Shown here in pieces: positions 1 to 64,000 of a DNA stretch of 64,000 nucleotides. Where the stretch lies: the NCBI GenBank assembly GCA_017619835.1, contig JAFZRN010000033.1:124001-188000 (forward strand), in the 5' to 3' direction. The notes beneath the pieces were generated by a model, which was not told the DNA's origin, did no database searches, and saw only the letters and a list, made by a program, of their open reading frames with translations. Every line of letters starts with the position of its first letter. The stretch's first letter is position 1. This DNA comes from Eubacterium sp. GTDB lineage: Bacteria; Bacillota; Clostridia; Lachnospirales; Lachnospiraceae. The translations under genes and the position numbers were made by a program.

Positions 1-607
1 TTCCCAGAGCATCACAGTTATCCTCTACCAGCCATAGTCCATGCTCTGTACAGAATTCTTTAACAGCTTTAATGTCAAAAGGATTTCCGAGTGTATGAGC
101 TATCATAACAGCCTTAGTCCTTGGACTAAGTGCTTCTTCAAGAAGTGATATATCGATATTGTATTCGGGAAGAGTCACGTCCAGAAAAACAGGAATAGCA
201 CCATACTGGATTATAGGTGCTATCGTCGTAGGAAATCCCGCGGCAACAGTTATAACCTCATCTCCCTTTTTTACCTGTCTATCACCTAACAGAGGAGATG
301 TAAGTGCCATAAATGCAAGAAGATTTGCAGAAGATCCACTGTTAACAAGACTTACGAATCTCACTCCAAGCCACTCAGCAAAGCTCTTTTCAAATTCATC
401 AGTAAACCGTCCTGATGTAAGCCAGAAATCAAGAGTTGCATCAGTGAGTGCCATCATCTCCTTTTCATCATAAACACGGGATGCATATGATATTCTGTCT
501 CCTGGATTATATGATTTTTCTATTTCAGGCTTTTTAAACTCATTATAGTATTCGGCAACCAGAGATTTTATCTCTTCACGCGCCTCAAGTTCATCAGACC
601 ATCTCAT
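1..607 (-). CDS. rfbH: CDP-4-keto-6-deoxyglucose 3-dehydrase, 5' part only
   Basis: Only the first 202 residues lie in the window; the gene continues past the left edge. Read from ATG at 605-607 it shows the aminotransferase-like fold of the RfbH/AscC/DdhC (E1) family, with NSGSSANLL near residue 93 and VEDNCDALG at the very edge. Known for the family: a PLP enzyme with a [2Fe-2S] cluster that removes the C-3 hydroxyl of CDP-4-keto-6-deoxyglucose, yielding CDP-3,6-dideoxy sugars, with a separate reductase partner. The active-site histidine and cluster cysteines are outside the window. The start overlaps the end of rfbG by 14 nt, so the two are probably translationally coupled. The call is firm because rfbF and rfbG lie directly upstream. 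Confidence 0.9.
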
Positions 608-1685
608 TTATCTCTTTCTCCATTTCTTCACGGATTTCGGCAGATGAAGTACTCTTCGCCTTTTCAAACTGCACTACCATTCTTACAGCTTTTTCAATGT
701 TCCATGACGGTTCCCAGCTAAATGTCTCCTTAAGCTTATCGCAGTTCAGTTTGAGGAATGTAGCTTCATGAGGACCTCCATCGGATCTTTCTTCCCATGA
801 GGCCCCTTCACCCCAGGCTTTACAGAATAAGTCTACAAGCTTTCCGGTTTCTATGCAGTCTGTATCATCAGGTCCGACATTATAATAACCGGCTTTACTC
901 TTATCCTCATACTGCTCCATTGCAATCATAAGATAAGCTCTTAATGGTTCAAGCACATGCTGATAAGGTCTTATAGAATACGGGCTCCTTACTATTATCG
1001 TTTCACCTTTTTCAGCAGCTCTGACACAGTCGGGTATAATACGATCTATAGCATAATCACCTCCGCCGATTACGTTTCCGGCGCGGGCTGTTGATACTGC
1101 AATACCCTTTTCATTAAAGAATGATCTTATATAACTGTGAGTGACAAGTTCGGAACATGACTTGGAATTCGAATACGGATCATAACCATCTAATTGTTCA
1201 TCCTCACGGAAACCTTCCGGACGATCAATGTCATCATTAAGATATACCTTATCGGTTGTCACATTAAGAAAACTCTTCACAGTATCAGATAATCTTACTG
1301 CTTCACATATGTTGACCGTTCCCATCACATTTGTCTCATATGTATATGCGGGATATTTATACGACTCGCGAACAATCGGCTGTGCAGCTAGATGGAGCAC
1401 AATATCAGGCTTAGCGTCCAGCAATGTTGCAACAAGCTTCTCTCTGTCACGCACGTCTCCGATGATATGAGCAATATCTCTGCTGGTTTCAGACATCTCA
1501 AAAAGACTGGGATCAGTCGGTGGTTCCAGCGAATAGCCTGTCACATCTGCTCCCATCAATAGAAGCATACGGGTGAGCCAGGTTCCCTTAAAACCGGTGT
1601 GTCCGGTTATGAAAACACGTTTTCCGTTATAAAACTCTCTAAGATTACTCATATTACTTATAGAAAAATGATCCTTCCTCTTCAT
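594..1685 (-). CDS. rfbG: CDP-glucose 4,6-dehydratase
   Basis: Extended short-chain dehydratase, 363 aa from the first ATG. The NAD-binding motif TGHTGFKG is at residues 27-34, TTDKVY at 143-148 and the catalytic YSNSK (Tyr171, Lys175) follows. It converts CDP-glucose to CDP-4-keto-6-deoxyglucose, the substrate for RfbH. The start is ambiguous. ATG at 1685 overlaps rfbF by 32 nt and has AGAAGG upstream. ATG at 1652 starts one base after the rfbF stop, gives the usual N-terminus before the Rossmann motif, but its AGGAAGG lies about 18 nt away. It is part of rfbF-rfbG-rfbH. TGHTGFKG and the neighbours separate it from dTDP-glucose dehydratases. Confidence 0.95.
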
Positions 1686-2481
1686 TTTGGCCGGCCTTCT
1701 GGTGCTTATCCCATTTCATCCATGGAGCACTGCCTTCTTCGATTATTTCGTTCAGTCTGTCCATTTCACGCTTAGTATCCATACATTGCCAGAAACCATC
1801 AAATTCATATGCCACCAACTGTCCTTCAGATGCAAGAGACCTCATTGGTCCCTGTTCAAAAACGGTAGTATCATCCTCGAGATAATCAAAAATCTTTGGT
1901 TCAAGGACCATGTAGCCACCGTTTATTCTGGCGCCATCTGAATCTTCTTTTTCTCTGAAGCTGCTTATAGTCTTATCTTCTTCAATATCAAGAATACCAA
2001 ACCTCTGTCCAAGCTCTACTGCTGTTATAGTAGCAGTTTTCCCATGTGATTTATGAAAATCATAAAGCTTCTGCATATTAATATCACATACACCATCACC
2101 ATATGTAAGCATAAAGGTTTCATCACCCACATACTTACGTATACGTTTGATTCGTCCTCCGGTCATGGTGTCGAGACCAGTATCGACAATGGTAACCTTC
2201 CATGGTTCTGCAACGTTATTATGGATCGTCATTTCATTATCATTGGCAAAATCAAATGTAATATCCGAATTATGCAGATAATAATTTGCAAAGTATTCTT
2301 TTATAACATGCTGCTTATAACCGGCACATATAACGAATTCGTTGAATCCATAATAAGAATACTCCTTCATGATATGCCACAGGATTGGTTTACCACCTAT
2401 CTCGATCATCGGCTTTGGTCTAAGATGACTTTCTTCACTTATTCTAGTGCCGTAACCTCCGGCCAATACTACTACTTTCAT
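1654..2481 (-). CDS. rfbF: Glucose-1-phosphate cytidylyltransferase
   Basis: 275 aa, normal length for RfbF. The N-terminus carries the nucleotidyltransferase signature LAGGYGTR (residues 6-13) and RPKPM (21-25), followed by GGKPILWHI. Further in, TYGDGVCDI supplies the metal-binding Asp region. It makes CDP-glucose from CTP and glucose-1-phosphate, the entry point of the CDP-3,6-dideoxyhexose pathway. AAGGGG lies 5-6 nt before the ATG. The gene follows ispC with a 9-nt gap and leads straight into rfbG, so all four genes are probably on one transcript. RmlA-type thymidylyltransferases lack this pattern and are longer. Confidence 0.95.
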   Translation of the reverse strand: MKVVVLAGGYGTRISEESHLRPKPMIEIGGKPILWHIMKEYSYYGFNEFVICAGYKQHVIKEYFANYYLHNSDITFDFANDNEMTIHNNVAEPWKVTIVDTGLDTMTGGRIKRIRKYVGDETFMLTYGDGVCDINMQKLYDFHKSHGKTATITAVELGQRFGILDIEEDKTISSFREKEDSDGARINGGYMVLEPKIFDYLEDDTTVFEQGPMRSLASEGQLVAYEFDGFWQCMDTKREMDRLNEIIEEGSAPWMKWDKHQKAGQNEEEGSFFYK

Positions 2482-2490
2482 AATATCCCC

Positions 2491-3669
2491 TTATAGATTA
2501 TATTTTCTTTCCAAAAACTCCTTTGTCCAATCACGGGCTTCAAGAATATCCCGAAGACTGGCGTCCTGCGTTACCGAATGAACATACATGGCAAATTCTA
2601 TCATGTCATATATTTCAAGGAACTTAATCTTTCCGGCAAGAAACGCAGCCACAGCCACTTCATTAGCCTCGTTCATAACTGTTGGCATGGTTCCACCAAT
2701 TCGACTGGCTTTATGAGCTAGTGAAACTCCTCTGAATGTATCAAAATCAGGTTTTTCAAATTCAATTCCACTTATCTTTGTAAAATCAAGTCTTCTGCCC
2801 GAAAGATATCTTCGTTCCGGATAATAAAATGCATACTGAATCGGGAGTCTCATATCCGGAGTACCAAGCTGCGCTATAACTGCTCCGTCATCATATTCTA
2901 CAGCCGAATGAATTATGCTCTGTGGCTGAATCAGTACTTCAATATCATCAATAGCAGTATCAAAAAGCCAATGTGCCTCAATCATCTCAAGTCCTTTATT
3001 GATCATAGTGGCACTATCGATAGTAATCTTGGGTCCCATAGACCAATTAGGATGATTCAATGCCTGTTCAACTGTAACATTTGAAAGTTCTGCTTTTGTA
3101 CATCCTCTGAACGGACCACCTGAAGCAGTGAGAAGAATTCTGGATACCTTATTCTCGACAGTAAAACTATCATCACTAAAGAAATGTCTGTTACCCTGAA
3201 GACATTGGAATATTGCTGAATGTTCACTATCAACAGGAAGTATCTTTATGTTCTTTTCTCTGGCAGCCTTCATAACAAGATGCCCGGCAGTAACAAGAGT
3301 TTCCTTATTGGCTAGAGCAATATCCTTTCCTGCCTCAATCGCGGCAAGTGTCGGTTCCACCCCTATCATGCCGACTATTGCTGTTAGAACCATATCTGCC
3401 GAAGGCTCTGTCGCCACCTCACAAAGTCCTTTCATTCCGGAGACAACCTCAACGTCCATATCAACAAGTCTGAGTCTCAGGTCATGTGCATATTCCTCAG
3501 TAGATACAGCAACTATTCTAGGTTTAAATTCTCTTGTCTGTTTTTCAAGTAGCTCGACATTGGTCCCACAGGATAGAGCAACAACATTCAGGTCACTATT
3601 ATCTCTCACAATGCTTAGTGCCTGAGTACCTATGGACCCCGTAGAACCAATAATAGATAGATTTTTCAT
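2491..3669 (-). CDS. ispC: 1-deoxy-D-xylulose 5-phosphate reductoisomerase
   Basis: Second enzyme of the MEP isoprenoid pathway: NADPH-dependent rearrangement and reduction of DXP to MEP. From the ATG at 3669 it is 392 aa, with GSTGSIG near residue 8, LANKE, the metal and substrate motif PVDSEHSAIFQCL, LTASGGPF and HPNWSMG followed by IDSATMINKGLE; all are canonical, so it should be active. An in-frame GTG at 3690 would add seven residues but has no good ribosome site. In Firmicutes ispC normally follows cdsA directly; here about 20 kb of glycan genes lie between cdsA and ispC, and rfbF follows 9 nt downstream. Its product feeds undecaprenyl phosphate, the glycan carrier, through UppS. Confidence 0.97.
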   Translation of the reverse strand: MKNLSIIGSTGSIGTQALSIVRDNSDLNVVALSCGTNVELLEKQTREFKPRIVAVSTEEYAHDLRLRLVDMDVEVVSGMKGLCEVATEPSADMVLTAIVGMIGVEPTLAAIEAGKDIALANKETLVTAGHLVMKAAREKNIKILPVDSEHSAIFQCLQGNRHFFSDDSFTVENKVSRILLTASGGPFRGCTKAELSNVTVEQALNHPNWSMGPKITIDSATMINKGLEMIEAHWLFDTAIDDIEVLIQPQSIIHSAVEYDDGAVIAQLGTPDMRLPIQYAFYYPERRYLSGRRLDFTKISGIEFEKPDFDTFRGVSLAHKASRIGGTMPTVMNEANEVAVAAFLAGKIKFLEIYDMIEFAMYVHSVTQDASLRDILEARDWTKEFLERKYNL

Positions 3670-3701
3670 AACTTTTACATAACCTTTCACTATATATATT
3701 T

Positions 3702-3752
3702 ATAATCTGCTTTATTTTTCATCATACCCCCTTATTCAATTATGCAGATTAT
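3702..3752. repeat. 9-bp inverted repeat between MBOAT gene and ispC
   Basis: ATAATCTGC (3702-3710) is matched by GCAGATTAT (3744-3752), which begins at the stop codon of the MBOAT gene. The 33-nt spacer is AT-rich and there is no clear U-run. It could be a hairpin at the end of the upstream transcript, a protein site, or a scar at a junction between glycan genes and ispC. Confidence 0.5.
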
Positions 3753-5146
3753 TAAAATCGAAAATATAAAAACGGACTATATCCACTTCCTATCATACAT
3801 GTAATAGACAAAATAAACAACAACATGATTGCAATGCTTTTGATAATTTCATACTTCTTTCCTTTTAACGTGATCAATTTATATATAGGAGCTGAAAATA
3901 GTATTCCTACCAATATGATCATAAAGAATTCAGCATTAAAATAATAAAGAAATCGATTGAGATCATTACCATATGGGACAAACAGATGAATAATATATCT
4001 GCCGGCATTATAAATCGAATCCGCTCTAAAAAATACCCAGCCTATCATAACGACTAATATAGTATAACTCCATTTAACAGCTGAAGGGAGTTTTTTTATC
4101 AGATCTTTCAAAACACTGTTTTCAAGTATAATAAAAATAGCGTAATATAATCCCCAGACCACAAAAGTGGTGGCAGCACCATGCCAAAGGCCAGTAAGGA
4201 AAAATACTATCAACAGATTAATACATTTTCTTGTATTTCCTTTTCTGTTTCCGCCTAACGGAATATATACATAGTCCTTAAACCATGAACTTAATGATAT
4301 ATGCCATCTTCTCCAGAATTCTTTAATAGATTTAGAAATATATGGATAATTAAAATTCTCAGGGAAATCAAATCCAAACATTTTCCCCAATCCGATTGCC
4401 ATATCAGAATATCCGCTAAAATCGTAATATATCTGAAGGGTATATGAGATCATACCTGCCCAGTTTCCCAATAAAGATGGATACTCAGCCGAAAAAACAG
4501 AATCAACAAAAGGTGCCAGCCTGTCTGCTATCAGAATTTTCTTCGAGAAACCAATTGAAAACCTCTGAACTCCTTCAAAAAACGAATCCCAGTTTATGAC
4601 TCTGTTATGTATATATTTCTCTATCTCATTATAGCGAACTATAGGTCCTGCGATCAGCTGCGGAAAAAATGAAATATACAGTCCTAAATCCAATATGTTT
4701 TTCTGGCTCTTTACATTTCCCCTGTATACTTCGATAACATATGATAGTATCTGAAACGTAAAAAATGAAATTCCGATTGGTAATTTTATATCTATATTGC
4801 CGTATTTCCCAATACCTATAGAGTTAAGAATATCTATACTAAAATTCAGATACTTAAAAACAAATAGTATTGAAAGATTATAAATGACACATATAATGAG
4901 CAGAACTCTGGATTGAAGATCACTCTTTTTATGACTTATCGTTAATCCAAAACAATAATTCACAAATATTGATAATAACATCAATATAACAAATTTGGGT
5001 TCTCCCCACGAATAAAAAATCAGTGAAAATACCAACAATATAATATTCTGTATTTTTATATTTTTAAATATTCTGTCTGCCAGAAAATATAACACTATGA
5101 GAATCGGCAAAAACAAAAACAAAAAAATAGATGAAGCAAAAATCAT
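3752..5146 (-). CDS. MBOAT membrane O-acyltransferase, AlgI-like
   Basis: 464 aa, strongly hydrophobic, with about ten predicted membrane segments. The MBOAT hallmark FWRRWHISLSSWF precedes KDYVYIPLGGNR, and the catalytic-histidine segment GLWHGAATTFVVWG lies near residue 325. Family members such as AlgI, PatA and DltB pass an acyl group across the membrane to an extracytoplasmic acceptor. The start ATG overlaps the stop of the AlgX-like gene (ATGA), with GGAGG 9 nt upstream, so the two are translationally coupled and likely form a glycan O-acetylation pair. No D-alanine (dlt) genes are present, so teichoic acid alanylation is unlikely. Base composition is very AT-rich compared with the housekeeping genes. 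Confidence 0.9.
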   Translation of the reverse strand: MIFASSIFLFLFLPILIVLYFLADRIFKNIKIQNIILLVFSLIFYSWGEPKFVILMLLSIFVNYCFGLTISHKKSDLQSRVLLIICVIYNLSILFVFKYLNFSIDILNSIGIGKYGNIDIKLPIGISFFTFQILSYVIEVYRGNVKSQKNILDLGLYISFFPQLIAGPIVRYNEIEKYIHNRVINWDSFFEGVQRFSIGFSKKILIADRLAPFVDSVFSAEYPSLLGNWAGMISYTLQIYYDFSGYSDMAIGLGKMFGFDFPENFNYPYISKSIKEFWRRWHISLSSWFKDYVYIPLGGNRKGNTRKCINLLIVFFLTGLWHGAATTFVVWGLYYAIFIILENSVLKDLIKKLPSAVKWSYTILVVMIGWVFFRADSIYNAGRYIIHLFVPYGNDLNRFLYYFNAEFFMIILVGILFSAPIYKLITLKGKKYEIIKSIAIMLLFILSITCMIGSGYSPFLYFRF

Positions 5147-6735
5147 TGTCTTGTTCCTCCGACATAAACTAATTCTAATGCCAAGTATCTATTATCATCG
5201 TTATACCCTAAAAGGTAAGGATTAAACTGTTTGCTGCTATACACTTCAACTAAACATCTATCATTAATCTCATAATCATCTGCATCAATGGATATTATAC
5301 CACTCCATGCATTTTCAAATATGTTTTCATAACACCTTTTTCCATTTACGAATATTGTAACGGTTTCTGGTTCTTTATTTTCCAAAAACAGAAATCCCGG
5401 TACTGATAATTCAATATCCAGACCATTTTTAGTCACCTGCTTATCTAATGAAACAGAAAAGTAATCTTGTGTCCAGGCAAAATCCCCTTCATCATAGTAA
5501 ACACCTTGTATGGCATCCTGCATTTCATAATCATAGTTTCTGCAGTCAACCTTTTCTACTATCGGATAAACAATATCATCAGGTTTGTAATCATCCAAAA
5601 AACTGTTGAGATGATCAACAAAACCACAGGAATATGTGGTCAGTTCAGATTCAGTAGTTTCAATTACAATAATATCTATGGAATCTAAGATTGACTTGAA
5701 ATTCAGATCATCCCATACTCCATCAAAAACATACTGATTATAGATATAGTCTGTTATGTATTCATCCCTGCATACATAATAATGATAATCATACGGGTAT
5801 AATTCTATAACATCATTTATTAACCCTTCTCCAAATGATGTTCCCTGAATCAGAAAATTCAAACTGTCATACTGTTCCCTGTTTATGTCTCTTTCAGTAT
5901 TATATTGATAATATGTGATTTTATCAGCCTTATTCCATACATTTAGTAATCTATAAACATCTGAATCTCTCCAGAATGCTTTATCACTGGATACCACATC
6001 TTTTAATACAATATTCCTGTATTGTTTATCGGCAATATCAGACAGATCCTTAATGATCAAAGAACTCTCATACTGTTCATAAGGTCTTGACCAATGAATT
6101 CCGGTCGAATAAAAAGCAGGATATTCCAGATCATTTTTCTCATCCCTGCATATTCTGTAAGGAACATCCGTCTTCGATATTCTATCTTGAAAATAATCCA
6201 CCGGTTTTACGGATTGTTCACTTGATATATTAATATACTTATCCGGAATGTCCTTTCGATCAAAATCAGCTTTACTTGGAGAAACATATACATATAAAAA
6301 CTTATTATACTTTTTCAGATTTTCATCTAACCTCTCAAGCTTAGCTATATATTCATCCATTTCATCTCTATTGGACTTAAACTGCATATCTTTAGAATCA
6401 TTGATAACTAATTCATTATCAATGTATTCTGTTTCGAATATATTTTTATTCTTTCCAATAGGTCTGTTTCCAAGATTAAAAAGATTATATCTTATGGTAG
6501 AATAGTTTCTGACATATAAACCTCTTGGTTTAACATTCTGATCTACCCATTTGGTAAACCCTTCCTGAAAAGAGCCATCAAGATATGTCTGAATTGATAA
6601 ATGCGGAATTTCCGCTATATCATCATAGCCCCATAGTCTTACATCATAACTTGCTTTATTCATTTTTGACAAAATAAACAATATTCCCGAAGAAAAGATT
6701 ATCATTAGAAAAATAGAACAAACTACTTTTTTCAA
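5143..6735 (-). CDS. AlgJ/AlgX-like (SGNH/DHHW-type) extracytoplasmic acetyltransferase partner
   Basis: 530 aa with one N-terminal signal anchor (residues 5-23) followed by a long soluble part, so most of it should be outside the membrane. The pattern STGIHWSRPYEQY matches the catalytic H-W region of AlgX/AlgJ-like proteins, and a serine-containing QGTSFGEG segment near residue 295 looks like the nucleophile block. The C-terminal 120 residues resemble a beta-rich carbohydrate-binding module (seen only as alternating hydrophobic pattern). Overlap by 4 nt with the MBOAT gene fits a two-part acetylation system in which MBOAT exports the acyl group and this protein attaches it to glycan. Substrate unknown. 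Confidence 0.75.
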   Translation of the reverse strand: MKKVVCSIFLMIIFSSGILFILSKMNKASYDVRLWGYDDIAEIPHLSIQTYLDGSFQEGFTKWVDQNVKPRGLYVRNYSTIRYNLFNLGNRPIGKNKNIFETEYIDNELVINDSKDMQFKSNRDEMDEYIAKLERLDENLKKYNKFLYVYVSPSKADFDRKDIPDKYINISSEQSVKPVDYFQDRISKTDVPYRICRDEKNDLEYPAFYSTGIHWSRPYEQYESSLIIKDLSDIADKQYRNIVLKDVVSSDKAFWRDSDVYRLLNVWNKADKITYYQYNTERDINREQYDSLNFLIQGTSFGEGLINDVIELYPYDYHYYVCRDEYITDYIYNQYVFDGVWDDLNFKSILDSIDIIVIETTESELTTYSCGFVDHLNSFLDDYKPDDIVYPIVEKVDCRNYDYEMQDAIQGVYYDEGDFAWTQDYFSVSLDKQVTKNGLDIELSVPGFLFLENKEPETVTIFVNGKRCYENIFENAWSGIISIDADDYEINDRCLVEVYSSKQFNPYLLGYNDDNRYLALELVYVGGTRQ

Positions 6736-6755
6736 TGTTTTTCTTCCTTTCCGTC

Positions 6756-7949
6756 TTAGTAGCTATTCCAGCTAAAGATTGATTTCAGTTTTCTCGCCTG
6801 ATCTAAAGGTAATTTTATAACATTTATGCTTTTAAAAGAGATATCTGGCGCATCATCATTTAATTCTGTCAGCCTGTAATCAACACTAAGCTCTTTCAAT
6901 AATCTGTTTAGCAAAATCATTATAGTTTTATCATCTGATTCTTTTAAAGATTTTGTTAAGTCATCAAGGAACATAATATCAGCCATATTCTTTCTATATT
7001 TCTCAATTATATCCAGGATTCCAATATAATCATCCGGCTCTTTATTATCTTTAATATAAAAAGACAACAACGATACAAAATCTTCTTTGGGGATAATCTG
7101 TAAACCCGTTCCCACATCTCTGGAATTATCATTTATCCCATTACAATAATCACATGTACTTAAATATTTTAAATCTAAAAATTTTATCCATTTTTCACGT
7201 AATTCATTTATGGAAGAATCCCTGACATTAATATATTCAGAACTATCAGGCGTGGGGTAATCCGCAGTATAATATGCCGCCATTTCTCTTGAACACCAAA
7301 AAATCAGGCCGTCCCCATTTATGCTCAGGCAGTCTTTCATCGGGCAGCCTATAAATAATTCCTCCAATTCTTTCGGAGTACTGTTCTTCTTATTGTTTAT
7401 CCCCACATCTTTCCATTGCTGAAATGAAAGATCTTCACATTTTATACTTTTTTCTTTTATCAGACTAATGAGCTTTTTACGGGTCGGAGTTACGTATTCA
7501 GGATATCCGCTCACTCTTACCATCACCTTTTTATCCTTCAGCAGATCAAGCATTTCTTCATCAGGAATAATGGAACCGTTTGTAGTCAGTATTACATTTT
7601 TTATCTTAGGATTATCTATGCAGTATTTTGTTATGGTTTTTAAATCTTTGTATAGAAAAACCTCTCCCCCAATTAATAACACTTCCTCAATAATGTCAAC
7701 TGCTTCTAATAATTTATTCAGATCTTCAATAACCTGTTCTTTATTGTATACCAATGCTTTTCTGAATGGTATTAAATCCGCACAGTGGCGGCAATTTAAA
7801 TTACACCCGGAGGTCAGCATTATTCCCAAGTGATAAATAGTACCGTTTTTCATCTTTCTACAAGCATTATATCTTGAAAAATGTCTTCTCCACACCAAAA
7901 CAGGTTTAGGCACTATCTTTCTGATTTTTTGTATAAAAGCTGAATTCAT
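6756..7949 (-). CDS. Radical SAM protein with SPASM-like cysteines
   Basis: 397 aa. The radical SAM cluster motif is clear: Cys49, Cys53 and Cys56 in SGCNLNCRHC, followed by a GGEVFLY segment that replaces the usual GGEP. C-terminal cysteines (GCPMKDC, FWCSRE, STCDYCNG) suggest extra iron-sulfur clusters of the SPASM/twitch kind. Such proteins modify peptides or small molecules; a few act on sugars or aminoglycosides. No precursor peptide is visible nearby, and its setting between the 3-acylamino-sugar cassette and the acetylation pair favours a role in glycan modification or in making a glycan substituent. Substrate not predictable. It is distinct from the radical SAM gene at 20349..21425. 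Confidence 0.85.
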   Translation of the reverse strand: MNSAFIQKIRKIVPKPVLVWRRHFSRYNACRKMKNGTIYHLGIMLTSGCNLNCRHCADLIPFRKALVYNKEQVIEDLNKLLEAVDIIEEVLLIGGEVFLYKDLKTITKYCIDNPKIKNVILTTNGSIIPDEEMLDLLKDKKVMVRVSGYPEYVTPTRKKLISLIKEKSIKCEDLSFQQWKDVGINNKKNSTPKELEELFIGCPMKDCLSINGDGLIFWCSREMAAYYTADYPTPDSSEYINVRDSSINELREKWIKFLDLKYLSTCDYCNGINDNSRDVGTGLQIIPKEDFVSLLSFYIKDNKEPDDYIGILDIIEKYRKNMADIMFLDDLTKSLKESDDKTIMILLNRLLKELSVDYRLTELNDDAPDISFKSINVIKLPLDQARKLKSIFSWNSY

Positions 7950-7982
7950 TTATTTACCTCAACCATTTCAGCATAATTCTGA

Positions 7983-8900
7983 TCAATTACTATGAATAAA
8001 CTTTCGAAATTCATTATAATCTCTGATATAATCACCTTCGTCATAATAATCGGAAGCTGCTACACAGAGCACGGAATCTTTTTGAATCCATAACATCTCT
8101 CTCCACGTAGGTTTATCTATAATAACACCAACTGATGGATCAGATAATTCAATCTCTTCTCTTCCATTTTCATTTTCCAAAACCAGCTGTATTCTTCCAT
8201 AAGGGCAGAACAGAATCTGTTTAAGCGTTTTATGAGCATGAAATCCTCTTCTTATTCCCTCGGGAACCTTCGAAATATAATATACTCGCTTTATAACAAA
8301 ATCTATATCCTGATTTTCTTCAAAGAATGATAATTCTCCTGCATCTACAGTCGAAATAGTTTTAATCCTGATCACTTTGCATCCAACCACAGATTCCCTG
8401 ATATTGATATCATCACCTTTTAACGCCGAATACCACTTAAGATTATCAACACCTTTATATCTATTCAATAAATCATCAGGAACATCAACCACTTCATGAA
8501 AATAGTATTTGTCAAAAAAACGAATAGCTCTCTTATTAGAAGTATCAACACACCAATAAACACATTCGAGACCTATTGTTTCAAAAGCATATTTTAATAT
8601 TTCTTTCATACCAAACCATGCATACCCTCTGTGCATAGCTATCTCGCGAACCACTATAGACAATTCCGCCGAATCATTAAATATATGATTCATACACACA
8701 GACCCCATGTATTCATTTTCATCTGATGAAATTGCAAAATGCACACTGTCAGAATCATCATAATGTGAGATAATATAGTCATATAACTCAGCGTCATTTA
8801 ATTGCTGAAAAAAATGAGTATATACAGATGAAATATCCTCATTATTTATCCACGATTTTATATTCTCTAAATCACGAGTTTCAAGTTTTCTTAAATGCAT
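7983..8900 (-). CDS. GNAT acetyltransferase fused to FdtA-type sugar 3,4-ketoisomerase
   Basis: 305 aa with two domains. Residues 1-150 are a GNAT fold (HLRKLETRDLENI start, YMGSVCMNHI, ending in NKRAIRFFDKYYF). Residues 165-303 are a cupin of the FdtA/QdtA/WxcM-C family, with RRGFHAHKTLKQI carrying the catalytic histidines and DKPTWREMLWIQ and YYDEGDYIRDY near the end. FdtA enzymes convert dTDP-4-keto-6-deoxyglucose to the 3-keto isomer before transamination. In WxcM the fused acetyltransferase is normally a left-handed helix type; here it is GNAT. The neighbours FdtB-like aminotransferase and hexapeptide acyltransferase complete a 3-acylamino-3,6-dideoxyhexose route. The dTDP substrate is inferred from family. 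Confidence 0.85.
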   Translation of the reverse strand: MHLRKLETRDLENIKSWINNEDISSVYTHFFQQLNDAELYDYIISHYDDSDSVHFAISSDENEYMGSVCMNHIFNDSAELSIVVREIAMHRGYAWFGMKEILKYAFETIGLECVYWCVDTSNKRAIRFFDKYYFHEVVDVPDDLLNRYKGVDNLKWYSALKGDDINIRESVVGCKVIRIKTISTVDAGELSFFEENQDIDFVIKRVYYISKVPEGIRRGFHAHKTLKQILFCPYGRIQLVLENENGREEIELSDPSVGVIIDKPTWREMLWIQKDSVLCVAASDYYDEGDYIRDYNEFRKFIHSN

Positions 8901-8926
8901 ATACTGTACCCTTAAAACTAAAAAAA

Positions 8927-9646
8927 CTAAAGCCTCATTCCACCGTTAACATTTAAAACCTCTCCTGTTATATAACTGGATAAATCCGAAGCAAGGAAAA
9001 GAACGGAGTTTGCTATCTCAATTGGCTCTGCCAAACGACCAAGCATAGTTGTTGTCCTAAACTTTTCAAGGAGTTGTTCAGGTACAGTCTTCATCATATT
9101 TGTCATTGTATAACCAGGAGCGACCGCATTTACACGAACGTTGCCACCTTTAAGAGAAAACTCTTTCGCCCAACTCTTTGTCATGCCTATCACGCCAGCT
9201 TTTGTAGCCGCATAATTAACCTGACCTATATTACCATATACTCCAACGACAGAAGAAATATTAATAATAGATCCGTGTTTTTGAATCTGCATATCCGGTC
9301 CAATCAAGCGAGTAAGATTCCAAACGCCTTTCAGATTTACATTTACAACTTGATCAAATTGTTCCTCAGTCATTTTAGAAGTCAAAGCATCACGCGTAAT
9401 CCCAGCACAATTAACCAAAATATCTATGTGGTCAAATCGACTCTTAATTGAATTATAAATGTTTTCACATTCATCTGCATTCGTTAAATCGACTCTAATC
9501 ATAGTTAGATTATTATTCCAAGATGCTTCTTCTACAATGTCCAGACCAATTACTTCTGCTCCATTTTCTAAAAAAACATTTACAATGGATTTTCCTATTC
9601 CATTTGATGCACCTGTAACAATAGCTATCTTATCTTTTAACAACAT
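8927..9646 (-). CDS. Short-chain dehydrogenase/reductase, FabG-like
   Basis: 239 aa classical SDR: TGASNGIG at residues 11-18, NCAG at 79-82, Asn104, Ser132, Tyr145 and Lys149 (YAATK). The C-terminal ITGEVLNVNGGM is typical of 3-oxoacyl-ACP reductases. In this position it probably reduces a 3-keto acyl chain or a hydroxyacyl precursor for an N-acyl group, or a sugar keto group, rather than serving bulk fatty acid synthesis; this is inference from the neighbours. No ACP gene lies nearby. It sits between the GNAT-FdtA fusion and the hexapeptide acyltransferase. Confidence 0.85.
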   Translation of the reverse strand: MLLKDKIAIVTGASNGIGKSIVNVFLENGAEVIGLDIVEEASWNNNLTMIRVDLTNADECENIYNSIKSRFDHIDILVNCAGITRDALTSKMTEEQFDQVVNVNLKGVWNLTRLIGPDMQIQKHGSIINISSVVGVYGNIGQVNYAATKAGVIGMTKSWAKEFSLKGGNVRVNAVAPGYTMTNMMKTVPEQLLEKFRTTTMLGRLAEPIEIANSVLFLASDLSSYITGEVLNVNGGMRL

Positions 9647-9694
9647 AGTATTATTTCCTCTTACTTATAAGATTACGGACAAACATGTTTAGAT

Positions 9695-10390
9695 TTATAC
9701 ATCCCGAACAATTCTAGCCGGGATTCCCATTACTACCTTTCCTTCAGGTACATCCTTTGTAACCAAAGCACCCGCTCCAACAATTGAATTATATCCAACC
9801 CTGACCATGGGAAGAATGTTAGCACCCGCTCCAATTGTAACATAATCTTCAATTATCGGTCCCTTAAGATTATCAACAGCATTCTCGCTTCTACCCATTG
9901 AATTGTCATTAGTAGTAGATACAAGAACGCTGATAAAAACATGATTACCTACTATAGCATTCCCAGTGATATGAGTGTTATCCATTATCTTAGTATAATT
10001 ACCAATAGAAGTCTCATAATTAATTGTAACCAATCTACTGATAATACAGTTATTTCCAATCGAACAGCTTTCTCGAACAGAGCAGTTATCACCCAGTAAT
10101 GTATGATGCCCTATAATTGAACCTGTATAGATAACGGCACCCGGACAAATAATACAGCTTTCCCCTATTTCGGTTGTTTCATATTTACCGGAATAAACTC
10201 GTGCTGTACTCCCAGGAGAAGTAGGCAGTTTTCCTATAGTACAATGATCATATACCTCAACATTTTTTCTTATAATTGTACCGGGATAAACAACAACATA
10301 GTCATGAATAACAACTCCATCTTCTATTACTACCCCATCATGTATTATTGCTGTTGAAGCCACGTCGGCTCTTTCGCTTACTGATTTCAT
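9695..10390 (-). CDS. Hexapeptide-repeat (LbH) acyltransferase
   Basis: 231 aa built almost wholly of isoleucine-patch hexapeptide repeats ([20 protein letters not shown] and onward), with the usual ending [19 protein letters not shown]. Such trimeric enzymes move acyl groups from acyl-CoA to sugars. Placed 9 nt after the FdtB-like aminotransferase and before GNAT-FdtA, it is the likely FdtC/QdtC-type N-acyltransferase acting on the new 3-amino group of the nucleotide sugar. It is unclear whether this protein or the GNAT domain does the N-acylation; the other might act on a different position. Acyl donor not predictable. Confidence 0.85.
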
Positions 10391-10399
10391 GCTTTACTC

Positions 10400-11494
10400 C
10401 TAAAACCTGTTAATCATATCAATGACATAATATATCTGATCGGAAGTCATACCATAATACATAGGCAGGCTAAGCTCGGTATTACTTATCTCCTCAGAAA
10501 CCGGTAATTCACCTTGTTTAATATCCATATCCTTATAACATTCCTGTAAATGAATAGGAATCGGATAATGCTTATTTGTTTCTATCCCTTTTTCATTAAG
10601 ATAACGTTCCAATTCATCTCTTTTTGAAGAACGAACAGCAAAAACATGCCAGACCGGATTACAATTCTCAGACACATATGGAAGTATCACTTTATTATTC
10701 TTTATTCCTTCCAAATACTTTTGAGCTATTCTTCTTCTATCTTCATTTACTCTATCCAGATTATCAAGCTTAACAGAAAGGAATGCAGCCTGAATCTCAT
10801 CCAACCTGCTGTTATATCCCTTATATATATGGTGATATTTATAATCAGATCCATAATTTCCAAGGGCACGAACTTTATTAGCAATATCCGGATCATTAGT
10901 CACCACAGCACCAGCATCTCCTAGTGCACCAAGATTTTTACCCGGATAAAAACTGAATGCAGCTGCATCCCCAAAAGAACCTACTTGGTTTCCCTTATAC
11001 GTAGCTCCATGCGCCTGTGCACAATCCTCAATAACAAACAAATTATGATTCCTTGCTATTTTCATAATAGGATCCATATCACATGCCTGTCCGTAGAGAT
11101 GAACAGGAATGATTGCTTTTGTCTTTGAAGTAATAGATTTTTCAATCAAATCAGGGGAAATATTATATGTTTTTATATCAGGATCAACCAAAACTGGTAC
11201 TGCTCCTGTATACGTTACAGCTAAAGCTGTCGCTATATACGTATCTGAAGGAATTATTACTTCATCACCTTGACCGATCCCTAATGCCTTTAATGAAAGC
11301 ATTATAGCATCAAGTCCATTACCTACCCCAACGCAATAATTTGTTTTGCAAAACCCGGCAAAAGCCTTTTCAAATGCTTCCACTTCAACACCTTTGATAT
11401 ACCATGACCGGGAATACACCCTTTCAAAAGCGCTTTTTATATTCTGTTCTATTTCTTTCTCTAATGGGACAAATGAAACAAAAGGCACATTCAT
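10400..11494 (-). CDS. DegT/DnrJ/EryC1 aminotransferase, FdtB/QdtB-like
   Basis: 364 aa PLP-dependent sugar aminotransferase. Asp157 lies in [11 protein letters not shown] and the Schiff-base lysine is Lys186 in [26 protein letters not shown] is the phosphate-binding region. Family members with [10 protein letters not shown] commonly make 3-amino sugars (FdtB, QdtB, DesV, TylB), in contrast to the histidine-bearing RfbH. With the FdtA domain at 7983..8900 and the acyltransferase at 9695..10390 it gives a complete dTDP-3-acylamino-3,6-dideoxyhexose module (Fuc3NAc or Qui3NAc type). The required dTDP-glucose synthesis genes (rmlA, rmlB) are not in the window. Confidence 0.9.
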
Positions 11495-11518
11495 ATATAT
11501 ATCTACTCCCTGAAATTA

Positions 11519-12475
11519 TTACAGAAAAGAATTATCCATCCGGGATAAAACCTTCTTGTCACTCTTCCATATTATTCTTTCACGGAAACAATAGCATAAA
11601 TAAGAAATAATCCTTGGAACATGTCTTAAACATATAAAAGCTAGCTGCACACCGTTTTTCACCTTGGTTCTTTCAATTCCAAAATCTATATGGTCGCGGG
11701 TTTTATGATCCAGTTCATTATAATGTCCCATCCTGTTGCTTCTGTTGTATAGATTTATATCTTTCTGCAACAATGGGTGAGCTGAATGTCGTCTTAATGT
11801 AACTCCGGTTTTTGCATCATGATAAATTGAGTAAAAACCCGGTTTCAGATCAACTTTTTCATACCACATAAATTTCTCAAGGATTGGCAGATCCTCTAAT
11901 AATCTATATTTTTCATCAAATAAGCCATACTTTTCAAGAGCGTTTCTATCATAATACATATTACAGCCAATGAACATACCATAATGCTCCGAAAGCATGA
12001 GCGCTTTATATTTCTTTAGGTTGTTATTCATCTGCATAATATATTTTATATCTTTTATATGCGGATATACACATGTAGTTCTATTTTCAAAATAATTAAC
12101 TCGGCTTGTTATAACCATTTGACACTTGGATTCCAAGAACATTTTTACAATATCAGTAACAACACTTTCATTGAAAAATATATCATTTCCTGAAAGAGGA
12201 AAAATATAGTCTCCATTGGTATTTTTAATTGCATTATTAAAGTTCTTTACTGTACCTAAATTATTGTCATTGACTATTATTTTGTATTTTATACCATTCT
12301 TATTGTTTTCCTTAATGAAGCTTTCCACTTCATCACGTGGAAAATCACCTGATGCATCATCAGAAATGATATATTCAATATTTGAATAATCCTGAACTAA
12401 AACTGATTTTATGGTTTCATATAGTTTATCATAGTTTTTATATGTCAGTGTTATTACGCTTACAAGTGGTTTCAT
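11519..12475 (-). CDS. Family 2 glycosyltransferase
   Basis: 318 aa GT-A fold enzyme beginning with VSVITLTYKNYDKLYETIKS. Nucleotide binding is shown by ISDDAS (Asp39, Asp40) and a metal-site candidate SGNDIFF replaces the typical DxD. The C-terminal third has YDEKYRLLEDLPILEKF, matching the ED acceptor/base region of GT2 enzymes. There are no membrane segments, so it acts at the cytoplasmic face. It transfers a sugar to the growing lipid-linked repeat; donor and acceptor cannot be read from sequence, though the adjacent amino-sugar cassette may supply the donor. Confidence 0.85.
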   Translation of the reverse strand: MKPLVSVITLTYKNYDKLYETIKSVLVQDYSNIEYIISDDASGDFPRDEVESFIKENNKNGIKYKIIVNDNNLGTVKNFNNAIKNTNGDYIFPLSGNDIFFNESVVTDIVKMFLESKCQMVITSRVNYFENRTTCVYPHIKDIKYIMQMNNNLKKYKALMLSEHYGMFIGCNMYYDRNALEKYGLFDEKYRLLEDLPILEKFMWYEKVDLKPGFYSIYHDAKTGVTLRRHSAHPLLQKDINLYNRSNRMGHYNELDHKTRDHIDFGIERTKVKNGVQLAFICLRHVPRIISYLCYCFRERIIWKSDKKVLSRMDNSFL

Positions 12476-12493
12476 ATTATCCTCTGAATATAC

Positions 12494-15400
12494 TTAATTT
12501 TCTCTTGTTTTTTCCTCTTGGTTGTCTGTGCCAAAGATAATGGCAAAGACCAGTATTGCCACTTCCAGAATCGGAAGAATATAACGTGAATCCGGTGCAG
12601 GGATTACAAATAATAAGAGTAAGGTATAGATTGCAGATGGCAGATATACCAGAATTAATTCTTTTTTCTTTTTAATACACAGAACCACAGTAGTAAGAAC
12701 AAGGAAAAACAGTGAAATGCCTCCTCTGAGAAACATCGATTCCAGAAGCGGTATATCTGCATACACTTCGGAAAAACGCTGAGTAAGTTCATAAACCGGA
12801 GTATATGTCACTTCTTCAAATTGTCCTACTTTACATAGCGGTGTTATCGGTACGTAGTAATCTCCTAAGTCTGCCGGAGATGATATCTCCCAGATCACAT
12901 TTCCCATAGCCAGAAATGCTCTCAAATAAACTATAGGATGTTTTATCAGCAGCTTGGCATTCATTTTGATAATGAAAGCCCCATAATGTTCATTCTTTAC
13001 AAGATCATTAAGCTTTACAACGTTATCATAGCCTATATCGCCCCAAAGCCTAGCCATATTATCAACCCAGTATTTATCATAGCATTCTGCCCATGTTGAA
13101 ACCGGCATTAATTTTTCAAGTTCGGCTTTTTCTGAATCCGTAAATTCCACACCATCTGCCGCAGCCGCACCTATCATAGATACAGGGGTACCATACTTAA
13201 CATAGGCATCTACTTTAGGAACACCATTATAGTTAAATAATACAATATATACCAATATATATGCAATAATATGAATCGCCGGAATACTTATCAGTTTGAT
13301 TACCTGTTTCGCATTCGAACATGGATATTTATTTCTGATAAGATAAACCGAAATGATAATAACCGCAATAATAGTAGCTATATAACCACCTTGTCTGCAC
13401 AGAGTAGCAAATAAAGATGCTATCCCTGCCACCAGAATATCTGTTTTTCTGATTGTCTTATTAATGACAATAAAGAATACTCCTGCTGAAAGAGCAAGAA
13501 TTCCCATTGAGAAAACAGTATCCTTAAATATAACCTCAAGATGGATAATGGGATTCATCGACAACACACATAGCAATGAATATGCTTTCATTGCTTTTTT
13601 AGACCATTTATCCAGACCTTTGATAATATATAGATTGATTATAAGCCAGATTATTGTCTGAACTATATTTACATTATATGGATATTGTCCGCCACAACTT
13701 ACAACATCTACAAAAAGCAGGAATCCATAGGTATCCCAGTCACTTACTCTTCCCTCTGCAGCTTCAAGCAGCACTCTCGCTACATCATCTCTCATCCAGA
13801 TTCCGGGATACGTAGAGAACAGGAACATTAAGGATACAACCGCTACTATCCCAAAACACACCCAGGAATTATCCAGTATATCTTTTTTATCACCTAGTCT
13901 GATAATACGATCACAATTCATCAGTTTTTCGAAAATCCTGAAGATAACAATATATGAGCAGAATACTAAAGCCGGTATATAAAACAGCCACTTCCATATC
14001 TGATGAATCATAAAGCCATCTATCAACGAGGATTTATTTATTATATCACTTATTGGAAGCATACATAGCATAAGTGCTGTAAGTACGATGATCATCCTTT
14101 TTTTCACGTTATTCCCCATATCAAATGGACAACCCTTTTTTATAACAAACAGGATAAATCCGATCAATATGATGAACCAGCCATTCATAAACGCCTTTTC
14201 ATTTGAAGCATTAAAAACAAGATGAACAGGGAACAATGCTGCCAAAAGATATATAACACTTAATACATAAACCAGCTTCTTTCTGAATGATTCTTCTTCA
14301 AACTTAGCTTTAATCTTTAACAGTTTATAAATCAAAAGAAACATTGTAAAAATAAAGCTTATCTGCCATCCTATCGTAAATCCTTCCGGCATATATCTTA
14401 ATTCTATCAGATGCGTTCCGGCACCGACCCTTAAGCCTATACCATCCATAGTATGAAAGATTTCTGACTCAACCCCATCTATATATGCTGTAAAACCGGG
14501 AAGAGCCGGCATGGAAAGATATAGCAGTTTATCTGAATCAGATTCAATAACTCCGGTAATCCTATCTCCTTCAAACGTCTGATTCATCATAGAAGAATCT
14601 ATCAATGTATTATATAACTTAGTCAGATTCTCCTCATTTAGTACACCGATGATCATACTATCCTGAATACCGGTGTTGATGGTTTTCTGGGCATAAAAAT
14701 ACAGATCATTTCCTTCTTCAGATGTATTCCCGATATATTCAAGTGCCTGAGCTATCTGAAGATAAAACTTGCCTTTTTCTTCTTTACCAAAATGGAATGA
14801 ATAAAGAACATTGCCTTCGGCATCCTGTTCGACATAATAATATGAATCATCTTCAGTCATGCCGTCCTTAAAGCTTTCTATTTCAAATGTATCATATATA
14901 TTATCTACACCGATTGCTTCGGCAAACTTATTGTCTCTTTCAAAACTCGAAGAATAATTTCTGTATGTTTCCGACTTAACAGCCCATTCGGATATAGCCT
15001 TCTCATCCATTAATGTTCCAAGCGGCAGATAATACGGATTTTCAAACAAGTATATATTATTCTCACAATCAATAGGAACATATGGTGATTTAGCAAGCAT
15101 ATTCTCTGAATTGATCACATGATACTTTACATGAAGCATCATATCCGCCAGCGGAGATCCGGCAGTATAATACGTAATATTATTTGAAAACAGCATCCCC
15201 CATCTGTACATAAGATCAAAATTCTGTCTGAAGCTTCGAGATGAATAGTAACTGACAGAATGCGAATCTGTCATATAAGCTATATCCTGATTATACATTT
15301 CTCCCGGTCTTTCGGTAGCCACATACGGTGATTTCATATCCGAATGTCGCTCAACCAGCTTTGACATATCAGAAACATAGTTCATCTCATAATCATTCAA

Positions 15401-16834
15401 GGGATTTTCAAATGTTCTCATAAATGTCGGTATAGAACTGATCACTACTTCAAATATAAGAACAGCTGAGAGAAACGGATAAACATACTTTTTTATAGTT
15501 CCAAGATAATTAAGCAGAACAATGATAAAATATGTTCCAAGAAAAACAAAACTGAAATAAAAAGAGCCCATTCCAGTTTCAGCGAGATCCGGGGTTTTGG
15601 CACCGATAAAATAAGATATTATAAGGATAGCTCCTGATATAATACAGCTGCACAGTATCAGCTTCTTATCGATATCCTTAAATCGAATCAGAACATCGCC
15701 AAACATTACCAGTATGATAAAGATAAAAAAGCAGGAAAATCTGTTGGGTACCTGCCACTGATAATGAAAACCATGAAAAACAAAATTGATCAGCTGATTA
15801 TCAAAACCAAGGTATATCAAGACAAGTAAAGCAGCAGTTTTGATCCGGATGATAATATCAATATCTTTTAAAAATACAAAAACGGGAACTAACAAAATTA
15901 CGAGAAGTCCGCAATATATGTTTACTCTGTATTCATATGGAGATGTGACCATACCAGTGTTAGCCACTCTGAATTCCGATAACGGATAAAAAATCGAACC
16001 AAACCATTTTAATAAGCTTGGTAATGAACCATCATTTCTTCCATATGGTGAGTTCCTCGTTTTCAAAAAATAAGGAATAAGAAATGATGCTGCAAGACCT
16101 GCACTGCACACAGATGATACGGCAAATCTAAACGTATTTATGAAAAAAGTCCTTATATTCTTATGTTTCAGTATCAGAAAATATAAACCACTGAATATAC
16201 ACAGGATAAATGCATAGTATGCATCCATTATCATGTAATAAGTAAGCGAAATGATATAGAGCCTTGAGCTTTTATCATATACCATCTTTTCAATCCCGAG
16301 AAAAACTATCGGGATTATCATCATATATCTGAATACATATATGAAAAAACTGATTGAATAAACAGAAAGTGCATAACAGAGCCCCAAAACAATAAGAACC
16401 GGATCATCCGACTTTATGGTTTTTCCGTTTCTTCTATGAGTGAGATAATATATAAAAATCGGGCCCGGAAGGATAAAAAATAAAGCATACTGAAAGAAAA
16501 ATATATATACATACAGACTTTCAGGAGCAAAAAAGTAAACAGGATATAACCAGGGTCTCATGTTATAAACATCGGTATTCTCAAAAGTAAGACCGATGCC
16601 ATAATCAAGAAAACTAAAAAAACGTCCTGACTTCACCTGTTTTACGGCATTGAGAAAACTGGAATAATCCTGAAAATAGCCATTTCCGGCTAATGGAAAA
16701 TTGTTTCCAAAGGGCATGCATCCACGAATAACCATTCCAATGCACATGACAAGAAAAGAAACTACTATGACAATTATATAAGATCTATATCTGATTATTT
16801 TATTCTTTATCAAAATTAACACGTTCCTTTTCAA
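12494..16834 (-). CDS. Giant membrane protein: YfhO family fused to DUF6020-like GT-C domain
   Basis: 1446 aa. Residues 1-460 form a multi-spanning block beginning with the anchor at 16-38 and a YfhO-like loop (GNGYFQDYSSFLNAVKQ, then SGRFFSFLDYGIGL). Residues 465-770 are largely extracytoplasmic and soluble. From about 780 on there is a second multi-spanning block; STYPGIWMRDD near residue 1015 resembles the luminal acidic motif of GT-C enzymes and of DUF6020 proteins. YfhO proteins act in lipoteichoic acid glycosylation in Bacillus/Listeria, using undecaprenyl-phosphate sugars made by a GtrB-like partner; that partner is the adjacent gene, which this one overlaps by 35 nt. The fusion of two membrane glycosyltransferase-like units is unusual. 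Confidence 0.8.
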   Translation of the reverse strand: MKRNVLILIKNKIIRYRSYIIVIVVSFLVMCIGMVIRGCMPFGNNFPLAGNGYFQDYSSFLNAVKQVKSGRFFSFLDYGIGLTFENTDVYNMRPWLYPVYFFAPESLYVYIFFFQYALFFILPGPIFIYYLTHRRNGKTIKSDDPVLIVLGLCYALSVYSISFFIYVFRYMMIIPIVFLGIEKMVYDKSSRLYIISLTYYMIMDAYYAFILCIFSGLYFLILKHKNIRTFFINTFRFAVSSVCSAGLAASFLIPYFLKTRNSPYGRNDGSLPSLLKWFGSIFYPLSEFRVANTGMVTSPYEYRVNIYCGLLVILLVPVFVFLKDIDIIIRIKTAALLVLIYLGFDNQLINFVFHGFHYQWQVPNRFSCFFIFIILVMFGDVLIRFKDIDKKLILCSCIISGAILIISYFIGAKTPDLAETGMGSFYFSFVFLGTYFIIVLLNYLGTIKKYVYPFLSAVLIFEVVISSIPTFMRTFENPLNDYEMNYVSDMSKLVERHSDMKSPYVATERPGEMYNQDIAYMTDSHSVSYYSSRSFRQNFDLMYRWGMLFSNNITYYTAGSPLADMMLHVKYHVINSENMLAKSPYVPIDCENNIYLFENPYYLPLGTLMDEKAISEWAVKSETYRNYSSSFERDNKFAEAIGVDNIYDTFEIESFKDGMTEDDSYYYVEQDAEGNVLYSFHFGKEEKGKFYLQIAQALEYIGNTSEEGNDLYFYAQKTINTGIQDSMIIGVLNEENLTKLYNTLIDSSMMNQTFEGDRITGVIESDSDKLLYLSMPALPGFTAYIDGVESEIFHTMDGIGLRVGAGTHLIELRYMPEGFTIGWQISFIFTMFLLIYKLLKIKAKFEEESFRKKLVYVLSVIYLLAALFPVHLVFNASNEKAFMNGWFIILIGFILFVIKKGCPFDMGNNVKKRMIIVLTALMLCMLPISDIINKSSLIDGFMIHQIWKWLFYIPALVFCSYIVIFRIFEKLMNCDRIIRLGDKKDILDNSWVCFGIVAVVSLMFLFSTYPGIWMRDDVARVLLEAAEGRVSDWDTYGFLLFVDVVSCGGQYPYNVNIVQTIIWLIINLYIIKGLDKWSKKAMKAYSLLCVLSMNPIIHLEVIFKDTVFSMGILALSAGVFFIVINKTIRKTDILVAGIASLFATLCRQGGYIATIIAVIIISVYLIRNKYPCSNAKQVIKLISIPAIHIIAYILVYIVLFNYNGVPKVDAYVKYGTPVSMIGAAAADGVEFTDSEKAELEKLMPVSTWAECYDKYWVDNMARLWGDIGYDNVVKLNDLVKNEHYGAFIIKMNAKLLIKHPIVYLRAFLAMGNVIWEISSPADLGDYYVPITPLCKVGQFEEVTYTPVYELTQRFSEVYADIPLLESMFLRGGISLFFLVLTTVVLCIKKKKELILVYLPSAIYTLLLLFVIPAPDSRYILPILEVAILVFAIIFGTDNQEEKTREN

Positions 16835-17747
16835 TAACTAGCGGTCTTTTCTCTACTCTCTTCAGGATTTCACCAATATACTCTCCTATAATTCCCAGGA
16901 ATATGAGCACAACTCCGCCAATAAAAAACATACCGATAAGAACCGGTGCCATACCGGCATTAAAATTATTCCAATTGACCAGCTTCATAATAAGATAAAT
17001 GATAGCAAAAACAAAGCTGACAAAAGAGAATACTATTCCAAGATATGTTGTGATCCTCAGCGGAACTCTGGAGGTATTTACAAGCGAACTAAGCGCATAA
17101 TCAAGATACGAGAAGAAATTATAGCTTGATTTACCACGCTTTCTTTTCGGCTGCTCATACTTTATAAAGTATGTTTCATATCCAAGTTCAGCAACAAGAT
17201 GCCTTATACTTGGTTCGGGTTCTTCAAGCTTCTCTATTTCTCTGATAACTTCTTTATCGTAGAGGCCAAATCCGGTAACCTGCTCAAAAACAGGTACATC
17301 CGCAAATGCTTTTATGATCTTATAGTAAAGTCTTCTGCAAGCAAGCATTATGATATTATCGTGAGTCTTTGCTTTCTGAGCAAGAACTACCTTATACCCC
17401 TCTTCCCATTTTTCAAGGAATTCCGGAATCATCTCAGGTGGATCCTGAAGATCGGAAACAAGTCCGATACATACATCCCCGGACATCTGATATTTTGCAT
17501 GAAGATCAGAACGAAGAGGTCCGTAATTCCTGAGATTTACGATCAGTTTTATTCTGGGATCTTCTTTAGCATATTCTTTTATCTTATCAACCGTTCCATC
17601 TTTAGAACAATTATCGGCAAATATATGCTCATAATCATAATCAGGAAGAGACTTAAATACATCTCGCACTCTGCTTATAAGTTCATCGATATTGCCTTCC
17701 TCGTTAAAACAGGGTGTTACAATACTAACCAGTTTTTTTGCACTCAT
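16800..17747 (-). CDS. Polyprenyl-phosphate glycosyltransferase (GtrB/DPM-like GT2)
   Basis: 315 aa. An N-terminal GT-A domain starts VSIVTPCFNEEGNIDEL, and the catalytic pair is Asp99 and Asp102 in SDLQDPPE, the signature of GtrB/ArnC/DPM1 enzymes. KRKRGKSSYNFFSYLDYALSS precedes two C-terminal membrane helices (about 235-258 and 270-293). Such enzymes make undecaprenyl-phosphate-linked monosaccharide at the cytoplasmic face for a GT-C enzyme outside. The gene overlaps the YfhO-DUF6020 gene by 35 nt, so the pair very likely works together to decorate glycan or teichoic acid. Sugar identity unknown. Confidence 0.92.
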   Translation of the reverse strand: MSAKKLVSIVTPCFNEEGNIDELISRVRDVFKSLPDYDYEHIFADNCSKDGTVDKIKEYAKEDPRIKLIVNLRNYGPLRSDLHAKYQMSGDVCIGLVSDLQDPPEMIPEFLEKWEEGYKVVLAQKAKTHDNIIMLACRRLYYKIIKAFADVPVFEQVTGFGLYDKEVIREIEKLEEPEPSIRHLVAELGYETYFIKYEQPKRKRGKSSYNFFSYLDYALSSLVNTSRVPLRITTYLGIVFSFVSFVFAIIYLIMKLVNWNNFNAGMAPVLIGMFFIGGVVLIFLGIIGEYIGEILKRVEKRPLVIEKERVNFDKE

Positions 17748-18303
17748 TAAAATACTTCTCCAAAAAATCTTTATAACATTTCTGACCTTCTACAAGTAGC
17801 TCAGGACAGCTGTCAAACCATTTCAGATAACCTTCATCAGTAACATTTTTATCACGATTATCAATTACATACTTATCATCTACATAGCATTTATATAAAA
17901 GAGAGATTGAATGACCCCTTCTCTGATATGGCATAAAGATCTCACTTATCTTTATAGGTTCATCATCATGAGTAACCTCGTCTCCGATCTCATTTAAAGC
18001 CGTTTTAATGATCCGGTCATGGAAAGTCTCTTTATATCTAATTATCCCCCCGGGAATATGCCATCCTAAATTTTTTCCGTCATCTCTCCAGGCGAACAGG
18101 AGTTTTCCGTCTTTCTCTATCAAAAGATCAACATTGATCATGGGAGTTATCGAAGCCACAAAAGAAAATACATCATCATCCAGTCCTTCTTTAGCTCCCT
18201 TTATCGCATCGGATGTAGTTTTTGAATCAAATACAAAACTACTCTTTTCCATACAATCCATCACTTCCCAATATCCGCCATATGACATCCGGATATTTTT
18301 CAT
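17725..18303 (-). CDS. Nudix hydrolase, GDP-mannose mannosyl hydrolase-like
   Basis: 192 aa from the first ATG. The Nudix loop GGIIRYKETFHDRIIKTALN is followed by EIGDEV; it keeps the glycine and first glutamate but has TAL in place of the usual REL, as in the GDP-mannose mannosyl hydrolase (Gmm/NudD) branch. WHIPGG and the sugar-nucleotide gene neighbourhood support hydrolysis of an NDP-sugar. The first ATG overlaps the upstream methyltransferase by 65 nt; internal ATGs at 18261 or 18252 with GGGAAG upstream are plausible true starts. It overlaps the downstream GtrB-like gene by 23 nt. Confidence 0.75.
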   Translation of the reverse strand: MKNIRMSYGGYWEVMDCMEKSSFVFDSKTTSDAIKGAKEGLDDDVFSFVASITPMINVDLLIEKDGKLLFAWRDDGKNLGWHIPGGIIRYKETFHDRIIKTALNEIGDEVTHDDEPIKISEIFMPYQRRGHSISLLYKCYVDDKYVIDNRDKNVTDEGYLKWFDSCPELLVEGQKCYKDFLEKYFNECKKTG

Positions 18304-19378
18304 CCATAATCCTGCTGATCTCTTCTGAATAGCTTCCGGCCATTATTATGACCACACTGATTCCCTTTGCAGACATTTCACTAGGAGCAACTATCGGTAT
18401 ATGTGTTGCAGGAGTATAAAACCCTTGTTTAAAATCTGCCGAATCTAAAACATACTCCACATATCTATCCATTTCCAGAAGGGACATATTGGCAAGAGCC
18501 TGATGACCGGCTCCCCAGATTGCGATCTTTTCACCTTTATCCTTACACCCCTTAAGAAATGTTTGTATTTCATGATACAGTTTATCTTTCTGATCCTGCA
18601 TAGAAGAAAGGTTCATAATGCTTCTTTTTCTTACAACAGCAGAAAGAATATAGTCATACCATATCGGTTTTAACTCGAGAACGTCAAAACCATTATGTTC
18701 AAGCAGAGTTTTTAAAGTATCACTTCTGAAATATGATAGATGATCCTGGATAAACTCCGAATACATGTCTTCCTTCAGCATCATATCAAAATTCGGAACC
18801 TCTACTATTCCAACCGCACCATTACTTAAGTTATTGAAGATACCTCTGACAAATCCGGCAGGATCAGGAATATGTTCAAGATAATTCATTATATAAAATC
18901 CATCATATGGTCCGCCGTCTATCACATACGACTCATCTTCTATAAAGCCTTTGATCATCTTATGCCCTGCAGCTTCTGCTTTTTCAACAGACGACTTGAG
19001 ATGTTCCAGACCATAAACCTGTTTACAGGAAGCTTCCATATACTGCATATATTCACCGGAGCCCGCTCCGATCTCTATGATTTTTTTGTCAGCCAGACCG
19101 TATTTATCTACAAATTCAGAATATTGCTTATTTCTGAAAGAACCCATTTCCCCGGATACTCCGGTAGCTCTTATCACATCCCTGAAATATGATACCGGTT
19201 CACCCGACGCCTGTACGAGGCCACAATAAGGACATTGATATAAAACTATATCAACCCCCTTTTCTGTATCCAGTTCATCCTCTTTAGGAAAAAACTGAGC
19301 ACTTTTAGGCATATTGTTTAGAACAAATATCGGTTCCGATTTTATTGGCGATTTACAGCATCTGCATGATATATTCAA
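18239..19378 (-). CDS. Sugar C-methyltransferase-like protein (zinc-finger N-terminus, SAM domain, C-terminal domain)
   Basis: 379 aa. The N-terminus has a zinc-binding cysteine set (Cys5, Cys7, Cys8; Cys49, Cys52) and PIFVLNNMPKSAQFFP, typical of the Methyltransf_13 zinc domain. A class I SAM domain follows with IIEIGAGSGEYMQYM near residue 100 and a MNYLEHIPDP segment, then a C-terminal GAGHQAL-containing Rossmann-like domain near 290. This three-part layout matches NDP-sugar C-3 methyltransferases such as TylC3, NovU and EryBIII, which act on 4-keto-6-deoxy sugars. The stop overlaps nothing upstream; its start overlaps the SDR gene by 4 nt (ATGA). A methyl-branched sugar is the simplest inference. 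Confidence 0.82.
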   Translation of the reverse strand: MNISCRCCKSPIKSEPIFVLNNMPKSAQFFPKEDELDTEKGVDIVLYQCPYCGLVQASGEPVSYFRDVIRATGVSGEMGSFRNKQYSEFVDKYGLADKKIIEIGAGSGEYMQYMEASCKQVYGLEHLKSSVEKAEAAGHKMIKGFIEDESYVIDGGPYDGFYIMNYLEHIPDPAGFVRGIFNNLSNGAVGIVEVPNFDMMLKEDMYSEFIQDHLSYFRSDTLKTLLEHNGFDVLELKPIWYDYILSAVVRKRSIMNLSSMQDQKDKLYHEIQTFLKGCKDKGEKIAIWGAGHQALANMSLLEMDRYVEYVLDSADFKQGFYTPATHIPIVAPSEMSAKGISVVIIMAGSYSEEISRIMDEKYPDVIWRILGSDGLYGKE

Positions 19379-20328
19379 AGCATTTCCTCTCTGATGGAAT
19401 CAGCTATCTCTTTTATGCCTTCGGTAAATGAATACTCTTCTTTAAATCCGGTATGAGATACTAACTTATCAACATCTGCCATAAGGTATTTGATCCTTCC
19501 ACCCGGATAAGACCTTTTTCCGATTCCGGCAGCTTCCTTACCTGTGATAGTAATATATAACTCATTTATATATTCACAAAGTCTTTTTTCATTCTGACTG
19601 GCTACATTATAGCATTCTCCGTCCGTGCCTTTCTCGGCCAGAAGAAGAAGCGCTTTAGCCGCATCAAAGGAATAGAGATAATTCCACATCTGTTCTCCCT
19701 TTGTATAGTCCATGGATTCACCTTTAAGAAGACCTCTGATACTTGTATCTACCATACTCTCGGTAGCATCTCTTGGACCATAAACACTGAAAAGGATAGG
19801 CCATATATGTCTTATTCCATATTCACGGCATAATGCTCTGGTCATCTCTTCAGCACAGAATTTTGCCATTCCATAACCATTTACAGGTTTCTTTGGAAAA
19901 TCTTCGCTTATAGACTTTGCCTCAAAATAATCCCCATATTCGGCCTGAGAACCTGTCATGATAAATGTTTTGCAGTCAATCCTGTGACATAACTCTACTG
20001 CATCAACAGCATAAGTCGTATTCTGGCTCTGCATATGGAAATTATTACGATTATTAACTTTTTCTTTGCCCCTGGATCCATCCCAGGCAAGATGAAAGAA
20101 CACATCATAAGAATGATCTTTTAACTGATCATATAAGGAATCACTTAAAAGATCATCCAGTCCGGCATATACTTTTCGTAATCCCGGATCATCCGGAACA
20201 TACTTTTCTCTGACAGAACCGGGACGGATTATCGCCGTTACCTCAATTCCTTTTGTAAGAAGATATCTTACAAGAGCATTTCCGGTAACACCGGTTCCAC
20301 CTGTAACAATTACTCTTTTTATTTCCAT
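19375..20328 (-). CDS. NAD(P)-dependent NDP-sugar epimerase/reductase (extended SDR)
   Basis: 317 aa. The Rossmann motif GGTGVTG is at residues 10-16, Ser127 in TGSQAEYG, and the catalytic pair is Tyr152 and Lys156 (YGMAK). The C-terminal half has VYGPRD and WNYLYSFDAAKALLLL, as in sugar epimerases, 4-reductases and CDP-abequose/paratose synthase-like enzymes. Given CDP-dideoxy-sugar genes at the left and a C-methyltransferase next door, a role as final 4-keto reductase or epimerase is the most likely, but the substrate is not determined by sequence. Overlaps the downstream methyltransferase by 4 nt and follows the radical SAM gene by 20 nt. Confidence 0.85.
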   Translation of the reverse strand: MEIKRVIVTGGTGVTGNALVRYLLTKGIEVTAIIRPGSVREKYVPDDPGLRKVYAGLDDLLSDSLYDQLKDHSYDVFFHLAWDGSRGKEKVNNRNNFHMQSQNTTYAVDAVELCHRIDCKTFIMTGSQAEYGDYFEAKSISEDFPKKPVNGYGMAKFCAEEMTRALCREYGIRHIWPILFSVYGPRDATESMVDTSIRGLLKGESMDYTKGEQMWNYLYSFDAAKALLLLAEKGTDGECYNVASQNEKRLCEYINELYITITGKEAAGIGKRSYPGGRIKYLMADVDKLVSHTGFKEEYSFTEGIKEIADSIREEML

Positions 20329-20348
20329 AGATCTTCACTCTTTATGAA

Positions 20349-21425
20349 TCAGTTGATCCAATAAGGTTTAAGTGTTCTATCCTCTTCAGAAAATACTTCA
20401 TCACATGGAACCGGCACATCTTTTCTGTCATAGATATGAGGTTCTACATGTTTCTTGATAAAGTTCATATCCTCAGCTATGAGACATGTATCAACATGCT
20501 CACCGAAATATTTGATATCAAGGCCCTTCTGAATAATATCTTTAAGAGGAGTATCCAGAATATTACCAATTGATGTATGGATATAAGGACATGGCTGAAC
20601 ATCTCCGAATCTGGTTACGGTAATAAAGCCTTTTACCCCTATACAGCCCATATCAAGTTCATATGCAGGAGTGAGATGTGTACATACTCTATACTTCTGC
20701 TCTAATTCATGCATATAGGCAAAATCTTCTTTCTTTACCATATTGTCATAATGTCTTGCCCATGCTCCAACCGGTTTAGCATAAGAAACAAATACCATAA
20801 GACCCATTCCATTGAAATATTCAAGGAATTCTTTAAACTCATCCGAATAAAGACGAGGTCTGTCTACAACCGTCTGGATATAAAGCGGAAGACCTATTCT
20901 CTGGCATTCCTTTATACCTAATAATGCATGCTCGTAAGCACCCGGCATATGTCTGAACGCATCATGTTCCTCAGCATTAAGACTATCAATACTAAGCTGC
21001 ATTCTGTCTATTCCGATCTCTTTCAGATGTTCTGCCTTCTTTTCAAGAAGGAATCCATTAGTGTCGCAGTTTATATAGAATCTTTCAGGTCCTATAGCCT
21101 GAACAAGCTCGTCGAGATCCGGAAATACGGTAGGTTCTCCTCCGCTTATTACAAATCTGGCAAGTCCCATTGCATCTGCCTGGTCAGCAAGATTCTTTAC
21201 ATCAGCCGGAGTGATTATTCTCTTACCATCTTTATTTCCCTGGAATTCAAGAATTGAACAATGCTCACACTTCATATTGCAGATATAGTTATATTGAAGC
21301 TGAATGATAGCGATGCTTTCGCCTCTCTCATACTTTTCTTTAAACTTTATAACCTTATCGTATACGAGTGGTTTTTTGTCCTTCAGATAATTTCTTCCTG
21401 CCTGTTCATTATTATTTAATGCCAT
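20349..21425 (-). CDS. Radical SAM/SPASM protein
   Basis: 358 aa. The cluster cysteines Cys49, Cys53 and Cys56 lie in YICNMKCEHC, followed by VISGGEPTVFPD (the SAM-binding GGEP) and CDTNGFLL. Later cysteines (VCTHLTP, DMGCIGVKG, VQPCPYIHTSIG, DTCL) fit SPASM-type auxiliary clusters. This architecture is best known from peptide maturases, but here it lies 13 nt downstream of a NeuB-like gene and 20 nt upstream of an NDP-sugar SDR, with no small precursor ORF. A radical step on a sugar, such as dehydration, epimerisation or carbon-skeleton change, is plausible but unproven. Confidence 0.88.
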   Translation of the reverse strand: MALNNNEQAGRNYLKDKKPLVYDKVIKFKEKYERGESIAIIQLQYNYICNMKCEHCSILEFQGNKDGKRIITPADVKNLADQADAMGLARFVISGGEPTVFPDLDELVQAIGPERFYINCDTNGFLLEKKAEHLKEIGIDRMQLSIDSLNAEEHDAFRHMPGAYEHALLGIKECQRIGLPLYIQTVVDRPRLYSDEFKEFLEYFNGMGLMVFVSYAKPVGAWARHYDNMVKKEDFAYMHELEQKYRVCTHLTPAYELDMGCIGVKGFITVTRFGDVQPCPYIHTSIGNILDTPLKDIIQKGLDIKYFGEHVDTCLIAEDMNFIKKHVEPHIYDRKDVPVPCDEVFSEEDRTLKPYWIN

Positions 21426-21438
21426 TTTGTACTACCCC

Positions 21439-22971
21439 CTAAATGTCCATATTTTCTATCATTTCAGCAGTGATATATATTTTTGTCTTTCTGGGACTTA
21501 CAAATTCATCATGCTCGTCATAGAAAGAGTCATTTATATAATGAGTTGTCGATACTTCTTCAAAAACACAGCCTTCTTCGGAACTGAAGGAATGCTTTAC
21601 ATTTCTCTGTACTGTCATTGTCTGACCACGCTGCATATGTGATACTATTCCATCACAGTTGATATCAAGACTACCATACAGGATTGTAAAGGTTTCTTCT
21701 TTCTCTTTATGAAGATGAACCGGATGCTTTTGTCCCGGAAGTACTACAAGTATCTTCTTACAATATTCACGGTTTATACAATCTATCAGAGTAACTCCGA
21801 CTTCCTCAAAACGTTCAACACCATAGTGGTGGGATATCTCGCATTTACTGTCCAGAGGAATAGTGACATTACTCTTTTTAAGAATCTTCATAACCTTTTT
21901 TACAAGCTCTGCGATATATCCCTGATTATTCACAACGAATATATCACTCAGGTAAATAGGCTCACCTGCTTTCTTTGGATTCTTGAGAGTTATCTCGGAA
22001 TACTTTGACATATTTCTGGTTAAGAGCTGCTCTTTTTCACAAGGGAAAGCAAAGAATACATCATCAGACTGAAGTTCTGTCCCTTCAGCTATATCCTTAC
22101 CTGCAAAAACACCTCTCTGCAGAGCACTGAGATCACTCTGCTCTTTCTCGGTAGATTTATGTCTTTCTCCAGCCAAACCGCACATCTTAAAGGTTTCATA
22201 TGCCGTTTTAACCCACTCTTTAACCTGATCGGGATTAGCAGAATAAAGATTTAATGTGATGGTATCAGTAGGAAGACCTACGTGCTTTTCAAATACTCTT
22301 ACATTTTTTGCCACCGCAATCTTGATCGGTTCCATATTGGAAGGATCTTCATGTGTGGAAAAACCTACAATATGTCCCTTATATCTGTCTCTCAGATAAT
22401 CTATCTGATTCATCTGAAGATTTTCATTTGAGGTCGGATATTCAGCCACACAATGCATAAGTGTGAGGCTTATGTTTCTATGTTCAAAGAAAGAAACAAC
22501 CTTATCTATCTCTTCTACAGGAACTCCTGCAGTTGAAGCTATGACAGGTAATCCTGTCTTAGATACAGCTTCAAGAAGAGGCCAGTCGTTGAATGAACAG
22601 CTGGCTATCTTTATCACATCATATCCCTGCTCGGATATCCTTTCGACTGATTTCTCATCAAATCCTGTACACATGGTATACATACCAGAGTCAGACACCG
22701 TATTCTTTAACTCAAGGAATTCTTCCTGTGATAATCTGGTATCCTTGAACCGTTTCACATTCTTTATATCATCCCTGTTTATATAATCGGGTCTGATAAA
22801 TGTATCCAGATCACGATACTGGAACTTTACCGCAAAATCAAAAGCATCCCTGTAATCAGAAACTGCCTCAGCCATGGCTTTTATTATATTCTTTCCATGT
22901 TCAACACTTCCCTGATGATTGTTTGCCATTTCAAATATAAACAGCGGTTTATCGTAAAGTGCCATGTTCAC
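21439..22971 (-). CDS. NeuB-family sugar-acid synthase with SAF domain, fused to a C-terminal cupin
   Basis: 510 aa. Residues 7-270 form a NeuB-like TIM barrel: FEMANNHQG (Glu14, His19), VKFQ (Lys49), HCVAEYPT, GFSTHE and EKHVGLP match the PEP-condensing sialic/legionaminic/pseudaminic synthase pattern. Residues 280-350 are an SAF (antifreeze-like) domain beginning LQRGVFAGKDI. Residues 365-500 are a cupin with HPVHLHKEKEETF and RNVKHSF, resembling D-lyxose-isomerase-like cupins. Known NeuB enzymes join PEP to an aldose to make a nonulosonic acid. No CMP-sugar synthetase (NeuA) or NeuC epimerase is in the window, so the product is open. It follows the ThDP enzyme by 8 nt. Confidence 0.88.
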   Translation of the reverse strand: MNMALYDKPLFIFEMANNHQGSVEHGKNIIKAMAEAVSDYRDAFDFAVKFQYRDLDTFIRPDYINRDDIKNVKRFKDTRLSQEEFLELKNTVSDSGMYTMCTGFDEKSVERISEQGYDVIKIASCSFNDWPLLEAVSKTGLPVIASTAGVPVEEIDKVVSFFEHRNISLTLMHCVAEYPTSNENLQMNQIDYLRDRYKGHIVGFSTHEDPSNMEPIKIAVAKNVRVFEKHVGLPTDTITLNLYSANPDQVKEWVKTAYETFKMCGLAGERHKSTEKEQSDLSALQRGVFAGKDIAEGTELQSDDVFFAFPCEKEQLLTRNMSKYSEITLKNPKKAGEPIYLSDIFVVNNQGYIAELVKKVMKILKKSNVTIPLDSKCEISHHYGVERFEEVGVTLIDCINREYCKKILVVLPGQKHPVHLHKEKEETFTILYGSLDINCDGIVSHMQRGQTMTVQRNVKHSFSSEEGCVFEEVSTTHYINDSFYDEHDEFVSPRKTKIYITAEMIENMDI

Positions 22972-22979
22972 CTCCGTGT

Positions 22980-24776
22980 TTAATTATTTAGTATTGTTAT
23001 TACTTCATCCAGCTTTTCAGGCGTCATAAAAGGATATGGATTTTCAAGTGCTGCAGACTGTCTGAGCCCCGTCTCCGGATTCACCCATGAGATACATTTG
23101 GGTATCTCATCAAAATAAAGAGAACCTCGTACCGAAACAATTACCGGTCCCTCATAATCCATGGCTTCAGAAACCACCTTTTCAATATCACTGTCAGCAT
23201 CTATCTCAAAACACTTTATTCCGTATGCCTCTGCCACTTTTACGGTATCAGGCATAACTACTCCGCTTTTCTCATTACTTCCGACATAAAAACTGTCAAA
23301 GTTCCTGTCTTGCATCGTCGTTATAGCCGCATAGCCTCTGTTGTCAAATATAAACATCTTGGCATCAACATTATATGAAACTATAGTCTGAAGTTCCTGG
23401 ATATTAAGCTGCAGGCTTCCGTCTCCTTCAAAAACTATAACTCTCTTTTTACTTGCTTCATATGCTCCGACTGCTGACGGGATGGCAAAACCCATCGAGC
23501 CCATACCCATTGAAGATATGGTTTTCTGTCCCTTTTTATGTCTGAATGCAATATGTCCTGCCGTATTGCATCTGCTGGTAGAAGATATAACTATTACATC
23601 ATCTGATTTAGAGTATTTAGATACAGTATCGGTAATCTTATATAGATTGACATACTCTTCCTTATCCTGCTTCTCGGCAAGTATGGGATAGCTGTCTTTT
23701 ACTGTATTACAAGCTTGGATCCAGGAATCATATGTAGTAACGGTCCCTTTTTCCTTGTAAAGACTGACAAGCTGATCAGTAAAACTCTTTACATCACAGA
23801 CCACCTTGATCTTACCGGGCATATTAAGCTTATCGATCTCATTTTCATCTATATCTACGATTATCCTTTTTGCTTTATATGCAAAGTGCTCCTCATTGAA
23901 TGCAGTGATCATGTTATCAAGCCTGGAGCCCAGAACTAGAAGTACGTCTGCATTCTGGATTATAAGATTCGAATATCTCGGAGCCTGAAGTCCCGGACTT
24001 CCATAGAACCCTTCCTCTTCAGTATCCATAAAATCCAGTGCTCGCCAGGTGCTCATTACCGGAATTCCGGATAAGCTTATAAGTTCTCTTATGCTGTCAT
24101 AAGCTCCAGAAGAAACCGCACCCTGTCCTATTAGCAGAAGCGGTCTTTGAGCCGAAGATATTATACCATAAATCTCTTCTAATTGTGCCTTATCAACTGC
24201 TTTCGGAGCATTGTTCTCAGAAAGTTCATAATTATCAAATCCCCTGAGACTATCTTCATCTATCTCAGCTGACTGGATATCAAGCGGAATGTCCAGCCAA
24301 ACCGGTCCCTTACGACCATGAGTGGCAATATAAAAGGACTTTTCCAGCTCATATCTGATATCTTCCGGATTCTCGATCAGCTTGGCATATTTAGTAACCG
24401 GCTTTGCCATGGATATGATGTCATTCTCCTGGGCACCAAACTGTCTTACGTTTCTGAGAGCTGCAAAGTCACTTCTCTTAACCTGACCTGAAAGAAAAAC
24501 GACCGGTGTGGAATCTACATATGCTGCGGCACATCCTGTCAGAGCATTTGTTCCACCCGGACCTGTCGTAGAAAGACAAATTGCCGGAGTCTCATCATAC
24601 ATTGTTGCAGCCTGGGCAGCAATTGAAGCTGCCTGTTCATGATGACAACAGGTATAGCTGATCCCACTATGACCAAGCGAATCAACCAGATGCATGATTC
24701 CGCCTCCGGAAAGCATGAAGACATTTCTCACGTTGTTTTCTTTATAGAACTTAAAAACATAATCTGATAATTTCAT
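22980..24776 (-). CDS. ThDP-dependent enzyme of the acetolactate synthase superfamily (YerE-like candidate)
   Basis: 598 aa with the three-domain layout of acetohydroxyacid synthase. The activating Glu47 is in CCHHEQAAS, followed by TTGPGGTNALTG; the ThDP/Mg motif is GDGSLQLNIQEL to FDNRGYA in the C-terminal domain. Housekeeping IlvB has RHEQ and sits with ilvN, absent here. Related enzymes in sugar loci include YerE of Yersinia, which adds a two-carbon unit from pyruvate to CDP-4-keto-3,6-dideoxyglucose; RfbFGH at 1..2481 would supply exactly that substrate. Decarboxylation and transfer to another acceptor is also possible. The ATG overlaps the cdsA stop by one base (TAATG), so it is the first gene of the glycan block. 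Confidence 0.85.
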   Translation of the reverse strand: MKLSDYVFKFYKENNVRNVFMLSGGGIMHLVDSLGHSGISYTCCHHEQAASIAAQAATMYDETPAICLSTTGPGGTNALTGCAAAYVDSTPVVFLSGQVKRSDFAALRNVRQFGAQENDIISMAKPVTKYAKLIENPEDIRYELEKSFYIATHGRKGPVWLDIPLDIQSAEIDEDSLRGFDNYELSENNAPKAVDKAQLEEIYGIISSAQRPLLLIGQGAVSSGAYDSIRELISLSGIPVMSTWRALDFMDTEEEGFYGSPGLQAPRYSNLIIQNADVLLVLGSRLDNMITAFNEEHFAYKAKRIIVDIDENEIDKLNMPGKIKVVCDVKSFTDQLVSLYKEKGTVTTYDSWIQACNTVKDSYPILAEKQDKEEYVNLYKITDTVSKYSKSDDVIVISSTSRCNTAGHIAFRHKKGQKTISSMGMGSMGFAIPSAVGAYEASKKRVIVFEGDGSLQLNIQELQTIVSYNVDAKMFIFDNRGYAAITTMQDRNFDSFYVGSNEKSGVVMPDTVKVAEAYGIKCFEIDADSDIEKVVSEAMDYEGPVIVSVRGSLYFDEIPKCISWVNPETGLRQSAALENPYPFMTPEKLDEVITILNN

Positions 24777-25600
24777 TACAGTATAAACTCCAATAAAAAA
24801 TAAATGATCGGTGCGGTGAAGATCATGCTGTCAAAACGGTCGAGTACACCGCCATGACCGGGAATGAGCTTACCGTAATCTTTAATGTCATTATTACGTT
24901 TGATCGCAGATGCGGCAAGATCGCCGATAACTGCGGGGATTGCTCCAAGAGAACAGATGATAAAAAGCTTTAGCGGAAGGTATAATGTGGGCTCGATATA
25001 GTTTTTAAGGAAAAAGCTATATATAAGGCCGAGGAGTCCTGCTCCCACTATTCCGCCGATAAGTCCTTCCACACTCTTCTTGGGACTGAGTTTCGGAGAC
25101 ATCTTGTGTTTTCCGAAAAGCATGCCGACGCAGTAGGCAAGGGTGTCATTTCCCCATGAACATATGAAACAGAGAACGACGAAAAAGCCGCCATTTGGCA
25201 TTTCTCTTATCTTATATATGTATGAGAGCATTACACTCACATAGAAGAATGCCATGAATGCCGCCATTATCTCACGGTCATGATACTTGGGATATTTAAT
25301 TACATAGAATGCGAGAATGATCAAAAGATATGTGATCATTATCGGCATTGCAAGGGTGCTAAGGTCAAAGCCTTCAACACGGACATTTCCGAGCATGAGC
25401 GCTACGTAATAAAGCACTGTCCAGATGTACGCAAGTACCGCCGGCGAGTGCTTTTCAATCTTATATACGCGGCAGAGTTCGAAAACTCCCACGATGGATA
25501 GGAGCATCATTGCGATTCCCGTGACGGGGCCGCCAAAGAAAAGCACAACGAATGCAGCTATCACCAGCACTATTCCACTTATTAATCTAGTTACAAACAT
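24776..25600 (-). CDS. cdsA: Phosphatidate cytidylyltransferase
   Basis: 274 aa from ATG at 25600, which has GGTGGAG about six bases upstream and starts one base after the uppS stop; an upstream in-frame ATG at 25645 would overlap uppS by 44 nt and is less likely. About eight membrane segments; the C-terminal signature GHGGVLDRFDS is the CDP-alcohol synthesis family mark. It makes CDP-diacylglycerol for phospholipid synthesis in the membrane. It is the last standard gene of pyrH-frr-uppS-cdsA, and its stop overlaps the start of the ThDP gene, so transcription probably runs on into the glycan locus. Confidence 0.96.
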   Translation of the reverse strand: MFVTRLISGIVLVIAAFVVLFFGGPVTGIAMMLLSIVGVFELCRVYKIEKHSPAVLAYIWTVLYYVALMLGNVRVEGFDLSTLAMPIMITYLLIILAFYVIKYPKYHDREIMAAFMAFFYVSVMLSYIYKIREMPNGGFFVVLCFICSWGNDTLAYCVGMLFGKHKMSPKLSPKKSVEGLIGGIVGAGLLGLIYSFFLKNYIEPTLYLPLKLFIICSLGAIPAVIGDLAASAIKRNNDIKDYGKLIPGHGGVLDRFDSMIFTAPIIYFLLEFIL

Positions 25601-25601
25601 T

Positions 25602-26312
25602 CTAAACTCCACCAAATCTTCTGTCGCGGCCGTTATAATAATCAATCGCTTCTATAAGTGACTGCTTATTAAAATCGGGCCAGAGAGTATCGCAGAAATA
25701 AAACTCCGAATATGCGATCTGCCATGGAAGGAAGTTCGATATCCTTATCTCACCGCTGGTTCTGATAAGAAGATCGGGATCCGGGATATCAGCCGTATCG
25801 AGCCTTCCGGATATATAATCTTCAGTTACATCTTCGGGACTTATCTTTCCATCTATCGCATCCTGCACCATACCGCGGACAGCTCTGGTTATCTCATCTC
25901 TTCCGCCGTAATTGAGCGCAACATTAAACTGGAGTCCGGTATTATCCTTTGTAGCTTCCTCGAGTCTCTCGATTGCCTCGATAATATCCTTATCCAGTCT
26001 GGATCTTTCTCCGATTATGCGGACACGCATATTGTTTTTGTTTGCTTTATCTATTGACCTTCTGAGAAAATCTCGAAGGATGGTCATGATCCCGGTAACT
26101 TCTTCAACGGAGCGCTTCCAGTTTTCGGTGGAAAAAGCATATACCGTAAAGTACTTTATACCGAGGTCCCACGCATCTTCCATAACCTGTTCGAGGTTAT
26201 CGGCTCCGGCCTTATGGCCGAAGTTACGTGGCATATGACGCTGTTTTGCCCAGCGGCCGTTGCCGTCAAGGATGACGGCAACGTGCTGAGGAATCTTATA
26301 TTCGTCTGACAT
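25602..26312 (-). CDS. uppS: Isoprenyl transferase (undecaprenyl diphosphate synthase)
   Basis: 236 aa cis-prenyltransferase. VILDGNGRWAKQR (Asp16) is the pyrophosphate-binding start, with GHKAG, VYAFSTENWKR, LNYGGRDEI and PDLLIRTSGEIR all in the usual order. It condenses farnesyl diphosphate with isopentenyl diphosphate to make the C55 carrier used in peptidoglycan and surface glycan assembly. It lies 11 nt downstream of frr and one base upstream of cdsA. The link with ispC and the lipid-linked glycosyltransferase genes in the same direction is functionally sensible. Confidence 0.97.
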   Translation of the reverse strand: MSDEYKIPQHVAVILDGNGRWAKQRHMPRNFGHKAGADNLEQVMEDAWDLGIKYFTVYAFSTENWKRSVEEVTGIMTILRDFLRRSIDKANKNNMRVRIIGERSRLDKDIIEAIERLEEATKDNTGLQFNVALNYGGRDEITRAVRGMVQDAIDGKISPEDVTEDYISGRLDTADIPDPDLLIRTSGEIRISNFLPWQIAYSEFYFCDTLWPDFNKQSLIEAIDYYNGRDRRFGGV

Positions 26313-26323
26313 TATATCATTCC

Positions 26324-26866
26324 TTATACTGTGAGGATTTCTTTAGTCTTAACTTCTACCATCTTGTCGATTTCGGAAACGAACTTATCAGTAGTCTTCT
26401 GGATCTCGTCTTCCTCATCTTTAAACTCATCTTCGGAGATTTCGCCTGCCTTATTTCTCTTCTTGGCAGCTTCATTTGCATCACGTCTTACATTACGGAC
26501 AACAACCTTGGACTCCTCACCCTTTTTCTTGATATCCTTGGCAAGCTCTTTACGTCTTTCCTCTGTAAGCTCAGGGAAATTGATGATAACGCTCTTTCCG
26601 TCATTATTGGGATTAACTCCGAGGTCTGATGCCTGGATAGCCTTTGTTATCTCCTTAACCATTCCCGGCTCCCATGGAGTGATCATAAGTGTTCTTGCTT
26701 CGGGAACGGAAACGTTAGCTACACCTTGAATATTTGTCGGTGTTCCGTAGTAATCTACTGTGATCTTATCGAGAACATGCGGATTAGCACGTCCTGCTCT
26801 GATTGCCGCAAATTCCTTTGCAAGCGCATCTACTGCCTTCTGCATTTTTTCTTCATAAGCTGTCAT
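26324..26866 (-). CDS. frr: Ribosome recycling factor
   Basis: 180 aa, close to the usual 185. The signature RAGRANPHVLDKI is at residues 23-35, followed by YYGTPTNIQGVANVSVPE and the C-terminal RRDANEAAKKRNKAGEISED helix region. It releases post-termination ribosomes with EF-G. Standard position between pyrH (35 nt upstream) and uppS (11 nt downstream). Confidence 0.98.
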   Translation of the reverse strand: MTAYEEKMQKAVDALAKEFAAIRAGRANPHVLDKITVDYYGTPTNIQGVANVSVPEARTLMITPWEPGMVKEITKAIQASDLGVNPNNDGKSVIINFPELTEERRKELAKDIKKKGEESKVVVRNVRRDANEAAKKRNKAGEISEDEFKDEEDEIQKTTDKFVSEIDKMVEVKTKEILTV

Positions 26867-26901
26867 ATCTTGTAACCTCCATTTTGTTTTATGCTAGATT
26901 A

Positions 26902-27603
26902 TTATGCCAGAACCGTAGTTCCTATCTTTTCTCCGCTTACTGCCTTTATGATCGAATCTTCTTCTGAAAGTCCGAAAAGAACCATAGGCATATGATTCTC
27001 CATTGCGAGAACTGCCGAAGCAAGGTCTATTACTCCGAGCTTCTTATCAACGATCTCGGTCATGGTCATCTCATCGAATTTCTTTGCGTTCGGATTGGTC
27101 TTCGGATCGCTGTCATATACTCCGTCGATTGCTTTGGCTGCAAGTATTGCATCGCACTCTGTTTCGATCGCACGGAGCACTGCCGCCATATCTGTTGATA
27201 CATAGGGATGACTGGTTCCTCCTGCGTAGAAGATAACATATCCCTCCTGCATGGCTTCCACTGCCTTATCTCTTACGTAGAGCTCTGTCACATCACCTAT
27301 AGCATATGGTGACATGATCTTACATTTCATTCCTGCTCTTCTGAAAGCATCGGCAGCATATATGCAGTTCATGACCGTTGCGAGCATCCCTATCTGATCT
27401 GCCTTTACCCGGTCCATCTCATTGGAGCTTCTTCCTCTCCAGAAGTTTCCTCCTCCGATAACGACTCCGACTTCGATGCCTTTATCTACAACCTTTTTAA
27501 CTTCGCCGGCCACCCTCATAACTTCTTCTTCGGAAAAACCGGTCTTCTTGTCGCCGGCAAGGGCTTCACCACTTAACTTAAGTAATATTCTCTTGTACTC
27601 CAT
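26902..27603 (-). CDS. pyrH: UMP kinase
   Basis: 233 aa amino-acid-kinase-fold enzyme. ILLKLSGEALAG opens the chain, GVVIGGGNFWRGR is the phosphate loop, and DQIGMLATVMN and GTSHPYVSTDMAAVLRA follow, all as in PyrH. It phosphorylates UMP to UDP, at the head of pyrimidine nucleotide and therefore UDP-sugar supply. It starts 13 nt after the bactofilin stop. The usual rpsB-tsf genes upstream are replaced by the bactofilin gene. Confidence 0.97.
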   Translation of the reverse strand: MEYKRILLKLSGEALAGDKKTGFSEEEVMRVAGEVKKVVDKGIEVGVVIGGGNFWRGRSSNEMDRVKADQIGMLATVMNCIYAADAFRRAGMKCKIMSPYAIGDVTELYVRDKAVEAMQEGYVIFYAGGTSHPYVSTDMAAVLRAIETECDAILAAKAIDGVYDSDPKTNPNAKKFDEMTMTEIVDKKLGVIDLASAVLAMENHMPMVLFGLSEEDSIIKAVSGEKIGTTVLA

Positions 27604-27616
27604 TTTTACCTCGGTC

Positions 27617-28516
27617 CTAACTTAAAGATTCTATATCGCCATTAAAATATTTATCTACATCCACACTTGCATATACCTGTCTGCAGAAGCCGTCCACGAT
27701 GGCACCGCTGCTGATATCCACTGACTTGGATTTGATATTCCCCACAACGATCGCCGTAGACTCAAGGACAACCTCATCCCTGATATCCATATCACCCTTT
27801 ACTGCTCCGGCAACAACTGCTTTCTCTGCGTAAATGTTTCCTACTGTCACAGAGCCTGCTCCGATCTTGATAGTTCCATTTACTCTTATCTCACCGGTGA
27901 TATTTGCTTCTTCGCCATAGAGATCACCTGCATTAACATCGCCTGTGACTTTTCCGCTTACTATAAGCTTTCCGGTACACTTGATGTTACCATCTACACG
28001 TCCTCTGACTTCAACATCGCCTTCGGATTCTATATTTCCCGTTATTATCGTATCTTTAGTGATGAAAGTTGTATCTTCGCCGAAGCTTACGAGTTCCTCG
28101 CTGGATCTGAGTTCCTTTTCCATTTCAGCCACCTGTGATTCCTTCTTAGCTGAAGGTTTCTTTTCGTCCTTTTTCTTTTCTTTCTTCTTTGGGTCTTCCT
28201 TTGATGCCGCAGGCTTATCCTTTACAGCTTTTTCTTTTGCCGCATCTTCACCGGGTTCTTCCTTGGGTTCCTCGGCGGCCGGAGTGCCATTTGCATCTGA
28301 CTCGGAAGTTTCGGGCTGAGGCTCCGGTTCCTTCTTTGACTTCACCTTGATGGTGAGATTATCGATCCCGTCGTCAGGTTCCGTCTCTTTGGATTCGGCA
28401 AAGGATGAATGAGTTTTAAGTTCAACCATATCCTCTTCAAGATCAACGTTTTCGTCAGTCATCACACTCTTTACTGCCTGGGCAAAGCTTCTGTTTTTAT
28501 TACTATATTTTGGCAT
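27617..28516 (-). CDS. Bactofilin family protein with long acidic/lysine-rich linker
   Basis: 299 aa from ATG at 28516, chosen because AAGGGGG lies eight bases upstream, inside the longer frame from 28534. Residues 55-125 are a low-complexity charged stretch rich in Glu, Lys, Pro and Ala (KKKEKKKDEKKPSAKK). Residues 140-290 are the DUF583 beta-helix of bactofilins: GNIESEGDVEVRGRVDGNIK and repeats such as GKLIVSGKVTGDVNAGDL. Bactofilins polymerise without nucleotide and organise cell wall growth or surface structures. It heads the pyrH operon, an unusual neighbour; whether it organises the glycan or wall synthesis encoded downstream is speculation. Confidence 0.9.
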   Translation of the reverse strand: MPKYSNKNRSFAQAVKSVMTDENVDLEEDMVELKTHSSFAESKETEPDDGIDNLTIKVKSKKEPEPQPETSESDANGTPAAEEPKEEPGEDAAKEKAVKDKPAASKEDPKKKEKKKDEKKPSAKKESQVAEMEKELRSSEELVSFGEDTTFITKDTIITGNIESEGDVEVRGRVDGNIKCTGKLIVSGKVTGDVNAGDLYGEEANITGEIRVNGTIKIGAGSVTVGNIYAEKAVVAGAVKGDMDIRDEVVLESTAIVVGNIKSKSVDISSGAIVDGFCRQVYASVDVDKYFNGDIESLS

Positions 28517-28534
28517 TGCAATTCCCCCTTGCAT

Positions 28535-28742
28535 TTTCTACTCACATCAAGTAGTATTCTACCATAACAGAGAGTTTTATGAAAGAATCTTTATACTTTT
28601 TGCTAAAATTCTTTATAGTTCACAGATATTCTGTAAACCTTTTACAATATTTTTTTAGTTCGTTAATAGTTTGTTCATATTTATGGTTTATATTTTAACC
28701 ATAGATTTTTCATAACTCTCTCACCCTAATGAATAGTGTATA
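28535..28742. other. AT-rich intergenic region upstream of the bactofilin gene, with two palindromes
   Basis: About 210 bp without a gene. It must hold the promoter of the bactofilin-pyrH-frr-uppS-cdsA transcript, but I see no convincing -35/-10 pair. Two inverted repeats are present: TATGGTT/AACCATA (28682-28688 and 28697-28703) and GTTCACAG/CTGTAAAC with one mismatch (28618-28625 and 28631-28638). Either could be a regulator site. Confidence 0.4.
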
Positions 28743-28745
28743 TTT

Positions 28746-28775
28746 AAGGCATCTCACTCGGAGATGCCTTTTTTC
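28746..28775 (+). terminator. Strong hairpin with T-run facing the plus strand
   Basis: AAGGCATCTC (28746-28755) pairs perfectly with GAGATGCCTT (28761-28770) around a five-base loop, followed on the plus strand by TTTT-C-TTTT. The symporter gene ends eight bases to the right on the minus strand, where the hairpin is followed only by AAATATA, a poor U-tract. As an intrinsic terminator it therefore fits a plus-strand transcript, though it may also work weakly for the symporter. Confidence 0.55.
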
Positions 28776-28777
28776 TT

Positions 28778-30232
28778 TTAGTTTACTATCCTGTGCTTGA
28801 TGTCGTCGTACTCATCAAGGACTTCCTGGGAAGGCTTGGGAGTGATGAGACTCACAAGTATTATCATCAGGAAAGATACGAGCATCGAAAGTGCTACGGA
28901 ATTAACTCCCAGGAGATCCGAAAGAGATAATCTTACATCACTATCTCCGAAAAAGGCTGCATATTTGAAAAAGGGAACCGCAGCCAGACCGCTTATAAGT
29001 CCGGCGATACAGCCGAACTTATTCATTCTTCTCCATCTTAAGGACATAAGTACTGTAGGTGCTACAGCGCAGCCGAGAGCGCCTATAAACGTTACTATAA
29101 GGTTAATGGATATAAAATTCAGACACTCTCCCACCACATAGCAGATGATCGAGATAATGAACGTAATAACGATGATATAAAGCTTCTCTCTGCTCTTTCT
29201 TATCCTTACCAGTCTTCCCGCACGGATTATATCATCATAGATTATCGTAACTACCACATGAAGTGATCCTTCGAATGTGATCACCATTGCAAGCACGATC
29301 ATTAAGATATAGAGATATCCAAGTGCAACTCCCATATTTCCATTCTGAGAAAGACATTTAAAGAAACGGGCTATGTAAATCGAAAGAGAACCCGTAAGCT
29401 TTTCGGGATACAGATACCCTCTCGAGATGACCCCCATAATGGCGGCAGCCGCAAAAAAGATAAAGAGATAGATTATCATAACGAACTTTCCGACATTTAT
29501 CTTACTTGAATCATTGGCTGAGAAAAAGACCGAGAGCAGAAAAGGTATACCCGAAGTAAGGAGCCCCATAAAGATAAGGGATATATAATCCTCGGGTACA
29601 AGCAGCTTTCCGTTATGATACAGGACGTTCATATAGTCGCTAACACTTCCGGTCACATCCATTGCCATCATGTTCTGGATGAGTGTATGAATCCCCATTG
29701 TTTTAAATGCGAATATGCTGATAATGATAATGACAGCCAGCAGGAAGACTGCCTTAAAAAGAGCGGTTCTTGCTATGGAATCAAAGCCGCTGAGTCCAAG
29801 ATAAAGTGCTATTGAAAAGCATACCAGAAATGTTGTGAAAGTTGTATCCAGGCCGAATACAGCATAGAGAATGATTCCCAGCTCCTTTATCATAAGAGAC
29901 ATGATCACCATCGTAAGGATCACTATCTCGCTGGAAGCGACAATCCTCAGATACTCTTTACTGTCACCGAAACGATATTTGAAATAAGACGGGAGCGAGA
30001 GGATGTTCTTGTGGCGTCTCGCATAACGCATGAGTCTGTAGGATTCAAAGTTCCAGACAAAAGCCATACAGATAATGATACCCACAAACTCCCAGAATAC
30101 TCCTGCACCGAACAGATATACGTAAAAGGGCAGAATAATAGCACCTGTAAATGCAACCACAAATACAGTGCTTATAAGGCCTAATTCGTAGCCTCTTATG
30201 TTGTTGCCAAGTGCATATTTTCTACGTTCCAT
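28778..30232 (-). CDS. Sodium:solute symporter (SSS family)
   Basis: 484 aa from ATG at 30232, preceded by AAGGGG. A longer reading from 30250 would begin at a TTG lying inside a palindromic repeat and is rejected. About 13 membrane segments are visible; GYELGLISTVFVVAFTGAI at the start, FWEFVGIIICM and the LGLSGFDSIARTALFKAVFLL stretch fit the LeuT-like fold of the SSS/PutP family. Members import amino acids, sugars, pantothenate or carboxylates with sodium. The substrate cannot be assigned. It stands between thiN and the bactofilin region, not clearly part of either operon. Confidence 0.8.
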   Translation of the reverse strand: MERRKYALGNNIRGYELGLISTVFVVAFTGAIILPFYVYLFGAGVFWEFVGIIICMAFVWNFESYRLMRYARRHKNILSLPSYFKYRFGDSKEYLRIVASSEIVILTMVIMSLMIKELGIILYAVFGLDTTFTTFLVCFSIALYLGLSGFDSIARTALFKAVFLLAVIIIISIFAFKTMGIHTLIQNMMAMDVTGSVSDYMNVLYHNGKLLVPEDYISLIFMGLLTSGIPFLLSVFFSANDSSKINVGKFVMIIYLFIFFAAAAIMGVISRGYLYPEKLTGSLSIYIARFFKCLSQNGNMGVALGYLYILMIVLAMVITFEGSLHVVVTIIYDDIIRAGRLVRIRKSREKLYIIVITFIISIICYVVGECLNFISINLIVTFIGALGCAVAPTVLMSLRWRRMNKFGCIAGLISGLAAVPFFKYAAFFGDSDVRLSLSDLLGVNSVALSMLVSFLMIILVSLITPKPSQEVLDEYDDIKHRIVN

Positions 30233-30242
30233 GAGTCCCCTT

Positions 30243-30275
30243 CGTGACAATTTACCTCAGAGATGATTTGTCACA
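30243..30275 (-). repeat. Palindromic repeat, copy 1 (divergent)
   Basis: GTGACAA (30244-30250) and TTGTCAC (30268-30274) flank a 17-nt loop between thiN and the symporter. It resembles the three copies at 36481, 38847 and 44212 but its loop is more diverged. Confidence 0.6.
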
Positions 30276-30277
30276 TT

Positions 30278-30931
30278 TTAGTCAATGCTTTCAATGATGA
30301 TTATGTGATCGTCAGATTCTATGATTCCTTCCTCTTCTACCAGCTCATTGCTGATCCCCCTGCCCGAAGACTGGGATAGTGTAATATCTGTTACATCGTA
30401 TTTGAAGCCGCTGATAGTTTTTATATGGGCTTCTTTTTCCAGCGGAAGAATTGAAATATATTTTCCGAATAAGTTTTCTTTCTTTATTTGGGTTGTTCCC
30501 TTTGAAATCCTGATCCTGTTGGTACTGTCGATTATGAATGCAGGGATTCCTCTGTCGGCACATTCTCTTAAAAGAAAAATCGAATTGATAGTCTGGTCGA
30601 GTCTGGTACCGGTGCAGCCCATCATGATTATCTCAGAAGGATTATGTTCGAATGCATATCTTAGAGCATGCTCTGTATCTGTATCATCTTTCTCCGGGAT
30701 GAGTTTTTCTACTTTATCCGGGAGTTTTTCTTTTATCAGAGCAAGCTCTGATCCGTCTACGGAATCAAAATCTCCTATCGCCCTGTCGATCGGGATTCCC
30801 GCAGAGATAGCATGCAGGGTGCCGCGGTCGGCTGTTAGAACGAGGGCATCGTCGGAGATTCTGTCATATGTTGTTTTTAACTGGTCCGGGGAGATAGTTC
30901 CGCCGGCGATGATTAAACATACCATTGTCAC
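30278..30931 (-). CDS. thiN: Thiamine pyrophosphokinase
   Basis: 217 aa. CLIIAGG opens the chain; ADRGTLHAISAGI and AIGDFDSVDGSE provide the ATP/Mg-binding Asp residues, then PEKDDTDTEHALRYA and GCTGTRLDQTINSIFLL, the TPK catalytic block. It makes thiamine diphosphate from thiamine and ATP. Start ATG overlaps the rpe stop by 4 nt (ATGA). The order rsgA-rpe-thiN is widespread in Firmicutes. ThDP is also the cofactor of the enzyme at 22980..24776. Confidence 0.95.
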   Translation of the reverse strand: MTMVCLIIAGGTISPDQLKTTYDRISDDALVLTADRGTLHAISAGIPIDRAIGDFDSVDGSELALIKEKLPDKVEKLIPEKDDTDTEHALRYAFEHNPSEIIMMGCTGTRLDQTINSIFLLRECADRGIPAFIIDSTNRIRISKGTTQIKKENLFGKYISILPLEKEAHIKTISGFKYDVTDITLSQSSGRGISNELVEEEGIIESDDHIIIIESID

Positions 30932-31584
30932 ATTTTCTCATTTAAAATACTTAGAAAGCTTTTAACATTATCGGTTATGTTGCCTTTGAAGACTGCGGAG
31001 CCGGTTACTATCATGTTGGCACCGGCATCGAGGATGTCGCGGACGTTATCGAGGTATATTCCGCCATCTACTTCTACATCAACACCATATGGTTCTGCCA
31101 TCCGGCGTGCTTCGCGGAGTCTGTCAAATGCTTCGGGCATGAAGCTCTGGCCTCCGAAACCGGGTTCTACGCTCATTATGAGAATCTGATCCAGTTTATC
31201 GATATATGGCGCAAGAACACTTACGGGAGTTGCCGGCTTAATTGACATTCCGACTCTGAGACCCATTTCCCTGATAAGGCTTATATCACGGTCAACATCC
31301 GTTGTTGCCTCGTAATGGAATGTGATATTATCGGCACCGGCCTCAGCCATATGCTTAAAGTATCTGCTGGGCTCCTGAACCATCATATGTACGTCCAGAA
31401 ACGCATCGGGAAGAATCTTTCTGACGTATTTAAGAACAGGAGGGCCAAAGGATATATTGGGCACGAAAGCGCCGTCCATTATATCTACATGGATGGTATT
31501 GGCTCCTGCATTATAAACCTCATTCAGGTCTCTCTCTATGTTTCCAAAATCTATTGAAAGCATGGATGGTGCGAGTATATTCAT
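30928..31584 (-). CDS. rpe: Ribulose-phosphate 3-epimerase
   Basis: 218 aa TIM barrel from ATG at 31584; AGGAGG lies eight bases before this ATG but only two before the alternative ATG at 31590. ILAPSMLSIDFGN, HVDIMDGAFVPNISFGP and MSVEPGFGGQSF are the conserved strands with the metal-binding His and Asp residues. It interconverts ribulose-5-P and xylulose-5-P in the pentose phosphate pathway. Start overlaps the rsgA stop (TAATG), and its stop overlaps thiN. Confidence 0.96.
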   Translation of the reverse strand: MNILAPSMLSIDFGNIERDLNEVYNAGANTIHVDIMDGAFVPNISFGPPVLKYVRKILPDAFLDVHMMVQEPSRYFKHMAEAGADNITFHYEATTDVDRDISLIREMGLRVGMSIKPATPVSVLAPYIDKLDQILIMSVEPGFGGQSFMPEAFDRLREARRMAEPYGVDVEVDGGIYLDNVRDILDAGANMIVTGSAVFKGNITDNVKSFLSILNEKM

Positions 31585-32462
31585 TACCATTTCCTCCTGG
31601 TTTTTATACTGCCGTACATTTCTTTATAGCTGTTATATCTTGTCTCGGATATTGTTCCGTCTGAAACCTTATCTCTTATCACGCATTCGGGTTCCGAAAT
31701 GTGTGAGCAAAGCGAAAACTTACATCCGCCGAGATATGGTATAAATTCTCTCATAAGACTTCCCAGCTCTGTTTCATCCTGACATAAAAGCTCGATCGAG
31801 CTGTAGCCAGGAGTATCGTAAACGAAGCTTTCATCATCAAGACTCATGATCTCGGTATGTCTTGTAGTATTCTTTCCACGGCCGATCTTTTTACTGATAT
31901 CTCCGATCTCTACTTCGCTATCCGGGATCAGATTCTTTATAAGGGATGATTTTCCGACTCCGGAGGGTCCCGAGAGAACCGTGCTTTTACCCGAGAGGAA
32001 CTCTCTTACTTTATCAATCCCTTCACCGGTCTTATTGGATATCATAAAAACCTCATAACCGGCATTTTCATATACCGAAGATATATCGTTTAATTCTTCT
32101 TCACTAAGCAAATCTATCTTTGTTATGCAGATGCTGACAGGCATATCCTGCTGCTGCATATTTGCAAGGAATCTGTCGATAAGCCCGAGACTAACGTTAG
32201 GATTCTTAACAGAAAAAACAAGCAGCGCCTGATCTGCATTTGCTACTGCAGGTCTGATGAGCTCGGTGGTTCTTTCATGAATATCAAGAAGATAGGCCTT
32301 GCCCTCTTCTCCTGTCGGTTCGATATCCACGATATCCCCTATTAGCGGCGTTATGCCTTCTTTTCTGAAAAGCCCTCTGGCTCTGCATTCATATAAAGTA
32401 TGGGCGGCTACTACATAGTAGAAGCCGCCTACGCCTTTAATGATCTTACCCTTTATTTTCAT
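31584..32462 (-). CDS. rsgA: Ribosome small subunit GTPase RsgA
   Basis: 292 aa circularly permuted GTPase. An N-terminal OB fold is followed by TKID (residues 114-117, G4), then the P-loop GPSGVGKS (165-172, G1) and DTPG (G3), confirming the permuted order. The C-terminal zinc knuckle is visible as CKFSLCSHISEPEC. It tests late 30S maturation. It starts one base after the prkC stop, as in many Firmicutes where prpC-prkC-rsgA-rpe are together. Confidence 0.96.
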   Translation of the reverse strand: MKIKGKIIKGVGGFYYVVAAHTLYECRARGLFRKEGITPLIGDIVDIEPTGEEGKAYLLDIHERTTELIRPAVANADQALLVFSVKNPNVSLGLIDRFLANMQQQDMPVSICITKIDLLSEEELNDISSVYENAGYEVFMISNKTGEGIDKVREFLSGKSTVLSGPSGVGKSSLIKNLIPDSEVEIGDISKKIGRGKNTTRHTEIMSLDDESFVYDTPGYSSIELLCQDETELGSLMREFIPYLGGCKFSLCSHISEPECVIRDKVSDGTISETRYNSYKEMYGSIKTRRKW

Positions 32463-32463
32463 A

Positions 32464-34707
32464 TTACATCTCTTCGTAGGAAAGTGTTATATCCTGAGAG
32501 TATGATGAGGTTACATCCTCTCCATCCTCAGTTTCAACGATAAATGTAACTGTTCCGTTATTATAACTGAGTCCTTCGTAGGTGCCTTTTACTTTGATCG
32601 TGTCACCGGAATCGCTGGTCTGGAATGCCAGATATGTACCGGAATCATCTGCTATGAATACGGTAACCTTTACATTTACATCCCAGAGATCCTCGTCATC
32701 TGTGGAGATGCTTCCCTTAACCTTTCCGCGGTAAGACTTCTTCTCTGCACCTTTGCTTATAACAAAGTCAACTGTCGTGCCTTCCTTAACCTCGGTCTTA
32801 GCTGCTACGCTCTGACGGAACACTTCGCCTTCGGGAACATCTGAATTATATTCATAATTAACCTGACCTACCTTAAGTCCTGCAGATTCAAGCTTACCCT
32901 TAGCGGTAGCTTCTGTAAGGCCTGTAAGGTCGGGTACTTCTACTATCTTTTCTTCCTTGCCTTCGCTGACGTACATGATGATTGTTTCGCCTGCTTTAAG
33001 CTTGGAACCCGCCTTAGGATCGGTAGAGATTACCTTTCCTTTTTCCATCTCATCATCAAACTTATATGAGCGGGTCGGCTTGAAGCCCTGCTTCTCGAGG
33101 ATCTCGAAAGCTTCATCCTCGTCCATACCCTTTACATCTGTAACCTCAAGTTCCTCGGCACCGGAGCTGACTGTGATTATCAGCTGTGTATCCTTTGGAA
33201 TCTGGGTCTTTGCTTCAACATTCTGGCTTATAACATAGCCTTCCTTTACATCTGTTGAATTCTCTTCAACAAACTTAAAGTTATTAAGTCCAACTTCCTT
33301 AAGAGACTTCTCTGCTGCCTTCTGGCTGAGACCCACAACATCCGGCATCTCGATCATCTTAACTTCTTCGGTAACTTCTTCCGTTGTTGTTTCGGTTGTA
33401 GTTGCTTCCTCTTTCTTCTTTCCGAAGTCAAACCATCCGGCCATATTTCCGATGAATACGAACAGAAGTACTGCAACGATAACTGCTGCTGCGATACCGC
33501 CGATCATTACAGCTTTTTCAAGCTTCGGATCAACGTCATCCTCGTCTTCATCCTCTTCTCTGTCACGACTGGGTCTGTAGTATTCTTCATCCTCTTCATC
33601 GTCGACCTTCTTGAGATTCGTTTTTCTATGCTCCGGTCTTCTCGGAGCTTCTTCTTCATAATCATCATATTCTTCCTGTTCAGCCGCCTTAAGGATAGCC
33701 TCAATCCTGCTTCTGTCAGGAGAAACCTCTGAAGATGCCGGTGCGACAACTGTGTCATCTCCGACATAATCATGATTAGCCACACCCTTGATAGCACTGC
33801 CGTTCTTGATCTTCTGCATATCTTCATTGGTGAACTGCTGTGTCGGTGCTCCTGGCACTGTAGGTGTCGCAACTATTATATCGATATTGGGATTATCTTT
33901 AACTCTGTTAAGATCTGCTATAAGAGCAGCCGCTGTAAGATATCTTCTCTCCGGCTTCTTCTGGGTAGCCTTGAGGATTATCTTCTCAAAGCTCGGGTAG
34001 ATATCCGGATAAAGTTCACGTGGCTGAATCATTTCATTCTGAATGTGCATTAATGCTATGGCAACATTTGTATCACCTTCAAAAGGTACCCTTCCGGTAA
34101 CCATTTCATACATTGTGATACCAAGCGAATATATATCGCTTCGCTCATCGCTGTAACCGCCACGAGCCTGCTCGGGTGAAATATAATGAACCGAACCGAT
34201 TCCGGTTGTAGACATGGTTGTAGAGGTAGCAGCCTTCGCGATACCGAAGTCCGTTACCTTGATATTTCCACTCTTGGAAACAATGATATTCTGAGGTTTG
34301 ATATCTCTGTGGATTACATGATGCTCATGAGCAGCCTCAAGTCCGGATGCAATCTGGATTGAAAAATCAATAGCCTGATTCATGTTGAGTCTGCCGTTGA
34401 GGTTGATATACTCCTTAAGAGTGATACCCTCAACCAGCTCCATAACTATAAAGTATCTTCCGTCATCTTCACAAACATCATAAACACTGACTATATTGGG
34501 ATGCGTAAGTCCTGCTGAAGACTGTGCCTCTGCGCGGAACTTGGACACGAAATTCTGATCTGAACTGTAATCGGACTTAAGAACCTTGATTGCGACAAAT
34601 CTGCGAAGTCTCTCGTCCTTCGCACGATAAACAGTCGACATACCGCCGGTTCCGACCACATCTATAATTTCATATCTATCATCCAATATTGTACCAGGTT
34701 TTAACAT
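32464..34707 (-). CDS. prkC: Ser/Thr protein kinase with PASTA repeats
   Basis: 747 aa. The kinase domain (1-270) has VVGTGGMSTVYRAKD, Lys41, HRDIKPQN (Asp135) and DFGIAKA (Asp153). A charged linker (about 330-400) full of Asp and Glu precedes one membrane helix (near 403-425). Outside are three PASTA repeats, starting near EMPDVVGLSQKAAEK, EVTDVKGMDEDEAFE and EVPDLTGLTEATAKG, then a C-terminal domain of about 100 residues not typical of PrkC. It senses muropeptides or lipid II and controls wall synthesis and translation. It is paired with the phosphatase just upstream (11-nt gap). Confidence 0.96.
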   Translation of the reverse strand: MLKPGTILDDRYEIIDVVGTGGMSTVYRAKDERLRRFVAIKVLKSDYSSDQNFVSKFRAEAQSSAGLTHPNIVSVYDVCEDDGRYFIVMELVEGITLKEYINLNGRLNMNQAIDFSIQIASGLEAAHEHHVIHRDIKPQNIIVSKSGNIKVTDFGIAKAATSTTMSTTGIGSVHYISPEQARGGYSDERSDIYSLGITMYEMVTGRVPFEGDTNVAIALMHIQNEMIQPRELYPDIYPSFEKIILKATQKKPERRYLTAAALIADLNRVKDNPNIDIIVATPTVPGAPTQQFTNEDMQKIKNGSAIKGVANHDYVGDDTVVAPASSEVSPDRSRIEAILKAAEQEEYDDYEEEAPRRPEHRKTNLKKVDDEEDEEYYRPSRDREEDEDEDDVDPKLEKAVMIGGIAAAVIVAVLLFVFIGNMAGWFDFGKKKEEATTTETTTEEVTEEVKMIEMPDVVGLSQKAAEKSLKEVGLNNFKFVEENSTDVKEGYVISQNVEAKTQIPKDTQLIITVSSGAEELEVTDVKGMDEDEAFEILEKQGFKPTRSYKFDDEMEKGKVISTDPKAGSKLKAGETIIMYVSEGKEEKIVEVPDLTGLTEATAKGKLESAGLKVGQVNYEYNSDVPEGEVFRQSVAAKTEVKEGTTVDFVISKGAEKKSYRGKVKGSISTDDEDLWDVNVKVTVFIADDSGTYLAFQTSDSGDTIKVKGTYEGLSYNNGTVTFIVETEDGEDVTSSYSQDITLSYEEM

Positions 34708-34718
34708 AGTGCACCTCT

Positions 34719-35438
34719 CTATATCGAAATAACTATTACGGATATGTTGTCATTTCCGCCATAATAGTTAGCTCTTTCAATTAATGAATCTACTGTCTCG
34801 TCAGCGTCGGCATTTTCCATGATGATGTCTTTGATCTCGTCATCCTCGACCATATTGGAAAGTCCGTCCGAACACAGTAAGATCTTATCACCCTCGGAAA
34901 GTGATATCTGGAAGAAATCAGGCATCGCCTCATCCCTTGAGCCCATTGCTCTCGTTATTATATTCTTCTCGGGATGATTTCTTCCTTTATTCCGCTCCAG
35001 CTGGCCGCTTCTTATAAGCTCCTCTACCAGGGAGTGATCCATAGTAATCTGCGTAATCGAATCATTTACAAGATAAAGCCTGCTGTCACCGATATTGGCA
35101 ACATAGAGCTCTTTATCTATAAGAACTGCGGCCACCATCGTGGTGCCCATGCCCATTTTGTCCTTATCCTTCTCGGCTTCCTTAAAAAGCTCATTACTTG
35201 CAAAGACAAAGGCCCTCTTTAAAAGGGAAATGGGGTTTCTAACGGTCGACTTACGAATGAAGTCAATAACAACACTAATAGCATATCTCGAAGCAAAGTC
35301 GCCTGCCGCATGTCCGCCCATGCCATCTGCTACGATGTAGAGATTCGGCAATGGTCCGACCGGCGTATCGCTTATGAATATGCTATCCTGATTATTGCTT
35401 CTTTTTCTTCCCTTATCAGTCTTTCCGGTAGAAATCAA
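34719..35438 (-). CDS. stp: PP2C-type Ser/Thr phosphatase
   Basis: 239 aa PPM-family phosphatase with RKRSNNQDS (Asp18), VADGMGGHAAGDFAS (Asp38, Gly39) and LLCSDGLSNMVEDDEI, and GGNDNISVIV at the end, giving the metal-binding aspartates. It reverses PrkC phosphorylation. The start overlaps the rlmN stop by 4 nt (ATGA) and prkC follows 11 nt after its stop, the usual Firmicutes arrangement. Confidence 0.96.
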   Translation of the reverse strand: MISTGKTDKGRKRSNNQDSIFISDTPVGPLPNLYIVADGMGGHAAGDFASRYAISVVIDFIRKSTVRNPISLLKRAFVFASNELFKEAEKDKDKMGMGTTMVAAVLIDKELYVANIGDSRLYLVNDSITQITMDHSLVEELIRSGQLERNKGRNHPEKNIITRAMGSRDEAMPDFFQISLSEGDKILLCSDGLSNMVEDDEIKDIIMENADADETVDSLIERANYYGGNDNISVIVISI

Positions 35439-36463
35439 TTCTTCTCTCCATACTTTCTTCTTAACTGTCCACAGGCAGCATCAATATCTCTGCCCATACC
35501 TCTCCTAATAGTAACATTTATTCGATATTTTTCAAGTATTTTCTTAAATTCGGCTATTACTTCACGGGTACTTCTTATGAACTCGGTTTCGTCTACGGGG
35601 TTCACGGGGATCAGATTTACATGGTATCCCCTGCCCTCAAGCAGCTTTCCCAGAGTCTCGGCATCTTCGGGAGAGTCGTTGATGCCACCCATCATGCTGT
35701 ATTCAATGGTTATCCTTCTGCCTGTTTTATCGAAATAGTAGTCTGTTGCTTCAAGGGTTTCTTCGATGGTATACATGTTGGCTACAGGCATTATGGTCTT
35801 TCGCTTTTCATCCGTAGGTGCGTGAAGGGATAGAGCAAAAGTAATGCCGGATATCTCGTCGGCAAGCCTTCTTATCTGCGGAACAATTCCGCAGGAAGAA
35901 ACAGTGATGTTACGGATACTTAAGTTATAACCGTCTTCATTTGTAATAAGCTTTATGAATCGGATCAGCTCATCATAATTCTGAAGAGGTTCGCCGGTAC
36001 CCATTACAACTACGTTGGATATCTCTTCATTAAGGATATTCATGACAGTGTAGATCTGTCCCAGCATTTCGCCCGCCGTTAGGTTCCTGATGCATCCACC
36101 GATAGTAGAGGCACAGAACTTACATCCCATGGCGCATCCGGCCTGGGATGAGATGCAGATTGAATTACCATGATGATACTTCATAAAAACAGATTCTATC
36201 ATCTGTCCGTCATCCATTTTAAGAAGAAACTTCGAAGTTCCATCCTGCTCACTCGTCTGATGTGTCACATAAGTGATATGACACATGCTCTCTTTAAGCA
36301 CTTCTCTCATCTGTTTCGGGATGTTATTCATTCCATTTGCATCCGTCACATGATTCTTATGAAGCCACTGAAAGATCTGCTTTGCCCTGAAGCGGGGCCA
36401 TCCCTTCTCTATCACATATTCAGTTAACTCGTCCATATACATGGAGGTTATGTCTTTTTGCAT
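35435..36463 (-). CDS. rlmN: 23S rRNA (A2503-C2)/tRNA (A37-C2) methyltransferase
   Basis: 342 aa from ATG at 36463, preceded by AAAGGA; the longer frame from 36505 reads into the upstream palindromic repeat and is rejected. The radical SAM cysteines are Cys110, Cys114 and Cys117 (CAMGCKFC), with GTGEPLQNYD and SLHAPTDEKR downstream. RlmN methylates A2503 of 23S rRNA by a radical mechanism and affects translation fidelity. It follows rsmB and precedes stp, a conserved order. Cfr-type resistance enzymes are close relatives, but the housekeeping context argues for RlmN. Confidence 0.96.
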   Translation of the reverse strand: MQKDITSMYMDELTEYVIEKGWPRFRAKQIFQWLHKNHVTDANGMNNIPKQMREVLKESMCHITYVTHQTSEQDGTSKFLLKMDDGQMIESVFMKYHHGNSICISSQAGCAMGCKFCASTIGGCIRNLTAGEMLGQIYTVMNILNEEISNVVVMGTGEPLQNYDELIRFIKLITNEDGYNLSIRNITVSSCGIVPQIRRLADEISGITFALSLHAPTDEKRKTIMPVANMYTIEETLEATDYYFDKTGRRITIEYSMMGGINDSPEDAETLGKLLEGRGYHVNLIPVNPVDETEFIRSTREVIAEFKKILEKYRINVTIRRGMGRDIDAACGQLRRKYGEKN

Positions 36464-36480
36464 TTGTTTTCCTTTATTCA

Positions 36481-36517
36481 AAATGTGACAAACAGATCTG
36501 AACACTTTGTCACATTT
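36481..36517 (+). repeat. Palindromic repeat, copy 2
   Basis: AAATGTGACAAA (36481-36492) and TTTGTCACATTT (36506-36517) form perfect 12-bp arms around a 13-nt loop containing GATCTGAACA. It lies between the rsmB stop and the rlmN start. The loop also matches the copies at 38847 and (in reverse orientation) 44212, so similarity goes beyond the arms. Confidence 0.75.
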
Positions 36518-37867
36518 TTATCTACCGAGGATTGCGTAGTAGAAGCCGTCGAAGCCGTCAACTCCCTGAAGGAATGTTTTTTCTTCAAGAAGCTTGAAAT
36601 CTTGGCCTTCTATTGATTTAAGGAAGGCATCTACTACTTCTCTGTTTTCTCCGGGATTGATCGTACAGGTGCTGTAGCAGATCATGCCGCTTTCTTTTAT
36701 GTAATAAGTTGCATTTTTGAGAATGGTCAATCCTATTGATGCCAGTTCCTTCATAGATTCCGGTGAGGCATGATACTTGATATCATTCTTTCTTCCGATA
36801 ATTCCCAGACCCGAGCAGGGGACATCTGCTATAACTACATCTGCCTTCTTATCTTCGCTTCTGTTTGCAAAATCTTCATCTAATAAAGTGGCATCTTTTA
36901 TCTCTAGCTTAATACCGGCAGGAATATCCCCCTCACTTACGGGGATTCCAAGTCTTTCGGCATTTTCTCTTATCTTTTCTATCTTTCTCTCGGAAACATC
37001 TCTGGATATGACAAGTCCCGGTTTTTCTTCTCCACAGGCAAGTTCATATGCAAACATACTTTTTCCACCGGGTGCCGCACAAAGATCCAGGATATAATCT
37101 CCGGGTTTTATACCTATACGTGACACCGTATATGTCGAAGTTTCATCCTGTACTGTGAAATATCCTTCTTTATATCCGGGAAGCCTGGTTATCATATCAT
37201 AACCGGTTATTCTGAGAGAGGTATCTTTACAGATTACTGCCGGATTAACAGTTACACCTTTTGAAGTAAGCATTCCACTCAATTCTTCTAATGTTGTTTT
37301 CTGAAGATTACATCTTATGACTGTATCATGATCGGCAAACTGATCTTCAAGTATCTTCTTTGCCGTATCTTTCCCGTAAGTATTAACGAGAAATTCACAA
37401 AGCCATTTCGGGGTCGAATATCTCGTCTCAAGGCTGCTCATAAGAAAACTGTCAAATCTGTTTTCCTCACATATAGTCTGCACTTTTCTAAGGATTGCAT
37501 TTATATATCCCGCAAGTCCCGAATAACCCTTAGCCTTGGCAAGATCGACCGATTCTGAGATTGCAGCTCTATCCGGAACCGTATCCATATATCTTATCTG
37601 ATAGATTCCCATACGAAGAATAAGCCTCACATCCGGGCGAAGCTTCTGCTTTTTTCCCGACTTTCCGGACTGGGACAGCTTATCAATAATATAGTCGAGG
37701 GAGATCTTTCTTTCGGTAACTCCTTCGACTAATCTAGTGATAAATGCCCTGTCTCTCTTCTCCTTAAACTGGAGCTGACGGAGCGCAGGAGTAAGGACGT
37801 CGGACACATATGCATCCTCGTCTTCTATTCTCTTTAAAATGTCAAAACATATTTCTCTTGTATTCAT
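36518..37867 (-). CDS. rsmB: 16S rRNA (cytosine-967-C5) methyltransferase
   Basis: 449 aa. An N-terminal NusB-like helical domain (1-140) is followed by a RsmB/Nop2 SAM domain: LDLCAAPGGKSMFA, then the catalytic-cysteine motifs ADVPCSGLGIIGRK and YSTCTINPGEN. Normal length for RsmB. It methylates 16S rRNA before 30S assembly. It follows fmt by 17 nt, as in most Firmicutes. Confidence 0.96.
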   Translation of the reverse strand: MNTREICFDILKRIEDEDAYVSDVLTPALRQLQFKEKRDRAFITRLVEGVTERKISLDYIIDKLSQSGKSGKKQKLRPDVRLILRMGIYQIRYMDTVPDRAAISESVDLAKAKGYSGLAGYINAILRKVQTICEENRFDSFLMSSLETRYSTPKWLCEFLVNTYGKDTAKKILEDQFADHDTVIRCNLQKTTLEELSGMLTSKGVTVNPAVICKDTSLRITGYDMITRLPGYKEGYFTVQDETSTYTVSRIGIKPGDYILDLCAAPGGKSMFAYELACGEEKPGLVISRDVSERKIEKIRENAERLGIPVSEGDIPAGIKLEIKDATLLDEDFANRSEDKKADVVIADVPCSGLGIIGRKNDIKYHASPESMKELASIGLTILKNATYYIKESGMICYSTCTINPGENREVVDAFLKSIEGQDFKLLEEKTFLQGVDGFDGFYYAILGR

Positions 37868-37884
37868 AGATTCTCTCGCCGGGT

Positions 37885-38820
37885 TTACCCCAGTTTATCG
37901 CCGGGATTCAGCTTATATCCATTAAGAAATGCTACTGTATCCATCGGCTTCTTTCCTTCGGGCTGAAGCTTGGTAATCTTTAATGCAGCTTCACCGCATT
38001 TAACGGTAAAAAACTTCTTTGTTACTTCAATGATCGTACCGGGCTCAGCATCCTGACCATCAATTATAGGACTTATAATTTCTGAGCCGATAATCTTCAT
38101 ACTTTTTCCATCAAGTGAAGTATATGCACAGGGCCATGGATAAAGAGCCCTTACTAGTCTTTCTATATATGCAGCAGGCTGACTAAAATCAATACGTCCC
38201 ATTGCCTTATCAAGCTTACCTGCATAGCAGCTTTCCTCATCATTCTGAGCAGTTCTCGTTGAGGTGCCATTTGCAATCGAAGCAATGGTATCAACTATAA
38301 GATCAGCTCCGATCTTGGATAATTCAGCTGTCAGAGTCTCTGTGTTATGCTTACCGATTTCAATATCTTTCTGGCTGATAATGTCACCGGTATCAAGTCC
38401 TTTTTCCATATACATGATAGTTACACCGGTCTTCTCATCACCACTCATGATGCTGGCTTCAATCGGAGAAGCACCTCTGTATTTGGGAAGGAGCGATGCA
38501 TGGATATTGATGCAGCCATACTGGGGGATGTTCAGAACATCCTCTGATAAGATCTGGCCGTATGCCGCAACTACTATAAGCTCAGGTGCAAGTTTTTTTA
38601 ATATAGCAACATACTCCGGGTCTCTCAGCTTAGTTGGCTGATAAACATTCAGGCCAAGTTCAACTGCCGCCACCTTGACATCAGATGGGACAAGCTTATT
38701 GCTTCTACCCTTGGCTTTATCCGGTTGTGTGAACACGCCGACTATCTCATGTCCGGCAGCATGTATCGCTTTCAAGGGAGCTACCGCGAAGTCGGGCGTC
38801 CCCATATATACTATTCTCAT
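37885..38820 (-). CDS. fmt: Methionyl-tRNA formyltransferase
   Basis: 311 aa from ATG at 38820, with AGAGGAA upstream; a longer frame starts at a TTG inside the neighbouring repeat and is rejected. The opening MRIVYMGTPDFAV, the catalytic block INIHASLLPKYRGASPIE (Asn, His) with GLDTGDI (Asp), and a C-terminal OB fold after YPWPCAYT are canonical. It formylates initiator Met-tRNA with 10-formyl-THF. Between def and fmt lies a 200-bp spacer with two repeat-like structures, unlike the usual tight def-fmt spacing. Confidence 0.97.
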   Translation of the reverse strand: MRIVYMGTPDFAVAPLKAIHAAGHEIVGVFTQPDKAKGRSNKLVPSDVKVAAVELGLNVYQPTKLRDPEYVAILKKLAPELIVVAAYGQILSEDVLNIPQYGCINIHASLLPKYRGASPIEASIMSGDEKTGVTIMYMEKGLDTGDIISQKDIEIGKHNTETLTAELSKIGADLIVDTIASIANGTSTRTAQNDEESCYAGKLDKAMGRIDFSQPAAYIERLVRALYPWPCAYTSLDGKSMKIIGSEIISPIIDGQDAEPGTIIEVTKKFFTVKCGEAALKITKLQPEGKKPMDTVAFLNGYKLNPGDKLG

Positions 38821-38846
38821 ATCTTTTCCTCTTTTCCATCTGACAA

Positions 38847-38881
38847 AATGTGACAAACTGATCTGAACAAATTGTCACATT
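38847..38881 (+). repeat. Palindromic repeat, copy 3
   Basis: AATGTGACAA (38847-38856) and TTGTCACATT (38872-38881) flank a 15-nt loop with CTGATCTGAACA. It lies between def and fmt, next to the GC-rich element starting at 38883. Confidence 0.75.
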
Positions 38882-38882
38882 C

Positions 38883-39006
38883 TAACGCCGTCAGTTTTCA
38901 GTAAAGTATGCGCGGGAGGGTGCTACCTGTTTCACTCCGAGCGCCTTCTCCGGCGCTTCAAAGGGGAACATGGTAGCGGTATACCCGCTTCAACACACAG
39001 GCGTTA
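38883..39006. other. GC-rich intergenic element bounded by inverted repeats
   Basis: TAACGCC (38883-38889) and GGCGTTA (39000-39006) bound a segment of 124 bp. Inside are AGCGCC/GGCGCT (38940-38945, 38952-38957) and AGCGG/CCGCT (38975-38979, 38985-38989). GC content is visibly above the neighbouring spacers. A 26-codon frame on the minus strand (38891..38971) has no ribosome site and is probably chance. It could be a structured RNA, a miniature mobile element or a leader of fmt. Confidence 0.45.
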
Positions 39007-39021
39007 CCCTTATTCCTATTC

Positions 39022-39510
39022 TTACTCCTCTGTATCCTCTTCATCCGCTTCTTCTACTTTATAAAGCCCATCGATTGCAAGATCTTTATAGAGGATTCCA
39101 TCCAGGTGATCGAGCTCATGGCAGATTGCTCTTGCAAGCAGCTCCTCGCCCTCTACTGTTATCGGATTCATATCTCTGTCAAGCGCCTTGCAGACAACGT
39201 GATTCGGTCTAGTAACATCACCCTGAAGTCCGGGCAGGCTGAGACAGCCCTCAGCTCCTGTCTGCTCGCCATCCGCTTCAACTATCTCGGGATTGATAAG
39301 AGTGAGCGGATTGCCATCCATAACATCTATTACAACTATTCTTCTCAGTACTCCCACCTGCGGTGCTGCGAGTCCGACGCCATTTGCATCATACATAGTT
39401 TCAAACATATCATCGATAAGCTCACTGAGCCTTTCAGTCATCTTCTCGACAGGTTTGCATTTCTTTCTTAAAACATCGTCTCCGTCTACTCTTATGTTTC
39501 TGATTGCCAT
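39022..39510 (-). CDS. def: Peptide deformylase
   Basis: 162 aa. The three metalloenzyme motifs are GLAAPQVGV (residues 46-54), EGCLSLPG with Cys89, and CHELDHLDG with His131, Glu132 and His135. It removes the formyl group from new proteins. An acidic tail ([10 protein letters not shown]) ends the chain. It is normally next to fmt; here the two are separated by repeats, and an acyltransferase gene lies between it and priA. Confidence 0.97.
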
Positions 39511-39525
39511 TTCGCACCTCGCTTA

Positions 39526-40641
39526 TTATATTAGGTTTGCTAATTTATTTACGACTTTTCTCATGCCTGTTTCAACTTTACAAGCAAAGCTCCTGATATG
39601 GAGAATTTTGAAAATCTGAATTCTGATCAGATCAATTATTATTGCAGCTATTGTAAATCCTATTGAAAAACCAAAGACAGTCCAGACAATCGATAAAGGA
39701 TTCTCTTCGCATAAGAACTTGAATCTATCTGTAATAAGCTCATCCATCAATACCGGATGACAATTGATAAGGTAAATCGAGAATACCGTCGGGGCAATTC
39801 CCAAAACCAGTTTCTTACATTTATCATTTACTTTTATCCTGGAAAAAATGACCAATAATAAAATGGATGTGACCACTGTAGTAGGAAATGTATAGACCAG
39901 ACAGCTGCCTGTAAGTCCCACTGAATCTTCAACATAAGTATGTTTTAAAAGTATTGCGGCGATAAAAGCAACCATAAATGTAATTAACAGCATTATCAAT
40001 AAGATAGATGTTTTGTATTTTTTCAGAATCTCACACTTATTAACCGAATAACCTATGATATACAGGAAAATGATCCATAAAGGTGAGTACCCTCTGTATA
40101 AAGAAAATACATCAATGTTAAGATCAAAAACATCTGCAAAAACAGCTACAAATGAGAAGCCTGTAATGATTGCTATACATAGTTTCTTGAGTAATCCAAC
40201 ACTGCTATTTCTCAATCCCTTATCGATAAAAGGCTTAACAATGTATAATCCTGTAAATGCCGAAAAATACCAGTACAGATTAGATGTAACAGGAAAGATC
40301 ATGATTTTAATATTTGTCATGAAAGAATAATATGGGAGTATAAAACTAAAAATCGCACCAATAGCAATGCTATAAAACAAAACGGTAAGCCATAATTCAA
40401 TATATTTTGAATACTTAGTCTTTCCTTCTTTATCAAAGCAGGAAACATATCCGCTTATCACGGCAAATGTATTGACTCCCGCTATTGACATTACCGAACA
40501 TATAAAAACCACTATTTCCTGTGCACTACCTGCTCTGGTATTAAATACTAATCCTCCCAGTGTAAAGCAGTGCAGAAAAACGATCATAAATCCGGCCACT
40601 ATCCTAAGCAGGTCCACTCCATAGTTTCTTTCTTTCATCAC
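39526..40641 (-). CDS. Acyltransferase family 3 membrane protein
   Basis: 371 aa with about ten membrane segments. GVDLLRIVAGFMIVFLHC (RxxA plus His) is the standard start of acyltransferase-3 proteins such as OafA/WecH, which O-acylate surface sugars or peptidoglycan. A SGYV motif follows near residue 62. The substrate is unknown. It is AT-richer than def and priA, which it separates; these two are usually adjacent, so it looks like a later insertion. It may modify the glycan encoded at the left of the window. Confidence 0.82.
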   Translation of the reverse strand: MMKERNYGVDLLRIVAGFMIVFLHCFTLGGLVFNTRAGSAQEIVVFICSVMSIAGVNTFAVISGYVSCFDKEGKTKYSKYIELWLTVLFYSIAIGAIFSFILPYYSFMTNIKIMIFPVTSNLYWYFSAFTGLYIVKPFIDKGLRNSSVGLLKKLCIAIITGFSFVAVFADVFDLNIDVFSLYRGYSPLWIIFLYIIGYSVNKCEILKKYKTSILLIMLLITFMVAFIAAILLKHTYVEDSVGLTGSCLVYTFPTTVVTSILLLVIFSRIKVNDKCKKLVLGIAPTVFSIYLINCHPVLMDELITDRFKFLCEENPLSIVWTVFGFSIGFTIAAIIIDLIRIQIFKILHIRSFACKVETGMRKVVNKLANLI

Positions 40642-40662
40642 TAAATACCTCTTAACCTATAT

Positions 40663-42684
40663 TTATATAATCCTAATCGGATTGAAATCATATTGAACAT
40701 CCACATCCTCACCGTATTCTTCCTTCAGGAATATCTCGTCACATAAGGAAGTTATCTTTACCAGTTCATCGTAGGATCTGGATTTAACATATATCATCTT
40801 TCTGAAGACATCTTTGATCCTGTAGATCACGGCTTCTGCGGGGCCGGTGCAGCTTATGTCTTCGCCCTCCGGAGTTTCTGCAAATTCCTTAATCTTCGTC
40901 GCAAGCTGCTCTGAAAGAGTTGCTGCGAGTGATTCGTTTTCGGAGCTGACCATGATGGCGAGCATCTCATAAACCGGCGGAAACTTGAGCATCTCACGGT
41001 AGGACATCTCATATTCGTAGAAGGTGTCATAGTCCTGGGCAGAAGCGGTTTTGATGGCATAATGTTCGGGCTGGTAGGTCTGTACCACTACGCAACCTTC
41101 CTTCTTATCACGGCCCGCTCTTCCTGAGGCCTGCGTTATAAGGTCAAATGTCCTCTCTGCCGATTCGTAATCGGTATCAAAGAGTCCCAGGTCCGCAAGG
41201 ATGTTTCCGACCACAGTCACCCTTGGAAAATCGTGGCCTTTAACTATCATCTGGGTACCTATAAGGCAGTCTGCCTTGCCGGCTCTGAAGTCTGCGATGA
41301 TGTCACCATGAGCACCCTTCTTGGCCGTGGTATCACGGTCCATCCTGAGTGTCTTTATATCAGGGAAAAGCTTCTTTACTTCTTCCTCAAGCTTTTCAGT
41401 TCCGGTACCGAAACCGGCGATGAGCCTGGACTTACATTTGGGACATTCCGAAACCATCGGCTGAGTGTAGCCGCAGTAATGACACATGAGCTGTGACTTT
41501 CCATGAAGCGATAGCGATACATCGCATCTCGGGCACATCACTACCGAACCGCAGGATCTGCAGGATACGATTGAATTATAGCCGCGCCTGTTTATAAAGA
41601 GCATTGCCTGCTCTTTTTTATCAAATGCTTCTCTTAACTTTTCATAAAGAGAGTTGGAAATGATACTCCTGTTCCCCTGCTTCAGCTCCTCTCGAAGATC
41701 TACCACCTCAACCTGCGGAAGAACTGCTCCCTTAACACGGGTCTTCATGCTGTAAAGCTTATATTCACCGAGCTCGGCTTTTCGATAGCTTGTTATACTC
41801 GGGGTTGCCGAACCTAAAACTACCGAAGCACCTTCAAGACGGGCACGTTCTATTGCGACTTCTCTTGCGTGGTACTTTGGTGACATCTCACTCTTATATG
41901 AGGAGTCATGTTCTTCATCGATTATTATGAGTCCCAGATTGGGGAACGGAGCAAAAAGCGCGGAACGCGGTCCAATCATTATATGAGTACCGCCTTCTCT
42001 TGCTTTTACGAATTCTCTGTATTTTTCACCTTTGCTGAGCTGGGAATTCAGGATTGCTATGGAATCCTGAAAATAGCTGCTGAACCGGGCGACTGTCTGA
42101 TAGGTAAGTGCTATCTCGGGAACAAGGACTATCACATCCTTTCCCTTATTTATCACTTCTTCAGCCATACGGATATATACCTCGGTCTTGCCGCTGCCGG
42201 TGATGCCATGGAGGAGATATACACCATCATCTTTACTGTTTATAAAATCATCTATTATTTCCTGCTGCTGGGGTTCCAGGTCCTCGATGGGTCTGAACTC
42301 GGGGATGAGGCTGCGGGTATCGATCTGGCCCTTCTGCTGTCTCACCTTTTCCTTAACGGGCATAACTGTTTTGAGGGCATTTATCATGGTGCAGCCATAG
42401 CGCTGCTTCATCCATTCGGCAAGCTTTATCAGCTTACTCTCAACACTTAAGTTTTTCTCCGGTGCAGCAAGGATATCTTTTATCTTTTCTTCTTCTATCG
42501 AAGCTTCGTCTTTAAGAGCGATGACGTAACCTGTTCTTTTACTGTTTCCCTTTCCGAAGGGAACTTCTACCACAGAGCCCACACCGACAGTACCTTGCAG
42601 TCTTTCGGGCACTCTGTAACTAAAAGGTCTGTCCAGATTACTCTGCGAAATATCTATTATTATATCCGCATATTTTGCTGACAT
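40663..42684 (-). CDS. priA: Primosomal protein N' (replication restart helicase)
   Basis: 673 aa. N-terminal 3'-DNA-binding domain (1-110), then the helicase: Walker A GITGSGKT (160-167), DEEHDSSY, GSATPS, and between the RecA lobes a cysteine-rich zinc region (CRSCGSVVMCPRCDVS, CHYCGYTQ, CPKCKS). It restarts stalled forks. GGAGGAAGAGA immediately precedes the ATG at 42684, so the start is firm even though it overlaps murE by 47 nt. Confidence 0.97.
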   Translation of the reverse strand: MSAKYADIIIDISQSNLDRPFSYRVPERLQGTVGVGSVVEVPFGKGNSKRTGYVIALKDEASIEEEKIKDILAAPEKNLSVESKLIKLAEWMKQRYGCTMINALKTVMPVKEKVRQQKGQIDTRSLIPEFRPIEDLEPQQQEIIDDFINSKDDGVYLLHGITGSGKTEVYIRMAEEVINKGKDVIVLVPEIALTYQTVARFSSYFQDSIAILNSQLSKGEKYREFVKAREGGTHIMIGPRSALFAPFPNLGLIIIDEEHDSSYKSEMSPKYHAREVAIERARLEGASVVLGSATPSITSYRKAELGEYKLYSMKTRVKGAVLPQVEVVDLREELKQGNRSIISNSLYEKLREAFDKKEQAMLFINRRGYNSIVSCRSCGSVVMCPRCDVSLSLHGKSQLMCHYCGYTQPMVSECPKCKSRLIAGFGTGTEKLEEEVKKLFPDIKTLRMDRDTTAKKGAHGDIIADFRAGKADCLIGTQMIVKGHDFPRVTVVGNILADLGLFDTDYESAERTFDLITQASGRAGRDKKEGCVVVQTYQPEHYAIKTASAQDYDTFYEYEMSYREMLKFPPVYEMLAIMVSSENESLAATLSEQLATKIKEFAETPEGEDISCTGPAEAVIYRIKDVFRKMIYVKSRSYDELVKITSLCDEIFLKEEYGEDVDVQYDFNPIRII

Positions 42685-44197
42685 TCTCTTCCTCCAAAAC
42701 TTCCTTTATCAGCTCGCGTTCATCCATATGATGCTTAACGCCGTTTATCTCCTGATAATCCTCATGACCCTTACCGGCAAGGATGATAACATCTCCCTCT
42801 TCGGCATTCATGATTGCATATCTTATTGCTTCCTTACGGTCTATTATATCTATATATTTTCCGTCGGTCTTTCCGATACCGACCTTAATATCATCAAGGA
42901 TGGCCTGAGGTTCTTCCTTTCTCGGATTATCACTTGTAATGATCGTGAAATCCGAAAGGCGTCCGGAAACCTCACCCATCTCGTAACGTCTTGACTTGGC
43001 GCGGTTTCCGCCACAGCCAAAGAGAGTCACTATTCTCTTCGGGTTATATTCTCTTATCGCATTTAAAAGTGATTCGAGAGACATGCCGTTATGGGCATAA
43101 TCTATCATCAGAGTAAACTTATCCGATATCGGAATCATTTCCACTCTTCCTCTTACTCTTATCTCGGAAAGGATTCTCTTTATCTCGTCAAAACTTACGC
43201 CCATGCAGTCTGCAACTACGAGTGCAGCAAGGGAATTATGGATGCTGAATTCACCGGGAAGTGCAACTCTGATCGTACCCTCGAGGGTGCCTTCCAGCTC
43301 GTACTCTATTCCCATGATTCCGTCTTCGATAAAGAGCCTGTGGCCCACTGCCTGATAATCAGCCTCGTCGCTTTCGCCGAATGTGATCGGATATGCCGTG
43401 CTGCCCTCCATCATGTAAGCGGCCTCGGGGTCGTCTATGTTATAGATGCCTTTCTTTGCAAGTGAGAAAAGCTTCTTCTTGCAGTCTCTGTAATTCTCAA
43501 AGCTGTCATGCTCATTCGGTCCGATATGATCGGGAGAAAGATTCGTGAAGATGCCATAATCAAAGTCTACGCCTGCGATACGGTCGAGCATAAGGCCCTG
43601 TGAGGAAACCTCCATTACGACGCACTCAAGCTTGTTCTCAACCATTTCCTTCATAACGTTATGGATGTAGATTGATTCGGGTGTCGTATTATTCGCGGGA
43701 ATGCTTCTTGAACCGGTCTGGACCTCGATGGTGCCGATAAGTCCGGTCTTTACTCCGGCAAGCTCCAGCATATCCTTTATCATGTAGGAAGTCGTGGTCT
43801 TGCCCTTGGTACCGGTGATTCCGATAACAGTTAGCTGCTTTGAGGGCTCGCCATAGAAACGGCTGCTTATGATTCCCATCGCATATCTGGTTGAAGGAAC
43901 TGTGAGAATAGTAACAGTCTCACTTTTTATCTCTTCAAAGGAGCCATTTACGGTCATATCATCCTGAAGGATCTCGCTGAGCTTATCCTCGGTTCTTTCT
44001 GTTATGATGACCGATGCGCCCTTTCTGATAACGTCGGGAATGAAATGCGCTCCGTCGACGGTTGCTCCGGGGATTGCGAAGTAGAGCATGCCTTCGCCGG
44101 ATTTTCTGGAGTCGTTAGTGATGTCAGTGACTTCAGTGTCGATGCTTCCGCAGATGATGCTGTAATCTAGATTTTCTATAAGGTTTGATAGATTCAT
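42638..44197 (-). CDS. murE: UDP-N-acetylmuramoyl-tripeptide synthetase (meso-DAP type)
   Basis: 519 aa Mur ligase. The N-terminal UDP-MurNAc domain is followed by the ATP loop GITGTKGKTTT (Lys133) and, near residue 424, SDNPRKEEP. DNPR in this place is the mark of enzymes that add meso-diaminopimelate rather than lysine, so the peptidoglycan is predicted to be DAP-type. It acts in the cytoplasm on UDP-MurNAc-dipeptide. It is separated from rpoZ by a terminator-like hairpin and a palindromic repeat, and it overlaps priA by 47 nt. An additional murE elsewhere cannot be excluded. Confidence 0.95.
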   Translation of the reverse strand: MNLSNLIENLDYSIICGSIDTEVTDITNDSRKSGEGMLYFAIPGATVDGAHFIPDVIRKGASVIITERTEDKLSEILQDDMTVNGSFEEIKSETVTILTVPSTRYAMGIISSRFYGEPSKQLTVIGITGTKGKTTTSYMIKDMLELAGVKTGLIGTIEVQTGSRSIPANNTTPESIYIHNVMKEMVENKLECVVMEVSSQGLMLDRIAGVDFDYGIFTNLSPDHIGPNEHDSFENYRDCKKKLFSLAKKGIYNIDDPEAAYMMEGSTAYPITFGESDEADYQAVGHRLFIEDGIMGIEYELEGTLEGTIRVALPGEFSIHNSLAALVVADCMGVSFDEIKRILSEIRVRGRVEMIPISDKFTLMIDYAHNGMSLESLLNAIREYNPKRIVTLFGCGGNRAKSRRYEMGEVSGRLSDFTIITSDNPRKEEPQAILDDIKVGIGKTDGKYIDIIDRKEAIRYAIMNAEEGDVIILAGKGHEDYQEINGVKHHMDERELIKEVLEEENVSKICGYNNRYFAE

Positions 44198-44211
44198 CTT
44201 CTCTCTCCATT

Positions 44212-44244
44212 ATGTGACAAATAGATCAGATCAGTTTGTCACAT
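44212..44244 (-). repeat. Palindromic repeat, copy 4 (reverse orientation)
   Basis: ATGTGACAAA (44212-44221) and TTTGTCACAT (44235-44244) flank a 13-nt loop. Read on the minus strand the loop CTGATCTGATCTA aligns with the plus-strand loops of copies 2 and 3, so this copy is inverted. It lies just upstream of murE. Confidence 0.75.
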
Positions 44245-44274
44245 TTTTTCTAAGTTTTTTCACATTAAGTAAGA

Positions 44275-44298
44275 AAGCGAACAGATGTCTGTCCGCTT
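44275..44298 (-). terminator. Hairpin after rpoZ
   Basis: On the minus strand AAGCGGACAG pairs with CTGTTCGCTT (one G-U pair) around ACAT, followed by the modest U-tract TCTTACTT. It begins six bases after the rpoZ stop and probably ends the yicC-gmk-rpoZ transcript. Confidence 0.6.
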
Positions 44299-44303
44299 AC
44301 GAC

Positions 44304-44540
44304 TTACTCATCATCACCGAGTATTCTGATCTTCTCTTCATATAACTCTTCAACAGCTATTGAAAGAGGCTTTGTGCCTTCGGGAAGGTCAACAAGGGGC
44401 TCGCTTCCTGAGATAAGCTGTCTTGCTCTCTTTGCTGTTGCAAGTACGATTGAGTAACGGCTCTTAACTACGGGATGTTCTCCCGGTTCTACGCCTTCAT
44501 TAGCTATTTCCATTAAGTCACTGTATGATGGGTGTATCAT
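44304..44540 (-). CDS. rpoZ: RNA polymerase omega subunit
   Basis: 78 aa. HPSYSDLMEI near the start and the SRYSIVLATAKRARQLISG helix (residues 27-45) are the omega signature, and PLSIAVEELYEEKI closes the chain. It binds the beta' subunit and helps assemble RNA polymerase. It follows gmk by one base, the usual gmk-rpoZ pair. Confidence 0.95.
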   Translation of the reverse strand: MIHPSYSDLMEIANEGVEPGEHPVVKSRYSIVLATAKRARQLISGSEPLVDLPEGTKPLSIAVEELYEEKIRILGDDE

Positions 44541-44541
44541 G

Positions 44542-45168
44542 TTATCTTCCTCCTATATAATCCTCAAGTTCCTTTTTGATATCAATCAGAAACCGGGTTT
44601 TATTCTCTTTCTTACATTCCTCGCTTACTACTATCGAGTGAACTGCGTCAACGCATTCTTCAAGCACATCATTGATCACGATGTATTCATAGGAATCCAT
44701 TGAGTCGGCCTCTTCGGCAGCCCTCGTGATCCTCTTTCGGATAACCTCGTCGGACTCGGTGCCTCTTGCTTTAAGTCTTGCCTCAAGTGTTTCAATATCC
44801 TTTGTCGCGATGAAGATAAGGATTGCATCGGGATACTGTGCTTTTATATTCATGGCTCCCTGAACTTCGATCTCGAGGATGACATTTCTGCCTTCGGCAA
44901 TCTCCTGCTCGACGAACTTCCTTGGTGTTCCATAGTAGTTTTCAACATACTGAGCCCATTCGATGAGACCGTTATAATCGATCAGCGACTTGAACTCCTC
45001 AACTGTTTTAAAATAATACTCTCGTCCGTCCACCTCGCCTTCACGCGGCGCTCTGGTGGTTGCCGATATCGACAGGCTGTAATCATACTTTTCGATAAGC
45101 TTCTTTACAACCGTTCCTTTGCCGGCACCGGAAAAACCGGATATGACTATGAGTCTTCCTTTACCCAT
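44542..45168 (-). CDS. gmk: Guanylate kinase
   Basis: 208 aa. The P-loop is SGFSGAGKGT (residues 10-19; Phe where many species have Pro), followed by SISATTRAPREGEVDGREYYF, the GMP-binding block, and VILEIEVQGA. It converts GMP to GDP. It lies between yicC (30 nt upstream) and rpoZ. The small remA-like gene often found between yicC and gmk in Firmicutes is absent. Confidence 0.97.
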   Translation of the reverse strand: MGKGRLIVISGFSGAGKGTVVKKLIEKYDYSLSISATTRAPREGEVDGREYYFKTVEEFKSLIDYNGLIEWAQYVENYYGTPRKFVEQEIAEGRNVILEIEVQGAMNIKAQYPDAILIFIATKDIETLEARLKARGTESDEVIRKRITRAAEEADSMDSYEYIVINDVLEECVDAVHSIVVSEECKKENKTRFLIDIKKELEDYIGGR

Positions 45169-45198
45169 ATCTGTCTCCCTCTATCTGTAGATCGGATA

Positions 45199-46113
45199 TT
45201 ATTCGATGTTCTGAACCTGTTCTCTAACTTTCTCGATGCAGGTCTTCATGTCGATACCGATATCTGTAACTGCAAGTGTATCTGACTTGGAAAGAGTCGT
45301 GTTGGCTTCGCGGTTCATTTCCTGAACTATGAAGTCTAGTCTTCTTCCGATGGAACTGTTCTTATCGGTGTCCTTGCCTTCCTCGACAGCTTCGCCCTCC
45401 GAAAGCATTTCCCTTACTGCAGCTATATGGCTGTGAAGTCTTACGAGCTCTTCGTCAACGGCTACTTTATCGGAATAAATGGTTACTTCCTGAACGATAC
45501 GTGATTCATCGATATCCGTCGATTCAAGAAGCTTCTCGACCTTCTCGGTGAGCTTAGTTCTGAATTCTTCGATTGCCTTCGGTGCTAGCTCGTCAACCTG
45601 GCAGGTCAGTCTCTCAAGCTCATCCATCTTATCAACGATGTCAGCGCTGAGTCTTGCTCCTTCGGTTGCGCGGGACTGCATGAACTGCTTTCCGGCTTCA
45701 TCGAAGACTTTTTCGATTATCTCATATTCCTCGTCCTCGACGAAGTACTCTTCTTCGACTGTGAAGACGTCGGGGAATCTTGCGACTACCGTAGGCTTAT
45801 ATTCTTCCTCAAGTCCGAAATCCTTCTCGATGGTATGGAAATGATCCATATACTGCTGAAGGACTTCCTTGTCATACTTAACCGTATAACCGGATGACTT
45901 AAGGCTGTTGTAGGTTATGAATATATCTATCTTGCCTCTTTCGGCATATAGTTTGAGACGCTTTCTGAGCTCCGGCTCAAATCTGCTGATTATCCTCGGG
46001 AGCTTGATGCTTACGTCGCAATATCTGTGATTGACTGACTTTATCTCTATTATGATTCGTCTGGCTTCATCGGAGTATTCGCTTCGCCCGAAGCCCGTCA
46101 TGCTGTATACCAT
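45199..46113 (-). CDS. yicC: YicC family RNA endonuclease
   Basis: 304 aa. The start MVYSMTGFGRSE and IEIKSVNHRYCDVSIKLPR define the YicC/YloC family; the C-terminal half ends with RRLDFIVQEMNREANTTLSKS and the domain of unknown function DUF1732. Recent family work supports hexameric RNA endonuclease activity. GAGGG lies about nine bases before the ATG. It heads yicC-gmk-rpoZ, with a good promoter upstream at 46172-46200. Confidence 0.94.
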   Translation of the reverse strand: MVYSMTGFGRSEYSDEARRIIIEIKSVNHRYCDVSIKLPRIISRFEPELRKRLKLYAERGKIDIFITYNSLKSSGYTVKYDKEVLQQYMDHFHTIEKDFGLEEEYKPTVVARFPDVFTVEEEYFVEDEEYEIIEKVFDEAGKQFMQSRATEGARLSADIVDKMDELERLTCQVDELAPKAIEEFRTKLTEKVEKLLESTDIDESRIVQEVTIYSDKVAVDEELVRLHSHIAAVREMLSEGEAVEEGKDTDKNSSIGRRLDFIVQEMNREANTTLSKSDTLAVTDIGIDMKTCIEKVREQVQNIE

Positions 46114-46171
46114 TTGGTTCCCTCACACATGTCTCATCTGGTTGTACGTTCTTTTTTGCACATACATAGTT

Positions 46172-46200
46172 ATTGTACTATATATTTTATTTTTTTTCAA
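46172..46200 (-). promoter_or_regulatory. SigA-type promoter of yicC-gmk-rpoZ
   Basis: On the minus strand TTGAAA (46195-46200), a 17-bp AT-rich spacer and TACAAT (46172-46177) form a near-consensus promoter about 58 nt upstream of the yicC start. Confidence 0.75.
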
Positions 46201-46228
46201 CTTTACTTATTACTGGGCGGGATTGGGG

Positions 46229-47569
46229 CTAACGCTTATTGGATTTTCTCCATATCTTTCTCTCCTCGGCCTCGCGGATAAGTTCGTCCCTGAAATCGGG
46301 ATGTGCGATTGAGATCAGATCCTCTGCTCTCTCCCAGGTCGACTTACCTTCAAGATTTATTACGCCGTACTCGGTCGCAATAAAGTAAACCTGGCTTCTA
46401 GGCGAGGTGATGATATCGCCGTTAAACTGAGGCCTTACTCTTGAATGATAGCTTCCGTCCTTTTCCTTATATCTCGAGGTCATGCAGATAAATGCTTTTC
46501 CTCCTCTGGATGCCGAAGCACCTGCAAGAAAGTCGAGCTGTCCTCCTGTTCCGCTTATCTGTCTGGAACCGGAACTTTCCGCAGCAACCTGACCGTATAG
46601 GTCGACTGCCACACAGCCGTTGATGGATACCATGTTATCAAGCTGGGCTATGACGCTGGGCCTGTTAACATACTCAAGCGGATATGCAGCTATTCCATGG
46701 TTGTCATCAAGCCACTCATAGAGATCATTTGACCCTACGGCGCAGCCGAATACACCTTTACCCTTGTCGATATTCTTAAGACGGTTGGTGAGCTTTCCTG
46801 ATCTATATAGTTCAAGATATGCGTCCGTACAAAGCTCGGTATGCATTCCGAGGTCCTTGATATCGGAGTCGGATATGAGCTTGCCCACGGCATTCGGGAT
46901 ACTTCCGATTCCGAGCTGAAGGTTTGCGCCGTCCACGATATACGGGATTATATGCGATGCGATCTGGATATCAATATCTCTCGGCTGGATCGGGAGCATA
47001 TCCTTAAATGGCGGATGAAGCCCCTCAACTATATAGTCGACATCTGATATGTGGATGCACTCATTGTAGCCGCCGTGGATCTTCGGCATGTTCTCATTTA
47101 CTTCGACGATGACTATGTCAGCCTTCTCGCAGATAGGACCGGCAACACCGGTATTAACCGAGAAGTTGAAGTAGCCATGCTTATCCATGGGAGAAACGCT
47201 CACCATGACGACATTTACCTTGATAAAATACTCATAGTAGGCGGCATTATTATGGAACACCATGGGGATATAGTAGCAAAGGCCTCTGTCGCAGAGCTTA
47301 CGCTCATATGAGGAACAGTGCCAGCTATGATATATGAAGTGCTCCTCTGTGTCGTCACATTCAGCAACCTCTATCGGGCCTGCGATAAGGTTGCCTCTTA
47401 TCTTGACGTCATGAAGCTCGTCACGCCTTGCAGCGAGCGCACGATCAAGTAAAACGGGCATTCCGAGTGAACTTGTATAATCTACCCAGTCCCCGTCTTT
47501 AACGACCTTGACAGCCTCCTCCGGTGTGCGGAGCTTATTGATATATTCCTTCGTATAATCTATTAACAT
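46229..47569 (-). CDS. Acetyl-CoA hydrolase/transferase family CoA-transferase (butyryl-CoA:acetate or 4-hydroxybutyrate type)
   Basis: 446 aa from ATG at 47569, with AGGGGG nine bases upstream; the longer frame begins at a TTG inside the ribosome site region. GIGSIPNAVG, the nucleophile segment LGMHTELCTD (catalytic Glu) and GTGGQLDFLAGASAS with RGGKAF match family I CoA-transferases of butyrate-producing Clostridia. These exchange CoA between acyl-CoA and acetate in the last step of butyrate formation or in 4-hydroxybutyrate use. No other fermentation gene is adjacent, so the exact substrate is open. The GGQLDF motif is compatible with butyryl-CoA:acetate transferase. Confidence 0.88.
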   Translation of the reverse strand: MLIDYTKEYINKLRTPEEAVKVVKDGDWVDYTSSLGMPVLLDRALAARRDELHDVKIRGNLIAGPIEVAECDDTEEHFIYHSWHCSSYERKLCDRGLCYYIPMVFHNNAAYYEYFIKVNVVMVSVSPMDKHGYFNFSVNTGVAGPICEKADIVIVEVNENMPKIHGGYNECIHISDVDYIVEGLHPPFKDMLPIQPRDIDIQIASHIIPYIVDGANLQLGIGSIPNAVGKLISDSDIKDLGMHTELCTDAYLELYRSGKLTNRLKNIDKGKGVFGCAVGSNDLYEWLDDNHGIAAYPLEYVNRPSVIAQLDNMVSINGCVAVDLYGQVAAESSGSRQISGTGGQLDFLAGASASRGGKAFICMTSRYKEKDGSYHSRVRPQFNGDIITSPRSQVYFIATEYGVINLEGKSTWERAEDLISIAHPDFRDELIREAEERKIWRKSNKR

Positions 47570-47591
47570 ATGTAATCCCCCTTGCAAAACT

Positions 47592-47636
47592 GTAACAGTT
47601 TTGTAATGGGGTCAGGCCCCATTACAGAAGTGTTAC
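47592..47636. repeat. Two-stage hairpin with GGGG-TCAGG-CCCC core
   Basis: TGTAATGGGG (47602-47611) pairs with CCCCATTACA (47617-47626) around TCAGG, and outside a symmetric 4x4 internal loop GTAACA (47592-47597) pairs with TGTTAC (47631-47636). It lies between rqcH and the CoA-transferase gene, about ten bases upstream of the latter's ribosome site. A hairpin with a related core lies at 63858..63884. Confidence 0.75.
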
Positions 47637-47654
47637 GATTTTGTTATGAATGCG

Positions 47655-49433
47655 TTACGGTAGTTTTGGTTCGGCCATCATTGAATAGTTTGTGTGATAT
47701 ATTACGTAGCCGGGTTTGGCACCGGGCGGTTTTTTCAGGTTCTTTCGTTCGGTGTAGTCGATCTCGACCTTGGGTGCGTCCTTTGCCGATGAGAAGTAGG
47801 CTGCGATTGAAGCCGCCTCCTCAAACACCCTGTCCGGCACGGATTCTAGACCGTCATCCTCGGGCTTAAGCTTAACGATAACATGTGAGCCCGGAGCTTT
47901 CTTGGAATGGAACCATATATCCCTTCCTGTTGCGATACCGAAGGTCAGCTTGTCGTTCTGGATATTGTTCTTTCCCACATAGATATCATACCCGTCGCTC
48001 GATACAAAATGAAGCGGTTCGCCTGCTGCTGTCCTTCTGTCCCCTTTTGACCTTCTCACCTTTTTCAAGATTCCCGATTCGATAAGCTCCTTACGGATCT
48101 CCTCGATATCGGATTCATTCTCTGCGATCTCAAGACTATGTTTTGCCGAGAGCAGGTACTGAAGCTCGGCATCGGTCTTCTGAACGAAGTCCGTAAGCAC
48201 CTCCGCGGTACGCTTCTTCTTGTTATATATACTGAAATACCTGTTTGCGTTACCCCTCGCATCCAGGTCCTTATCAAGCGGTATCGTGATTTCATGATTA
48301 TCGTAGTAATTCACGCATTTTAGCGACTCCTCGCCGCCCTTTAAGTCGTAGCCGTAGGTATTCAGAAGTTCGCCGTAAATCCGGTATTTGTCCCTGTCCT
48401 CGGTATCCTCGAGCTGATTTCGCTGGAGGTCAAGCTTCCTCGATGTACGCTCAACCGCAAGTGTCAGGAGCTTTCTTATATCCTGAGACTTGCTCCTTAC
48501 GGTTATCGTCTGCTGCCTTGTGTTGTAAAACTCAATGAGCAGCCTTGACATGGAGTTTTCATCTTCTTCCGAAGCCAAAGCATTTACACCATAGGAAGTA
48601 AGCTGCAGTGCATGATAATCCTTCGGTGCCCCGTTCACATATGCAATGCAGGGGCTGAAGCTTTCATTTCTTATATCTTCGATAATGCCGCTCAAAGTAC
48701 CGAACAGCTTATCCTTCTCTTCTTCCGTAAGATCCCCGATGGTCTTTCTGGAATCAATCCCGCTTCTGTAGAGGATCTCCTCCGCAGCCATTTTCGAGAA
48801 TCCCGTAAAAGTCCCGAATATAGCCTTTACCACCGGTCCACTCTTAGTGAGAAGCTTTTCATCGAAGACCGCCCTGTCAAATCCCGAAAGCGGATCAATC
48901 TTCCCCTGAGAATCGGGTGGAAGATATTCCTTTCCCGGGTAGAGGATACGAACACTGCTGTCGTCATTTTCCTCTATTGCTTTATCAAGGTCCGGCATTA
49001 TCCTTTTCAGGCAGTCGAGGATGATCATGTCGGAGTCCGTAAGAATCACATTGCTCTGGCGCCCCATTATCTCGACGATGAGATGCCGCTCGGATATATC
49101 TCCCATCTCATCCATATGTTCAAAAACAAAATCAAACACTCTGTCAAAGCCCGGCTGCTCGAGTCTTACAAGGCGGCCGTTCGAGATATGCTTACGAAGA
49201 AGCATGCAGAAGGCCGGCGCCTGCATCGGAGCATTGGGCAGAGTGTCTGCTATATAAACTATGGGGAGGGAGGCATTTGCGGATATATAAATCCTAGTCT
49301 GGCCCTTGAAACCCTTCATTGTGAGGGTAATGGTATCGGCCTCGGGCTGCTGAAGCTTGACGCATCGTCCGCCGAGACAGGAATCTTTAATCTCTTTAAT
49401 TATGCTGTTTATTACAATTCCGTCGTAAGCCAT
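47655..49433 (-). CDS. rqcH: NFACT family ribosome quality control protein RqcH
   Basis: 592 aa. An N-terminal NFACT-N domain (MAYDGIVINSIIKEI, ILTDSDMIILDCLKRI) is followed by the helix-hairpin-helix region and a coiled-coil middle (about 290-430), then the NFACT-R domain with GRDIWFHSKKAPGSHVIVK near residue 515. RqcH binds 50S subunits with stalled peptidyl-tRNA and adds alanine tails; older annotation calls it fibronectin-binding protein. A long antisense frame (48612..49448) is a shadow. It lies between glgA and the CoA-transferase. Confidence 0.95.
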   Translation of the reverse strand: MAYDGIVINSIIKEIKDSCLGGRCVKLQQPEADTITLTMKGFKGQTRIYISANASLPIVYIADTLPNAPMQAPAFCMLLRKHISNGRLVRLEQPGFDRVFDFVFEHMDEMGDISERHLIVEIMGRQSNVILTDSDMIILDCLKRIMPDLDKAIEENDDSSVRILYPGKEYLPPDSQGKIDPLSGFDRAVFDEKLLTKSGPVVKAIFGTFTGFSKMAAEEILYRSGIDSRKTIGDLTEEEKDKLFGTLSGIIEDIRNESFSPCIAYVNGAPKDYHALQLTSYGVNALASEEDENSMSRLLIEFYNTRQQTITVRSKSQDIRKLLTLAVERTSRKLDLQRNQLEDTEDRDKYRIYGELLNTYGYDLKGGEESLKCVNYYDNHEITIPLDKDLDARGNANRYFSIYNKKKRTAEVLTDFVQKTDAELQYLLSAKHSLEIAENESDIEEIRKELIESGILKKVRRSKGDRRTAAGEPLHFVSSDGYDIYVGKNNIQNDKLTFGIATGRDIWFHSKKAPGSHVIVKLKPEDDGLESVPDRVFEEAASIAAYFSSAKDAPKVEIDYTERKNLKKPPGAKPGYVIYHTNYSMMAEPKLP

Positions 49434-49454
49434 TTATCCTCATCCTAATCTGAC

Positions 49455-49521
49455 ATAAGGGCTTGCCGAAGCAAACCCTTATTAAGTCGTTTTATTAAAC
49501 TGACAGAGGGTGTCTCCCTCT
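49455..49521. other. Two hairpins between glgA and rqcH
   Basis: ATAAGGG/CCCTTAT (49455-49461, 49476-49482) has an inner TTGC/GCAA stem; on the minus strand its loop is TTCG, an unusually stable tetraloop. AGAGGG/CCCTCT (49505-49510, 49516-49521) lies just after the glgA stop. Neither is followed by a clear U-run, so processing or stability signals are as likely as termination. Confidence 0.5.
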
Positions 49522-49526
49522 TAAAT

Positions 49527-50963
49527 TTATAACTCCGAATACAGCTGCTCGTAGATCTTAGCACTCTGATCCCAGCTGTAGTCCTGCTCCATTGCTCTCT
49601 TCATCATCTTCTGCCAGTCATCCTTCTTATCGAAGAAGATGTGCTTTGAATAATTGATGGTGTTGAGAAGCTCTCTTGCATCGTAATTAGCAAAGCTGAA
49701 GCCGGTTCCGGTTCCGTCAAATTCGTTATATGGCTGAACCGTATCCTTAAGTCCGCCGGTCTCACGTACTATCGGAAGCGAGCCGTACTTAAGTGCCATG
49801 AGCTGTGTAAGTCCGCAGGGCTCGAATCTCGAAGGTACGAGGATCGAGTCACAGCCTGCATATATCTTATGTGACAGCTCGTCGCTGAAGTAGATATTTG
49901 CGGAAAGCTTTGCAGGATGGAAGCCTTCGTAGTAACGGAACATTTCCTCGTAACGTCTGTCGCCGGTTCCGAGGACCACGAGCTGAGTGCCATCGGTCAT
50001 GATGTCATTCATGATGTGGTCGATAAGGTCGAGGCCCTTTTGATCAGTAAGTCTCGATACAATACCCATAACGTAGGCATTTTCATCCTCGGGAAGTCCC
50101 AGCTCCTTCTGAAGAGCAAGCTTATTCTTAACCTTGTTCTTCTTGTAGTTACGAGTGTTATACTTGCACTCGATCTTCTCATCCTTTGCAGGATTGAAGA
50201 TGTCGTAGTCGATTCCGTTTACGATTCCCCAGAGACTCTGCCAGCGGGCCTGAAGCAGGCCGTCGAGACCTTCTCCGTAGTAAGGAGTCTGGATCTCGTG
50301 AGCATAGGTATTGGAAACTGTCGTGATCTTATCAGCATAGACAAGACCGCCCTTCAGCATGCTCGCATCCTTATGCATCTCGAGCTTATCCGGCGTGAAA
50401 AGGTCGCCCGGAAGTCCCGAATACTCCTGAACCGTCTTGATGTCCCAGCGTCCCTGGAACTGAAGGTTATGGATAGTCATAACCGACTTGATTCCCTGGT
50501 AAAATGGGTTGCTTGCGAAAAGCGTCTTAAGATAGACCGGAACAAGTCCCGACTGCCAGTCATGGCAGTGAACTATGTCGGGTCTGAAGCCGATGCTCGG
50601 AAGGATTGAGAGTGCTGCCTTACAGAAATAGCAGAACTTTTCAATGTCCCATTTGACATCGCCATAGATATTGAAGCCGTTAAAATAATACTCATTATCG
50701 ATGAAATATACGGGCACTCCTTCATATTCCATATACATGACACCCACATACTGCTGTCTCCAGCCGATGTCCATATGGAAATGAGTTATATACTTCATCT
50801 TGCTCTTATATTTTTCGGGCAGACACATATAGTTCGGCATGATAATGCGAACATCATATTCACTTCGATCAAACTTCCTCGGAAGGGTTCCAACTACGTC
50901 TGCAAGACCGCCGGTCTTGATAAAAGGAACACATTCGGAAGCTATATAAGCTATTTTTTTCAT
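49527..50963 (-). CDS. glgA: Glycogen synthase (ADP-glucose type)
   Basis: 478 aa GT5 enzyme, normal length. KTGGLADVVGTLPR (residues 16-29) is the ADP-glucose-binding loop, with HCHDWQSGLVPVYLK, GIVSRLTDQKGLDL and PSRFEPCGLTQLMALKYG in the C-terminal lobe. It extends alpha-1,4-glucan from ADP-glucose. No other glycogen gene (glgB, glgC, glgD, glgP) is in the window, so it stands alone with its own promoter (50995-51003). A link with the glycan locus is not implied. Confidence 0.96.
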   Translation of the reverse strand: MKKIAYIASECVPFIKTGGLADVVGTLPRKFDRSEYDVRIIMPNYMCLPEKYKSKMKYITHFHMDIGWRQQYVGVMYMEYEGVPVYFIDNEYYFNGFNIYGDVKWDIEKFCYFCKAALSILPSIGFRPDIVHCHDWQSGLVPVYLKTLFASNPFYQGIKSVMTIHNLQFQGRWDIKTVQEYSGLPGDLFTPDKLEMHKDASMLKGGLVYADKITTVSNTYAHEIQTPYYGEGLDGLLQARWQSLWGIVNGIDYDIFNPAKDEKIECKYNTRNYKKNKVKNKLALQKELGLPEDENAYVMGIVSRLTDQKGLDLIDHIMNDIMTDGTQLVVLGTGDRRYEEMFRYYEGFHPAKLSANIYFSDELSHKIYAGCDSILVPSRFEPCGLTQLMALKYGSLPIVRETGGLKDTVQPYNEFDGTGTGFSFANYDARELLNTINYSKHIFFDKKDDWQKMMKRAMEQDYSWDQSAKIYEQLYSEL

Positions 50964-50994
50964 ACTGCACCTCCCTTACGGAAATCTACAATAC

Positions 50995-51020
50995 ATTATA
51001 TCAAAAAAGTCATTTTTTGA
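50995..51020 (-). promoter_or_regulatory. Extended -10 promoter of glgA overlapped by an AT-rich hairpin
   Basis: On the minus strand TGATATAAT (50995-51003) is an extended -10 box about 32 nt upstream of the glgA start; no good -35 is seen. The perfect inverted repeat TCAAAAAA/TTTTTTGA (51001-51008, 51013-51020) overlaps it and follows the stop of the upstream gene. Confidence 0.5.
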
Positions 51021-51027
51021 ATAGTGA

Positions 51028-51684
51028 TTAATATAGTCCCTGCTTAACTTCTATGAACTTTTTTATGAGCTCAACGCAGCCGCTTATTCCCAGCTTCGAG
51101 GTGTCCAGCGAGAGGTCGTAATTCTTGATGTCGGTCCAGTCGCAGCCGGTGTATTTGAAGTAATAATCGGCCTTTCTCTCATCTACCTTGGCAAGATAAT
51201 TACGGAGCTCATTTTCGGGCATATAATGCTTCGAAGAGGCGCGCTTCAGCTTGAAGCCGATGGGTGCGTGGACGAAGACATTTATCGCCTCGGGATTATT
51301 CCTCAGGATATAGTTTGCGCATCTTCCGATTATAACGCAGGACTCCCTGTGGGCAAGCTCGGCAATGATCTCGGACTGATAGTCGTAGAGGTTGCGGATG
51401 AGCTTCAGGTCATCATCTTCGAACTTGGTGGTGAGCACGTCATCAACCTTCGGGGCAGCCGGAAGGGGATCATGATAAACCTCTTTTGCGACATCGAAAA
51501 GAGAGGTATCCTTGATACGTTCATCATTAGAAACCACATCACTCTTCATGTAATCGTTATTGGATACGAGCCTGAACATCTCGCTGTTATAGCAGTTTAC
51601 GCCCAGCTCGTCTGCAAGGCGCTGGCCGATCTTCTGGCCGCCCGAACAGTATTCTCTTGCGATCGTAACTATGAATTTATCCAT
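51028..51684 (-). CDS. Cytidylate kinase-like family protein
   Basis: 218 aa. The start IVTIAREYCSGGQKIGQRLADELG is a P-loop-like region of the cytidylate-kinase-like family (AAA_26/Cytidylate_kin2), with CVIIGRCANYILRN and DERKADYYFKYTG further in. The true Cmk P-loop GPAGAGKST is absent, so nucleotide preference is uncertain. Common in Lachnospiraceae; biological role not established. It follows yebC by 34 nt and precedes glgA. Confidence 0.8.
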   Translation of the reverse strand: MDKFIVTIAREYCSGGQKIGQRLADELGVNCYNSEMFRLVSNNDYMKSDVVSNDERIKDTSLFDVAKEVYHDPLPAAPKVDDVLTTKFEDDDLKLIRNLYDYQSEIIAELAHRESCVIIGRCANYILRNNPEAINVFVHAPIGFKLKRASSKHYMPENELRNYLAKVDERKADYYFKYTGCDWTDIKNYDLSLDTSKLGISGCVELIKKFIEVKQGLY

Positions 51685-51718
51685 ATCAATACCTCCCGTC
51701 CCCCATATTTATAATTTA

Positions 51719-52444
51719 TTATTCTACGTTAGTATATACATCCTGCACATCATCATCTGCATCTAAGAGATCAAGGATGCGGTCAAGATTCTTCTGATCC
51801 TCCTCGGATGTAACTGCCACATAATTCTGAGGGATCATTGTGACTTCTGCGGAAGCCATCTTGATCCCGGCCTTTTCAAACGCATCTCTCACTTCCGAAA
51901 ATGCGCCCGGCTCGGTAATGATCTCATAGGAATCCTCCTCATCGGAAAAGTCCTCTGCGCCTGCATCGAGCGCGAACATCATCATGTCGTCGGCTTCCAT
52001 ATCTGTCTCTTCCTTATCGATGATGATCTGTCCCTTTTCATCGAACATGTAGGATACGCAGCCTGTAACACCGATGCTTCCGTTACCCTTGGTAAATGCG
52101 CTCCTGACGTTACCTGCAGTCCTGTTATTGTTGTCTGTAAGGCATTTAACGATGATGGCTACTCCGCCGGGGCCGTAGCCTTCGTAAGTATTATATGAAT
52201 AGTTAACGTTCTCAAGGTCGCCGGCAGCCTTCTTGATACCTCTTTCGATTGTATCGTTCGGCATGTTGTTAGCCTTTGCCTTTGCGATAACGTCGCGGAG
52301 TCTTGCGTTGTTATCCGGATTTGCACCACCCTCTTTAACAGCAACAGCGATCTCACGGCCTATTACTGTGAAGATCTTACCCTTAGCGGCGTCATTTTTC
52401 TCCTTCTTAGCTCTGATATTTGCAAATTTTGAATGTCCTGACAT
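51719..52444 (-). CDS. yebC: YebC/PmpR family protein
   Basis: 241 aa. MSGHSKFANIRAKKEKNDAAKG is broken by the standard KIFTVIGREI; NNARLRDVIAKAKANNMPND and YEGYGPGGVAIIVKCLTDN are canonical. YebC proteins bind DNA as regulators, and recent work also supports a role in relieving ribosome stalling at proline stretches. Normal length and residue pattern. It lies 21 nt downstream of the CorC-like gene. Confidence 0.96.
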   Translation of the reverse strand: MSGHSKFANIRAKKEKNDAAKGKIFTVIGREIAVAVKEGGANPDNNARLRDVIAKAKANNMPNDTIERGIKKAAGDLENVNYSYNTYEGYGPGGVAIIVKCLTDNNNRTAGNVRSAFTKGNGSIGVTGCVSYMFDEKGQIIIDKEETDMEADDMMMFALDAGAEDFSDEEDSYEIITEPGAFSEVRDAFEKAGIKMASAEVTMIPQNYVAVTSEEDQKNLDRILDLLDADDDVQDVYTNVE

Positions 52445-52465
52445 TTATTTTTCCTCTTTTCTGAT

Positions 52466-53254
52466 TTAATCATTTTTTATACGTGTGATCCTTACGGATT
52501 TGATAAGCCTGTCCTCAATCTCTGTGGGTTCAAATGAGTAGCCTCCGTAATCAATCTTGATATTCTCATTCAGCTTCGGAAATCTCCCCAGCTTGTAAAG
52601 GAGAAATCCATTCAGAGTCTCGATATCCGTATCCGGAAATTCGAGGGTTTCGATCAGCTCCTCCAGATCATGAAGTTTGATCATGCCGTCCACCTGATAG
52701 CCGTCGCCGTAGGTGGCGCTGACTTCCTCGGTCTCCTCGTCATGCTCGTCATAGATATTGCCGACGATCTCCTCGAGGATATCCTCCAGAGTCACAAGTC
52801 CGTCCGTCTGGCCGTACTCATCCAGCACGATGGCCATGTGATTCTTCTCCTTCTGCATCTTTTTAAGAAGCTTGGTTATATCATAGGTGGGATGGATGTA
52901 AATGGCTTCTTCCATCACATCCTCCGCCGAGCTTTCGGGATTATCCAGATACTCTCTCGTCATGTCCTTAAGATGAAGGACGCCGATGATGTTATCGATA
53001 TCCTCATCATAGACCGGGTACCTCGAGAAACCGCTTTCTATGCATTCGCTTATGATATCTTTGATCACGGACTCCTTCGACACGGCATAGATCTTGCTTC
53101 TGCTGGTCATGATGTCGCGGACGATCTTATCATCGAGATCGAGGATGTTCGAGATCATTTCCGCCTCCTCTTCCTCTATGAAGCCCTGTTCGTGACCTTC
53201 TTCAACCAGGTCGAGAATCTCCTCCTCAACCCGCTCTTCTTTCTTTTTAAACAT
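52466..53254 (-). CDS. CBS-pair/CorC domain protein lacking the DUF21 membrane domain
   Basis: 262 aa. Residues 15-50 form the helical lead EEAEMISNILDLDDKIVRDIMT, then two CBS domains (about 45-165; SKIYAVSKESVIKDII and IYIHPTYDITKLLKKMQ), EYGQTDGLVTLEDILEEIVGNI and a CorC/HlyC C-terminal domain (175-258). Full-length paralogs have an N-terminal DUF21 transporter domain; this is the short soluble form like TlyC/CorC. It may regulate magnesium transport. The ATG overlaps the alr stop by 8 nt, with AAGGAG five bases upstream. Confidence 0.88.
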   Translation of the reverse strand: MFKKKEERVEEEILDLVEEGHEQGFIEEEEAEMISNILDLDDKIVRDIMTSRSKIYAVSKESVIKDIISECIESGFSRYPVYDEDIDNIIGVLHLKDMTREYLDNPESSAEDVMEEAIYIHPTYDITKLLKKMQKEKNHMAIVLDEYGQTDGLVTLEDILEEIVGNIYDEHDEETEEVSATYGDGYQVDGMIKLHDLEELIETLEFPDTDIETLNGFLLYKLGRFPKLNENIKIDYGGYSFEPTEIEDRLIKSVRITRIKND

Positions 53255-54398
53255 AAAACTCCTTACCGTCTTTATAATATACGCGTTTGACGCGGCGGCT
53301 TATACGGCATGCCGTCTCATAATTGAAGCTGTTCGCAGGCTCTGCGACTTCTTCAATACTGATATTATTATCGCCCTGTGTGCCGAAGAGAACTACTTCA
53401 TCTCCGACATTCACATCCCCCTCGATGGCACTGACATCGACCATGATCTGATCCATGCAGACTCTGCCGACGATCGGAGCAAACTGGCCGTGGATAAGAA
53501 CTCTTCCATTGCCGGAAAGTGCTCTCGGATAGCCGTCAGCGTAACCTATCGAAACGGTTGCGATCTTGGTGTCATTTTCGGTGATATATGTCCAGCCGTA
53601 GCCGATACCTCTTCCTGCCGGAAGCTCCTTAACATGGATGACATTCGCCTTAAGAGACATGGCCGGCTTAATGACTACTTTCTTATCAATTTCTTCGGAG
53701 GGGTATAATCCATATATTACTATACCGAGACGCATCATGTCAAAGCCATCCGAATGAATTTCCATGGCTCCGGCGCTGTTATCGATATGTCTCAATTTAA
53801 ATGTTATCCCGCGTTCTTCGAGGCTTTTAACAAACCATGAAAATTTATCATACTGGGTGAGCGCGTCTGTCTTATCTTCGTAGTCGGCTTTTGCGTAGTG
53901 AGTGAAGATTCCTTCCACGTCGAGGCCTTCTAGTTTAGTGATCTTCTCGGCTTCATTGATGCCTTCTTCGTCACACTGAAATCCTATCCTGCTCATGCCG
54001 CTATCCACCTTGATATGGACCTTCGCTTTTTTACCTTTGGCTAGGGCTTTGTCGGAAAGTATTTTTGCTCTTTCGTAGTCGTAAGCGGTGGTCGTGATAT
54101 CGTGATCGATTGCCTCATCGTATTCAGCTTCATCTGTGTATCCGAGGATGAGGATCGGCTTTACTATGCCGGCTTCGCGAAGCTCGACAGCCTCCGGGAT
54201 CGTAGCAACCGCATAATAATCCGCAAGATCATCCATCTCTTTTGCGAGCACAACGGCGCCGTGACCATATGCATCCGCCTTAATTACGAGCAAAGTCTTC
54301 CTGTCCGCCGGATTAAGGGCCTGAACGGTCTTTATGTTATATCTTATAGCGTCGAGGTCTATCGAAGCCTCAGCGCGCCTGTAATTCGTTTCCTTCAT
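53247..54398 (-). CDS. alr: Alanine racemase
   Basis: 383 aa fold-type III PLP enzyme. Lys40 in VIKADAYGHGAV binds PLP; GIGYGWTYITEND carries the catalytic Tyr, near residue 269; RLGIVIYGLYPS and GRVCMDQIMVDVS are conserved. It makes D-alanine for peptidoglycan. It follows nnr by 14 nt and overlaps the CorC-like gene by 8 nt; nnr-alr proximity is common in bacteria. Confidence 0.96.
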   Translation of the reverse strand: MKETNYRRAEASIDLDAIRYNIKTVQALNPADRKTLLVIKADAYGHGAVVLAKEMDDLADYYAVATIPEAVELREAGIVKPILILGYTDEAEYDEAIDHDITTTAYDYERAKILSDKALAKGKKAKVHIKVDSGMSRIGFQCDEEGINEAEKITKLEGLDVEGIFTHYAKADYEDKTDALTQYDKFSWFVKSLEERGITFKLRHIDNSAGAMEIHSDGFDMMRLGIVIYGLYPSEEIDKKVVIKPAMSLKANVIHVKELPAGRGIGYGWTYITENDTKIATVSIGYADGYPRALSGNGRVLIHGQFAPIVGRVCMDQIMVDVSAIEGDVNVGDEVVLFGTQGDNNISIEEVAEPANSFNYETACRISRRVKRVYYKDGKEFYV

Positions 54399-54412
54399 GG
54401 ATTTTTCCTTCT

Positions 54413-56065
54413 TTATCTTAGAATGGCCGGGAGGGCGGCGATGATGTCTCCCGCGATGAGTCCATGCTCGCCCAGCGTATCCCTTGCCAGGTCTCCCGCT
54501 CTTCCGTGAATATTAACCGCAAGGCATGCTGCCTCGTAAGCCGTGATCCTCTCATCCTTATTCTGTGCGAGGATCCCCGCCAGAATGCCGCTCAGCACGT
54601 CTCCCGAACCGGCAGTTGACATTCCGCTGTTGCCGGTCGTATTGATGTAAGCAGGCATCTCCTTCTTATCCGAAAGATATCCGGTGCAGCTCACCACTGT
54701 CCTTGCATCCTTCAGGATTGTTATCGCTCCGAACTCATCCGTAAATCTCTTTGCCACATCAAACTTATTATCTTTTATATATTCAACCTTATCGCCTGTC
54801 AGCCTCGACATCTCTGCAAGGTGAGGCGTTATTATCACATTCTCATATCCGAGTTTATCCCTGAGAAGTTTAAGCCACTTTTCTTTTCCGGACTCTGCCA
54901 GGATATTCAGCGCGTCCGCGTCCAGTATCAGCTGCTTTCCCGAGGATATATTCTCCATCATAAGCTCCAGCAGCATCCTTGATGCATCCCCGGTCCCGAG
55001 CCCAGGTCCCGCAAGAACCACATCTGCCCAGCTTATTGCTTTTTTATATTCTTCCGCAAATGTTTTGCTTTCGGTAACTTCATCAGTATCATATGTAAGG
55101 CACATTGACTCCGGAAGCTTTTCGCTTAGGACCGCCTTATTCCTCTCATCCGTCACAACCTTCACAAGTCCGGCTCCGGTCCTGAGACAGACCTCCGCCG
55201 AAAGATAAAGCGCTCCGTAAACATCCTTCGAACCCGCAAGGATCAGCACCTTGCCGTAAGTCCCTTTATTTGAATCCGAATCTCGTTTCGGGATTCTTGA
55301 AGCTATATCTTCATCATCAAATTCATATATTAGTTTCTGATCAGCGAGGCTTTCGTCCGTATCCAGAACCTTCTTCATATCGCTCAGAGACTTAGCGTCA
55401 TAGAGCCCGATGTCACGGCATACTATCGCGCCTGATGCCTCTCGCCCCTTACCGATCAGCATTCCGTATTTGATATACTGGAAAGTAACTGTCAGGTCGG
55501 CATTTACGGCATTTCCGAGAATCTCTCCCGTATCACTGCTGATGCCGCTCGATATATCAGTAGCTGCTATAAAGATACCTTCGGTGGCGACGGCATTTAT
55601 CATATTGATAGCATCGCTCTGGATTCCGGTAACCTCTCTCGTAAGTCCGACTCCGAAGATTCCGTCGATGATGACTCTGAAATCAGAAATCTGTGACAGG
55701 TCATCAACGAACCCGACCCCGAGCTTCTTCGCAATCTCGATCTGCTTTATGTAAGACTCGGTCTTGTTTTTGATGCCATTTATCTCATAGACATATGTAT
55801 CATAGCCCTTCGTCTTCAGAATCCTGGCAGCGGCCACGGCATCTCCGCCGTTATTCCCGCCCTCAACTACGGCAAGGATCTTATCGTAGGGCTTTCTGAA
55901 GCCATAGAGCTTATCACTTTTCTCGCCCGAAGCGATCCTCTTATCTATCTCATCCGCCAGAACTTCGGCCGCTTTTTCCATCAGAACAAGCCCGGGAATT
56001 CCAATACATTCCTGGGTGTACTTATCGATCATCTGAGCCTGTTGTCTTGTCGGATAAATAATCAT
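54413..56065 (-). CDS. nnr: Bifunctional NAD(P)HX epimerase/dehydratase
   Basis: 550 aa with two domains. The N-terminal YjeF_N epimerase (1-215) has VVEGGNNGGDAVAAARIL and IDGIFGVGLTREV. The C-terminal ribokinase-like dehydratase (about 235-545) has ILAGSKDVYGALYLSAEVCL, VLAGPGLGTGDA and TAGSGDVLSGILAGILAQ. Together they repair hydrated NADH/NADPH. The ATG overlaps the C39-like gene stop by 4 nt (ATGA). Confidence 0.95.
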   Translation of the reverse strand: MIIYPTRQQAQMIDKYTQECIGIPGLVLMEKAAEVLADEIDKRIASGEKSDKLYGFRKPYDKILAVVEGGNNGGDAVAAARILKTKGYDTYVYEINGIKNKTESYIKQIEIAKKLGVGFVDDLSQISDFRVIIDGIFGVGLTREVTGIQSDAINMINAVATEGIFIAATDISSGISSDTGEILGNAVNADLTVTFQYIKYGMLIGKGREASGAIVCRDIGLYDAKSLSDMKKVLDTDESLADQKLIYEFDDEDIASRIPKRDSDSNKGTYGKVLILAGSKDVYGALYLSAEVCLRTGAGLVKVVTDERNKAVLSEKLPESMCLTYDTDEVTESKTFAEEYKKAISWADVVLAGPGLGTGDASRMLLELMMENISSGKQLILDADALNILAESGKEKWLKLLRDKLGYENVIITPHLAEMSRLTGDKVEYIKDNKFDVAKRFTDEFGAITILKDARTVVSCTGYLSDKKEMPAYINTTGNSGMSTAGSGDVLSGILAGILAQNKDERITAYEAACLAVNIHGRAGDLARDTLGEHGLIAGDIIAALPAILR

Positions 56066-57102
56066 CTTGCTCTTCCTAATGCATAGATCTTATTGATGTC
56101 GCCGGAGATTATGCTGTATGGCCAGTAGCGGGTGCTTCGCTCGTATGAGCCCGGATCATTTACCATAAAGCCGTTGTTGTCGTAGCCGTAGATCACGATG
56201 AAGTGACCTGCGCCGGAGTGGGTAAAGTTTCCGTAGTGAACGCTTAGGATCAGCTGCTCACCATTATCAAGGTGCGCCTTCATTTCCGATTCATTATTGC
56301 TGATCTCGTTGCAGTAGAGTCCGAAGTCAGCCGCGCCATTCAGGAATAATCCATGCGCGGTTCCGGCACCTCTTACATAGTAATTATGGTTCATGCTGTA
56401 TACGGCAACCATCGGCGGCGAAGCATTACTGATATTTGTAAGTCCGGTGATTACCATCGAGAAGCAGGTCGGTCCGCAGGCCGATGACTTCATAGTTCCC
56501 GTTCCATATGGAAATGTCGCCCATCTCGGATCATACTGAAGCAACAGCGGGTGCGGTGCATTCAGCTCTGCATCCGTAAGATTCAGAACATACTGTCCGT
56601 TAGTTGCAACCTGGTTAAGACTGGATACGATCGTTATTCCGCCATAGTTGATTCCACCGGCACTATTCTTTCTTGCCTCCTTCTCGGCTTCGGCAATGAT
56701 AGCTTCTTCCTCTGCGCTGAGTCCGTCATCGAGCGCATCACCATATCCTCTCATATCCTCGGCATCAGTGCCGTCGATCATGTCATCGTACTCTTCATCT
56801 TCGGGAGTAAGCTCGGGAGCCTCTGTCGAAACCTCCGCGAATTCCCTCGTTGACTGCGACTTCTGATACTCTGCGAGAAGCATCTGATTTATGCGGTCTT
56901 CTGCGGAAAGCTCGTCCGTCGCTTCGGTGATATTTGCAACGTCTTTTGCCCTCTTCTTTTCATCAATCAGCATTGATAAAAAAACTACCAGCACTATTGT
57001 AACCGGCAGCACGAGAAATATTAAAATGTACTTAGTCTTCTTATTTTTCATAATCATTTTCCTGACTCCGCCGGAAGGTACCGACGGAGCCGGATTACTC
57101 AT
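56062..57102 (-). CDS. Membrane-anchored C39-like cysteine peptidase
   Basis: 346 aa from the first ATG, which directly follows the paaK stop; ATGs at 57057 or 57051 with GGAG upstream are equally possible. One N-terminal helix (about 24-45), an acidic linker (80-150), then a papain-like C39_2 domain: SSACGPTCFSMVITGL with the catalytic Cys near residue 208, AGHFIVIYGY with the His near 296 and VNDPGS with the Asp near 315. The domain should face outward. Natural substrate unknown; wall peptides or secreted proteins are candidates. Not a bacteriocin exporter because no ABC domain is present. Confidence 0.82.
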   Translation of the reverse strand: MSNPAPSVPSGGVRKMIMKNKKTKYILIFLVLPVTIVLVVFLSMLIDEKKRAKDVANITEATDELSAEDRINQMLLAEYQKSQSTREFAEVSTEAPELTPEDEEYDDMIDGTDAEDMRGYGDALDDGLSAEEEAIIAEAEKEARKNSAGGINYGGITIVSSLNQVATNGQYVLNLTDAELNAPHPLLLQYDPRWATFPYGTGTMKSSACGPTCFSMVITGLTNISNASPPMVAVYSMNHNYYVRGAGTAHGLFLNGAADFGLYCNEISNNESEMKAHLDNGEQLILSVHYGNFTHSGAGHFIVIYGYDNNGFMVNDPGSYERSTRYWPYSIISGDINKIYALGRAR

Positions 57103-58422
57103 TTAATCGTGTAACTTTCTCTTATCTACTACTCTTACTGCTTTACCCTCGCTTCGAACGATCGACTTAGGCGGAAGCAGGTGCATCTTAGGTCTGATAC
57201 CGAGCATCTGAACCATAGCTCCGGTAAGTGCCTTACGTGCATTCTCGAGATCGGAATCCTCTCTCATTGCCTTGAACTGCTCTTCCGAAAGCTCGACATT
57301 TATATCGAAAGTATCTTCGTTTCCGATACGGTCAACGAGGATCTGATAGTTAGGTGTGTATCCGCACTTAAGAAGTACTGTCTCAATCTGCGACGGGAAG
57401 ACATTTACACCACGGATGATCATCATGTCATCGGAACGTCCCTTAGGTTTGCACATCTTGATATGTGTACGTCCGCAAGGGCAGTCCTCTCTCTTGAGGA
57501 TTACAAGGTCTCTTGTTCTGTATCTGAGAAGCGGAAATGCTTCCTTATCGAGAGATGTGAACACGAGCTCACCCTCTGTTCCCTCGGGAAGAACTTCTCC
57601 TGTATCGGGATCGATAACTTCTGCATAGAAATGATCCTCATTTATGTGCATGCCTGTCTGAGCCTCACACTCGAAGGAAACTCCGGGTCCGCTTATCTCA
57701 GTAAGACCATATATATCATAAGCTTTAATACCAAGACTCTGTTCGATGTTCTGACGCATTTCCTCTGTCCATGGTTCTGCTCCGAAGATACCTGCCTTGA
57801 GGTTGATATCATCAGATGTAAGTCCCATGTCATGAAGCTTCTCGCCGATGTATGCAGCATAAGAAGGTGTACAGCAGAGAATTGTTGAATTAAGATCTCT
57901 CATGAACTGGATCTGTCTCTCGGTATTTCCGGAAGACATAGGGATTGTAAGACTTCCGAGCTTGTGTGAACCGCCGTGAAGTCCGGGGCCGCCGGTGAAA
58001 AGTCCGTAGCCGTAGCATACCTGAACAACGTCCTTCTTTGTTCCGCCTGCGGCAACAAGTGCTCTTGCGCAGCACTCCTCCCAGAGATCTACATCGTTCT
58101 GTGTATAGAATGCAACTACACGTCTTCCCGTAGTACCACTTGTAGACTGGATACGAACGCAGTCCTTAAGAGGTGCAGAGAGAAGTCCGTAAGGATATGC
58201 TTCCCTAAGATCATTCTTTGTAAGGAACGGCAGCTTGCTGATATCATCAAGCTCCTTGATGTCATCAGGGCTTACTCCCTTCTCATCCATGAGATTACGA
58301 TAATATTCATTATTCTCATAAACGTACTTTACCTGCTTAAGCAGTTTTTCCTTCTGCAATGCCTTGAGCTGGTCAACGGGCATTGTCTCGATTTCTTCCT
58401 GGTAGTAAATCTTTTTTGCCAT
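57103..58422 (-). CDS. paaK: Phenylacetate-CoA ligase family (PaaK-like) acyl-adenylating enzyme
   Basis: 439 aa. STSGTTG (93-99) is the ATP loop, YGLTEISGPG the adenylate-binding region and RTRDLVILKRED the hinge; the C-terminal lobe has GRSDDMMIIRGVNVFPSQIE. Such enzymes activate phenylacetate or other aryl acids to CoA thioesters. In anaerobic gut Clostridia they often pair with indolepyruvate ferredoxin oxidoreductase, not seen here. GGAGGG lies nine bases before the ATG, just after a terminator hairpin, so it may have its own weak promoter or be read through from rubredoxin. Confidence 0.9.
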   Translation of the reverse strand: MAKKIYYQEEIETMPVDQLKALQKEKLLKQVKYVYENNEYYRNLMDEKGVSPDDIKELDDISKLPFLTKNDLREAYPYGLLSAPLKDCVRIQSTSGTTGRRVVAFYTQNDVDLWEECCARALVAAGGTKKDVVQVCYGYGLFTGGPGLHGGSHKLGSLTIPMSSGNTERQIQFMRDLNSTILCCTPSYAAYIGEKLHDMGLTSDDINLKAGIFGAEPWTEEMRQNIEQSLGIKAYDIYGLTEISGPGVSFECEAQTGMHINEDHFYAEVIDPDTGEVLPEGTEGELVFTSLDKEAFPLLRYRTRDLVILKREDCPCGRTHIKMCKPKGRSDDMMIIRGVNVFPSQIETVLLKCGYTPNYQILVDRIGNEDTFDINVELSEEQFKAMREDSDLENARKALTGAMVQMLGIRPKMHLLPPKSIVRSEGKAVRVVDKRKLHD

Positions 58423-58439
58423 TATATAAAACCCTCCGC

Positions 58440-58481
58440 AAAAAAATATCGGTCAGTTAAAAAACAACCAACCGATATTTT
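58440..58481 (-). terminator. Intrinsic terminator after rubredoxin
   Basis: AAAATATCGGT (58443-58453) pairs with ACCGATATTTT (58471-58481), with an inner GTT/AAC stem. On the minus strand seven T residues (58440-58446) follow. It lies between the rubredoxin stop and the paaK ribosome site, so it would end or attenuate rubredoxin transcription. Confidence 0.75.
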
Positions 58482-58532
58482 ATCACAAATTTACAGTATT
58501 TTAAAGAGTTTTTATGCTTATCAGGCTATACT

Positions 58533-58688
58533 TTAAGCCTTGTTAAACATATCCTTTGAAAGTCCGCATACAGGGCATACCCAGTCATCAGGAATATCCT
58601 CAAATGCCGTTCCCGGCGCAATACCGCTGTCCGGATCCCCAACTGCCGGATCATACTCATAGCCACAAGGGCAAACATATTTGTCCAT
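58533..58688 (-). CDS. Rubredoxin with a shortened first cysteine knuckle
   Basis: 51 aa; too short for routine ORF cut-offs. The protein reads from ATG at 58686-58688 and has GAGGAGG eight bases upstream. [32 protein letters not shown] are textbook rubredoxin. The first iron-binding knuckle reads VCPCGY: only one residue between Cys6 and Cys8 instead of the usual two (CxxCGY). The second (Cys38, Cys41) is normal. Rubredoxins carry single electrons in anaerobes, often to oxygen- or peroxide-reducing enzymes. The gene is alone, with a possible promoter toward 58719-58748 and a terminator downstream. Confidence 0.9.
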
Positions 58689-58718
58689 AGGTCCTACCTC
58701 CTCTAATTTGATGACTCT

Positions 58719-58748
58719 ATTTTACTATATCACCCGATGCCACCGCAA
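58719..58748 (-). promoter_or_regulatory. Probable rubredoxin promoter
   Basis: On the minus strand TTGCGG (58743-58748), an 18-bp spacer and TAAAAT (58719-58724); an alternative extended -10 TGATATAGT lies at 58724-58732. It would give a leader of about 25 nt. Confidence 0.45.
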
Positions 58749-58768
58749 TCATTTTTTGGAAAATGATT
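58747..58768. promoter_or_regulatory. Palindrome between divergent promoters (possible operator)
   Basis: AATCATTTT (58747-58755) and AAAATGATT (58760-58768) form a perfect 9-bp inverted repeat with loop TTGG. Its two edges touch the -35 boxes proposed for rubredoxin (left) and for the secreted protein (right), an arrangement expected of a shared operator. Confidence 0.5.
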
Positions 58769-58796
58769 TGGCCAATTCAGTAAATAATGATATAAT
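58768..58796 (+). promoter_or_regulatory. SigA-type promoter of the secreted-protein gene
   Basis: TTGGCC (58768-58773), a 17-bp spacer and a consensus TATAAT (58791-58796), 30 nt upstream of the ATG at 58826, which is preceded by GGGAGGGAG. Confidence 0.8.
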
Positions 58797-58825
58797 TCAG
58801 ACCAAAGAGAAGGGAGGGAGTTACA

Positions 58826-59284
58826 ATGCGCGAAAAAAGTAGATTCACCAAAGCTTTATCTCTGATAATGGCTGTTCTGATGATGCTCGTATTCATTATG
58901 GGTAACAGCACTTATTCCGAAGCAAAATCAAAGATCAAAAATGGCACCTATACTTTTTCACCATGCAACTGTTCGAAGTTTGTGATAAAGAATAAAAAGC
59001 TTACAGTCAAAATGGTTGATGCAAACATTGAAAAGAACGGAAGTACTACCTTTGCTAAAACCACAATGACAATTCCGGTAGCCAAAGACTGTGAATATCG
59101 CAAGGTCAAAGTAAATAAGAAAACTCTTGAGACTAAAAAGTCTGACACCACATATAAGAAGATTAAGAAGCTCATCAAGAAAAACTATAAGTATTATAAA
59201 AAACACGGCGAGCCAAATAATCTGTTTGTTACAAAATTCGTTGTAAAAAAAGGAAAAGTAGTTGCTATCGTTTATTACGGATAA
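58826..59284 (+). CDS. Small secreted lysine-rich protein of unknown function
   Basis: 152 aa; I do not recognise the family. A signal peptide is clear: basic start MREKSRFTK, hydrophobic core about 11-25, and a cleavage region near SEAKSK. The mature part is about 118 residues, rich in lysine (IKKLIKKNYKYYKKHGEP), with a CNC pair near residue 48 and an alternating strand pattern (LTVKMVDANI, FVTKFVVKKGKVVAIVYYG) suggesting a small beta fold. It is the only credible plus-strand gene, has its own consensus promoter, strong ribosome site and terminator. The high charge would suit binding to anionic wall polymer or glycan, which is only inference. Confidence 0.85.
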   Translation: MREKSRFTKALSLIMAVLMMLVFIMGNSTYSEAKSKIKNGTYTFSPCNCSKFVIKNKKLTVKMVDANIEKNGSTTFAKTTMTIPVAKDCEYRKVKVNKKTLETKKSDTTYKKIKKLIKKNYKYYKKHGEPNNLFVTKFVVKKGKVVAIVYYG

Positions 59285-59306
59285 AGCTCTATCATGAAAA
59301 AAAGTT

Positions 59307-59340
59307 CGGGACAATTCCAAAGAATTGTCCCGATTATTTT
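59307..59340. terminator. Bidirectional terminator between convergent genes
   Basis: CGGGACAATTC (59307-59317) pairs perfectly with GAATTGTCCCG (59322-59332), loop CAAA. On the plus strand ATTATTTTAT follows; on the minus strand AACTTTTTTTC follows. It serves the secreted-protein gene and clpB, which converge here. Confidence 0.88.
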
Positions 59341-59365
59341 ATCCTATAGTTTTATCTTTCACTGT

Positions 59366-61954
59366 CTACTTCCTGCCGCAAATGAGTTCTCCATCCTTAT
59401 AATCTATAAGCACCGTATCTCCCATCGACAGCGCATTACTGAGGATCTCCTTTGCAACAAGTGTCTCCACATTCTTCTGCAGGAATCTCTTCAGCGGTCT
59501 TGCACCATATACCGGATCATAACCGGCTTCGATCACATAGTCCCTTGCCTCATCTGTAAGCTCGATCGTGATCTCCTTATCTGCAACTCTCGCATTAAGA
59601 TCCCTCATAAGAAGCTCTACGATGCCGGAGATATTCTCCTTCGTAAGCGGCTTGAACATAATGATCTCATCAAGACGGTTGAGGAACTCAGGTCTGAAAT
59701 GAAGTCTTAACATATCAGTAACCTGCTTCTCAGCCTCTTCTTTTATCTCGCCACTTTCATCGATTCCTTCAAGCAGGAACTCCGAACCGATATTAGAAGT
59801 CATGATAAGTATCGTATTCTTAAAGTCAACCAGGTTGCCCTTCGAATCCGTGATACGTCCGTCATCAAGGATCTGCAGCATAACATTGAATACATCCGGA
59901 TGTGCCTTCTCAACCTCATCGAAAAGAACTACCGAATAAGGCTTACGTCTTACCGCATCAGTCAGCTGTCCGCCCTCGTCATATCCTACATATCCCGGAG
60001 GCGCTCCGATCAGCCTTGAAACACTATGCTTCTCCATATATTCACTCATATCGATACGGACTATATTTGCTTCGTTATCGAAAAGTGCTTCTGCAAGAGC
60101 CTTCGCAAGTTCTGTCTTACCCACACCGGTAGGTCCAAGGAATAAGAATGATCCGATCGGCTTCGTAGGATCCTTGATACCTGCCTTCGATCTGATTATA
60201 GCCTCACTCACAAGTGAAACCGCATTATCCTGACCCACTACTCTCTTATGCAGTTCATCCGAAAGATGAAGTGTTTTATTCCTCTCTGACTCCGAAAGCT
60301 TGGCAACCGGAATACCCGTCCACTTGGAAATGATCTTAGCGATCTCATCATCCGTAACGGTCTCATGAAGCAGCTGTCTTTCCTTAAATGTCGCACCATT
60401 TTCAAGGCTTTCCAGTTCTTTCTGGAGCTGAGGCAGCTTGCCGTACTGAAGCTCTGCAGCCTTATTAAGATCGTACTTTCTCTGAGCGATCTCAATGTCA
60501 TCCTTGACATTTTCAATCTCTTCTCTAAGGGTTCTGACTCTGTCAACCTCGGCCTTCTCATTTTCCCATGTAGCCTTCATGGAGTTCGCCTTATCCTTAA
60601 GCTCGGCCAGCTCTTCCTTCAGATTCTCAAGCCTCTCCTTCGAAAGATGATCATCCTCATTCTTGAGCGCAGCCTCCTCGATCTCGAGCTGCATGATCTT
60701 ACGCTCGATCTCGTCCACCTCGGCAGGCATCGAATTAAGCTCCGTCTTGATCATCGCGCAGGCCTCATCCACAAGGTCGATTGCCTTATCCGGAAGGAAA
60801 CGGTCCGTGATATATCTATTGGAAAGCGTGGCAGCCGCAACAAGTGCGCCGTCGCTTATCTTAACGCCATGGAAAACCTCATAGCGGTTCTTGATACCTC
60901 TTAATATGGAAATGGTATCTTCAACGGTAGGCTCATTAACCTGTACAGGCTGGAAACGTCTCTCAAGTGCCTTATCCTTTTCGATATATTTCCTGTACTC
61001 ATCAACTGTTGTGGCACCGATGCAGTGAAGCTCACCTCTTGCCAGCATCGGCTTTAACATGTTGCCGGCATCCAGGCTTCCGTCGGTCTTACCGGCTCCC
61101 ACTATGGTATGGATCTCATCGATAAAGAGGATGATCCGTCCGTCGGACTTCTTAACCTCATCCAGAACGGACTTAAGCCTCTCCTCGAATTCGCCTCTAT
61201 ACTTTGCGCCCGCGATAAGAGAACCCATATCAAGCGCAAATATCTCCTTATCCTTTAGTGAATCGGGCACATCACCCTTCACGATACGCTGGGCAAGTCC
61301 CTCGATGGCAGCGGTTTTGCCGACACCGGGATCACCGATAAGCACCGGATTATTCTTTGTCTTACGTGAAAGTATCCTGATTATATTTCTTATCTCGCTG
61401 TCACGGCCGATGACCGGATCCAGCTTCTGCTCCCTCGCCCTCTCAACCAGGTTATAACCGAACTTGCCGAGTGCGTCATACGTATCCTCCGGATTATCCG
61501 ACTCAACCTTCTTGTTGCCCCTTACATCTTTAAGTGCGCTGAGGAAAGCATTTTTCGTAATACCGAACTTTTTTAAAAGCTCCTTGATCTGGCTGCTGCC
61601 TTTATCAATAAGAGCAATGAAAATGTGTTCGACGGAGATATAGTCATCTCCCATCTTCTTGGCCTCATTTTCGGCTGCAAAGAGAACTCGTCCGGCATCC
61701 TGACCCATATAGATATCTTCGGAAGAACCGGATACATGAGGCCTTGCCTTAATTAATCCTTCCGCTTCGTCAATAAATGCGGAAACTGCGATACCCATGT
61801 TGCCGAGCAGCTTCGTGATAAGGCTGTCATCCAGGGTGAGAAGGCTGTAAAGAATGTGCTCGCTCGTTACTTCCTGATTCTCATACTCCATGCATAATCT
61901 CTGGCTTCCTTCTATTGCTTCAAGAGAATTTCTTGTGAATTTTTCAGCGTTCAT
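59366..61954 (-). CDS. clpB: ATP-dependent disaggregase ClpB
   Basis: 862 aa Hsp100 protein. A Clp N-domain (1-145), first AAA module with Walker A GDPGVGKT (about 206-213), a long coiled-coil middle domain (about 400-520, [20 protein letters not shown]), second AAA module with GPTGVGKT (about 604) and [13 protein letters not shown] near the end. The middle domain length separates it from ClpA/ClpC. It rescues aggregated protein with DnaK. AAAGGAG lies eight bases before the ATG. The gene has its own SigA-type promoter and a perfect CIRCE element in its leader, so it belongs to the HrcA regulon. Confidence 0.97.
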
Positions 61955-61986
61955 AACATCAACTCCTTTCCCGAAAAATCATCTTG

Positions 61987-62013
61987 TTAGCACTCTCCCT
62001 TGGTGAGTGCTAA
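61987..62013. promoter_or_regulatory. CIRCE element (HrcA operator)
   Basis: TTAGCACTC (61987-61995), nine bases, GAGTGCTAA (62005-62013): a perfect match to the CIRCE consensus, placed just downstream of the clpB promoter. Confidence 0.97.
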
Positions 62014-62026
62014 TCTATCTGAATAT

Positions 62027-62055
62027 GTTATATCACTATGCCCAGAAGATGTCAA
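62027..62055 (-). promoter_or_regulatory. SigA-type promoter of clpB
   Basis: On the minus strand TTGACA (62050-62055), a 17-bp spacer and TATAAC (62027-62032), directly upstream of the CIRCE element. Confidence 0.85.
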
Positions 62056-62073
62056 GATGAAACTTGGGGACGC

Positions 62074-62101
62074 AAAAAAAGAAGCGCGCATCGCACGCTT
62101 C
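62074..62101 (-). terminator. Intrinsic terminator of the SPFH gene
   Basis: On the minus strand GAAGCGTGC pairs with GCGCGCTTC (one G-U pair), loop GAT, followed by seven T residues (62074-62080). It separates the SPFH/pspA transcript from the clpB promoter. Confidence 0.88.
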
Positions 62102-62123
62102 TTCATAAAAATCATATATAAGA

Positions 62124-63146
62124 TTAGATAAGCTTCGTTCCGCAGTTCGGGCAGAATTTTGCGCCGCCTGTAGGTGTTCCGCACTCAGGGCAGAACTTAG
62201 GAGCTGCGCCTGCTTCACCTGCCGGTGCTGCAGCCTGAGGAGCTGCCTGCTGAGGAGCCTGCTGGTACTGCTGCTGAGGAGCCTGCTGCTGGCCCATTCC
62301 CATTCCCATGCCACCCATCATCTGGCTTGCCATGGAAGCGCCCATCATCATCTCTGCCATATTGCCCATGGTTGAATTTCCGCCCTGGAGCTTTCCGTCT
62401 GCCATAGCGTCAACCATTGTCATCTGGCTGTATTTATTAACGTCGGTAACCATAGACTGAGCAGCTGCCTGAGTGATCTTCTGCTGGATCTCTTCAGGAT
62501 AGTTGAAGTTATTGATGCTGAAGCCTGTTACGGAGATACCGTCCTTGCTGGTCTCCATATCAAGGTCTTCCTGGATACCCTTCGAAATATCAAATGCGCT
62601 CGCCTGAAGGTTGAACATATCCTTACCTTCTTTAGAGATCCACTTCATAAGAAGCTGGTCAAGCACAGTGATAATACGAATCTTAACATCCTCTATTGAA
62701 TAGGACTGCTTAACGCCTGCGATCTTGTCGATAAGAGTAGCATAATCGGAAACCTTAACATTTGCAGTTCCGTTAGCTCTTATAGGCATACCACCCGGAA
62801 GTCCGGGAGCCTGAAGCATGATCGGTCCCTTAGTACCCCATTTGATAGTGAATTCCTTAGTATTGATGAAGAGAACCTCAGCTCTCATTCCGGAATTGAA
62901 ACCGAACTTAAATCCCTTAAGAGTAGAAAGGAAAGGAATGATCTGTGACTCGATATCATAATCGCCGTCATCCTGGAACACACCTTCAACCTTGCCCTGA
63001 TTAAGGAAAATGGCATCCTGACCGGGACGGATTATAAGGCGGGATCCCTTCTTGATCTCACGATTAGTCCATTTCCAGAAGATAAGATTGTCATCAAACT
63101 CTTCCCACTCAACTACATTTGCAAATTGATTTGATAAAATACCCAT
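62124..63146 (-). CDS. SPFH-domain (YdjI/virion-core-like) protein with C-terminal zinc ribbon
   Basis: 340 aa from ATG at 63146, with GGAGG five bases upstream. Residues 1-250 form an SPFH-like domain (SNQFANVVEWEEFDDNLIFWK, ALFIN region, QMTMVDAMADG). A Met/Gly-rich and Gln/Ala/Pro-rich low-complexity region (about 255-310) leads to a double CxxC zinc ribbon (CPECG, CPNCG). In Bacillus the related YdjI recruits or scaffolds PspA-type YdjG/YdjH/YdjF membrane-stress machinery. It follows the PspA-like gene by 30 nt, supporting the same role here. No transmembrane segment is visible. Confidence 0.85.
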   Translation of the reverse strand: MGILSNQFANVVEWEEFDDNLIFWKWTNREIKKGSRLIIRPGQDAIFLNQGKVEGVFQDDGDYDIESQIIPFLSTLKGFKFGFNSGMRAEVLFINTKEFTIKWGTKGPIMLQAPGLPGGMPIRANGTANVKVSDYATLIDKIAGVKQSYSIEDVKIRIITVLDQLLMKWISKEGKDMFNLQASAFDISKGIQEDLDMETSKDGISVTGFSINNFNYPEEIQQKITQAAAQSMVTDVNKYSQMTMVDAMADGKLQGGNSTMGNMAEMMMGASMASQMMGGMGMGMGQQQAPQQQYQQAPQQAAPQAAAPAGEAGAAPKFCPECGTPTGGAKFCPNCGTKLI

Positions 63147-63175
63147 AGCTACCTCCATGAAAAATTAGTTTGTAT

Positions 63176-63844
63176 TTATTCTATATCAATTGAACCATCA
63201 TTATCAGAGTCGCCGTTCTCATACTTATCGGCAAGTCTCGTGATATCATCAAAGTCACTGACACGTGTCGGACTGTCGAGCTCGGCCATGGCATTTGCCC
63301 TGTCCAGCATATAGTCAGCCTTCTCATTCATTTTCGAGAACATCTCATCGCTGTCGGCTGATCCTGCCTTCATAGCCATCTGGTTCATCTTCTCCTGAGC
63401 CTTAGCTGTCTCAACCTTCGTCTTAACCTCCTGAAGCTTTCCCTCAAGTGTCATAAGGTCGTTACTCAGCTTCTCGTTCATCGCGGAAAGATTCGTAAGA
63501 TTAGCTTTTGCCTCATTATACTTAGCCTCCAGCTTCTCACCCTCCAGAGTAACATTCATAAGCTTTGATTCAAATGTCATCGCATCGGAAGTGCTTCCAC
63601 TCTCCTTTGCCTTCGCTACATATCTCTCGAGCTTTTCCTTTTCGGCACGATTCTGATTGAGCGCATTTTCGGCACGTCTTACATCCATCTCAAGAGCAGC
63701 CGTCTCGGACTTAACCTGTCCCAGATCCGAACGAAGCTGAAGCAGATACTTCTCAATCGCCTTCTCCGGATGCTTGTCCTCATTCTTAAAGACCGCATTG
63801 ATGTTCGACGCCATTATGTCTTTAAATCTTGTCAGTATTCCCAT
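63176..63844 (-). CDS. pspA: PspA/IM30 family membrane-stress protein
   Basis: 222 aa, nearly all helical with heptad-like patterning (about 25-190). RFKDIMASNINAVFKNEDKHPEKAIEKY is split here as the usual amphipathic start and DKHPEKAI hinge; the family forms ESCRT-III-like polymers on damaged membrane. It precedes the SPFH/zinc-ribbon gene, the pairing known from PspA-YdjI systems. A hairpin with a GGGGT-CAG-ACCCC core lies about 14 bases upstream of its ATG. Confidence 0.88.
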   Translation of the reverse strand: MGILTRFKDIMASNINAVFKNEDKHPEKAIEKYLLQLRSDLGQVKSETAALEMDVRRAENALNQNRAEKEKLERYVAKAKESGSTSDAMTFESKLMNVTLEGEKLEAKYNEAKANLTNLSAMNEKLSNDLMTLEGKLQEVKTKVETAKAQEKMNQMAMKAGSADSDEMFSKMNEKADYMLDRANAMAELDSPTRVSDFDDITRLADKYENGDSDNDGSIDIE

Positions 63845-63857
63845 TATGTGTCCTTTC

Positions 63858-63884
63858 TGTGTCCGGGGTCAGACCCCCGACACA
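63858..63884. repeat. Hairpin with GGGGT-CAG-ACCCC core
   Basis: TGTGTC (63858-63863) and GACACA (63879-63884) flank GGGGT (63865-63869) and ACCCC (63873-63877), with a single C-C mismatch between the two stems. The core resembles the hairpin at 47592..47636. It lies between the partial Nudix gene and pspA. Confidence 0.75.
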
Positions 63885-63890
63885 ATTTCT

Positions 63891-64000
63891 TCACATTTTC
63901 GACCACAGGTATAGGTAGGCCTGTGTACGTGCGGCGAAGCGTTCCGACTTAAGGAGCTCGCGCACTTCCTCTCTAGTATACCACGCAGCCTCTATCTCTT
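63891..64000 (-). CDS. C-terminal end of a probable Nudix hydrolase (NudC-like)
   Basis: Only the last 35 codons are inside the window, ending at TGA 63891-63893. EIEAAWYTREEVRELL resembles the segment after the Nudix box in NADH pyrophosphatase (NudC)-type proteins, where E-A-x-W-F-x-x-E-E-L is typical. The short length makes this tentative. It would be upstream of pspA on the same strand. Confidence 0.5.
   Translation of the reverse strand, partial: EIEAAWYTREEVRELLKSERFAARTQAYLYLWSKM

Follow-up and report, generated by a model that had tools for sequence, protein, structure and literature searches.

Which sugar is made by a gene run that combines a ThDP enzyme with a NeuB-type synthase fused to a cupin, and do the two enzymes serve one product or two? 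We addressed this question in Eubacterium sp. (Lachnospiraceae; GCA_017619835.1, JAFZRN010000033.1, positions 124,001-188,000); the window is the whole 64,000 nt stretch analysed. The initial annotation had assigned five genes to a single pathway for a carbon-branched or higher-carbon acidic sugar. As it had described, the five lie consecutively on the minus strand in the order ThDP, NeuB-cupin, radical SAM, SDR and methyltransferase, separated by gaps of 8, 13 and 20 nt and then by a single 4-nt overlap. The gene run extends past the methyltransferase into a NUDIX gene and then a polyprenyl-phosphate-type GT2, and RfbH, RfbG and RfbF at 2-2481 had been absent from that annotation. The features are as follows:

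22980..24776, minus strand: predicted YerE-like ThDP carboligase (Pfam TPP N, M and C domains; match to 8rph; tree set)
21439..22971, minus strand: NeuB-cupin (NeuB 130.8 bits, cut-off 22.1; Cupin_2 30.8 bits, cut-off 27.2)
20349..21425, minus strand: radical SAM enzyme with auxiliary-cluster cysteines (Pfam Radical_SAM 86.3 bits, cut-off 29.5)
19375..20328, minus strand: SDR (Pfam Epimerase 135.2 bits, cut-off 20.9)
18239..19378, minus strand: zinc-finger C-methyltransferase, TTG start (Methyltransf_23 63.8, cut-off 27; Methyltransf_14 55.5, cut-off 23.5)
17725..18303, minus strand: NUDIX hydrolase (Pfam NUDIX 23.6 bits, cut-off 21.1)
16800..17747, minus strand: GT2 of PgfS/ArnC type (NCBIfam PgfS 185 bits, below the cut-off of 500)
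12494..16834, minus strand: large membrane glycosyltransferase, weakly PgfM-like (70.9 bits, cut-off 1500)
1654..2481, minus strand: RfbF, glucose-1-phosphate cytidylyltransferase (TIGR02623 383 bits, cut-off 300)
594..1685, minus strand: RfbG, CDP-glucose 4,6-dehydratase (TIGR02622 416 bits, cut-off 278)
2..607, minus strand: RfbH, N-terminal part, CDP-4-keto-6-deoxyglucose 3-dehydrase (gene runs on to the left of the window)

The five enzyme families were each confirmed by Pfam above the cut-off, the SPASM domain aside, and the motifs HHEQ, the NeuB histidines, CxxxCxxC, GGEP and YxxxK (here YGMAK) were all found. The RfbH part scored 298.6 bits against NF011936 over 202 aa, where the cut-off of 423 applies to the whole protein; the C-terminal part of RfbH in locus L091 carries PPHHMTMGEGG and CxCx7C.

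The ThDP protein contains all three TPP_enzyme domains (N, M and C: 98, 98.9 and 111.8 bits, all above the Pfam cut-off), and E47 of its HHEQ motif was invariant in 36 aligned rows. Its best solved relative was JanthE (8rph, E 2e-92), followed by AHAS (E 6.6e-73); the comparison with characterised YerE-like enzymes covered JanthE alone, via the PDB. Identity as an acetolactate synthase was rejected (acolac_lg 345.6, cut-off 538), and a four-member AHAS outgroup split from the ThDP set with 100% SH-aLRT. In a phage collection, 50 records matched the ThDP protein, the best 20 of the 50 at 26-31% and several annotated as acetolactate synthase. The protein is predicted to be a YerE-like carboligase that takes a 2-ulosonic acid made by NeuB, decarboxylates it and transfers the acyl unit that remains onto C4 of a CDP-4-keto sugar.

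The NeuB-cupin protein joins a PEP-condensing synthase with SAF (~7-346) to a D-lyxose-isomerase-like cupin (~350-510). Residues K49, K121, H207 and H230, which we take to be the NeuB metal/PEP residues, were conserved in 43/43 aligned sequences. The NeuB fold, metal His pair and SAF are common to the sialic, pseudaminic and legionaminic acid synthases (NeuB, PseI, LegI), but the window protein scored far below the NCBIfam equivalog cut-offs (NeuB_NnaB 134.7 against 399.65; PseI 110.5 against 340.25) and carries an extra C-terminal cupin. It was ~24% identical to NeuB and 51% identical to the uncharacterised C. violaceum protein 3g8r. The cupin domain matched Pfam Lyx_isomer (25.1, cut-off 20.8) and, by Foldseek, 2y0o (E 1.2e-10) as well as 3kmh and 7nzp/q, and it shares the cupin fold with the D-lyxose/D-mannose isomerases, its HxH, E and H positions aligning with 2y0o. 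It differs from them in its fusion to NeuB, in a first metal His that is often Gln (H419 in 23/43 and Gln in 20/43, whereas H421, E426 and H460 occurred in 43/43) and in its distance from the D-lyxose isomerase NCBIfam equivalog (18.8 of 350). The VIA-align match list was filled by the NeuB domain and says nothing on the cupin. In a plasmid collection, 90 records matched NeuB-cupin, the best 20 of the 90 at 23-28% identity with none covering 80%.

Loci were counted by six-frame searches with HMMs built from the same loci, because longest-ORF gene calling loses genes in GC-rich loci. The results showed that the ThDP gene was present in 75 of 80 NeuB-cupin loci and within 1.5 kb in 72, with a median gap of 4 bp between open frames and 73 pairs on the same strand; two of the five loci without a visible ThDP gene were at contig ends. 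In the control, a ThDP gene lay within 1.5 kb of an ordinary NeuB in 0/30 loci. In the ThDP tree, 52/53 NeuB-cupin partners formed one set (99% SH-aLRT), the exception being L063, and 26/30 ThDPs labelled as lacking a donor gene fell outside it; L106 (HMGL) and L108 (no donor gene) fell inside. Besides this gut bacterium, many further bacteria and two draft genomes of archaea carried the gene set. These results indicate that NeuB-cupin and the ThDP enzyme are a fixed pair, which implies a longer, sugar-derived donor; given the tree, pyruvate, the donor in the initial annotation, is unlikely.

Other donor genes accompanied some of the 38 YerE-like ThDPs without a visible NeuB-cupin that served as comparison loci: an HMGL-like protein lay within 6 kb of 8/38, and a NeuB without cupin was near 4/38. 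In L116, a 4-hydroxy-2-oxovalerate aldolase and an acetaldehyde dehydrogenase (DmpG/DmpF-type), both above the equivalog cut-off, lie beside the ThDP gene and would make the kind of donor that ErwE prefers, a 4-hydroxy-2-oxo acid (PMC12247030). HAD-like genes of three types occurred within 2 kb of NeuB in 22/80 loci, and in 13 of those 22 the HAD-like gene separated the NeuB gene from the ThDP gene; the assignment of the c14 type is weak (NT5C 19.8 of 24.8, nothing above the Pfam cut-off, a DxD-type motif by eye). In L109, a KdsC-like HAD scored 87.8 of 107, below the cut-off, and a KdsD-like identity was rejected for the SIS domain, whose nearest models were GmhA (scores 163 of 276 and 159 of 209), all below cut-off.

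We consider it likely that the window encodes a branched-sugar pathway of the YerE type that makes a long-chain donor for itself, leading from NeuB-cupin to the ThDP enzyme. Gene content, synteny, families, fold and tree were observed, and from them we infer every reaction, substrate and chain length of the scheme. RfbF, RfbG and RfbH would form CDP-3,6-dideoxy-4-keto-hexose. Ketol isomerisation in the cupin domain would provide an aldose, and its condensation with PEP in the NeuB domain would yield a 3-deoxy-2-ulosonic acid that is probably C8. A neighbouring HAD-type enzyme would remove phosphate in the relatives that have one; it speaks against the scheme that no HAD was noted in the window locus, so that here the aldose would be unphosphorylated or a distant phosphatase would serve. 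After decarboxylating the 2-ulosonic acid, the ThDP enzyme would attach the resulting acyl anion at the C4 ketone of the CDP-keto sugar; the product would be a tertiary alcohol carrying a long polyhydroxy branch, deoxy at C2'. By analogy with YerF, presumably its ketoreductase counterpart, the SDR is proposed to reduce the branch ketone at C1'. The methyltransferase, radical SAM and NUDIX proteins would modify or police the CDP-sugar, and the PgfS-type glycosyltransferase would pass the sugar to the surface via polyprenyl phosphate.

The Mycobacterium gastri locus (L068) brings together NeuB-cupin, ThDP and RfbF/G/H, as does the window, and adds a HAD. It has no window-type radical SAM or NUDIX, no c5-type methyltransferase scored more than 69 bits there, and unlike the window it carries GtrA and other methyltransferases. 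The M. gastri product gastriose, a sugar with a long polyhydroxy branch, is reportedly, by the titles of the Gilleron papers of 1993 and 1994, a C4-branched 3,6-dideoxyhexose rather than an acid. Since M. gastri has a single YerE-like ThDP (E 1e-110), MygE is most likely this NeuB-cupin-linked gene. In PMC12247030, MygE is reported to accept C3-C8 2-oxo acids and to show no activity with ketones in vitro, which counts against the proposed ketone coupling. The yersiniose A pathway of YerE (also ErwE, JanthE and MMAR_2332) shares with the window a decarboxylase-superfamily ThDP, RfbFGH and a ketoreductase-like SDR; the donor is pyruvate for YerE and a 4-hydroxy-2-oxo acid for ErwE (PMC12247030), whereas the window ThDP has a NeuB-cupin synthase as its fixed partner. 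Caryophyllose of M. marinum LOS is described in PMC5706390 as a C4-branched 3,6-dideoxyhexose with a deoxy position 2 in its branch, as would be expected from a 3-deoxy-2-oxo acid donor; this branch, of 6 carbons, is shorter than the one proposed here. The earlier statement that no characterised pathway has this gene set needs narrowing: YerE-like branching and MygE are already described (PMC12247030), while no proposal of a NeuB donor step was found in the open-licence literature searched, and a word search of a 2025 review naming the ThDP enzyme finds no NeuB.

A stretch of 20-22 kb that includes dxr separates the window RfbF, RfbG and RfbH genes from the ThDP gene; the product of the three, a CDP-3,6-dideoxy-4-keto sugar, is the acceptor of YerE. 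Among loci flanked by 8 kb or more on each side, 33/41 carried RfbF, RfbG or RfbH and 25/41 all three; the 8/41 with none count against this acceptor route, as does the distance in the window. Because RfbFGH beyond dxr could serve another sugar, the NeuB-ThDP branching module may be right and the window acceptor another, such as a CDP-6-deoxy-4-keto-hexose or a dTDP sugar, a reading in keeping with that distance, with the eight loci and with the FdtA/DegT/hexapeptide genes of dTDP-3-amino-sugar type in the window. We regard it as quite unlikely: in L012 and L014, both near relatives, RfbF directly adjoins the ThDP gene, and a Pfam or NCBIfam scan of 20 window proteins showed nothing else that would use the RfbFGH product. 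The carbon-branched sugar stands as the best reading, given the YerE-like ThDP and RfbFGH in the locus.

NeuB homologues usually make sialic-type acids. The NeuB product might accordingly be kept as a nonulosonic or octulosonic acid, with the ThDP enzyme building a separate acetyl-branched, yersiniose-like sugar from pyruvate, which YerE itself uses (PMC12247030), and the operon alone being shared. Plain NeuB genes near some YerE-like ThDPs (L129, L130) agree with two products, as do CMP-sugar synthetase (PF02348) matches of 74-201 bits in 6/10 other carriers searched. L014, a near relative, has a gene of the CMP-transferase family (73.9 bits) ~12 kb away from its ThDP gene and adjoining an HMGL-like and a kinase-like gene. 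That locus may therefore produce an acidic sugar as well, and an HMGL-like gene in a sugar locus is not necessarily there for the ThDP enzyme. However, the one PF02348 match in the window genome (93% complete) reached 22.2 bits, below the cut-off of 22.6, Microcystis (G300) showed no CMP-sugar synthetase above it, and three mycobacteria gave 25-30 bits, above the cut-off but weak. The distance from the NeuB_NnaB and PseI cut-offs, the position of the no-donor ThDPs in the tree and a pairing too tight for independent use, compared with the ordinary NeuB control, also make separate products unlikely. A sialic-, pseudaminic- or legionaminic-type acid was rejected for the window genome on the equivalog scores and the CMP-sugar synthetase result, and may be made by some relatives. 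A branched higher-carbon acid, the acidic sugar of the initial annotation, would also result if the ThDP enzyme acted first and supplied NeuB-cupin with a branched or chain-extended aldose for condensation with PEP; this would place all five enzymes in one linear route, with ThDP first as in the window gene order. We find this order very improbable, since YerE works on an NDP-keto sugar, not a free aldehyde for NeuB (PMC12247030), the window genome has no CMP activation gene above cut-off, the DmpG/DmpF-type neighbours in L116 make a 2-oxo acid, which is a donor and not an acceptor, and the reported M. gastri product is not an acid. In the preferred reading of a decarboxylated NeuB donor, the five genes do serve one pathway, but an acidic product is not supported: its carboxyl would be lost at the ThDP step, and no CMP-ulosonate synthetase scored above cut-off in the genome.

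The remaining genes are less constant. All five families, counting any of two methyltransferase and three SDR types, occurred in 25/80 loci and the exact window types in 5/80, which makes the radical SAM and methyltransferase genes common additions rather than core. Rare co-occurrence, named with the initial annotation as a refuting result, was not seen for the core pair. For the radical SAM protein, the Radical_SAM domain was confirmed, while the label SPASM-type is only approximate because the SPASM score (20.0) falls below the cut-off (21.5); three auxiliary Cys (261, 279, 314) were invariant in an alignment of 27. Its predicted model (pLDDT 90.9) gave generic fold matches (SkfB, MoaA, BlsE, PqqE, DesII, viperin), none of which was assigned as function. 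The NUDIX gene was present in 18/22 full-flank loci with the radical SAM gene and in 1/19 without it, and the two are thus tied by co-occurrence. The window SDR type lay within 6 kb of 18/38 comparison ThDPs. The methyltransferase matched 4rv9 and 4e2x and is TcaB9/mycarose C3-methyltransferase-like. The window GT2 type, found in 25/80 NeuB-cupin loci, is proposed to load the sugar onto polyprenyl phosphate.

More broadly, and with somewhat less than even confidence, surface sugars in many bacterial phyla and some archaea may be C-branched by one logic, in which a fixed CDP-4-keto-sugar route and a YerE-like ThDP enzyme are combined with a swappable donor cassette, the window adding a radical SAM edit. 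The absence of a cassette would mean pyruvate, a DmpG/DmpF-type aldolase short hydroxy chains, and NeuB with a HAD-phosphoisomerase, or NeuB-cupin, long chains. NeuB-cupin would then be a bifunctional isomerase-synthase that puts the sialic-acid-synthase fold to a new use, its acids being made only for decarboxylation and welding onto another sugar. The literature searched offers no explanation for the origin of long polyhydroxy branches such as that of gastriose, and a NeuB donor is a specific, testable answer. It would also suggest a function for a large family in which the single solved structure, 3g8r, carries only the name 'probable spore coat polysaccharide biosynthesis protein E', and would make the neighbouring gene a pointer to what JanthE and other YerE-like enzymes use as natural donors. 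The predicted chemical signature, a C4 tertiary alcohol with a branch deoxy at C2', would be expected in glycans of many organisms, including gut commensals.

Analysis of the open reading frames in the window confirmed the order, strand and spacing of the five genes described by the initial annotation, and the noted families all scored above the Pfam cut-off, although SPASM fell narrowly short. The genome containing the window (G000) is 2.75 Mb and 93% complete. The genes considered here are as follows.

2-607: RfbH, cut by the left window edge
594-1685: RfbG, passes the equivalog cut-off
1654-2481: RfbF, passes the equivalog cut-off
18239-19378, minus strand: methyltransferase
19375-20328, minus strand: SDR
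20349-21425, minus strand: radical SAM protein
21439-22971, minus strand: NeuB-cupin
22980-24776, minus strand: YerE-like ThDP carboligase

The three Rfb genes are additional to those named in the initial annotation. The remainder of RfbH, in the stretch adjoining the window on the left (L091), contains PPHHMTMGEGG and CxCx7C, motifs that mark the PLP/iron-sulfur 3-dehydrase. According to PMC12247030, the RfbF/RfbG/RfbH product CDP-3,6-dideoxy-4-keto-glucose is the YerE acceptor; in the window, a distance of 20-22 kb separates RfbFGH from the ThDP gene. The sugar genes sit within a housekeeping order (window 2491-3690 and 24776-27603, and L091), pyrH-frr-uppS-cdsA, cassette, dxr, rfbFGH, rseP-ispG-polC-like (dxr by Pfam, the others by eye), and pyrH-frr-uppS-cdsA likewise stand immediately ahead of ThDP in locus L011. 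A second sugar set at 6756-11494, comprising a GNAT-FdtA-type isomerase fusion (7983-8900), an SDR, a hexapeptide acetyltransferase and a DegT aminotransferase, suggests a dTDP-3-acetamido sugar. An additional radical SAM gene was located at 6756-7949, and a secreted-looking repeat protein of 3213 residues is encoded to the left of the window on the same contig (L091:1468-11109).

Genome contigs were scanned with a three-sequence NeuB-cupin alignment, and the best 80 of 117 loci were kept (L025 duplicates L009). By title, these came from Lachnospiraceae, Microcystis, Mycobacterium, Chromobacterium, Rhodocyclaceae, Magnetococcales, Bacteroidales, Planctomycetota, Acidobacteria and others; the archaeal carriers were two MAGs, from Altiarchaeota (L031) and Micrarchaeota (L044). 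Azonexus hydrophilus (L046, L052) is among the environmental carriers available in culture. Six-frame HMM searches identified a ThDP gene in 75 of the 80 loci (74/79 without the duplicate), within 1.5 kb of NeuB-cupin in 72 and on the same strand in 73, with a median gap of 4 bp between open frames; it lay 8.9 kb away in L018 and 3.5 kb away in L078. The same searches found none in L015 and L043, where contigs end, or in L019, L071 and L083. Because the HMMs derive from these loci, they necessarily recover their own members; the control is unaffected by this. It comprised 30 ordinary NeuB loci found in 196 genomes of the same order, namely 29 of the top 30 matches by score and the match ranked next. 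This ThDP lay within 1.5 kb in none of the 30; by coordinates, two ordinary NeuB genes (G142:C62 and G041:C25) had a ThDP within 10 kb. Where the sequence extended 8 kb or more on each side (41 loci), ThDP was present in 40, RfbF in 30, RfbG in 27, RfbH in 29, any of the three Rfb genes in 33 and all three in 25, together with radical SAM in 22, NUDIX in 19 and a c5-type methyltransferase in 22. The co-occurrence proposed for the five families thus held for the NeuB-cupin/ThDP pair, whereas all five occurred together in 25/80 loci and the exact window types in 5/80.

The closest solved structure to the window ThDP was 8rph (E 2e-92), followed by an acetolactate synthase (6.6e-73). The 8rph code leads to the paper on JanthE (PMC12188165), a YerE-like enzyme whose physiological substrates are described in its available text as not yet identified. 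An acetolactate synthase assignment for the window ThDP was rejected, as the corresponding models scored far under their cut-offs. A ThDP tree of 99 rows was built with a 'quick' method (near-duplicates L025, L065 and L067 left out; four acetolactate synthases as outgroup; odd composition in 20 rows). It placed 52 of the 53 NeuB-cupin-linked ThDPs inside one 59-row set (99% SH-aLRT), the remaining seven rows being L104, L105, L106, L107, L108, L109 and L078. In L078 the NeuB-cupin gene is the distant one, and in L104 and L105 the sequence stops within the radical SAM gene, so that NeuB-cupin presence is not readable there. Outside the set fell L063 and 26 of the 30 ThDPs labelled without a donor gene. 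NeuB-cupin linkage required 6 changes on the tree versus 32.9 in shuffles (0/500), while the HMGL label required 8 changes for 8 rows and was scattered.

When 295 genomes of the order were searched with a ThDP profile, the matches listed comprised 42 at 434 bits or more and then many near 370-410 bits, considered to be largely acetolactate synthases. The 42 included three NeuB-cupin partners (G000, G163, G222); the other 39 loci were fetched, and ThDP was labelled in 38. Within 6 kb of it were RfbF (25), RfbH (20), RfbG (19), the window SDR type (18), HMGL-like genes (8), cupin-less NeuB (4) and acetaldehyde dehydrogenase (2). The L116 aldolase scored 349 against an equivalog cut-off of 286 for 4-hydroxy-2-oxovalerate aldolase, and the dehydrogenase 374 against 282 for acetylating acetaldehyde dehydrogenase. 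For ErwE, the available text of PMC12247030 gives a donor of the type such an aldolase/dehydrogenase pair produces, and pyruvate is not used. The cupin-less NeuB of L109 is accompanied by a KdsC-like HAD fused to a GmhA-like SIS domain, and a xylose-isomerase-like protein is encoded in both L109 and L107; at these two loci, which lack the cupin, isomerase-like proteins are thus present in non-homologous form. Judging from L116, the HMGL-like genes and cupin-less NeuB, a gene able to make a 2-oxo acid adjoins ThDP in a minority of the 38 loci. An HMGL-like gene alone does not establish a ThDP donor: in L014, one (identified by eye) adjoins a CMP-transferase gene that lies some 12 kb away from ThDP. 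HAD-like genes were found within 2 kb of NeuB in 22/80 loci (12 c14, 8 c16 and 2 c80, the c14 assignment being weak), and in 13 of these 22 the HAD lay between NeuB and ThDP.

In L129, L130 and L054 (ThDP 3569-5356), a YerE-like ThDP adjoins an ordinary-length NeuB with the typical RfbFGH set not nearby, possibly another undescribed ThDP use, with nonulosonic acid. RfbF-ThDP pairs near proteins of >1500 aa, with few other known sugar genes, were observed in L114, L123, L136 and L137.

The window SDR type accompanies ThDP whichever donor module is present, which fits a predicted branch ketoreductase; such reduction of a branch ketone is described for the paulomycin octose in the available text of PMC4753412. 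Radical SAM was present in 33/80 NeuB-cupin loci and, at E 1e-70, in 2/295 genomes of the order, both times beside a YerE-like ThDP. NUDIX tracked radical SAM (18/22 versus 1/19; Fisher 7e-7, full-flank loci counted as independent). A B12-binding radical SAM protein (c13) in 13/80 loci (L029, L036, L053, L055, L062 and others) perhaps serves further C-methylation of the branch.

The product had also been proposed to be an acidic sugar. The search of G000 for PF02348 returned a single weak match under the cut-off, which speaks against this proposal. Among the 10 carriers searched, Microcystis had no match, three mycobacteria had weak matches of 25-30 bits, over the 22.6 cut-off, and six others had 74-201 bits, including L014, a near relative sharing the window gene order. 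Because of this uneven spread, the case against an acidic sugar is strong in the window and in some of its relatives but does not extend to all of them. In the L014 genome, kinase-like, HMGL-like and CMP-transferase-family genes stand in a row (L178:3814-7109), perhaps for a separate CMP-activated 2-oxo-acid sugar; this trio is missing from the window within the part scanned.

The Mycobacterium gastri locus (L068) contains NeuB-cupin, ThDP, HAD, RfbF/G/H, GtrA and GT2, and the genome has one YerE-like ThDP at E 1e-110. The gastriose branch has seven carbons and is deoxy at C2'; decarboxylation of a C8 3-deoxy-2-ulosonate would yield just such a chain. The caryophyllose branch is likewise deoxy at position 2; the available text of PMC5706390 gives it as 1,3,4,5-tetrahydroxyhexyl. 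Branched sugars are also known from R. palustris and Spirochaeta aurantia. The titles of Gilleron 1993 and 1994 describe a 3,6-dideoxyhexose branched at C4. As the sole such enzyme in its genome, the L068 ThDP is most likely MygE of PMC12247030, which, in the available text, is involved in gastriose, accepts C3-C8 2-oxo acids with benzaldehyde and shows no activity toward ketones in vitro. A GtrA-like flippase (by Pfam in L068, the same cluster in the others) and a PgfS-type GT2 lie beside the mycobacterial loci L064, L067, L068 and L073, which suggests delivery via a Gtr-type polyprenyl-phosphate system.

These results indicate that the branched-sugar pathway of YerE type is real and widespread, with its chemical steps predicted: NeuB-cupin would make a 3-deoxy-2-ulosonic acid, ThDP would decarboxylate it and add the chain to a CDP-4-keto sugar, and the SDR would reduce the product. 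The NeuB-cupin donor module of this pathway is apparently undescribed so far.
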